32,465 bases of DNA from Bacillota bacterium. GTDB lineage: Bacteria; Bacillota; JADQBR01. The translations under genes and the position numbers were made by a program. The DNA is taken from assembly GCA_016278515.1 (NCBI GenBank), contig JADQBR010000013.1:1-32465 (forward strand), written 5' to 3'. Positions within the stretch are counted from its first letter, which is position 1; each line of letters opens with the position of its first letter. Below are positions 1 through 32,465 of this stretch, piece by piece. The notes beneath the pieces were generated by a model that saw only the letters and a list, made by a program, of their open reading frames with translations, did no database searches and was not told where the DNA came from.

Positions 1-53
1 CCATTCCTGTTTTTTCTTCCAATATGTCAGCCATTCCCGGGACAAGGGAATAG

Positions 54-218
54 TATATTTTATGTAAAGCTTCACATAAAGTGTACGCAAGGGCAGATGC
101 AATGCATAAACGTCAGGCCATCGAGGCAGCGAGTAAGGAAATCGTGATTCCAGAAGAAGCAGAATGGGATAATGATTCAAACCTGAAAGACTGGCTCAAG
201 AGGTTTAACCGCAGATAA
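54..218 (+). other. Short open frame, possible gene remnant, 5' limit unclear
   Basis: A frame stays open from about position 54 to a TAA at 216-218. It could start at GTG 81 or ATG 102; the ATG gives 38 residues ending in ..WLKRFNRR. The translated part is charged and looks like the C-terminal end of a soluble protein, but I do not recognise it. It lies between copies of the TTAYGTAAA motif, so it may be the tail of a gene cut or carried by the neighbouring transposon. The preceding 53 bases show only a small hairpin (ATTCCC/GGGAAT, 33-51). Confidence that it is a real expressed gene is low. Confidence 0.25.
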
Positions 219-333
219 TTATGTAAAGAAATATCGTTAAGGCTTTCGTTATTTACGTCGTTTTTGGGGTTAATCTTTACATAACGAAAGTCTTAACGTA
301 ACCTTTTTTACGTAAATCTTTACGTAAAAAAGG
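60..333. repeat. Array of TTAYGTAAA motifs with nested palindromes (probable transposon end)
   Basis: Five copies of TTATGTAAA or TTACGTAAA (either strand) occur at about 60-68, 219-227, 276-284, 308-316 and 319-327. Positions 235-252 and 281-298 form an 18-bp inverted repeat with 17 matches. Positions 302-316 and 319-333 are a perfect 15-bp inverted repeat with a 2-base spacer. Repeated short sites near an end are typical of transposase-binding arrays in Mu/Tn7-like elements, and a transposase fragment begins immediately to the right. The assignment as an end array is inference; the repeats themselves are directly visible. Confidence 0.5.
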
Positions 334-928
334 CAAGGTAGAAAAATTCTTCAGATACGTTGATTTAAGCTTCACCAATGAGGCTAATCTATTAATTAAT
401 CAGGGGAAGCTTTGCGACTTAAAACAGCTAAATACCTATCTTCGCTCCTGGCTTGAAACTTATGACAATCGGGTACACCGCAGTACTAAACAGACACCAA
501 AACAACGTTATGAAAAAGACACCTCCCATATCCGTCATCTGACAACAGATGAACTTAAGGAAATTTTTCTCTGGGAGGGAGAAAGGACAGTACGCAAAAC
601 CTCGGTGATTGAGGTAGAAGGTAACCTTTATGAGGTAGATTCGTTCTTACGCGGCAAAAGAATCCAGATACGATACAACCCTTTTGATTTATCTCTGATA
701 CGTGTCTACAGAGACGGCACGCGTTATGACGATGCTAAGGCAGCTATAATTAACAACAAGCATCACCCAAAGATGCCCAATGAATTAGAAGAGCAGTCTC
801 CAGGTTTTATCTCTAGTTATTTAGAAAACCTTAAAAAAGAGCAGGAAGAAAGACGGCGAAAAGAACTTGGCACTACCAGCTTCACAAAGCTTGAGGATAA
901 AAAACGGGGTGGTGAGATACCATGCTAG
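332..928 (+). pseudogene. Mu/rve-type DDE transposase, C-terminal fragment
   Basis: The frame is open through 332-928 without a plausible start at its left edge. Translation begins GKVEKFFRYV, which matches the stretch around the third acidic residue (Glu) of rve/DDE integrase domains. It continues through a typical YLRSWLETYDNR..HRSTKQTP..RYE segment and a Mu-transposase C-terminal beta-barrel-like part (EVEGNLYEVDSFLRGKRIQIRY, approximately 605-720). Both catalytic Asp residues and the N-terminal helix-turn-helix region are absent, so the gene is 5'-truncated at the palindrome ending at 333. Its stop overlaps the ATG of the downstream ATPase by 7 bases, the usual arrangement of a transposase with its ATPase partner. 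Confidence 0.75.
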
Positions 929-1713
929 ACTTCTTTGGTATGAAGCTAGTTCCGTTCACCCGGGAAATTGATACTAATCAATGTTTCATTTCTCTAAGCC
1001 ACAAAGAAGCAAAGGCCCGCTTAGAGTATACAGTCAAAAACCGACTGGTGTTTCTTTTAACTGGAGAGCCGGGTATGGGGAAAACCACTATTGTCCGTTC
1101 CCTGCTTCATAAGCTTGATACCATGCATTATCGGTATGAATATATTTGTGACTCGTCACTGACGCCAAAGCTGTTTTACAGAGAAGTTTTAGAACGCTTC
1201 GGCCTACCTTGTTCCACTAGGCCTACAGAAATGAAGCGTCAGTACCGGACTTTGATGCTTGATATGTATGAACAGGATAAGAAGGTGCCTGTAATCGTTT
1301 TGGATGAAGCACACCGTTTTTCAGAAACCATGCTTGAAGAGATTAGATTTTTGCTAAACTTCAAAGAAGATTCTATGTCTCCATTGGCTTTAGTTCTGAT
1401 AGGTCAGACAACGCTTAGAAATCAGCTCATTGTGAGGCATTTAGAGGCTATTGATCAGCGAATACAGGTTAGATATCAGATGGGAGCTTTAGGTGAAAAG
1501 GAGACAGAAGACTTTATCAGACACCAAGAAAAGATTTCTAAAACGCCAAATGATATCTTCTCCGGAGAAGCTATCCAGTCTATTTACAACTATACCCAAG
1601 GGGTTCCTCGTAAAATCAATACCCTGGCTAGCCAGGCACTTTTAGATGCCTATATTCAGGGTGAAAAAATTGTGGGCGAAGCTCATGTTAATCGGGTGAT
1701 AAACGAGCTTTAA
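922..1713 (+). CDS. ExeA/TniB-like AAA+ ATPase, transposition partner
   Basis: This 263-residue AAA ATPase of the ExeA/TniB/IstB-like type probably selects target DNA and activates the adjacent Mu-like transposase. Walker A is GEPGMGKTT at residues 48-56. Walker B is VIVLDEAH, followed by an arginine-rich sensor region and a C-terminal GVPRKINTLASQALLDAY segment typical of this family. Length is normal and the frame is intact. The ATG at 922 overlaps the transposase stop and follows a GGTGG ribosome-binding site, implying translational coupling. Because its transposase partner is truncated, the protein is probably an orphan here, although it could act with full copies elsewhere in the genome. 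Confidence 0.85.
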   Translation: MLDFFGMKLVPFTREIDTNQCFISLSHKEAKARLEYTVKNRLVFLLTGEPGMGKTTIVRSLLHKLDTMHYRYEYICDSSLTPKLFYREVLERFGLPCSTRPTEMKRQYRTLMLDMYEQDKKVPVIVLDEAHRFSETMLEEIRFLLNFKEDSMSPLALVLIGQTTLRNQLIVRHLEAIDQRIQVRYQMGALGEKETEDFIRHQEKISKTPNDIFSGEAIQSIYNYTQGVPRKINTLASQALLDAYIQGEKIVGEAHVNRVINEL

Positions 1714-1760
1714 TAGGTCAGTTGTTTAGAGTACCGGCAGGAAAAGTGGCAAACTTGTAA

Positions 1761-1817
1761 TGGTCAGTGGCAGTGTGGGTGACTGTGCTTACGCTGCCAC
1801 GTCAGTGCCACTGGCCA
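1761..1817. repeat. Imperfect inverted repeat downstream of the ATPase, possible transposon right end
   Basis: TGGTCAGTGGCA at 1761-1772 and TGCCACTGGCCA at 1806-1817 are inverted copies with 11 of 12 matches. A second pair, GTGGCAG and CTGCCAC, is nested inside. The structure lies about 50 bases after the ATPase stop, before the convergent DUF4007 gene. It could be the element's right end or a transcription terminator, but there is no T-run directly after it. No other gene is seen between 1714 and 1874. Confidence 0.35.
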
Positions 1818-1874
1818 ATTATCCGACATTGAAGCTGGCTGCGAACAACATACTTGCCATTTTTGTCCCCCACT

Positions 1875-2738
1875 TTATATATTAGATACTTGTTTATAGT
1901 ACTCTTCCAACACTTCATCACTATTGGTATCCTTTAAATCAACAGCATCTAACCCCGCAGTGCGTGTAACTGTTACATACTTCTGATCTTGTAATTTTTC
2001 TAGATAGTATATTAAATCATTTAGAGTCATACAAAAAATGTTTCCGGCACTATTTTCTTCAACCAGTATTGAAGAAATATTAACATTTAGCGTTTTCCCT
2101 TGTTCCTCCTGCCATTTTTTAATCACATAAAAGACTAATAAAGGATGTAACAAGGAACGGTCCAATCCATTTACTTTATACGTTTTATGATCTATTTTTC
2201 TAATTAACTGCAAATCCCTCAGCGGACAGTTTATATTATCTTCCGGTGACATTCTCTTACCAAGACTCTTATCAGATAAATAAGAGTTTATAAAGCAATT
2301 AATATCTTTTTTTAGCGACCCGTCTGCAGCCTTAAGACCTTCAACAATGGTATAATTTCGTAACCAATGCAACATCATTTCCTCATCAAATTCCTTATGT
2401 TTAAATATGTTAAAAAACCAATACTACGTGGTCGACAACTCTTTGTTTTTTAGTAACTGATAATGCATCAACCATAATGTGCCAATGTCTTCAAAATACG
2501 GATCATGCTTATCAATAAGTTTCCCAAATTCTGTCTTAGGTTGTTGGTCACTTTCCCCCATAAGACCTGTAGCCCGTAACCAAAACCTCAATGAATTCAC
2601 CATGTTCTTACCCATTCCTAAAACATCGGCCGCTTCCTTGGATCTAAAAAACTTAACTCCGTATTTATCAAGGTTCTTTAAACCTTTTCTAAGCCAACCA
2701 TCTCGTACATAAAACGTCTCATGCCGTGCAAATGCCAT
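1875..2738 (-). pseudogene. DUF4007 family protein, interrupted by one in-frame TAG
   Basis: The frame runs from ATG 2738 to TAA 1875 with one internal stop (TAG, 2424-2426, codon 105). The N-terminal part has the DUF4007 hallmark FARHETFYVRDGWLRKG and a winged-helix-like GMGKNMVNSLRFWL segment. Directly after the stop the same frame continues YWFFNIF..EFDEEMM, which is the expected continuation, so no bases are lost. The family normally has an aromatic residue here; TGG to TAG is the simplest origin. Full length (286 residues plus the stop codon) is normal for the family. The start follows AAGGGG and lies 2 bases after the upstream PAPS-reductase stop, so the two were one operon. DUF4007 genes commonly neighbour PAPS-reductase-like genes in DNA-modification or defence loci; the exact function is unknown. 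Confidence 0.8.
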
Positions 2739-2740
2739 TA

Positions 2741-3405
2741 TCAATTTACCCCTTTCTTTACAGCGAGCACCTTGGTCATTAGGCATCCCCCACGCCAGGG
2801 ATTTACGCAGTCTAAACATCCCATGCATTTTGATGCATTAATCTTATATAAACCATCAATATATGAAATTGCATTTTGAGGACAGATACTAATACATCCA
2901 AGGCAACCAATACAAGACTGAAATTTTCTAATCTGACAATCTATTCTTTGTGATAAAAGTCTATAGTTTGTAGAGTGTACAACTTTGACCTTTAACTTAT
3001 ACGTACCAAGTTTTCCTTGCAGTTTTATTCTCGGCTTATTAGTTTTTCTATCTAAAATAAAAATTTCATGTAAAAATCTATTTCCTAGCTCCTTATTAAC
3101 CATTCCAAATGGTTTGAAGTATTCATAAAGCTCTTCACTAATGGGTTTTGTAAGCACATAGCTCTTAGCTTGCTCTTCTTCAACGCAGTCTTGAGCCGTA
3201 ATATTGATTTGGTCATTAGTTAGGCCTGCGCCCCCTTGCCGAGCCTTCCATTTTCCTGTAAGTATATACTGTTCTGCATCTGTTTTTCCAATGTCTTTCG
3301 CAAACCCAACTAAGAACTCATTCCATCGATTAGCATCTTCATTTAGGTGAATCTTAGCCAGAAATTCAGACCACTTAGAAGTGGCAGGGCACGCCCAACA
3401 GCGAG
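2741..3405 (-). pseudogene. PAPS-reductase-family / ferredoxin fusion protein, 5'-truncated
   Basis: About 220 C-terminal residues of a phosphoadenosine-phosphosulfate-reductase-family protein remain. The surviving part starts at a CWACPATSKW motif near the end of the ATP-pyrophosphatase domain. It contains the family segment around TGKWKARQGG and ends in a two-cluster ferredoxin domain (CIGCLGCISICP and CMGCLDC). The N-terminal nucleotide-binding region is missing: at about 3405 the sequence switches to an IS1634-like transposase in the opposite orientation. In-frame sequence further upstream (to 3463) is transposon-derived. Related proteins (DndC-like, BREX type IV BrxP-like) supply sulfur chemistry in DNA modification or defence, but a metabolic role cannot be excluded. 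It was co-transcribed with DUF4007. Confidence 0.75.
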
Positions 3406-3849
3406 CGCGATGTAGCTCTAGATGGATACTATGCGCTGGTGACCAGCGAAGTCGATATGGCACATGAAAAAATCATCGCCCGGTACCGAGGCCTCTGGAA
3501 GATTGAAGAATCCTTTAGGGTGATAAAATCAGATCTCGATGGTCGACCGGTTTATGTGCGCAAAGACGATCGTATCGCGGGTCATTTCTTGGTTTGCTTT
3601 ATAGCTCTACTTCTCTGTAGAATTCTCGAGATGAAAATTGGTGGCGAGTATTCGAGCAGGAGAATCCAGAAGTCGCTAAGAAATGCAACTTGCCGCAAAC
3701 TTGCCAAAGGATTTTACTCACTGAACAAGCAGGATGAGGTCTTTAGAGCTATCGAAGAGGCCTTTGGCGTCAACTTAAATTACAGTGAGCTTAGGGTTGA
3801 AGAATTGAAATACAAGAAGAAGGAGCTATTACACAACATCAAAAAATAA
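3406..3849 (+). pseudogene. IS1634-family (IS4 superfamily) transposase, C-terminal fragment
   Basis: The translated frame reads LDGYYALVTSEVD then YRGLWKIEESFRVIKSDLDGRPVYV. This is the C-terminal catalytic region, including the Y..(E)..K signature, of IS1634-like DDE transposases, and it ends ..LLHNIKK. About two thirds of a normal protein, including the first two acidic residues, is missing. The left junction cuts into the PAPS-reductase gene. The right side runs through a hairpin into the helicase relic at about 3917. A GTG at 3439 is not a native start. Confidence 0.75.
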
Positions 3850-3852
3850 AAG

Positions 3853-3898
3853 AGAACCATCCTGAAAGCCCGTATTTCTAAGGCTTAGGGTTGGTTCT
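3853..3898 (+). terminator. Hairpin after the IS1634-like fragment
   Basis: AGAACCA (3853-3859) pairs with TGGTTCT (3892-3898), and inner stretches (CCTGAAAGCC with GGCTTAGGG) can extend the stem. It starts four bases after the transposase stop, consistent with a transposase terminator or a subterminal IS palindrome. There is no clear U-tract, so termination is uncertain. Confidence 0.35.
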
Positions 3899-3919
3899 TA
3901 TTGCGTTTTGTGACTAAAC

Positions 3920-4380
3920 TCAGGTTATATTCAAAGGCTTCACATCGATAAAATCGTCAATCAGTAGTGGTCGTTGGCTGCTAGCAGTGCGGTTGTGATG
4001 CAAAACGCCTCCGTAAACGAAACGACTGAACACTTCGCCTATAGCAGGAACACTTCTGTATTGCGTGGTCAAAAGTTGAACATTGTATTGGTGCGGAATC
4101 GTCGTCGGCTGTGTAAATGAGTTGAGTTTTACCATCGTGTAAATATTTTCGTTTTTCCAAAGGTCGACCGAAGTAATCGGCTCAATTTGAAAGGGGTCTC
4201 CTGCGATAATAAATTTTTCTGGCGTCTTTTTATAGAGTGGGTAAATGATATTAACGAGCGGAATCATAGAAGCTTCATCAATTACGATATAATCCCATTT
4301 GAGTGCACTCAAGTGAAGTCGCGTATCTTCGTCCGGGATAAAATAATCATACGGAAATCGTGCAATTGTTGTTATCAGCA
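3920..4380 (-). pseudogene. Superfamily 1 (AAA_11/AAA_12, DNA2/NAM7-like) helicase, internal fragment
   Basis: About 150 residues from the middle of an SF1 DNA/RNA helicase survive. Visible are a Walker B/motif II region (DYIVIDEASMIPL), motif III (IIAGDPFQIEP) and a following QYRS motif. Walker A and the C-terminal RecA domain are absent. At about 4380 the sequence passes abruptly into an oppositely oriented transposase fragment, and at about 3920 into the end of the IS1634-like fragment. The first ten residues before the LLITTIARFPYD segment are transposon sequence. It has the same strand and position as an upstream gene of the PAPS-reductase/DUF4007 operon, suggesting one former multi-gene system. 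Confidence 0.7.
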
Positions 4381-4808
4381 AATACCGTAGCAGAGATGAG
4401 ATTGAAGTTGATTTCAAGCAGATGAAAGGGCTCTTAGACCTGGAAAGAGTATTGTATCAGCGACCGGAACGGATTGATTGTTATATTTTTTTGAAAGTGA
4501 TGGCCTTTTTTGTACTAGCCTTCTTACGCGCTTATGCTGCCAAAGAAGGCATTAAGGCTACTGAAAAAGAAATACAGGAGAGCATGGGAGATATGCTCTT
4601 GGTTGAAAGCCGGATACTGCCGCTGGAGATGAAAAGTTATGCTATTGCCAGAGATACGGAGCTTAATCAATTGTTCAGGAGGATATTCTCACTACCTGAA
4701 CCACAGATGTTTATAGAAGTGCTAGACGCGTCAGAAACTTCCCAAGTAGATGATTATGTGCAGAAATGGTATGAAACATGGATTCAAAAGCACCAAGCAC
4801 CGCAGTAA
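4380..4808 (+). pseudogene. IS4-superfamily transposase, C-terminal fragment
   Basis: The frame begins KYRSRDEIEVDFKQMK, the Y..R...E......K signature of IS4-type transposases. It continues through a hydrophobic helix (FLKVMAFFVLAFLRAY) to a natural-looking C terminus, ..WIQKHQAPQ. Everything N-terminal of the signature is missing. The orientation matches the other transposase fragment at 3.4 kb, but the sequence is clearly a different element. It closes the left mobile region. Confidence 0.7.
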
Positions 4809-5193
4809 AAACTGACTTCTAGAAATGGGGTGATCTGCAAATAACAGAATCATACATAATTGACAACCTTTTGATAAGGCATGCGGTTTGAAAAATTACA
4901 TTTTCACATGCTTAGTTTGTTATGCAAATTTATTGCAACATGGTTGCGTTTACTGTTTGCTATGGGCAGAATAAATGAGCGAAAACATAATGAATTTACT
5001 GGTATATATTGTCTGCGAAATGCAGGATATATCATGGTTTTTAGTGTGCAACTAAACTAAATCATTTTTTTTACTCATTTAGGAGTTTCCTCCGTAACCT
5101 ATTTTACAGCTATACATGAAAGCTACAGCTATCAGCTACCACTTCACCAGCAGCTAACTACCGTTAATGTAAAACTTATATTTCGACATACAC
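4809..5193. other. Intergenic gap, no gene recognised
   Basis: This 385-base AT-rich gap lies between the transposase fragment and the thiolase stop. It has no long open frame. A small GGAG-GAAA-CTCC hairpin occurs near 5082-5093. A cluster of AGCTG/CAGCT repeats lies at about 5108-5157, just downstream of the thiolase gene, and could form weak secondary structure. I see no clear terminator with a U-tract. Confidence 0.5.
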
Positions 5194-6372
5194 TTATAAA
5201 TCTTTAACTACTGTGGCCATAGCCGGGCCGCCGCCAACACATAAAGAAGCAATGCCATGGTAGCTCCCACGACGTTTCATTTCATATATTAAGGTGGTAA
5301 CAATCCTTATCCCCGTAGCACCCACTGGGTGCCCTAATGCAATACCGGACCCATTGGCATTAACTTTATCCATGTCAAGTTCAAGTTCTTTATTACACGC
5401 TAAAAATTGTGCGGCAAAGGCTTCATTAATTTCGTAATAATCGATATCTTCTTTCGTAAGTCTGGCAAACTTAAGTGCTTTAGGAATAGCATACACCGGG
5501 CCAATTCCCATAAATTCCGGTTCAATACCAAATGTAGCTGATGCCACCAATCTCGCTAAAGGCTTTATCCCCAAATTTTCGGCTTTTTCCTCAGCCATTA
5601 GTACTAGGGCAGCCGCTCCGTCATTAATACCCGAGGCGTTTCCCACTGTGACAGTTCCATTTTCCCGAAATACTGGTCGCAGATTAGATAACTTTTCCAA
5701 AGAAAGACCTTTTCTCGGGTGCTCGTCCGTATCAAATCTATAACTTTTTTTACGTGTTTTTACCTCTACAGGTATAATTTCATCATCAAATTTTCCTTTT
5801 TCTATGGCATCAGTCGCCCGCCTGTGACTTAGATACGCCAACTCATCTTGCTCTTCTCTGCTGATATTGTAACGTTCTGCCAGGTTTTCTGCTGTAACAC
5901 CCATGTGATAGCCATGAAAAGCATCGTTTAGAGCATCATACAATAAACCGTCTTCCACCTTACTTGGACCCATACGAAAGCCTTCTCTGGCATTTAGTAG
6001 TAAATATGGTACATTGGACATGCTTTCCATACCTACGACTACAGAAATATCCGATTTACCCAGCATAATCTGCTGGCATGCTACTTCCAACGCCCTCATA
6101 GAAGATGCACACTGCTGGTCTATGGTCATAGCTCCAGCAGATACCGGTATTCCGGAGTTCAACTGTACCTGCCTAGCAGGGTTCCCCCTTGCACCCGCTT
6201 TATACACCATACCGCCAACTACATCCTCAACTTGAGTGGGTTCAATTTTGGCCTGTTCTAACGCTGCTTTTATCGCTATTGTCCCTAATTCTACTGCGCT
6301 TACATCTTTTAAAGAACCTAAAAAGCTCCCAACCGGGGTGCGCTTTGCACCAACTACAACAACCTCCCGCAT
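5194..6372 (-). CDS. Thiolase (acetyl-CoA C-acyltransferase)
   Basis: This is a 392-residue thiolase that would cleave 3-ketoacyl-CoA with CoA to acetyl-CoA and a shortened acyl-CoA, or run the reverse condensation. The nucleophile is Cys88 (QQCASSM), with NEAFAAQ, His348 in GHPVGATG and Cys378 in CVGGGPA at exactly the positions of classical biosynthetic and degradative thiolases. All catalytic residues are intact. The ATG follows AAAGGAGAGG. It is the last gene of the minus-strand island, 57 bases after the PaaG-like gene, and completes a local set with the hydroxyacyl-CoA dehydrogenase and acyl-CoA dehydrogenase upstream. Chain-length preference cannot be read from sequence. Confidence 0.9.
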   Translation of the reverse strand: MREVVVVGAKRTPVGSFLGSLKDVSAVELGTIAIKAALEQAKIEPTQVEDVVGGMVYKAGARGNPARQVQLNSGIPVSAGAMTIDQQCASSMRALEVACQQIMLGKSDISVVVGMESMSNVPYLLLNAREGFRMGPSKVEDGLLYDALNDAFHGYHMGVTAENLAERYNISREEQDELAYLSHRRATDAIEKGKFDDEIIPVEVKTRKKSYRFDTDEHPRKGLSLEKLSNLRPVFRENGTVTVGNASGINDGAAALVLMAEEKAENLGIKPLARLVASATFGIEPEFMGIGPVYAIPKALKFARLTKEDIDYYEINEAFAAQFLACNKELELDMDKVNANGSGIALGHPVGATGIRIVTTLIYEMKRRGSYHGIASLCVGGGPAMATVVKDL

Positions 6373-6429
6373 ACAGCACCTCTCCTTTAAAAATGGCTTT
6401 TAAAATCAAACAAATAATAAAAATATCCT

Positions 6430-7209
6430 TTATTCCCCAGAATAGGCAGGTTTCCTTTTTTGTATAAAGGATGCTAAACCTTCCTCAGCATCCTTTGTTT
6501 TACCAATACTGATCATTGCCTGCCGCTCCCTTTCAAGCTGTGTTGCCAAGACCGGGAGCATGGACTGATTCAGAAGATCCTTCGAAGTTGCATATGCCTT
6601 AGTCGCCCCTTGCTTTAGTTTCTTCACGGTCTCCTCAACTCTCTGTTCAAACTCACTTTCCGGCACCACCATTGATACCAAGCCAAGGTTCAGAGCCTGC
6701 CTGGCATCCAGTACTTCATCCAAAAATATCATTTCGCTGGCTTTAGCTAGACCAATAACAGTCGGTACCAATACACTCCATCCACCATCCGGAACTAGCC
6801 CACTGCTGGTATATGCCTGCTTAAACTTTGCTTTTTCTGAGGCAACCCTTAAATCACATGCCAATGCCAAACTCACGCCCGCTCCAGCTACTGTCCCATT
6901 CACAACGGCAATCACGGGTTTTGGCAAAAGCCTAATGTCAGTTATAGTACGATGAAACACTTGTGTAAGATTGCCTACTGCCTCAGAAATAGACTTCTGG
7001 GAACTCATGTAACCAATATCTCCGCCGGAACAAAATGCTTTCCCTTCCGCTTGAATTATCACTACTCGACTACCATCATCAAAACACTCTTTTATTGCCG
7101 ATGAGAAATTTTCAGCCAGTTCCATACTCAAAGCATTATAACTCTCCGGTCGGTTTATTGTTATCCGGGTCACTGAATCGTTTCTTTCTACTAATACTGA
7201 CTTACTCAT
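6430..7209 (-). CDS. Crotonase-fold protein, PaaG-like enoyl-CoA isomerase
   Basis: This 259-residue crotonase-superfamily protein has oxyanion-hole segments AFCSGGDIGYM and GTVAGAGVSLALACD. Both glutamates of true enoyl-CoA hydratases are replaced: the GGGCE position reads GAGVS and the PE position is Tyr. Instead Asp141 sits in GLVPDGG, as in PaaG-type 1,2-epoxyphenylacetyl-CoA isomerases and delta3,delta2-enoyl-CoA isomerases. A double-bond or ring-shift isomerase is therefore likelier than a hydratase. A GGGGGAGG ribosome-binding site precedes the ATG. It lies 53 bases downstream of the 3-hydroxyacyl-CoA dehydrogenase gene. In an anaerobe without oxygenases an unsaturated acyl-CoA is the probable substrate. 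Confidence 0.8.
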   Translation of the reverse strand: MSKSVLVERNDSVTRITINRPESYNALSMELAENFSSAIKECFDDGSRVVIIQAEGKAFCSGGDIGYMSSQKSISEAVGNLTQVFHRTITDIRLLPKPVIAVVNGTVAGAGVSLALACDLRVASEKAKFKQAYTSSGLVPDGGWSVLVPTVIGLAKASEMIFLDEVLDARQALNLGLVSMVVPESEFEQRVEETVKKLKQGATKAYATSKDLLNQSMLPVLATQLERERQAMISIGKTKDAEEGLASFIQKRKPAYSGE

Positions 7210-7262
7210 GTACCTCCCCCACTTTCTTAACCAATAGTACTCCGAATTTTAAAAATTAACAT

Positions 7263-8117
7263 TCAACTGTAATTATAAAATCCTCTACCAGATTTCACTC
7301 CATAGTGACCTGCTTCCACCATTTTTGTTAATATTGGACAAGGAAAATACTTTTGATCACCGTATCCCTCATACATTACTTCAAACACTGAAAGTAGTGT
7401 ATCAAGTCCAATTAAATCTGCCAGTTTTAGCGGTCCCATGGGGTGACCCATGGCCAAGGTCATTCCTTTGTCAATGTTTTCAGCTGTCGCCTGGCCTTCC
7501 ATATAGCAGTAGAACGCTTCATTAAGCATCGGAAGCAATATCCTATTAAATAAAAAGGCTGGATAATCTTTCGCTTCCACAACTTCTTTACCGATTCTTT
7601 TTACGACGTCACTAACATCTTTTAAAGTTTCATCAGAAGTCTGCAAACCTCGTACAATTTCCACCAGTTTCATTTTAATAACCGGATTGAAAAAGTGTGT
7701 GCCAACAATTTTATCCGGTCTGGTAGTGACTGATGCCAGTTTAGTAACGGATATAGAAGATGTATTTGTAGCTAAAATAGTCCGCTCCGGAGCCGCTTCA
7801 TCAAGTTCTTTAAAAATGTCCATTTTTATCCCCAAATTTTCTGTGGCCGCCTCCACTATCAAATCAATCTTGGAAATCATATCAAAACTAATTGTCGGAG
7901 TTAAGTTTGCTAAAGCTCGTTGGTTTGCTTCTTCTGTGAGCTTTCCCCTTTGTATTTTTTTCTCGAGGTTATTTTGTATGCTACTGACGGCCTTTTCTAC
8001 TAAGATTTTATCCAAATCCTTTAAATAAGTTTGATAACCTGCTTCAATAAAGACTTGAGCAATACCAGAACCCATAATTCCCGCTCCAATTACCATCACA
8101 TTTTTGATTTCCTGCAT
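7263..8117 (-). CDS. 3-hydroxyacyl-CoA (3-hydroxybutyryl-CoA) dehydrogenase
   Basis: This 284-residue NAD(P)-dependent 3-hydroxyacyl-CoA dehydrogenase is of the short, stand-alone (Hbd/PaaH) form. It has a Rossmann motif GAGIMGSG at 11-18, catalytic His141 in GTHFFNPV, and the C-terminal substrate domain GHPMGPLKLADLIGLD ending in SGRGFYNYS. It oxidises 3-hydroxyacyl-CoA to 3-ketoacyl-CoA for the thiolase two genes downstream. The start follows GAGGAG. Length and key residues are normal. It differs clearly from the second paralogue at 24.6 kb, so the two probably serve different chain lengths or steps. Confidence 0.88.
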   Translation of the reverse strand: MQEIKNVMVIGAGIMGSGIAQVFIEAGYQTYLKDLDKILVEKAVSSIQNNLEKKIQRGKLTEEANQRALANLTPTISFDMISKIDLIVEAATENLGIKMDIFKELDEAAPERTILATNTSSISVTKLASVTTRPDKIVGTHFFNPVIKMKLVEIVRGLQTSDETLKDVSDVVKRIGKEVVEAKDYPAFLFNRILLPMLNEAFYCYMEGQATAENIDKGMTLAMGHPMGPLKLADLIGLDTLLSVFEVMYEGYGDQKYFPCPILTKMVEAGHYGVKSGRGFYNYS

Positions 8118-8166
8118 TTATATACTCCTCTCTTTTACTTTAACTATCTTAAAAATTTCAAACTTT

Positions 8167-8368
8167 AGGTCTTCTCTTCTTCTTTGGAAACATCTGTTTT
8201 CTTTGCCCTTGCCTCTACCCCAATAGCTTCTATTTAATGTACTGCTTCATCCAATCCCTCTTCATTCAGTGAAGCAACTACTACTTTCGCACCAACTTCA
8301 GCCTGTGATTTGGCCATTTTTTTTCCTAAACCGCACCCAGCTCCAGTATTGCAACTTTCTCTACGAGA
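8167..8368 (-). pseudogene. Short-chain dehydrogenase/reductase, decayed N-terminal fragment
   Basis: Reading the minus strand from about 8368, an EKVAI segment is followed after a frame slip by TGAGCGLGKKMAKSQAEVGAKVVVASLNEEGLDEAV. That is the NAD-binding TGxxxGxG start of an SDR protein. A TAA stop at 8234-8236 interrupts it, then IEAIGVEARAKKTDVSKEEE continues in the same frame before homology ends at about 8167. With a frameshift, a stop and no C-terminal half, the gene is dead. It occupies most of the 350-base gap between the acyl-CoA dehydrogenase and hydroxyacyl-CoA dehydrogenase genes, so the operon once had another dehydrogenase. Confidence 0.65.
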
Positions 8369-8467
8369 CTGAGACTATACGGTTAAAGAATGACTTAAGA
8401 TATCCCTCCCAATGTATGTATTTGTATATAACCTGGTCTTTATTATTCCGGTAAAAATCAACACTCT

Positions 8468-9610
8468 CTAAATATCCATTGATCGTTTTAATAATTCCTT
8501 AGCAATCACAATGCGTTGAATTTCAGAGGTTCCTTCATATATCATAGGTGCTCTGACTTCTCGATAAAGTTTTTCTACTGGGGAATCCTTGGATAAGCCG
8601 TCGCCTCCGAATATTTGTACCGTAGCGTTAGCAGCATTAAACGCAACCTCTGTCGCAAACATCTTTGCCATACTGGATTCCATGGTCGCATTCTTCCTTA
8701 AGTCCTTTTGCCATGCTGCAGAATAAACAAGTAGCTTTGCCGCTCTAATCGAAGTAGCCATTTCTGCAAGTTTAAATTGAATGGCCTGGAATTTAGATAT
8801 TGGCCTACCAAATTGAACTCTGGATTTTGCCCTTGAAATTGAAAGTTCTAAAGCAGTCTCTGCAAGTCCCACTGCCATAGCACCAACTGTCGTTCTGAAA
8901 ATATCCAGATTACTCATGGCTATTTCAAAGCCTGATCCTAAATTCCCCAATAAGTTTTCACTTGTAATTTTACAATTATCAAATTCCAGGTCGCCCAGGG
9001 TATGAGGAGCAATGATTTCACGAGGCTTCACTTTTAGTCCATAATTCTCCTGATCAACAATAAAGGCAGATATCCCTTTATTGCCGCCATCAGGATCAGT
9101 TTTTGCGAAAACTAAATAAAAATCTGCTACCCCCGCTCCAGAAATAAACTTCTTTTCTCCATTGATTATATAGTGGTCACCAACCTTTTCAGCTATCGTC
9201 CGTATGCTTGCAACATCAGAGCCTGCCTCTTTTTCTGTTAAAGCAAATGCTCCTAGCTTTTCTCCAGTCGCTAAAAGTGGCAAGTACATTGACTTTTGTT
9301 TCTCGTTTCCAAATATTAAAATAGGATATCCGCCTAATCCTTGCGCAGCAAAGGCCCCATCCAGTTCCGAACATAAACGGCTTAATTCTTGTCTAATTAT
9401 ACAAAGAGCTGTAACATCATATGCTTTATTTAGTTTTCCTCCAAATTTAACCGGAAACATATAGTCAAACAACCCTGCATCGGCCATTAATTTTACTCTC
9501 TCTTTGTCGGTAAACTTCCTTCCGGTTGATTTTTGATTATTAAACTGTTCAGCAAAATCGATAACTTGATTCTTTATTTCTACATAATAATCAGATAGAT
9601 TAAAATCCAT
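8468..9610 (-). CDS. Acyl-CoA dehydrogenase
   Basis: This 380-residue flavin acyl-CoA dehydrogenase introduces the trans-2 double bond into acyl-CoA, passing electrons to an ETF that is not in this window. The FAD and substrate loop ALTEKEAGSDVA is present, as is the C-terminal catalytic motif IYEGTSEIQR with Glu359 as the expected base. Length and architecture are standard for the soluble short/medium-chain class. The ATG follows GGAAGGAG. The decayed ATP-grasp gene lies upstream and the decayed SDR gene downstream. Chain length or branching preference cannot be inferred. Confidence 0.9.
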   Translation of the reverse strand: MDFNLSDYYVEIKNQVIDFAEQFNNQKSTGRKFTDKERVKLMADAGLFDYMFPVKFGGKLNKAYDVTALCIIRQELSRLCSELDGAFAAQGLGGYPILIFGNEKQKSMYLPLLATGEKLGAFALTEKEAGSDVASIRTIAEKVGDHYIINGEKKFISGAGVADFYLVFAKTDPDGGNKGISAFIVDQENYGLKVKPREIIAPHTLGDLEFDNCKITSENLLGNLGSGFEIAMSNLDIFRTTVGAMAVGLAETALELSISRAKSRVQFGRPISKFQAIQFKLAEMATSIRAAKLLVYSAAWQKDLRKNATMESSMAKMFATEVAFNAANATVQIFGGDGLSKDSPVEKLYREVRAPMIYEGTSEIQRIVIAKELLKRSMDI

Positions 9611-9711
9611 ATTAAAACTCCTTCCTATGACCTCTATGTGAAAATCATAAATACAGTACTAATAACCATTAGATATCCAACTCTAGGTTATTACCAATTG
9701 ATAAAGTATCT

Positions 9712-10085
9712 TTACATCCCCACTGCAGTTATAGCTATCAGATTAGACTCACCCTCTTTAAAGTCGTCACAATTTTAATACGACTTGTGATATATCAACT
9801 ATTACACTTGCTAGTTTTCCAATATCAACGCCTGTTTTCTCCCTATACCTCTTAATAATGGATAGCTTGAAACTGTTTGGCATATCAATAACTTTTTCAG
9901 CTTCCACAGGTATAGTACCATTGAGAAATCTTTAAACTTCTACACGATTCCACCTAGTCCTAATGTTAGTACTGGTCCAAATGTTGGGAGCGTTATTAAT
10001 TCCAGCAAATAATTGGGTATTCAATTTGAATCTGCTTCTCTAAATAAAATTCCTTGAACATATTGAAATACCTTATTGGCATTAT
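9712..10085 (-). pseudogene. ADP-forming acyl-CoA synthetase, ATP-grasp C-terminal remnant
   Basis: On the minus strand, short blocks in shifting frames reproduce the C-terminal ATP-grasp domain of ADP-forming acyl-CoA (acetate-CoA ligase type) synthetases. In order they are TQLFAGIN, then PTFGPVLTLGLGGI (9946-9982 region), a TAG, KFKDFS, then KRYREKTGVDIGKLASVIVDISQVVLKL, then ESNLIAITAVG. Several stops and frame slips separate them. No N-terminal CoA-binding part is recognisable up to 10318. This explains about half of the 708-base gap. The remaining 10086-10318 stretch is AT-rich, and I identify nothing in it. Confidence 0.6.
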
Positions 10086-10318
10086 CTAAAATCCTTGCAA
10101 ACTCTCCGCATTCATATAATCCTTACCGTTCTGATAAGTATAGTTCTTTATAGACAAACGATAACTGGAATCAGCTACCTCACGGGTAGCAAGAATTTGA
10201 TTAATAGTTTATTATGGTCATTATAGTGAACAACGCCAACGGCTCCTTGCACTACTCAATAGCGGTTTTAGCTGAAGATGTCTAATTATCGAAAATCCAT
10301 AGCATACTACTTCAAACG

Positions 10319-10930
10319 TTAAAAACCAATCCAATGTAATTTATCGCTCTTTCTCGGAGGTGCCGGGGGTTGTTGATCTGGGATACCAATTGGTATCACC
10401 GCTACTAATTCCCTATCTTCAATGCCTAATACATTATTTATTTCTTGTTCAGCCCAAGCCGGGCCTGTCATCCAACACGTTCCGAGTCCTTCTTGATGTG
10501 CTACCAAGCAGATATTTTGAATTAAAGCTGATGCGCTTTGGATACAACCGATCCTACTAAGTTCAATTAACTTCTTTTCTGAATCTAGGCAACAAACATT
10601 TTGCCTGAAGTCTGGGATATAAACTAGTATAATGACAGGTGCATTACCTAGATTTTCGAAAAAATTTAGAGTCAATCTAATGATTTTTGGGTTAGAGTAA
10701 AATTCTTTGTCCAACTCTGTCTTTATGTGTCGTTTGATGTTTTTTATTCTTTCAACCACTTGCAGCCGTTTTCCCCCTGTAACTACATAAACATCCCAAG
10801 GCTGTTGATTCACGTTCGACGGAGCCCATAGAGCGTGTTCTAATATCTTCTGAATCATTTTTTGGGATGGTTGCTTTTCCTTAAATCTCCTAATAGACCT
10901 TCTTCCTTTCAGCACCGTAGTCAACTGCAT
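10319..10930 (-). CDS. Nitroreductase-family FMN oxidoreductase
   Basis: This is a 203-residue nitroreductase-fold flavoprotein. It has the N-terminal RRSIRRF FMN-phosphate motif, APSNVNQQPW, a central GTCWMTGPAW segment, and the C-terminal PIGIPDQQPPAPPRK tail of the family. The ATG at 10930 follows AAAGGGGAG; an upstream in-frame start would add 14 residues without a better ribosome site. The family reduces nitro groups, enones, quinones or flavins, so the substrate is undetermined. It sits downstream of LivK but beyond a hairpin terminator, so it may have its own transcript. In this setting, enone or enoate reduction, or flavin recycling, is plausible. Confidence 0.8.
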   Translation of the reverse strand: MQLTTVLKGRRSIRRFKEKQPSQKMIQKILEHALWAPSNVNQQPWDVYVVTGGKRLQVVERIKNIKRHIKTELDKEFYSNPKIIRLTLNFFENLGNAPVIILVYIPDFRQNVCCLDSEKKLIELSRIGCIQSASALIQNICLVAHQEGLGTCWMTGPAWAEQEINNVLGIEDRELVAVIPIGIPDQQPPAPPRKSDKLHWIGF

Positions 10931-11004
10931 AAATATCTCCCCTTTAACTGCCCTCAGGAAATAAAGGACCACTTTTGTTCAGCTAACCCTCTTTCAAGCA
11001 AATA

Positions 11005-11058
11005 CCAAAAAAGGCTTACTATCCATCTAATAATTCTGATAAATCCGAAGTAAGCCTT
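11005..11058 (-). terminator. Rho-independent terminator after livK-like gene
   Basis: A perfect 10-bp stem, AAGGCTTACT (11011-11020) with AGTAAGCCTT (11049-11058), is followed on the minus strand by a run of T residues. It begins 36 bases after the LivK stop and would separate the binding-protein transcript from the nitroreductase gene. Confidence 0.7.
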
Positions 11059-11094
11059 GTTTTGGCCTGAATAGTGTGAACCTATTTAAAAAAA

Positions 11095-12270
11095 TTAAAA
11101 GCGTTCTACTATTTTGCCTTCCCTAATGGTTAATGACATCGGCAAAGCTTCGATCTGCCCGTTTTCGTCAAAAGTAATTGCTTTACCTCTGGGGCTATCA
11201 AATTCTCCGTTTCTGATAACTTCTGCTACTTTTTCGGCGTCAAGTGTGCCAGCTTTCTCTACGGCCTGCACATATACTTGGAAGGCATCCCAATTCTGTA
11301 GGTGCAACTTATTGGGCAACGTGCCATAGTTGTCTTGTACTGCCTTAACAAACTCCTGGTTAAAATCATTCTTAAAGGAAGGCACATAAATGTCCTCAAA
11401 CCATATATCTTCAATAGATTTTCCTGACATTTCGATTAAGTTTTCGTCAACTCCCCCACCCATAACTAATTTAGCTGCTTCCAGTTGGTAATTGTCCATT
11501 TCTCTAAGAAAAGCAGCTGTAGCGGGAGGAGAACTCAGAATGATGGCTACTGCGTCCGGTTCAAGTGACTTTATATTAGCAACTTGAACAGCAAAATTAC
11601 TTTCTGAAGCTTCAACCTGCTCTGTTGCCACAATTTCAACACCATATTTGGGCAATTCTTCCTGAAATAATCCTGTTAAGTACTGCCCATAATCCAATTT
11701 ATCGGCAATAATCGCTACTTTTTGGGCTTTTATGTTTTTCACTACATCTTCAACAAATGCCATTCCATCTTGTCTTTGTGTTGTGTTAACCCTAAATAGG
11801 AGCGGATGGCCTTTGAGGGTAACATCCGGGTGTTTTGCACCAGGAACAATATGCACAATTTTAGCTTCTCTGGTAATCTCTTTAACGGCCAATGTTGGCG
11901 TACTGAAACTTCCACCAATTATTGCGTCAACTTTATCTTGGTTAATAAATTTTTTAAAAGCTGTAACTGATGTCTCTGCGTTTCCTTTACTGTCTGCAAA
12001 AATCACCTCTACAGGTCTACCTAACAACCCTCCATTATCATTCACCTTATCAACAACAAGTTGAGCTGCCTCTTGAGCATACTGCCCCCATGGAGCAGCG
12101 TCCCCAGTTGCAGGTTGAATTAAACCAATCTTTATAGGTTCTACTTTATCACCTGATTGAGAACCATCAGAAGATGAAGAACCGCCTTGGCCTTGGGTCC
12201 CTCCACAACCGGCAAGCGCTAAAACTACAATTAACAAAACTCCAGTAAATCCTATCCCTTTAAACTTCAC
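11095..12270 (-). CDS. ABC transporter substrate-binding lipoprotein, LivK/branched-chain amino acid type
   Basis: This is a 391-residue periplasmic-binding-protein type I lipoprotein (Peripla_BP_6). A signal peptide with lipobox LALAGC puts the lipid-modified Cys at residue 22, followed by a Gly/Ser/Gln linker. The mature part starts EPIKIGLIQPATGDAAPWG and has the two-lobe fold with ADSKGNAETSV and VVDKVNDNGGLLGRPVEV. GTG 12270 is the start, with GGGGGAG seven bases upstream. It would capture the substrate for the LivHMGF complex. Homologues bind amino acids but also aromatic and other carboxylates, which fits this catabolic setting. It is separated from the permease genes by the flavoenzyme gene and has its own promoter and terminator, allowing high expression. 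Confidence 0.88.
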   Translation of the reverse strand: MKFKGIGFTGVLLIVVLALAGCGGTQGQGGSSSSDGSQSGDKVEPIKIGLIQPATGDAAPWGQYAQEAAQLVVDKVNDNGGLLGRPVEVIFADSKGNAETSVTAFKKFINQDKVDAIIGGSFSTPTLAVKEITREAKIVHIVPGAKHPDVTLKGHPLLFRVNTTQRQDGMAFVEDVVKNIKAQKVAIIADKLDYGQYLTGLFQEELPKYGVEIVATEQVEASESNFAVQVANIKSLEPDAVAIILSSPPATAAFLREMDNYQLEAAKLVMGGGVDENLIEMSGKSIEDIWFEDIYVPSFKNDFNQEFVKAVQDNYGTLPNKLHLQNWDAFQVYVQAVEKAGTLDAEKVAEVIRNGEFDSPRGKAITFDENGQIEALPMSLTIREGKIVERF

Positions 12271-12347
12271 ATTGTTCTCCCCCTTTTGAGTAATTGGTGC
12301 TTAACTGTATTTCTGCAAAATCAGTTACCTGTTTCACCCCCTAGCGC

Positions 12348-12377
12348 ATTATATTTGCAAAAACTCTCTATAAACAA
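12348..12377 (-). promoter_or_regulatory. Predicted sigma-A promoter for the livK-like gene
   Basis: On the minus strand TTGTTT (12372-12377) and a consensus TATAAT (12348-12353) are 18 bases apart. They lie about 80 bases upstream of the LivK GTG start, in the gap after the flavoenzyme gene. The -10 is perfect; the -35 matches only its first half well. Confidence 0.4.
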
Positions 12378-12407
12378 ACATTTTTTCTTTGTTTAATTAA
12401 CTAGCTT

Positions 12408-14348
12408 TTATTCTTGAGAAGCCATTTCTAATTTTCTAATTGCGAAATAACCTTGTTGAACAGCATCCGCAATGTTACCGGGATTGTAGCAGCTACCAAT
12501 ACATATGAAATGTTTTTTGCCATGGCTACTAAGTAAACTTCTGTTAGAATTAAACCCCCTGGCATAAATAAAATAGTCCAATTGCAGCTTTATTATCTGA
12601 TTTGTCTGATGGTCCTTCAGTACTGCTTCACCAGTTTCGACATTCAAAACTTCATGTTTGAACTTGAACAATACCTCTAAATCTTCTAATTTTTTAATCA
12701 GCGATGCTCTATAAAGTGGATTTAAGTTTGTACCTAGCTCATTCTTAGGGGACCTGCTAATAACAACCACTTCATTGTCATTTGAGGCTGCCAAAAGGGC
12801 CGCTTCTAAGCCACTCCCTCTTGCCCCATAAACCACTATTTTACGATGAGTCAATTGAGGACTCTGTCTAATAAAACTGCTAATGTCAGCGCAGCAATCA
12901 ATATCTATACCTGCAATGTTTGGAATTACAGGCAACCCTCCTGTTGCTACTACTACCCTTTCTTCTTTTAACATAGCCAAGCTATCTATTTTATGGTTAA
13001 GCTCAACATTAATATTCAGACGTCCAACAGTGTCAAGAAGATAATTCCTAAACCATTGCCATTTATCCTTACCTGGTACTGATGCCACAACATCCAACAT
13101 CCCCCCTAAGTGTTCTTCTTGCTCATATAGGGAAACTTGGAACCCATTCTTAGCAAAGTTAATTGCAGCAACCATACCCGAAGGTCCGCCACCTACCACG
13201 GCAATGGAAGAATTACGATTGAGTCCGGTAACAAAAATCTCATTACCTTTACGACCTAACTCTGGATTAATTGCACATCTTAAACCTTTATGCTCAACTA
13301 AGTGTTGTGAGCAAAATCCACAAGAAACACATTTTCTAATCGGCATTTGCAGCATCACCTTGCGTGGCCACGTAGGCTCGCTCAAAAAATTTCTTCCAAC
13401 AGCAATAAAATCTGCTTTTTTCTGAGACAAAATTTGTTCCGCCATACCCGGGTCTCGAATAACACCCACCGCTATAGTCGGAATATTTAGTTTCTCTTTT
13501 ATCTTTTCAGCTAAAGGAACTCTCCAAGCTTCAGGCGCCCAAACAGTATCAACGTTTTTGTCAAGTGTCTCATGAATACCAGTGGTAATATGAAGCGCAT
13601 CAGCACCAATTTCCTGAAATACCCTAGCAAATTTCGTACTTTCGGGTATATCGAGCCCACCGTGTACAAATTCTTTAACACTCATTCGCACAATCACTGG
13701 AAATTGCGATCCAACTGAAGACTTGATACCGTTAATAATTTCAACAACAATTCTTGCCCTGTTTTCTAAAGATCCACCATATTGGTCGGTTCGTTTATTC
13801 GTATAAGGAGAAATGAACTGATTTAATAAATATCCATGAGCAGCATGTAACTCAACTCCGTCATAGCCAGCTATTTTTGCCCTATAACTAGCTTTAATAA
13901 AGCTTTCTATAATATGCTTAATCTCTTCGATAACCAAGACCCTTGGTCGTGACTTCATCAATTTTCAAGGAATTTCCGACGGAGCCACCACTTGAACCCC
14001 TTTTGTAATACTCTGTGTTGTCTGTCTCCCGGCATGTGCCAATTGGGCAAAGGCTTTGCAATCATAACTATGAATACTTTCAACTAATGCAGCGTGCCCA
14101 CTTATATAGGCATTATTATCAATACGTAACTGCAATGGGCTCATATTACCCTCGGGGCTTTTGACGCTGCTAGCCTCTACAATTATTCCACCCGCTCCAC
14201 CCCTTGCTCTAATCGAATAATACCTCAATATAGCCTCAGTTACTTCACCATTTATTCCAGCATAATTTGTCTCCATTGGCGCCATAAAAATTCTGTTTTT
14301 GATTGTAATCTTCCCTAATGTACCTTCGGAGTATAAAGTCTCGTACAT
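12408..14348 (-). CDS. FadH / 2-enoate reductase-like flavoenzyme with in-frame TGA (candidate selenoprotein or nonsense pseudogene)
   Basis: One frame of 647 codons contains a single internal TGA (13965-13967, codon 128). The N-terminal OYE-type TIM barrel reads KNRIFMAPM, ..HGYLLNQFISPYTN and TTGIHETL (tyrosine and histidine of the enoyl-reductase site). A 4Fe-4S motif C-x2-C-x2-C-x11-C (CVSCGFC) follows, then FAD and NAD(P) Rossmann domains (AVVGGGPSGM). The FMN/FeS/FAD architecture and length match 2,4-dienoyl-CoA reductases, 2-enoate reductases and BaiCD/BaiH enzymes. The ATG at 14348 follows GAGGG. The TGA replaces the residue after SEIP; 23 bases later a hairpin with GGU loop resembles a bacterial SECIS. 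If TGA is read as selenocysteine the product is full length; otherwise the gene is dead. Confidence 0.75.
13933..13947 (-). promoter_or_regulatory. Candidate bacterial SECIS hairpin
   Basis: On the minus strand ACCAAG-GGT-CTTGGT forms a perfect 6-bp stem with a three-base loop starting with G. A flanking G-T wobble could extend it. The loop begins 24 bases after the in-frame TGA. Known bacterial SECIS elements have a G-starting apical loop roughly 16-37 bases after UGA, and the E. coli fdhF loop is GGUCU; here the same GGUCU string occurs. The hairpin could be coincidental. Confidence 0.45.
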
Positions 14349-14607
14349 CAATATCCCTCTTTCTATAATAGAGTCAGAAATTCGGTGTCTTAAGGTAAAG
14401 GTGCTCCAAAAAAAACATTAAAAAGAAGAAAAATAACATCGCAAAAAGCCTTGAAGTATCATGTTCACCCCAACCAAAAACCACTGGAAAAGAATGCTTT
14501 GCAGCGTATTGATAGTAACTTACATTGTAGCTTTAATGTCACAAATACTATCTTGACAGAGGGCCCGCTTTTTTATACTTTTTACGATTAAGCCTTATAC
14601 AGATTTG

Positions 14608-15471
14608 TTAGTCAGAAGTTTTACCAAATAACCCAGTCGGTTTCCAAATTAAAATAGCAATCAAAATAATGTATCCCACTACATCTTTCCAACCACTACC
14701 AAAAAATGTAGCGGTAATAACCTCTGCACTGCCTAATAATAAACCGCCAATAACTGCACCACTTATACTCCCCAAGCCTCCCAAAACAACAACGATAAAT
14801 CCCTTTATAATAGCGGTAGAGCCCATGGTAGGATAGAGGTTTATTAATGGTGCCAGGAGTATGCCGCTGAGCGCAGCTAACCCCCCAGCAATTCCAAATG
14901 CATACATATATGTCCTACTACTATTTATTCCCACCAGTGAAGCAGCAGTCACATTCTGTGACGTAGCTCTAAGAATCTTTCCGATTTTAGTACTTTTAAT
15001 TACTAAATTCAGTGCAAGGATAACAGCAATACCACAAACTATAATAAGGATCTTTTGTTGGGTCAAAATGAGCCCTTTGACTTCAATGGGAATTTCAAAG
15101 GGACTTGGCAGTCTTTTCGGATTAGCACCGAAAACATACTGTATTAGATTGGCTAAAATAATACTAAGTGCAAAACTACTTAAAAAGGGAGACATATAAT
15201 CCCGATTCAGTATAGGCCCAATTGCTACTCTTTCCAAAACAAAAGAAATAATAACAACTAGCCCAACAGCAATTAACCCTCCCCAAACGTAGGACAAACC
15301 ATAAGCTTTAGTTAAGAACATAGTTATGTATGCTCCTATCATATAGAGCTCTCCATGGGCAAAGTTCAAAACTCCCATAATGCCAAATATTAGTGATAGA
15401 CCGCTGGCTACTAATCCATAGGTCATACCAAGCACGACGCCATTAAATAATTGTTGTAATAAAAGATCCAC
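14608..15471 (-). CDS. livH: Branched-chain amino acid-type ABC permease LivH
   Basis: This 287-residue inner-membrane permease has about eight hydrophobic helices. It carries the LivH hallmarks GLVASGLSLIFGIMGVLNFAHG near the N terminus and IKGFIVVVLGGLGSISGAVIGG near the C terminus. It pairs with LivM to form the channel driven by LivG and LivF. GTG 15471 is the start, preceded by GAGGAGG at proper distance. It is the last gene of the LivM-LivG-LivF-LivH run, 30 bases after LivF. This order is unusual, since liv operons often run K-H-M-G-F. Downstream lies a 256-base gap, with no clear terminator, before the flavoenzyme. Confidence 0.9.
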   Translation of the reverse strand: MDLLLQQLFNGVVLGMTYGLVASGLSLIFGIMGVLNFAHGELYMIGAYITMFLTKAYGLSYVWGGLIAVGLVVIISFVLERVAIGPILNRDYMSPFLSSFALSIILANLIQYVFGANPKRLPSPFEIPIEVKGLILTQQKILIIVCGIAVILALNLVIKSTKIGKILRATSQNVTAASLVGINSSRTYMYAFGIAGGLAALSGILLAPLINLYPTMGSTAIIKGFIVVVLGGLGSISGAVIGGLLLGSAEVITATFFGSGWKDVVGYIILIAILIWKPTGLFGKTSD

Positions 15472-15501
15472 CGACTAAACCTCCTCGCTTTGCTGGGTCA
15501 A

Positions 15502-16206
15502 TCATCCCCCCAAGTATGCCTTTAAAACATGTCCATCTTGGAGCAATTCCTGACTTTCCCCTGACAAGGTTATTTGCCCGTTTTCAAGTACATAGGCTCT
15601 ATCAGCCAATTGAAGAGCCATGTAAGCATTCTGCTCGACCAATACTATGGTCATGCCTTTTCGATGTAAGTTATTAATTACTTCCCCAAGTTTCTCGACT
15701 ACAATAGGTGCCAACCCTAGAGAAGGTTCATCGAAAAGAATTAGGTCAGGTTCGGACATCAATCCCCTACCAATCGCTACCATTTGTTGCTCGCCACCGC
15801 TCAAGGTTTTTGCTTTCTGTTTTGCTCTTTCCTTTAAAGCAGGAAAAAGTTCATAAATTTCTGACATATTTTCTTTTACATTTTTATAATTATTTAAAAC
15901 CAGCCCTCCAAGCTCTAAGTTTTCTGCCACAGTCATCTCTGGAAATAGCTGCCTGCCCTCAGGAATATGAGCAATACCGGCATTGGTTATTTGAGGTGCA
16001 GGTTTACCTCCTACTTCTTTACAATTAAGGAGTATTGATCCTGCTTTAGGTTTAACTAAACCAGAAATCGCCCGTAATAGAGTAGATTTTCCTGCACCAT
16101 TAGCACCAATAATGGCTATTATTTCCCCAGGGTATACCCTTAAATTTATTTCTTTTAAAGCTGTAATCTTACCATAGTTAACCATAAGATCTTTTATCAC
16201 TAACAT
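15502..16206 (-). CDS. livF: Branched-chain amino acid-type ABC ATPase LivF
   Basis: This 234-residue ATPase has Walker A GANGAGKST, signature LSGGEQQMVAIGRG, Walker B LILFDEPSLGL and the LivF C-terminal VLENGQITLSGES. It energises the LivHM channel with LivG. ATG 16206 is preferred because GGAGG is eight bases upstream; an alternative TTG two codons earlier is too close to that site. It follows LivG after 18 bases. All nucleotide-binding residues are intact, so the transporter is probably functional. Confidence 0.92.
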   Translation of the reverse strand: MLVIKDLMVNYGKITALKEINLRVYPGEIIAIIGANGAGKSTLLRAISGLVKPKAGSILLNCKEVGGKPAPQITNAGIAHIPEGRQLFPEMTVAENLELGGLVLNNYKNVKENMSEIYELFPALKERAKQKAKTLSGGEQQMVAIGRGLMSEPDLILFDEPSLGLAPIVVEKLGEVINNLHRKGMTIVLVEQNAYMALQLADRAYVLENGQITLSGESQELLQDGHVLKAYLGG

Positions 16207-16224
16207 AAGCAAATCCTCCTGTAG

Positions 16225-17010
16225 TTAATGGCTGTTATGTTGATGATTTGTCCCTAGATATACCTCTACTACCTTTGAGTGTTCTTTAATAGTATTTGGA
16301 GGCCCTTCGGCAATTTTTTGGCCATGGTTTAATACTACTATGTTTTCGCAAAGGCTCATTACAAATTTCAAATCGTGCTCCACTAACAAAATAGTAATAC
16401 CAAAATCCTTCTGGATTTTTTTTAAGATACTGGCCATCTGCATTGTTTCCTTGTTGTTTAGTCCTGCAGCAGGTTCGTCTAACAATAGCAATTGGGGTCG
16501 TGTAGCTAAAGCTATTGCGAGACCCAATTTTTTTTGATTACCATAGGATAAATTTGAAGCCCTAGTCGAACTTAAATGTTCCATCTCACAGTACCGTAAA
16601 GTTTGATAGGTTAATTTTTTTAATTCATCTTCATTATTTCTGAAGTTTTTTGTTTTCCATATTGAATCCCATAAATTGTATCGATTCAACAAAAACGTAC
16701 CTGTTAAGACGTTATCAAAAACAGTTAAATGAGAAAACATATTTGTTTGTTGGAACGTTCTTACTAGATGCATTTTCGCAATAGTTTCAGGAGCAGTTCC
16801 TGTAATGTCTGTTTCGTTAAATATTACTTTGCCACTGGTTGGGCTTAAAAAGCCAGTAATTATATTGAATAATGTAGTTTTACCTGCACCGTTTGGCCCA
16901 ATCAATCCGCATATTTGACCTTCAAAAACCCTGAAATTAACATCATCTACAGCTCTTAATCCAGCAAAATATTTAGTCGCTTGGCTAATTTCTAACAGTA
17001 ACTTTGCCAT
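16225..17010 (-). CDS. livG: Branched-chain amino acid-type ABC ATPase LivG
   Basis: This 261-residue ATPase has Walker A GPNGAGKTT, signature LSYGNQKKLGLAIAL, Walker B LLLLDEPAAGLN and the H-loop VEHDLKFV. The long insert between Walker A and the signature is normal for LivG. Its ATG lies inside the 3' end of livM (26-base overlap) behind GGGGAG, implying translational coupling. It partners LivF on the cytoplasmic face of the LivHM channel. Confidence 0.92.
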   Translation of the reverse strand: MAKLLLEISQATKYFAGLRAVDDVNFRVFEGQICGLIGPNGAGKTTLFNIITGFLSPTSGKVIFNETDITGTAPETIAKMHLVRTFQQTNMFSHLTVFDNVLTGTFLLNRYNLWDSIWKTKNFRNNEDELKKLTYQTLRYCEMEHLSSTRASNLSYGNQKKLGLAIALATRPQLLLLDEPAAGLNNKETMQMASILKKIQKDFGITILLVEHDLKFVMSLCENIVVLNHGQKIAEGPPNTIKEHSKVVEVYLGTNHQHNSH

Positions 17011-17977
17011 TCTTTATCTCCCCATTTTTAACAAAAAATTTATCTCTAATCTGACCTAACTTACTAGCTATTCCATCAGGCATATAGATTATGGACATTA
17101 ATAGGAGGAGGCCAAATATGACCATTTTCATTTCCGGTTTAAAACCCAAAAATTCTGGAAGTACAAAGAACAATGCCGCGCCAATAAAAGCACCCAATAG
17201 AGTCCCTTTGCCTCCAACAATTACGATTATTAAAGGCAGTGAAACGTAGTGAAGACTAAAAATCCTTGGACCAATAGCACTTATATAATGACCATATAAC
17301 GACCCACTTATAGCAGCTATTATGGCCGAAATAACCAAAGCTATTTTCTTATATTTACACGTGTCTATTCCAATTGATCTAGCTAGGTCTTCGCCTTCAC
17401 GAATGGCAAGAAATGCTCGCCCAAGACCGGAATTTACTACTCGATACAGACTTAAAGTAACCAAAATAACAAAAGCTATTACGATAAAAAGATAAGATTG
17501 TTCACTTTTAAAAGCTATTTTCTCAAAAATTAAGTTAATTTCTGGAGGTGGTATAGAAGCAATACCTGCTGCCCCATTTGTAACTGTTTCCCACTCAACA
17601 ACTAAAAAACGGAACACTTGTGTGATAGCAAAAGATACTATGGCAAAATATATTCCTTTCAGTTTCCTCAGGGTTAAACTCCCAATCAGAAACGCGACCA
17701 CGGCCGTTATTCCCACAGCGATTAAAAGTCCTAACCAATAACTTAGATGTAGTTTTAAAGTCATTATCGCCGAAGCATAGGCACCAAGTCCAAAGAACGA
17801 TGCATGACCAAAAGAAATAATTCCCGTATATCCCAGCAGTAAATCTAGACTAAGAGCATAGATTACGAAAATGCAATATATGATTAAAACATCGCCATAG
17901 TAAGGGTTTGAAATTATAAGGGGTATACTAAAGAGACTCAGAAAAGACAATGCTTTAATCAAATTGGTTTTATTCAC
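16985..17977 (-). CDS. livM: Branched-chain amino acid-type ABC permease LivM
   Basis: This roughly 330-residue polytopic permease has the family core YALSLDLLLGYTGIISFGHASFFGLGAYAS and the AIREGEDLARSIGI cytoplasmic loop that contacts the ATPase. GTG 17977 is chosen as start: GAGGAG lies eight bases upstream, and the first residues VNKTNLIKAL lead straight into the first membrane helix. The longer frame to 18079 would overlap the acyl-CoA dehydrogenase gene and adds a non-family extension. It is 28 bases downstream of that dehydrogenase, so import and oxidation genes share a transcript. Confidence 0.88.
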   Translation of the reverse strand: MNKTNLIKALSFLSLFSIPLIISNPYYGDVLIIYCIFVIYALSLDLLLGYTGIISFGHASFFGLGAYASAIMTLKLHLSYWLGLLIAVGITAVVAFLIGSLTLRKLKGIYFAIVSFAITQVFRFLVVEWETVTNGAAGIASIPPPEINLIFEKIAFKSEQSYLFIVIAFVILVTLSLYRVVNSGLGRAFLAIREGEDLARSIGIDTCKYKKIALVISAIIAAISGSLYGHYISAIGPRIFSLHYVSLPLIIVIVGGKGTLLGAFIGAALFFVLPEFLGFKPEMKMVIFGLLLLMSIIYMPDGIASKLGQIRDKFFVKNGEIKNGKVTVRN

Positions 17978-18005
17978 ATTATCAACTCCTCGATGAAGAC
18001 TCCTT

Positions 18006-19160
18006 TTATGCTTGATCTTGATACTCTTTGGCCAGTTCACGGGATATAACCATTTGTTGAATTTCTGAAGTTCCTTCATACAAAGTTAGCACACGAACAT
18101 CTCTATAAATCCTTTCTACAGGATAGCCTTTTAAGTAACCTCTTCCCCCAAAAATCTGAACAGCATCATAAGCAACTTTATTTGCTATTTCAGTCGCATA
18201 GTATTTCGCCATGGAACACTCTTTTACAGGCGTCATCCCTTGATCAATTTTTGCAGCTGCATCAAACATTATAAGCCTAGCTGCATGTGTTTGAGTTGCC
18301 ATTTTAGCGATTTTAAATTGTATCCCCTGATAGTTAAAAATCGGTCTGCCAAACTGTTCTCTTTTTTCAGAGAAAGTTATACTTTCCTCCAGGGCAGCTT
18401 GGGCAACTCCTACAGCCTGCGCTGCAACTGATACTCTTGCAAGATTTAATGTTTCTAGTGCTATTTTAAACCCCTCTCCCTCCTTTCCTAATAAATTCTC
18501 TTTCGGAACCTCACAATTATTAAAGAATAATTCCCCCGTTCTCTGTCCGTTTAAACCCATTTTAGAGTATATTGATCCAATTTCAAACCCAGGTGTTCCT
18601 TTTTCTACAATAAAGGCCGAAATGCCCCTAGCACCTTTACTTACATCTGTCTTTGCAAAAACGATATAAATGTCTGATTCGCCTGCATTACCAATGAAAA
18701 TCTTGTGTCCATTAATTATATATCTGTCGTTCTTAAGTACAGCAGTTGCTTCAATAGAAGCGACATCTGAACCGGACTGCGGTTCAGTCAATCCAAACGA
18801 TGTAGCTTTTCGGCCGGCTGCAATTAGGGGTAGATAAGTACGCTTCTGAGTTTCGTTACCGGCAATTAAGAACGGGGATGAACCTAAATGATAAATACTA
18901 GTCACCGCCGAAGTAGATAAACAACCCCTTGATATTTCTTCAACTGCAATACACAATGTCACATAATCCTTTAAATTACCTCCATATTCTTCGGGAATAG
19001 TGAGACCCGTGACACCAAAGTCAACTAAGGCCTTGAGTCCGTCTATAGGGTATTCCCCTGTTCGATCAATTTGTTCGGCTTTTGGTGCAATTTCCTTTTC
19101 TACCAACGCTCTCAATCTGTCCCTAAACTCAATCTGCTTTTTTGATAATTGAAACTCCAT
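18006..19160 (-). CDS. Acyl-CoA dehydrogenase (operon with CoA ligase and Liv transporter)
   Basis: This is a 384-residue acyl-CoA dehydrogenase. It has FGLTEPQSGSDVA at the FAD/substrate site, an AGESDIYIVFAK beta-domain, and the C-terminal LYEGTSEIQQ with catalytic Glu362. Its ATG shares one base with the ligase stop (TAATG), so expression is coupled to acid activation. It probably oxidises the acyl-CoA formed by that ligase. It is similar in style to the 8.5 kb paralogue. Reduced flavin needs ETF encoded elsewhere. Confidence 0.9.
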   Translation of the reverse strand: MEFQLSKKQIEFRDRLRALVEKEIAPKAEQIDRTGEYPIDGLKALVDFGVTGLTIPEEYGGNLKDYVTLCIAVEEISRGCLSTSAVTSIYHLGSSPFLIAGNETQKRTYLPLIAAGRKATSFGLTEPQSGSDVASIEATAVLKNDRYIINGHKIFIGNAGESDIYIVFAKTDVSKGARGISAFIVEKGTPGFEIGSIYSKMGLNGQRTGELFFNNCEVPKENLLGKEGEGFKIALETLNLARVSVAAQAVGVAQAALEESITFSEKREQFGRPIFNYQGIQFKIAKMATQTHAARLIMFDAAAKIDQGMTPVKECSMAKYYATEIANKVAYDAVQIFGGRGYLKGYPVERIYRDVRVLTLYEGTSEIQQMVISRELAKEYQDQA

Positions 19161-20827
19161 TATAAATCACCTTCCTTAACATTATGATTATTTTTCAACT
19201 TGATTTTAGCTAGCTTTTGAAGTTCTACTTTTGAAAGTTTATTGCCATGTGGTCCCTCAACCTTCGGTAGTTTTTCTATGATTTCAACATAACGCGGAAT
19301 TTTAAAACTTGCTACTTTACCCCTACAATACTCAAATATTTCTCTCTGGGATACAAGTTGTCCATCTCTCAGTTTTATAAATGCCATTCCAGTTTGCCCC
19401 GTTTGAGGATGAGGAACTCCAACTACCCCTACTTCCTCAATTGCTGAGTGCGTCAGTAGGAACTCTTCAACTTCCCTGGGAGTAACATTAAACCCATTTG
19501 ATTTGTACATTTCTTTTAATCGCCCTACAAAATTAACTAATCCTTGGTCATCGATAAAACCTAAATCACCTGTATGGAACCACCCGTCATCCATAACTTT
19601 ACTTGTTTCCTCAGGGCCATTATAATATCCCGAAAACAAAGTATAGCCTTTAGCACATATTTCGCCAGTTTCACCATATTTGACTTCATTCCAACTTACA
19701 GGGTCAACAATTTTAACGTGTATATTAGGCATTGGTTTTCCACCCGCGACCCTTTTCCGGTCTGCAACAGGCTCATTAACCCCAAGCATCAAATAACATG
19801 CATTAAGTTCAGTCATACCTAGGGCTTGCGTCGCTTGTTCAACCTTGAGATCCTCAATAACCCTATCCATGAGTGCCGGTATCGACCCAAAATTAGCTAC
19901 CATAGCTTTTTTTAAAGAAAATATATCAAACAAATGACGTTGAGGGTAATCTGCCATAGCTTCAAACATTACGTCTACTCCGTGCATAAGAGTAATACGT
20001 TCCCTTTCTATTAGACTATAAATTATCTCTACATCAAAGTAATCTTGGATAACCACGCAAGCCCCGTGCAGTAAAGTACTTGGGATAATAGTCGAACACC
20101 CCCATGCTCCACAGAATGGAATTACTCCTAGCACCTTATCACCTGGTTGCATTAACGTGGCATTACCTACATCATACGCATGTTGAAGAACATTATCAGG
20201 TGTTCTCATCGCTCCTTTCGGATTTCCTGTTGTACCTGAAGTAAATAAGAGATACATGGTCTCATCAGCATCCGTATCTTCAATTCTTTGGTATAGAATC
20301 GAGCCAGAAACATTCTGACCACTTATGATACATTTTTCTAATGTTTGATGAACTTCCCTTTCATTTCTTACAAATATAACTTCCCGTAGTGTTGGCACGG
20401 TGGTAGCGTTACTTACTTGACCGTTAACTACATTAGGACAAAGTTTCTCAATGATACCATAGTAATCTGCTTTCATAAACTTATCTGTAGTAAAAAGAAT
20501 TTCTATACCTGCTTGATTTATGATATATTTTAAGTCGAAACTCTTATATCTAGTATTCAGTGGAACCAGAACTGCACCTATTTGGGTTATTGCTAATTGC
20601 AAAATAATCCACTCAGGGTAATTAGGTAACCATATACCTACTTTAGTCCCTTTGTTTACACCTAGATTTATCAGCCCTTTGGAAATAGCGTTAGCTTTTT
20701 CCTTTAAATCATTATACCTATAACGCTCACTACCGTAGATCATAACTTCTCTACCGCCATACTCATTAATCAATTCTTCTAGGACTTGACCAACTGTTTT
20801 ATGCCTAAAGGTTTTGTCACTTTTCAA
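19160..20827 (-). CDS. AMP-forming acyl-CoA synthetase (FadD-like, ANL superfamily)
   Basis: This roughly 555-residue ligase makes acyl-adenylate then acyl-CoA, activating the imported acid. The P-loop motif is YLLFTSGTTGNPKGAM. The hinge and C-terminal domain show GDLGFIDDQGLVNFVGRLKEM and the catalytic lysine region near the C terminus (KVEGPHGNKLSK). TTG 20827 is chosen as start because GGGGGA lies eight bases upstream; the frame continues to a TTG at 20872 without a ribosome site. The stop overlaps the dehydrogenase ATG. Medium/long-chain or branched acids are likely substrates, but the acid pocket cannot be read reliably. Confidence 0.88.
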   Translation of the reverse strand: MKSDKTFRHKTVGQVLEELINEYGGREVMIYGSERYRYNDLKEKANAISKGLINLGVNKGTKVGIWLPNYPEWIILQLAITQIGAVLVPLNTRYKSFDLKYIINQAGIEILFTTDKFMKADYYGIIEKLCPNVVNGQVSNATTVPTLREVIFVRNEREVHQTLEKCIISGQNVSGSILYQRIEDTDADETMYLLFTSGTTGNPKGAMRTPDNVLQHAYDVGNATLMQPGDKVLGVIPFCGAWGCSTIIPSTLLHGACVVIQDYFDVEIIYSLIERERITLMHGVDVMFEAMADYPQRHLFDIFSLKKAMVANFGSIPALMDRVIEDLKVEQATQALGMTELNACYLMLGVNEPVADRKRVAGGKPMPNIHVKIVDPVSWNEVKYGETGEICAKGYTLFSGYYNGPEETSKVMDDGWFHTGDLGFIDDQGLVNFVGRLKEMYKSNGFNVTPREVEEFLLTHSAIEEVGVVGVPHPQTGQTGMAFIKLRDGQLVSQREIFEYCRGKVASFKIPRYVEIIEKLPKVEGPHGNKLSKVELQKLAKIKLKNNHNVKEGDL

Positions 20828-20988
20828 AACTAGTCCCCCTTTTTTGTGTTTTTCCTTTATGTCACGTAGCAAACAACTTTATTCATACAATTAGTTTACC
20901 TACATTTAGAAAAGGTCAAAAGAGTATAGTAATCATATTTTTCGGTTTATTTCAGAACTCTTGGAAATTGTTTCTGCAATTTTAAACA

Positions 20989-22125
20989 TTAGTTAAGGTT
21001 TTCATAAATAGTTGCAGTTGCCATCCCGTGTGCGATACACATTGTTTGCAAACCATATTTCCACCCATTTTGGCGCATTTCATGAATCAGAGTCGTGGCA
21101 ATTCGGGCGCCACTTGCTCCAGTAGGATGTCCCAAAGCGATAGCACCTCCACGAGGATTGACTTTGCTCATCTTACACTCCATTTCTTTGTTCCATGCTA
21201 AGACAACGGAAGCGAAAGCTTCATTGATCTCAACAACATTGATATTATCTAGAGACAATCCAGTTTTATTGAGTGCTTTAGATGTAGCATCAATTGGACC
21301 AGTTAACATTAAGGTTTGATCTGATCCGACAACAACACGGGCTTTTATTGAAGCTAATGGCTTAATCCCCAGTGACTTAGCTTTTTCAGGACTCATCAGA
21401 AGTAATGCTGATGCACCATCACTTATCTGACTTGATGAGCCTGCAGTAACGACTCCATTCTCCTTAAACGGAGTTTCTAACTGAGATAATTTTTGTAAGC
21501 TGGTGTTATGCCGGATACCTTCATCTTTACTAAACAACGTCCCATCGGGTAATCTTACAGGAATAATTTCAGATTTAAAGTAACCTTTCTCACTTGCATT
21601 CCCTGCTAGTTGATGACTCCTCAGGGAAAACTCATCAAGCTGCTCCCTAGTTAACGCCCATTTCTCGGAAATCAATTCTGCCGCCACCCCCTGATGGGGT
21701 ATTTTACATCTACTCAACAAGTCCTCTGTATTTGGGGCTCTATCAGAGCCTATCGGAACACGACTCATACTTTCTACCCCTGCTGCAACAACCACATCAG
21801 CATCACCTGCTAAAATGGCTTGGGCTGCGAAATGAATTGCCTGTTGACTAGAACCACACTTTCTATTCAAAACGGTAGCCGGTACAGTGGCTGGTATTTC
21901 AGCCAATAACGCCGAAATTCTAGCAATATTATTTCCTTGTTCACCCGTTTGTGTAACACACCCTACAATAATATCCTCTATAATATGAGGCTCGATTCCA
22001 GATCGCTTTACTAGGTCTTGGAGTACCTGATTTAAAAGTTCATCAGGAGGCAAAACGCTTAAAATTCCGTTTCTCCTGCCAACGGGTGTTCTCACAGCCT
22101 CGACCACATAAACCTCTTTTTCCAT
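20989..22125 (-). CDS. Thiolase-family acyltransferase (second paralogue)
   Basis: This 378-residue thiolase has nucleophile Cys90 (NRKCGSSQQ), NEAFASV, His333 in GHPTGASG and Cys363 in MCIAHGMATAT. The C-terminal cysteine loop, CIAHGM, differs from the CxGGG form of the 5.2 kb paralogue and resembles FadA/PaaJ-like or steroid-thiolase variants. The protein is about 14 residues shorter around the lid region, hinting at a different acyl specificity. It lies 15 bases after the enoyl-CoA hydratase gene, with AGGAG before the ATG. A 116-base gap precedes the ligase gene. Confidence 0.88.
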   Translation of the reverse strand: MEKEVYVVEAVRTPVGRRNGILSVLPPDELLNQVLQDLVKRSGIEPHIIEDIIVGCVTQTGEQGNNIARISALLAEIPATVPATVLNRKCGSSQQAIHFAAQAILAGDADVVVAAGVESMSRVPIGSDRAPNTEDLLSRCKIPHQGVAAELISEKWALTREQLDEFSLRSHQLAGNASEKGYFKSEIIPVRLPDGTLFSKDEGIRHNTSLQKLSQLETPFKENGVVTAGSSSQISDGASALLLMSPEKAKSLGIKPLASIKARVVVGSDQTLMLTGPIDATSKALNKTGLSLDNINVVEINEAFASVVLAWNKEMECKMSKVNPRGGAIALGHPTGASGARIATTLIHEMRQNGWKYGLQTMCIAHGMATATIYENLN

Positions 22126-22140
22126 TTTTGTGTTTCACTC

Positions 22141-22920
22141 CTATTTGCCTTTAAATTTGGGACTTCTCTTTTCAAGAAATGAAGACACCCCTTCTTGCTT
22201 ATCTTCAGTAACGAATAATACAGTTTGAGCAAGCTTTTCTAAATTCAATCCACTGGCTAAGTTAACATCTAAGCTTTGGTTAATCAAAGCTTTTGCTAGC
22301 TGCAATGCCAATGGGCCTTTATTACCCATAGTATCAGCCATTTCATTGGCTTTTTGTTCCAAACTTGCCTTGTCAGGTAACACTTCACTAATTAATCCAA
22401 TAGATTTAGCTTCAACAGCATCAATTATCTTACCAGTTAAAATAAGTTCCTTTGCCTTTCCCAATCCAACCACCCGCGCTAAACGCTGGGTTCCCCCACC
22501 ACCGGGGATTATTCCTAGGTTAAGTTCTGGAAAACCGAATTTAGCATTTTCTGATGCTATTCTAATATCACATGCTAAAGCTAATTCGCACCCACCTCCT
22601 AACGCAAACCCATTTATAGCAGCAATTATTGGTTTCTTAAAATTTTCCAGCTGACTCAATATCTCTACGGCTGGGTTATTAAGGATATCCATCCATGTTC
22701 TTTCATTAAGAGATCTAATGTCTGCTCCAGATGCAAATGACTTTTCTCCAGATCCAGTAATAATTAATGTCTTAACCTCTTTGTCGTCTTCTATCTTCAA
22801 TAGAATTTGCGAAATTTCTGCCCAAGTCTTCGGATCTAGTGCATTTCTAACATTTTCCCTGGCAATTTCTAATATAGCTACTCCACCGTGATACTGTACA
22901 TTTAGATTATTAAACTCCAT
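22141..22920 (-). CDS. Enoyl-CoA hydratase (crotonase type)
   Basis: This 259-residue enoyl-CoA hydratase adds water to trans-2-enoyl-CoA. Oxyanion-hole segments are SFASGADIRSL and NGFALGGGCELALACD. Both catalytic glutamates are present: Glu112 in GGGCE and Glu132 in GFPELNLGIIPG. The C terminus, FLEKRSPKFKGK, is standard. ATG follows AAGGAGG. It lies 92 bases downstream of the racemase-like gene and heads the compact run hydratase-thiolase-ligase-dehydrogenase-transporter. Confidence 0.9.
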   Translation of the reverse strand: MEFNNLNVQYHGGVAILEIARENVRNALDPKTWAEISQILLKIEDDKEVKTLIITGSGEKSFASGADIRSLNERTWMDILNNPAVEILSQLENFKKPIIAAINGFALGGGCELALACDIRIASENAKFGFPELNLGIIPGGGGTQRLARVVGLGKAKELILTGKIIDAVEAKSIGLISEVLPDKASLEQKANEMADTMGNKGPLALQLAKALINQSLDVNLASGLNLEKLAQTVLFVTEDKQEGVSSFLEKRSPKFKGK

Positions 22921-23012
22921 AACACCTATCCTCCTTAGAAATTATTAATAATATTCAGATTATTTTTTAGCATTTTTCTTCTTATGTAGTCTGTTTAGAC
23001 GACCCTGAATTC

Positions 23013-24197
23013 CTAAATTATGTTATTTTCTTTCAGTTTAGAAATTTTATTACTGTCGAAACCTAGTTTTGTCAGAACTAGTTCTGTATGTTCCCCTAAT
23101 GAAGGTGCTGAATGTCGAAACTTTCCTGGGGTTTGAGATAACTTGATAGGAAACCCTACTTGTTTTACAGTCCCTAACTTTGGATGGGGAACTTCAAAGA
23201 ACATTTGTCTATGAGCTACTTGAGGGTCGGTTACAGTCTCTTCCAACCCAAGAACCGGAGCAAAACAGATGTCCTTAGAAAACAGTTGTTTTTCCCATTC
23301 CTTACGGGTTTTAGTTTTGAAAATGTCGGTCAATATCCTGATTAATTCGCTTTGTTTTTCAGGAGGATCATTTAGTCGGCCAATTAAATCAGAGCGTCCT
23401 ATTTTATTACAAAAATTCTCCCAAAATTTTTCTTCCAAGTTACCAATGCTAATATACTTATCGTCCTTTGTCTGGTAAACTTGGTAACAAGCAAGCCCTC
23501 CTGTAAGCTTAGATTTCCCACGTGCTGGCACCCCATTCTCCGAGAAAAGGTCTGCAACGATAGGGGTTAACCAGGAGATGACTCCATCTAACATTGAAAC
23601 GTCTATGTGTTGACCGAACCCATGTGCTTGGCGGGTAACCAGTCCACTTAATATACCTATTACCGCCATCATTCCTCCAGCCCCTAGATCGGCAACCTGT
23701 GTCCCAGGAATGATAGGCTCAGACCCCACTTTTCCATTATTATTTAAAAGGCCCCCAATACTTATATAATTAATATCGTGTCCTGGGATGCTAGAATAAG
23801 GACCGCTCTGCCCATACCCACTTATTGAACAATAGATAATATTTTCTTTAACTTTTTTTATTGTTTTGTAATCAACTTCTAGCTTTTCAACAACACCTGG
23901 GCGGAAACTTTCTATAATAACGTCTGCTCCTTGCGCCAACTGTTTAAAAACTTCTCTGCCTTCCACTGACTTAAGATTCAAACAAATACTTTTCTTATTA
24001 CGGTTTACAATTTCATGGAGATACGGAGAAGCCACCCTAACATAGTCCCCTTGTCTCGGTTCTTCAATCTTAATTACTTCTGCACCTAGATCCGCCAAAA
24101 ACATTGTACAATAGGGACCAGGCAATAATCTTGTCAGATCTAACACCTTTATACCTTCAAATGCAAAAACCAAGTGTACCACCCCATTGATATTCAT
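23013..24197 (-). CDS. Family III CoA-transferase fold, alpha-methylacyl-CoA racemase-like
   Basis: This roughly 394-residue CaiB/BaiF-fold protein has the N-terminal GIKVLDLTRLLPGPYCTMFLADLGAEVIKIE. Specific motifs point to the racemase branch: GHDINYISIGG (His140, Asp141), QVADLGAGG (Asp170) and IGNLEEKFW (Glu255). These align with the catalytic His126, Asp156 and Glu241 regions of alpha-methylacyl-CoA racemase (mycobacterial MCR numbering). It would epimerise 2-methylacyl-CoA so that a stereospecific dehydrogenase can act. A CoA-transferase role remains possible. The start is uncertain: ATG 24197 has a weak ribosome site, while TTG 24173 lies behind GGGGTGG. Confidence 0.78.
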   Translation of the reverse strand: MNINGVVHLVFAFEGIKVLDLTRLLPGPYCTMFLADLGAEVIKIEEPRQGDYVRVASPYLHEIVNRNKKSICLNLKSVEGREVFKQLAQGADVIIESFRPGVVEKLEVDYKTIKKVKENIIYCSISGYGQSGPYSSIPGHDINYISIGGLLNNNGKVGSEPIIPGTQVADLGAGGMMAVIGILSGLVTRQAHGFGQHIDVSMLDGVISWLTPIVADLFSENGVPARGKSKLTGGLACYQVYQTKDDKYISIGNLEEKFWENFCNKIGRSDLIGRLNDPPEKQSELIRILTDIFKTKTRKEWEKQLFSKDICFAPVLGLEETVTDPQVAHRQMFFEVPHPKLGTVKQVGFPIKLSQTPGKFRHSAPSLGEHTELVLTKLGFDSNKISKLKENNII

Positions 24198-24599
24198 TAG
24201 CCTTTATTAACTAAATACAATTCTCAATTTGATTGGTTTTGTAGAACCTTAAGAAAGCGTAAAAATGGACTTATTTTTCATAGTGGCCAAGTTTATAAAA
24301 AACTTTCCTTAGAGCTATCTGTTATCAACTTTATATAAAAGACTCATTTATTCGTTTCATGCCCACTCTGACTTACTCCAGACGAATCGTTGGGTTCTAA
24401 TTTTCCCTAGTTCCTTGATTTAATGCCCTCGGATTTAATTGCCATGTTTACCGTAAAAGATTTATATTGAGTTCTGATGAAACATATAATGGAGTCTTTA
24501 CCCAATATCCACTACTGATCCATATATCTCATTTGTTATATAATACTTAGCCCCTTTTCCAAAAATTGTTCCCAAAGTAACCGCATGGTTTGATTAAAA
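24198..24599. other. Intergenic gap, no gene recognised
   Basis: This 402-base AT-rich gap lies between the racemase-like and hydroxyacyl-CoA dehydrogenase genes. It has no long open frame on either strand. Short minus-strand frames near 24490-24590 give protein-like strings but match no family I know. No convincing terminator or promoter was found. Confidence 0.5.
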
Positions 24600-25499
24600 C
24601 TATTTATCGCATTTTTGTTCTCCATAATCGTAAAATCCTTTACCGACTTTTCTTCCTAGTAATCCCGCATCCACCATTCGCTCAACGGTTTGCGAAGGTT
24701 TAAAACGTTCCCCGTATGTTTGTTCTAGAGATTTAAGTGCTCGCACCCCTGTATCTAACCCCGCGAAATCCCCCAATTGGAAAGGACCCATCGGATGATT
24801 AAACGCTAATCTCATTGCTTTATCTATATCCTCTGCTGTCGCTATACCTTCCTCCAAAATCCTGTACGCTTCTGCTCTTTGTATCGCTGTTAGTCTAGTA
24901 GTAATAAATCCTTGGGTATCTTTTTTGCATATAACTACTTGCTTACCAAATGTTTCATTAACTTTTATCGTTTTTTCTAATGTCTCATCACTTGTTTCTA
25001 ATCCTTTAATAATCTCTGCCAGTTTCATAATTACAACAGGATTAAAGTAATGCGTACCAATGACCCTTTCCCTATTCTTTGTGGTAGAAGCAATAGACGT
25101 TATGCTATACTGCGAAGTATTAGTAGCTAGGATCGTTTTTGGATCACAAATTTCATCTAGTTTTCTAAATGTTTCTTTTTTCAATTCCAAAATCTCTGGA
25201 ATTGCTTCACAAACATAATCTGCTTCCGCTACTGCCTTTTCAAAATCGTTTTCGTAAATAATATTCTCTAGTATTTTTTCGCTTTCTTCTCTGGCCACTT
25301 TTCCCTTTTTTTCAAATCTAGCCAAACTACCCTTGATTGTGATCTTACAATTTTCTAAAGCTTTTTGGTGAAAATCATAAACTTTAACCTTATAACCAGC
25401 TGTCGCAGCCACTTGCACTATCCCCGACCCCATTATTCCTGCTCCCAAGACAGTAACATTCTTAATAGCAGAAATTGAAGAACTCGCATTCCTTTCCAT
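24600..25499 (-). CDS. 3-hydroxyacyl-CoA dehydrogenase (second paralogue)
   Basis: This 299-residue Hbd/PaaH-type dehydrogenase has Rossmann motif GAGIMGSG at residues 19-26, GTHYFNPVVIMKL with the catalytic His, and NHPMGPFQLGDFAGLD, ending in GKGFYDYGEQKCDK. An N-terminal extension of about ten Ser-rich residues precedes the fold. ATG follows GGGGG at a longish 12-base spacing. It sits alone between two gaps of 402 and 879 bases. A palindrome 60-85 bases upstream may be an operator. Residues differ enough from the 7.3 kb paralogue to suggest another substrate. Confidence 0.88.
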   Translation of the reverse strand: MERNASSSISAIKNVTVLGAGIMGSGIVQVAATAGYKVKVYDFHQKALENCKITIKGSLARFEKKGKVAREESEKILENIIYENDFEKAVAEADYVCEAIPEILELKKETFRKLDEICDPKTILATNTSQYSITSIASTTKNRERVIGTHYFNPVVIMKLAEIIKGLETSDETLEKTIKVNETFGKQVVICKKDTQGFITTRLTAIQRAEAYRILEEGIATAEDIDKAMRLAFNHPMGPFQLGDFAGLDTGVRALKSLEQTYGERFKPSQTVERMVDAGLLGRKVGKGFYDYGEQKCDK

Positions 25500-25560
25500 C
25501 AGTACTTTACCCCCTATTCTAGTGAACCCTAACTTATATTAATACCGATAAATTGTTGCG

Positions 25561-25585
25561 TTAGCCGAAACTTTGTTTCGCCTAA
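25561..25585. promoter_or_regulatory. Palindrome upstream of the 3-hydroxyacyl-CoA dehydrogenase gene, candidate operator
   Basis: TTAGCCGAAAC-TTT-GTTTCGCCTAA has 11-bp arms with ten matches around a 3-base centre, 62 bases before the gene start. Its size and position suit a dimeric regulator, but it could also be a short hairpin. I did not find a second copy in the window. Confidence 0.35.
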
Positions 25586-26039
25586 TGTAAGTATTGCATG
25601 GTTCGTCATTTTATTAAAGTATAAAACGGTGTATGGGGAAATTTATATGGTAAACCGTCAATTCCCACAGATGAACAGTTGCGATTACCAAACCATTATT
25701 CCTAAATATTACATTATGGTTCATGCAAACGTAATAACAGCAACGATGGACCATTGCCTAACTCCTGATTGAAAAATTCTTTGCCAATTATGGAAACCTC
25801 AGATCTAATTGGTACCCCAACTCTAACTACGGTTATGTTATAACAAAAAGTTCAATTAAAAAATCCCAAGCTGTATAGCTATCCAGAAAAACCTTTTAGT
25901 TATCCATAGCTCCTAATGGTTTTTTTATTGCCTTTTTTGATGCTATTTGGAAAGGTTGCAACCATACTAATTATGCAATTTCCTCACACAATAATCTTAG
26001 GTTAAAATCCTTGTAAAAAAACTCCCTTTACTTACCTCC

Positions 26040-26240
26040 ATTGAAAATCAACACAGAATTTTCGCAGGAATAAAATAGACCAATATTTGGACCTGTACTA
26101 ACATTTGGATTAGATGGAATCTCACTAGGTTGTTGAGAAGTGGTAAAGAAAGAGCAGATATTATAAATACGTGGTTTCAAAACATACTTTTAAAGAGGTT
26201 AAGTTTAACCCAATTGCTGTATCCCCAAAGTGGCAGTTAT
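26040..26240 (+). pseudogene. ADP-forming acyl-CoA synthetase ATP-grasp remnant, second copy, opposite strand
   Basis: In the 879-base gap 25500-26378, the plus strand carries blocks NTEF..AGIK and RPIFGPVLTFGLDGI (about 26090-26123), then EVVKK and, after an internal deletion, FKEVKFNPIAVSPK (about 26185-26230). These correspond in order to the same ATP-grasp domain found decayed at 9.7-10.1 kb. Stops (TAG, TGA) and frame slips interrupt it. The 64-residue open frame starting at 26171 is only its tail. Apart from the palindrome near 25.57 kb, the rest of the gap shows no gene. Confidence 0.5.
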
Positions 26241-26378
26241 TAATTATTAATTATAATATCCTAGAGCTGGTTCTCGTTATTGTATATGGATACAGAACAA
26301 TTGTTATCCTTTTTTGCCTCAATTGTATCATTCTACTACGTGGAAACACTTACATTCAAAGGTGATTCTTTCTCATCT

Positions 26379-27542
26379 TTACTTTGCGCGCTGATTAAAT
26401 CTTCTCCCGATTAATGCAGAAGCAATGTTTATTCTCTGCATCTGCACTGTACCGCCGGCAACAGTCCAGCCTCGAGAATCTCTCAGCATACGCTCAATAG
26501 GATATTCCTTTGAATAACCATAGCCACCGTGCACCTGTAAAGCAAGGTCTGTGACCTCTTTGGCGATTTCGTTACAGAAACACTTTGCAATAGATGCATG
26601 TAATACTGATGGATAACCGTTGCTCGCTTCCGTTGCCGCGCGGTATAATAGCAATCGCGCCGCCTCGACTTTCATAGACATATCTGCTAGCATAAGTTGA
26701 ACCGCTTGAAATTCACATATCTCTTTACCAAACTGTTTCCGCTCAGTACTGTATTTAACGCTTTCTTCCAAAGCACCCTGGGCTATCCCCAAAGACATGG
26801 ATGCATTACCCAAGCGTTCAATATCAAAAGCCTGCATCAGGTTTTTAAAACCACCCTCAGGAATAACCAGATTTTCCTTCGGAACACGGCAATTTTCAAA
26901 AATCAAGTCGCTACTAGGGAAACCCCTCATCCCCATAAACTGCTCCTGTTTTCCAAAGGAAAAACCCTCTGTGCCTTTCTCAATAACCAAGGCACCAATT
27001 CCCTTAGCTCCCTTAGCATCACTTAACCGTACGTAAACCAAGTAGGCTTCATTGTGACCCCCACCGGTAACAAAGCGTTTCTCGCCATTAACAATATAAT
27101 GATCTCCGTCAAGAATCGCTCGGCTTTTTAAATCCGTTAGGCCTGAACCCGCCTCAGGCTCAGTCATGCCCACTGAAATCAGCATTTCACCTTTGCATAC
27201 TCTGGGAATGTATTTCTGCTTTTGTTCCTCGGTTCCAAAAAGCTGCAACACCCGAACGGGGCCGATTCCTGCTTCAAATACAGGAAATGCTGCCAGAGGG
27301 GATACTCGGGCGATTTCTTCCAATACCAATACAACTTCAAAAGCCGAAAGACCCTGACCACCATATTCTTCGGGCAGGCACAAGCCCATTAACCCCAGTT
27401 CCGCATACTTATTTATCAGTTCTTGTGACCAACACTCCTCATTCTCGTCCCAATCCTGTGCATTTGGTCGGATTTCTTTTTCAACGAAATCATGCACCAT
27501 TTCTTTTAGCATTCTTTGTTCATCAGTCAATTGAAAATTCAT
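26379..27542 (-). CDS. Acyl-CoA dehydrogenase family protein lacking the usual catalytic Glu
   Basis: This 387-residue acyl-CoA dehydrogenase has the normal fold motifs: LPEEYGGQGLS, VGMTEPEAGSGLTD and QVHGGYGYSKEYPIERMLRD. At the C terminus the YEGTSEIQ motif reads VAGGTVQMQ, so the position of the usual base (residue 363) is Gly. Some subfamilies use a glutamate elsewhere or have GGT here, so activity toward branched or unusual acyl-CoAs is possible. ATG follows AAGGGGAG. It lies directly downstream (41 bases) of the IclR regulator gene and is probably co-transcribed and controlled by it. Confidence 0.85.
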   Translation of the reverse strand: MNFQLTDEQRMLKEMVHDFVEKEIRPNAQDWDENEECWSQELINKYAELGLMGLCLPEEYGGQGLSAFEVVLVLEEIARVSPLAAFPVFEAGIGPVRVLQLFGTEEQKQKYIPRVCKGEMLISVGMTEPEAGSGLTDLKSRAILDGDHYIVNGEKRFVTGGGHNEAYLVYVRLSDAKGAKGIGALVIEKGTEGFSFGKQEQFMGMRGFPSSDLIFENCRVPKENLVIPEGGFKNLMQAFDIERLGNASMSLGIAQGALEESVKYSTERKQFGKEICEFQAVQLMLADMSMKVEAARLLLYRAATEASNGYPSVLHASIAKCFCNEIAKEVTDLALQVHGGYGYSKEYPIERMLRDSRGWTVAGGTVQMQRINIASALIGRRFNQRAK

Positions 27543-27583
27543 AAAAACTCCCCTTCGTAATATGTTTTGATACTACCACAGGA

Positions 27584-28375
27584 CTAATACTTTTTGTTTA
27601 TATTCTGTGGACGGTAGCCCAACTCTAAGGATATATCCTCCACCCCCCTCCGAAGTTCTTTTAGATACAACTCCTTTGTCTCTTTGCTATGCCGGGCTTC
27701 CGGGTAAGCAACAGATAAACCTGCGACCAGCTTTCCGGTATAATCAAATATTGGTACACTTATTGACACAGCCCCTACAATTCTCTCAGCAAAACTATAG
27801 GCATAACCTTCTTCACGAATATGTTCGATTTCCTTACGCAGATTCCCAACGTCTATAATTGTGTTATCTGTAATGTTCTTAATCGACGACTGCTTTAGAA
27901 CCCTGTCAACCTCATTATCATCCTGAAAAGCCAAAAGCAGTTTTGCGGACGCACCTGCATATAAAGGTGATCTTTGCCCTACCTTTACAACTGTTCTTAG
28001 ATCATGTATAGACTCTATTTCCTCCAAGCAAATTCTTTCATTACCTTCTTTTACATTTAAGTGAATGGTCTCCCCTGTAAGGCTTCTCAATCTTTCCATA
28101 ACCGGTATAGCCAGTTTTCGCAACTCCATTTGGTTTGATACCAAACTTCCAAGGTAAAAAAGCTTATTTCCTAAACGATATTTCTTATCAACATCATCAC
28201 GACTTAAAAAGCCAAATTCTTCTAATGTGTACGCTAGCCGCAGAACCGTTGCTTTCGATAACTCGGTCGCTTCTGCAATTTCTGTTAAAGTTAGGGAAAC
28301 CTGGTCCGCAGTGAACTGTTCCAAAATTTGAAGAGCCCGAACCACGGAGCGCACTGAATTGGGCTTATTACCCAT
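27584..28375 (-). CDS. IclR-family transcriptional regulator
   Basis: This is a 263-residue IclR regulator. The N-terminal winged helix-turn-helix is at about residues 8-70 (SVVRALQILEQF, LTEIAEATELSKATVLRLAYTLEEFGF). The C-terminal effector domain has GETIHLNVKEG, YAGASAKLLLAF and GAVSISVPIFD. It likely binds a pathway acid or CoA ester and controls the island; it is the only regulator gene in the window. The second of two adjacent ATGs (28375) is preferred, six bases after GGAGG. The 253-base region upstream has no gene, and no clear IclR operator was found by eye. Confidence 0.9.
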   Translation of the reverse strand: MGNKPNSVRSVVRALQILEQFTADQVSLTLTEIAEATELSKATVLRLAYTLEEFGFLSRDDVDKKYRLGNKLFYLGSLVSNQMELRKLAIPVMERLRSLTGETIHLNVKEGNERICLEEIESIHDLRTVVKVGQRSPLYAGASAKLLLAFQDDNEVDRVLKQSSIKNITDNTIIDVGNLRKEIEHIREEGYAYSFAERIVGAVSISVPIFDYTGKLVAGLSVAYPEARHSKETKELYLKELRRGVEDISLELGYRPQNINKKY

Positions 28376-28631
28376 CATTATCCTCCTTTAGATGTTCTAT
28401 ATAGTGGAAATCAGTTTTTGGTGGTTATAATTAAATTACATTATCAGTCCTGGTAAAGATTGGCGATGATGAATTTTCCGATAGATGCAAGGATTTAACC
28501 TACCTAATGCCTATCAACTCTACTACCTATCACCCTCATCTTTAGTTTAAAATAATCAAAAAATTTACTAAAATACAAAGCCGTATGAAAATACCTAAAG
28601 TAATCTTAGAAGACCAAATAATCATCATTTA

Positions 28632-29408
28632 TTACTTATGTTGATACTCTGGCTTTCTTTTTTGTATAAACGCTTCAATTCCCTCTTGACAGTCATGTGT
28701 TTTAAAGACCTGGTCAAAAAGCCTGATCTCTAGTTCAAGGCCTTGCTCCAATGTGGTTTGCATCCCCTGGTCAACGCACTGCTTAATCAGATTAATAGCA
28801 ACGCCTGGGCGGCTAGAAATTTCTTCTGCTAGGTGTAGAGAATGCTGCAATAGGTCCTTATGGGGAACTACACGATTAACCAGACCCATTTGCAATGCTT
28901 CTTGAGCGCTAAAATGGTTCCCCAGATACATTATTTCTTTAGCTTTAGCTTCACCAATTAAGCGGGGTAAGCGCTGGGTTCCTCCACCTCCAGGGAATAT
29001 ACCTAATTTAATCTCTGGAAGACCAAATAAAGCTTTTTCAGATGCTACCCTAAGATCACATGCCAAAGCTAACTCACACCCTCCGCCTAATGCTAATCCG
29101 TTAATTGTTGCAATAGTTGGCTTAAAGAAACTGTTAACAGCATTAAACATGGTGTGACCATGGCGTACAAAGTCTAAAGCGGATGTATTCCCTCCCAGTA
29201 AGTCTGGAAATTCTTTGATGTCAGCACCAGCAACAAATGCTTCTTCCCCAGCACCTTTAAAAATGACCACACGTACAGTTTGATCCTTTTCAGCTTCATT
29301 AAGGCAACTGATAATACCGTTCATTACTTCCCGGCTTAATGCATTTACTGGAGGATTGTTAATGGTCACTACTCCAACCAGATCTTTTTTTTGCAAGCTA
29401 ACTTTCAT
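28632..29408 (-). CDS. Enoyl-CoA hydratase (crotonase type), most upstream gene of the island
   Basis: This is a 258-residue enoyl-CoA hydratase with AFVAGADIKEF and NGLALGGGCELALACD. The catalytic pair is Glu112 (GGGCE) and Glu132 (GLPEIKLGIFPG). The ending FIQKRKPEYQHK is normal. The ATG follows GAGGTG. It is the first island gene on the minus strand, about 450 bases from the IS91 remnant, and the gap to the IclR gene (253 bases) suggests separate transcription. Third crotonase of the island and the second with full hydratase residues. Confidence 0.9.
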   Translation of the reverse strand: MKVSLQKKDLVGVVTINNPPVNALSREVMNGIISCLNEAEKDQTVRVVIFKGAGEEAFVAGADIKEFPDLLGGNTSALDFVRHGHTMFNAVNSFFKPTIATINGLALGGGCELALACDLRVASEKALFGLPEIKLGIFPGGGGTQRLPRLIGEAKAKEIMYLGNHFSAQEALQMGLVNRVVPHKDLLQHSLHLAEEISSRPGVAINLIKQCVDQGMQTTLEQGLELEIRLFDQVFKTHDCQEGIEAFIQKRKPEYQHK

Positions 29409-29866
29409 TTGTTAATCACCTCAATCATCTTTACTTAATCTTAAAGAGTATATTGGGCCTGAAAAGTGAAACTTATATTTTGACTTAAAAATGCAACCCA
29501 TCTAAACCTCCATAATCTGGAACTAACATCTTATAGTATTATGTTCTTTAATCAGCAACCACATTTGTTTCACTACATGTAACACTATTTCGTTTGTTGT
29601 AATTAGATTAACATTATTTTCATAATATTACACTAACTATTAGGTGTTTTGACATAAATTAACGGTCAACGGTTAAATATCCGCAGTGAATTGCTTGCCT
29701 ATGATTTAATCCTTTTCATGGCTACTGTTCTAATGAACAACCCAAATTAAAGTATCGGACATAAAAAAATTGGGACCGTTTCATTATGAAACAACCCTAA
29801 TTTTATGCATTGGGATAATATGTTTAAGAATAACCTATTAACCGTTGTAAATTTAAATAAAATACG
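29409..29866. other. Intergenic gap between the island and the IS91-like element
   Basis: This 458-base AT-rich stretch holds no open frame of note. It probably contains the promoter of the hydratase gene and the left boundary of the IS91-like element. The only clear structure is the hairpin at 29761-29806, listed separately. Confidence 0.5.
29761..29806 (-). terminator. Long hairpin with T-run, terminator or IS91 subterminal palindrome
   Basis: The core GTTTCAT-T-ATGAAAC (29778-29792) is a perfect palindrome. Outer arms (AAAATTGGG with CCCTAATTTT) extend the stem. On the minus strand it ends in a run of seven T, as in an intrinsic terminator. Its place 60 bases before the IS91-like frame also suits an element-end structure. 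Confidence 0.45.
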
Positions 29867-30966
29867 GTGAAAGCTATCGAGCAAAACACAAGCTGCACTC
29901 TTGTGCAGCATAAAGCGATGGCAGCCATGCAAAAATGCAGAACATCCCAGTTAGGAGGTCATAAGGAGGTTTGTACCAGTTGTGGGCATATTCGAGTTTC
30001 TTACAATTCTAGCCGTAACAGGCACTGCCCTAAATGCCAGGCTTTCGAAAAAGAACGCTGGATTGAAAACCAGAAAAGCAATCTGCTTAATGTCGGATAC
30101 TTCCATGTGCTCTTCACTATCCCCGATACGCTCAATTTAATGGCATATCAAAATCAAAAAGTAATCTATACCTTATGTTTAAAGCCGTTGCTGAAACTCT
30201 TAGCGAATTAGCTTCTGACAAAAAATATCTTGGTGCAAAGATTGGCTTTTCTTCTGTTCTACATACTTGGGGACAAAATTTTATGCATCATCCCACCATA
30301 TTCACTGCATTGTGCCCGGTGGCGGATTATCTTCCGCCGGAAAATGGGTAAATAGCAGAAAGAAATTTTCATCCCTGTTAAGATATTATCCCGTAAGTTC
30401 AGAGGTAAATTTCTGTATTACCTTAAACAACTCTACTACCAAAATAAGCTTGCATTCTACGGTAGTCAAACCAATCTTTCCGACGATAATGAATTTGAAG
30501 CTTTGCTCTCTTCTCTTTATGGCAAAGAATGGATTGTTTACTGCAAACCACAATTTAAAAATACTGCCTGTGTTGTTGAATATCTGGGTCAATATACTCA
30601 CCGAGTGGCTATATCCAATAAGCGCATTATTAGCATTGAAAATGATATGGTTTCTTTTAGATGGAGGGACTACAAAGATAACAATAAACTTAAGGTGATG
30701 AAGCTTTCCGCAGATTTCTTATTCATATCCTACCAAGTGGCTTTATGAAAATCAGACATTACGGCTTTTGGGGCAATCGTAATAAGACAACCAAACTGAA
30801 AATTTGTAAACAGCTTACCAATACGCCCCTTTTAAATCAAGAAAAAGCCTCTACGCTTCAACTAATCCAGAAACTTACAGGAATAGATTTAACTAAATGT
30901 CCTCTCTGCGGGTCGGAAATACCCAAACGGTTTATGAGCTTGGGTAAAACTCCACCTATCAGTGCA
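29867..30966 (+). pseudogene. IS91-family transposase, at least four frameshifts
   Basis: Across four successive frames the sequence reproduces an IS91/ISCR-type rolling-circle transposase. It shows an N-terminal zinc-binding part (CRTSQLGGHKEVCTSCGH, then NSSRNRHCPKCQ), YFHVLFTIPDTLN, FKAVAETLSELASDKKYLGAKIGF, the HIHCIVPGGGLS motif, YLGQYTHRVAISN and FMKIRHYGFWGNRNK. The C-terminal zinc motif is CPLCGSE. Frame changes fall near 30175, 30290, 30368 and 30720. About 20-30 N-terminal residues may also be lost. The element is inactive. Its length is otherwise near complete, so decay is by small indels rather than truncation. Confidence 0.8.
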
Positions 30967-31014
30967 TAAATTGCAGGTATTAAAAAATTGCCCTGTTATG
31001 GGGAGGGGGAAGCT

Positions 31015-31134
31015 ATGTCTTTATTACAAAGATTTAACGCTACTCTATTACATTTTGGTCCCGAGTTCCCTTTAAGTCATAGAAAAAGACGAGAGACAAA
31101 ATATTCAATCCCCATAGCGAAAGGCTACCTATAA
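31015..31134 (+). CDS. Hypothetical 39-residue protein after IS91-like transposase
   Basis: ATG 31015 follows a very strong GGGGAGGGGG site at proper distance and opens a 39-residue frame. It is basic and starts MSLLQRFNATLLHFG. No family is recognised. It could be a small passenger of the IS91-like element or conserved 3'-end DNA of that element that happens to be open. The strong ribosome site is the main support. Confidence 0.3.
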   Translation: MSLLQRFNATLLHFGPEFPLSHRKRRETKYSIPIAKGYL

Positions 31135-31151
31135 CAGCGGTTTCGTGCAAT

Positions 31152-31260
31152 GTAATTATCCAAAGTTAGGAAATAGGTATCTCCACAAGAACTTGCTTGT
31201 AATTTACTCAAACTCTGATTCGGGTTTGGGCTTTTTTACGCCTAACTTCGGATAATTTAC
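31152..31260. repeat. 109-bp unit bounded by about 19-bp inverted repeats (MITE-like)
   Basis: GTAATTATCCAAAGTTAGG at 31152-31170 faces CCTAACTTCGGATAATTTAC at 31241-31260. After allowing one indel, the arms differ at a single base. No coding sequence lies between them. The interior contains CAAAC/GTTTG with a TTTTTT run. The structure fits a small non-autonomous element or a long hairpin; target duplications are not obvious. Confidence 0.45.
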
Positions 31261-31305
31261 TAGATAAAATACTTCTAAAAAATCCTTCAACATGTGGAGA
31301 TTTAA

Positions 31306-31338
31306 TTCCTCTTTTTTCCTCTTTTTTCCTCTTCTTTC
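31306..31338. repeat. Pyrimidine tract with 10-bp direct repeats
   Basis: The sequence is a run of CTTTTTTCCT units (two exact, one degenerate) forming an uninterrupted pyrimidine strand. It is a low-complexity tract with no evident function, prone to slippage. Confidence 0.5.
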
Positions 31339-31372
31339 TACTCCTGTATTATTGTTTTTGACCGCATTTAAA

Positions 31373-31411
31373 AGCCCCAATCAAACGATTGAGGCTGACT
31401 AATAGTTTTTT
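31373..31411 (+). terminator. Possible intrinsic terminator
   Basis: AGCC-C-CAATC pairs with GATTG-A-GGCT (31373-31396), one mismatch, around an AAAC loop. A TTTTTT run begins about eight bases after the stem. Spacing to the T-run is longer than ideal. Confidence 0.3.
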
Positions 31412-31437
31412 GTTCCGTCACTGTAATAAAATTGAAC

Positions 31438-31654
31438 GAAACCGCTTCGCGGTGGATTGTTATCGTGATACTATTTGGGGTTACCCAAAGTATAACAGTA
31501 TCTAAAAACTATCTTCCTCTTTCTTTAAAGTGAAGTTCTTCACATGAAGCAATTTTAACTTTAAAGGAAGGTGTACAGAGTTTCTACACTATTAAGCTTT
31601 TGGGTAAGCCAATAAATGTCAAAGCAACAAAACAAACCACCACGAAGCAGTTTC
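31438..31654. mobile_element. 217-bp structured element with 24-bp inverted ends (MITE or structured RNA)
   Basis: The left end (31438-31461) and the right end (31631-31654) are inverted copies with 21 of 24 matches. Inside are nested stems: GATACT/AGTATC (31467, 31497), TTTGGG/CCCAAA (31474, 31484), CTTTAAAGT/ACTTTAAAG (31523, 31558) and GTGAAG-TT-CTTCAC (31530-31543). The left end itself folds as ACCGC-TTC-GCGGT. No open frame is present. The mismatches are C opposite A, as expected from transition decay of a terminal repeat. A non-autonomous element is the simplest view; a structured RNA is possible. Confidence 0.45.
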
Positions 31655-31701
31655 TTTCTATCCTTTAGGAGTGACATAGTAAAAATTCACTAGGCACCTA
31701 C

Positions 31702-32024
31702 TCAACCTGGCCTATAAATATAATTACAAGCCCCCACTGAAAAGATTTTATTCCGTGGAGGCTTGTTTGTCTTGACATTTAAAGGCACTAATCCCTTGTC
31801 TTTATAATCAATAATAGTTATCTTACAAAAATTATCGTCTCGGTTATCCACAATATGGATTTCCGATTTAGCTAAATCCAGTTCCTTTGTAAGCCAGTCT
31901 TTTCTATTTTTTCCTTCGATGCATCATGTGCGTAGTTAGTGGAAAAGTCAGTAACCTCCCCGCCTTGCTGCTCAACTAACAGCCCCATGGGTGTTAGCGT
32001 TCCGAGCTCCACTGATATTTTCAC
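31702..32024 (-). pseudogene. Unrecognised small gene with one apparent frameshift
   Basis: GTG 32024 follows GGGAGGGGAG and opens a frame for 50 residues (VKISVELGTLTPMGLLVEQQ..), stopping at 31872. A +1-shifted frame overlapping its end reads DWLTKELDLAKSEIHIVDNRDD..KITIIDYKDKG and runs to TGA 31702-31704. The second part is protein-like and has no start of its own, so the two are best read as one roughly 105-residue gene with an indel near 31900. The family is unknown. The start overlaps the Cys-rich gene upstream by about 50 bases, as in compact phage or plasmid operons. Confidence 0.4.
31726..31766. terminator. 12-bp hairpin at the end of the small-gene cluster
   Basis: ACAAGCCCCCAC (31726-31737) pairs with GTGGAGGCTTGT (31755-31766), 11 of 12 matches, with a 17-base loop. 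It overlaps the last codons of the frameshifted minus-strand gene. Flanking sequence on either strand is only weakly T-rich, so terminator function is uncertain. Confidence 0.35.
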
Positions 32025-32235
32025 GATACTCCCCTCCCTGCCGTGACTTCTTTAATGCTAATGCTGCTTCTTCGCAGTATAGGTCACAGTTCTTATCTTC
32101 CCTGCAGTATAAACAGCAGGACAGATTACCATTTACACAAGGTGCTGCGCGGCACAACCGGTTTTGGCTCCGGAAATGCCCGCATTTTGGCTTAGGAGGC
32201 TTGGCTTTTTTCGGTGTCCTTTTTAATCTTGCCAT
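31972..32235 (-). CDS. Small Cys-rich basic protein, unknown function
   Basis: ATG 32235 lies five to six bases after GGGAGGT and opens 87 residues. The N terminus is very basic (MARLKRTPKKAKPPKPK). The centre has seven cysteines and a histidine (CGHFRSQNRLC..C..CCLYC..C..C), which look like a small zinc-binding or disulfide module. The tail is polar. A longer frame to 32328 exists but lacks a ribosome site and overlaps the upstream gene. It overlaps genes on both sides in other frames, as in mobile-element gene clusters. No family is recognised. Confidence 0.5.
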   Translation of the reverse strand: MARLKRTPKKAKPPKPKCGHFRSQNRLCRAAPCVNGNLSCCLYCREDKNCDLYCEEAALALKKSRQGGEYRENISGARNANTHGAVS

Positions 32236-32465
32236 TCTTACCTCCCTTCTTAGCCTTAGACCTTTTTGCCCACTTGTAATTTGTTCTAGTGGATGTTTCA
32301 CCACCAAAGTACTTGAAGGTATCTTCATTCCATCCGATACCTATTATCTCTTTGTCGTTAAGTTCAGTCGAACCTAACTTAAATACATTCCAGGGATTAA
32401 CACCTTCTTTGATAAGCGCCTTGGCTATTTCTTTCTTTTGGTCAGCTGTGAAAGTCCAACTGACC
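32192..32465 (-). CDS. Unrecognised protein, C-terminal 90 residues, runs off the window
   Basis: An open minus-strand frame enters from the right edge and ends at TAA 32192-32194. It reads SWTFTADQKKEIAKALIKEGVNPWNVFKLG and later TFKYFGGETSTRTNYKWAKRSKAKKGGK, ending in a Lys-rich tail. It is protein-like throughout, has no internal stop and no start inside the window. Its 3' end overlaps the Cys-rich gene by 44 bases and carries that gene's ribosome site, implying coupling. The family is unknown; a phage or plasmid origin is only inferred from layout. Confidence 0.5.
   Translation of the reverse strand, partial: VSWTFTADQKKEIAKALIKEGVNPWNVFKLGSTELNDKEIIGIGWNEDTFKYFGGETSTRTNYKWAKRSKAKKGGKNGKIKKDTEKSQAS

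Follow-up and report, generated by a model that had tools for sequence, protein, structure and literature searches.

A gene for a flavin-dependent ene-reductase from a Bacillota bacterium very probably represents a new selenoprotein family, in which the UGA at codon 128 would be read as selenocysteine (Sec). The gene lies in a stretch of 32,465 nucleotides (contig JADQBR010000013.1 of assembly GCA_016278515.1), referred to here as the window. What we observe directly is the reading frame with its TGA, a hairpin, Sec genes in the host, a Cys column in the homologues and conservation on either side of the TGA, and from these we infer the decoding. The first-pass annotation of the window had read the gene as a candidate selenoprotein; the Sec genes and the Cys column support this reading, and none of the findings which it had named as counting against it was made.

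An ene-reductase frame with a single internal TGA

The frame runs on the minus strand from ATG 14348, which is preceded by AGAGGG, to TAA 12410-12408, and its sole internal stop is the TGA of codon 128. This confirmed the single in-frame TGA reported earlier in an otherwise open frame, with a length of 646 codons counted from ATG 14348 (residue numbers in part of the analyses count from a TTG one codon before this ATG and are higher by one). The 518 codons 3' of the TGA contain no further stop or frameshift. The product matched the Old Yellow Enzyme (OYE) barrel PF00724 with 255.7 bits, followed by a pyridine nucleotide-disulfide domain, and with the barrel, the four cluster cysteines, the FAD domain and the fold all present it belongs to the FadH / 2-enoate reductase / 2-naphthoyl-CoA reductase superfamily (FMN/4Fe-4S/FAD ene-reductases). 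AlphaFold, with C substituted for U, modelled the full length with confidence (mean pLDDT 92.4), the best structural matches being 2-naphthoyl-CoA reductase (NCR, 6QKG; TMq 0.93) and E. coli FadH (1PS9; TMq 0.91). In this model residue 128, with strand 98-104 before it and helix 140-160 behind it, occupies the loop that follows barrel strand 3, which, judging by the fold, would face the substrate.

Table 1. Features of the candidate gene, its surroundings in the window and the selD genes of the host
Feature	Position	Strand	Remarks
Candidate selenoprotein CDS	12408..14348	-	646 codons + TAA; PF00724 barrel, 4Fe-4S site, FAD + NAD(P)-type domain; fold like 6QKG, 1PS9
In-frame TGA, candidate Sec codon, codon 128	13965..13967	-	aligns with Cys in 28/44 homologues
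SECIS-like hairpin GACCAAG-GGU-CUUGGUU	13932..13948	-	7 bp; loop 23 nt after TGA
ATG start and upstream AGAGGG-like ribosome-binding site	14346..14360	-	read from sequence
Four 4Fe-4S Cys codons (340, 343, 346, 358), Cx2Cx2Cx11C	13275..13331	-	invariant in homologues
Branched-chain-type ABC transporter substrate-binding protein, next gene downstream	11095..12270	-	domain searches
ABC transporter permeases, upstream	14608-15471, 16985-18079 (block 14608..18079)	-	domain searches
ABC transporter ATPases, upstream	15502-16212, 16225-17010	-	domain searches
Beta-oxidation-type cluster, uninterrupted genes	18006..29408	-	contents given in the text
selD genes, two, diverged	C93:13497-14414 and C162:15647-16564		TGA at Sec site in both

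Selenocysteine genes of the host

Judged by its gene content, the host genome (4.27 Mb, draft, 167 contigs) is one that decodes UGA as Sec. On contig 99 selA-selB is followed by tRNA-Sec (71 bits), and each of two selD genes has a TGA near the N terminus, where Sec is usually found, so that selA, selB, selC and selD, whose absence would have counted against the Sec reading, were all found. FdhA and a second molybdopterin oxidoreductase (MopB2) carry TGA in the context AR(L/I)UHS. The presence of two selD copies in one genome is unusual, and selD1 is without a hairpin of the standard model.

The TGA column in the homologues

That members of the family often carry Cys near codon 128 had been stated in the first-pass annotation, and the alignment bore it out: of the 44 homologues, 28 have Cys at the TGA column, 7 have Asp and the remainder have other residues. 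In a tree built without this column the query stood beside a clade of ten, all with Cys (support 94), although its place is not firm because of its long branch (1.77). Cys is found in 30% or more of the homologues only at the TGA column, at the positions of the four cluster cysteines and at a column occupied by Leu in the query. By a simple weighting of codon counts in which transitions were counted double, a random TGA-creating change would fall on codon 128 about once in 79, and of the nonsense paths about one in four leads to TGA. The homologues' Cys codons at this column are TGT or TGC, one base from TGA.

The hairpin 3' of the TGA

The stem with a GGU loop that had been described earlier is present and has 7 bp, but its spacing was worded slightly off, as the stem begins 16 nt after the TGA and it is the loop that lies at 23 nt. 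The local hairpin energy is -6.0 kcal/mol. PMC13188914 quotes a bacterial SECIS model with a loop of 3-9 nt, a stem of 4-16 bp, a G within the first two loop positions, a spacing of 16-37 nt and MFE <= -7.5, and with a constrained MFE of -8.3 the region falls within it. Unconstrained folding of the whole region gave a different fold of -9.9, with z -0.98 against shuffles and hence no signal. Under the loose whole-window bSECIS model 11-18% of the codons of neighbouring genes scored equally, so that the published thresholds combined with a whole-window fold are too loose to discriminate; the host's own selD1 and selD2 fall short of these thresholds. An Rfam search of the window gave no match.

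Comparisons of the local hairpin, all made after it had been seen and hence not blind, were more selective. A G[GU]-loop hairpin of equal stability follows 1.3% of the codons in the window's genes, 0.34% of synonymous recodings of the same peptide (n=5,000) formed an equally stable hairpin, and a comparable hairpin occurred at the matching site in 0 of 56 sense-codon homologues. The same recoding test gave 1.0-1.6% for the host's selD2, MopB2 and C_GCAxxG genes, while FdhA (28%) and a thioredoxin-like gene (17%) did not stand out and selD1 had no hairpin. The loops after the TGA in other genes of the host read GGUCU (FdhA, MopB2) and GGUC (C_GCAxxG) at a spacing of 18-20, and GGC at a spacing of 17 (selD2); the candidate's spacing of 23 exceeds these values but stays within the published limits. 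Where the family consensus reads PREL, the hairpin region of the query encodes Val in place of the Glu present in 37 of 44 homologues, a change that constraint on the codons by the RNA would lead one to expect.

Conservation after the TGA and the nucleotide-binding motif

Ahead of the TGA the identity with homologues averages 43%, and beyond it, over residues 130-235, it averages 50%; both values are at least as high as in comparable pairs, and this conservation of the barrel indicates that decay from an old nonsense mutation has not set in here. Divergence is above the usual level in the last 145 residues (identity of 22% versus 30.5 +- 3.6%). The part downstream of the TGA had been described as intact, and this holds for the open frame, the four cluster cysteines and the FAD domain but not for the NAD motif: the NAD(P)-binding GxGxxG reads GxRxxG, and two further near-invariant acidic residues are lost (Glu531 and Asp619, both replaced by Ser). 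In the alignment NCR is likewise without Gly at the first degenerate site, so GxGxxG is not required for the FMN/4Fe-4S/FAD ene-reductase superfamily. From this degenerate motif, the electron donor may be one other than NAD(P)H.

Interrupted genes elsewhere in the genome

We read 1.62 Mb of the host genome for frames with a single interrupting stop, normal gene junctions excluded, and inspected the resulting list by eye, short flanks lying outside its coverage. The other TGA-broken non-mobile genes in it encode the two molybdopterin enzymes (FdhA and MopB2), a C_GCAxxG_C_C protein and a thioredoxin-like lipoprotein, all of them plausible selenoproteins by family; on this evidence, a TGA that interrupts a metabolic gene of this genome is more often Sec than decay. 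The C_GCAxxG_C_C protein (C24:69933, L118) is split-Soret-cytochrome-like, has its TGA in GGUANALY followed by a strong GGUC-loop hairpin, and is probably another selenoprotein. The lipoprotein (C5:16819, L139), with the motif UGRC and a weak hairpin, is likewise a probable one.

The remaining breaks, TAA or TAG, appear, as judged by a look at the sequences, to lie mostly in transposase or reverse transcriptase genes, together with a DUF4007 gene of the window; a possible membrane-protein frame (C10:15040, L144) is broken by a single TAG with 346 and 122 open codons on either side. Other genes near the candidate had been said to carry nonsense changes. One such change was found, a TAG at 2424-2426 in the frame of the DUF4007 (PF13182) gene (1875-2828, minus strand), but it stands beside transposition genes (605-1713), near the end of the contig amid mobile-element genes and outside the metabolic cluster. 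A pyrrolysine reading of this TAG was rejected, and it looks like a true nonsense codon because no PylS scored above cut-off in the genome. Fragments of an IS91-type transposase (Zn_Tnp_IS91, Y2_Tnp) lie at 29867-30698 on the plus strand.

Search for further TGA copies

No TGA homologue was found among 398 genomes of the phylum. A TGA pattern scanned against about 85,000 genomes gave four matches, none coding for a relative; the pattern would catch only about 16 of the 28 Cys homologues. A related-locus search with the single protein as query found no relatives. Stop-flagged homologues were rejected as TGA forms, as three (L016, L024, L031) have terminal stops only, one (G081) has Cys present, and one (G058) is a shorter relative with its stop at another site. 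No close strain with a sense codon and without the hairpin, which had been proposed as counter-evidence, was found in these searches, and the distant sense-codon homologues are without the hairpin, as expected. With no second TGA copy found, this is a single-genome Sec form on present data; TGA homologues elsewhere are a filter in selenoprotein predictions and not a requirement for a selenoprotein. The selenoprotein catalogue of May 2026, with 119 families, has no PF00724 or 2-enoate reductase entry, its nearest flavin enzymes being a Sec CoA-disulfide reductase and a type III sulfide quinone reductase (PMC13188914). Our literature search returned nothing relevant linking Sec to PF00724, enoate reductase or dienoyl-CoA reductase. 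If the Sec reading is true, this would be the first selenium version of the enzyme family.

Alternative explanations

We argued that if the gene were a young pseudogene, in which a TGT or TGC codon had recently mutated to TGA with the hairpin there by chance, the single TGA copy in the genome searches, the long branch with its lost invariant residues in the C-terminal domain and the true TAG nonsense codon in the DUF4007 gene of the same window would all be accommodated. The TGA, however, falls on the conserved Cys column and the hairpin occurs in no sense-codon homologue, the codons downstream are free of any other stop or frameshift, the barrel after the TGA is conserved, and the other TGA breaks in non-mobile host genes are in plausible selenoproteins; taken together these make the pseudogene quite improbable. 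A Cys codon misread in sequencing or assembly would need a change of one base, given the homologues' TGT or TGC, and the assembly is a draft of 167 contigs, but an error at exactly this codon in the sole hairpin-bearing copy is hard to credit and would still leave the hairpin to be explained, so we give it hardly any weight.

Just as little probability attaches to a split enzyme, made as two proteins by stopping at the TGA and restarting at the ATG three codons later (TGAAAATTGATG). Although this ATG closely follows the TGA, no good ribosome site precedes it, in agreement with what had been noted for the restart earlier; the break would fall inside the barrel, behind strand 3, the homologues are single chains, and the Cys column would be left unexplained.

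Proposed decoding, function and setting

According to the favoured Sec reading, SelB carrying Sec-tRNA(Sec) would recognise the hairpin with the GGU loop a short way 3' of the UGA, and codon 128 would be decoded as Sec, giving a full-length FMN/4Fe-4S/FAD ene-reductase with Sec where most relatives carry Cys. The Sec would lie at or near the active site, and the enzyme would reduce the double bond of an acyl-CoA or enoate within the surrounding beta-oxidation-type cluster. The gene stands in a long same-strand run of transporter and CoA genes in which no other frame is interrupted, and the cluster at 18006..29408 holds acyl-CoA dehydrogenases, an acyl-CoA ligase, thiolase(s), enoyl-CoA hydratases, a family III CoA-transferase, a 3-hydroxyacyl-CoA dehydrogenase and an IclR regulator. 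This setting suggests breakdown of an acid via CoA thioesters, with the candidate enzyme removing a double bond. A bolder proposal, which we regard as speculative and rather unlikely, is a Se-dependent ene-/aryl-CoA reductase in which Sec128 would take part in the chemistry beside the flavin (as proton donor, covalent or redox partner) with a donor other than NAD(P)H, an undescribed kind of flavoenzyme; such a donor is hinted at by the degenerate nucleotide site.

Sec usually takes the place of a redox-active Cys, and the conserved, little-noticed Cys of the family is therefore probably functional if the Sec reading is true. Selenium would then enter the OYE / 2-enoate reductase family, whose members reduce double bonds of dienoyl-CoA, aryl-CoA, bile acids and bilirubin, and one family would be added to the 119 of PMC13188914. 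Standard annotation would label such a gene a pseudogene or two fragments.

Comparison with known systems

NCR (6QKG) and FadH (1PS9) share with the query the three-domain fold, the FMN barrel, the 4Fe-4S site and the FAD domain, but identity is about 25% and both are without Cys at the Sec column. Closer relatives within the phylum are 2-enoate reductase-like enzymes of the Cys type (L010, L052, L053, L057, L062), with 36-40% identity over the full length and Cys exactly at the TGA site of the query; they differ in having a TGT or TGC codon, no SECIS-like hairpin and an intact nucleotide-binding motif. The top named HMM families, all matching over the full length, are BaiCD (NF041087; 388 bits against a curated cut-off of 793), mycofactocin OYE 2 (TIGR03997; 361/825) and the long bilirubin reductase (NF045599; 338/750), and since these scores are below half of the cut-offs the query lies outside the three families. 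Among flavin selenoproteins, the Sec CoA-disulfide reductase (NADH oxidase) of Geobacter metallireducens (PMC13188914, PMC1794560) has a domain related to the C-terminal half of the query, but it is listed under TIGR03385 with the motif UGxP, has no OYE barrel, and carries its Sec in a different domain. Class III OYEs (YqjM, OYERo2a C25), in which an active-site Cys has been studied (PMC6194350), have the same barrel as the query; their Cys is in an N-terminal PMC motif, whereas the query has PMET there and its candidate Sec comes about 100 residues later.
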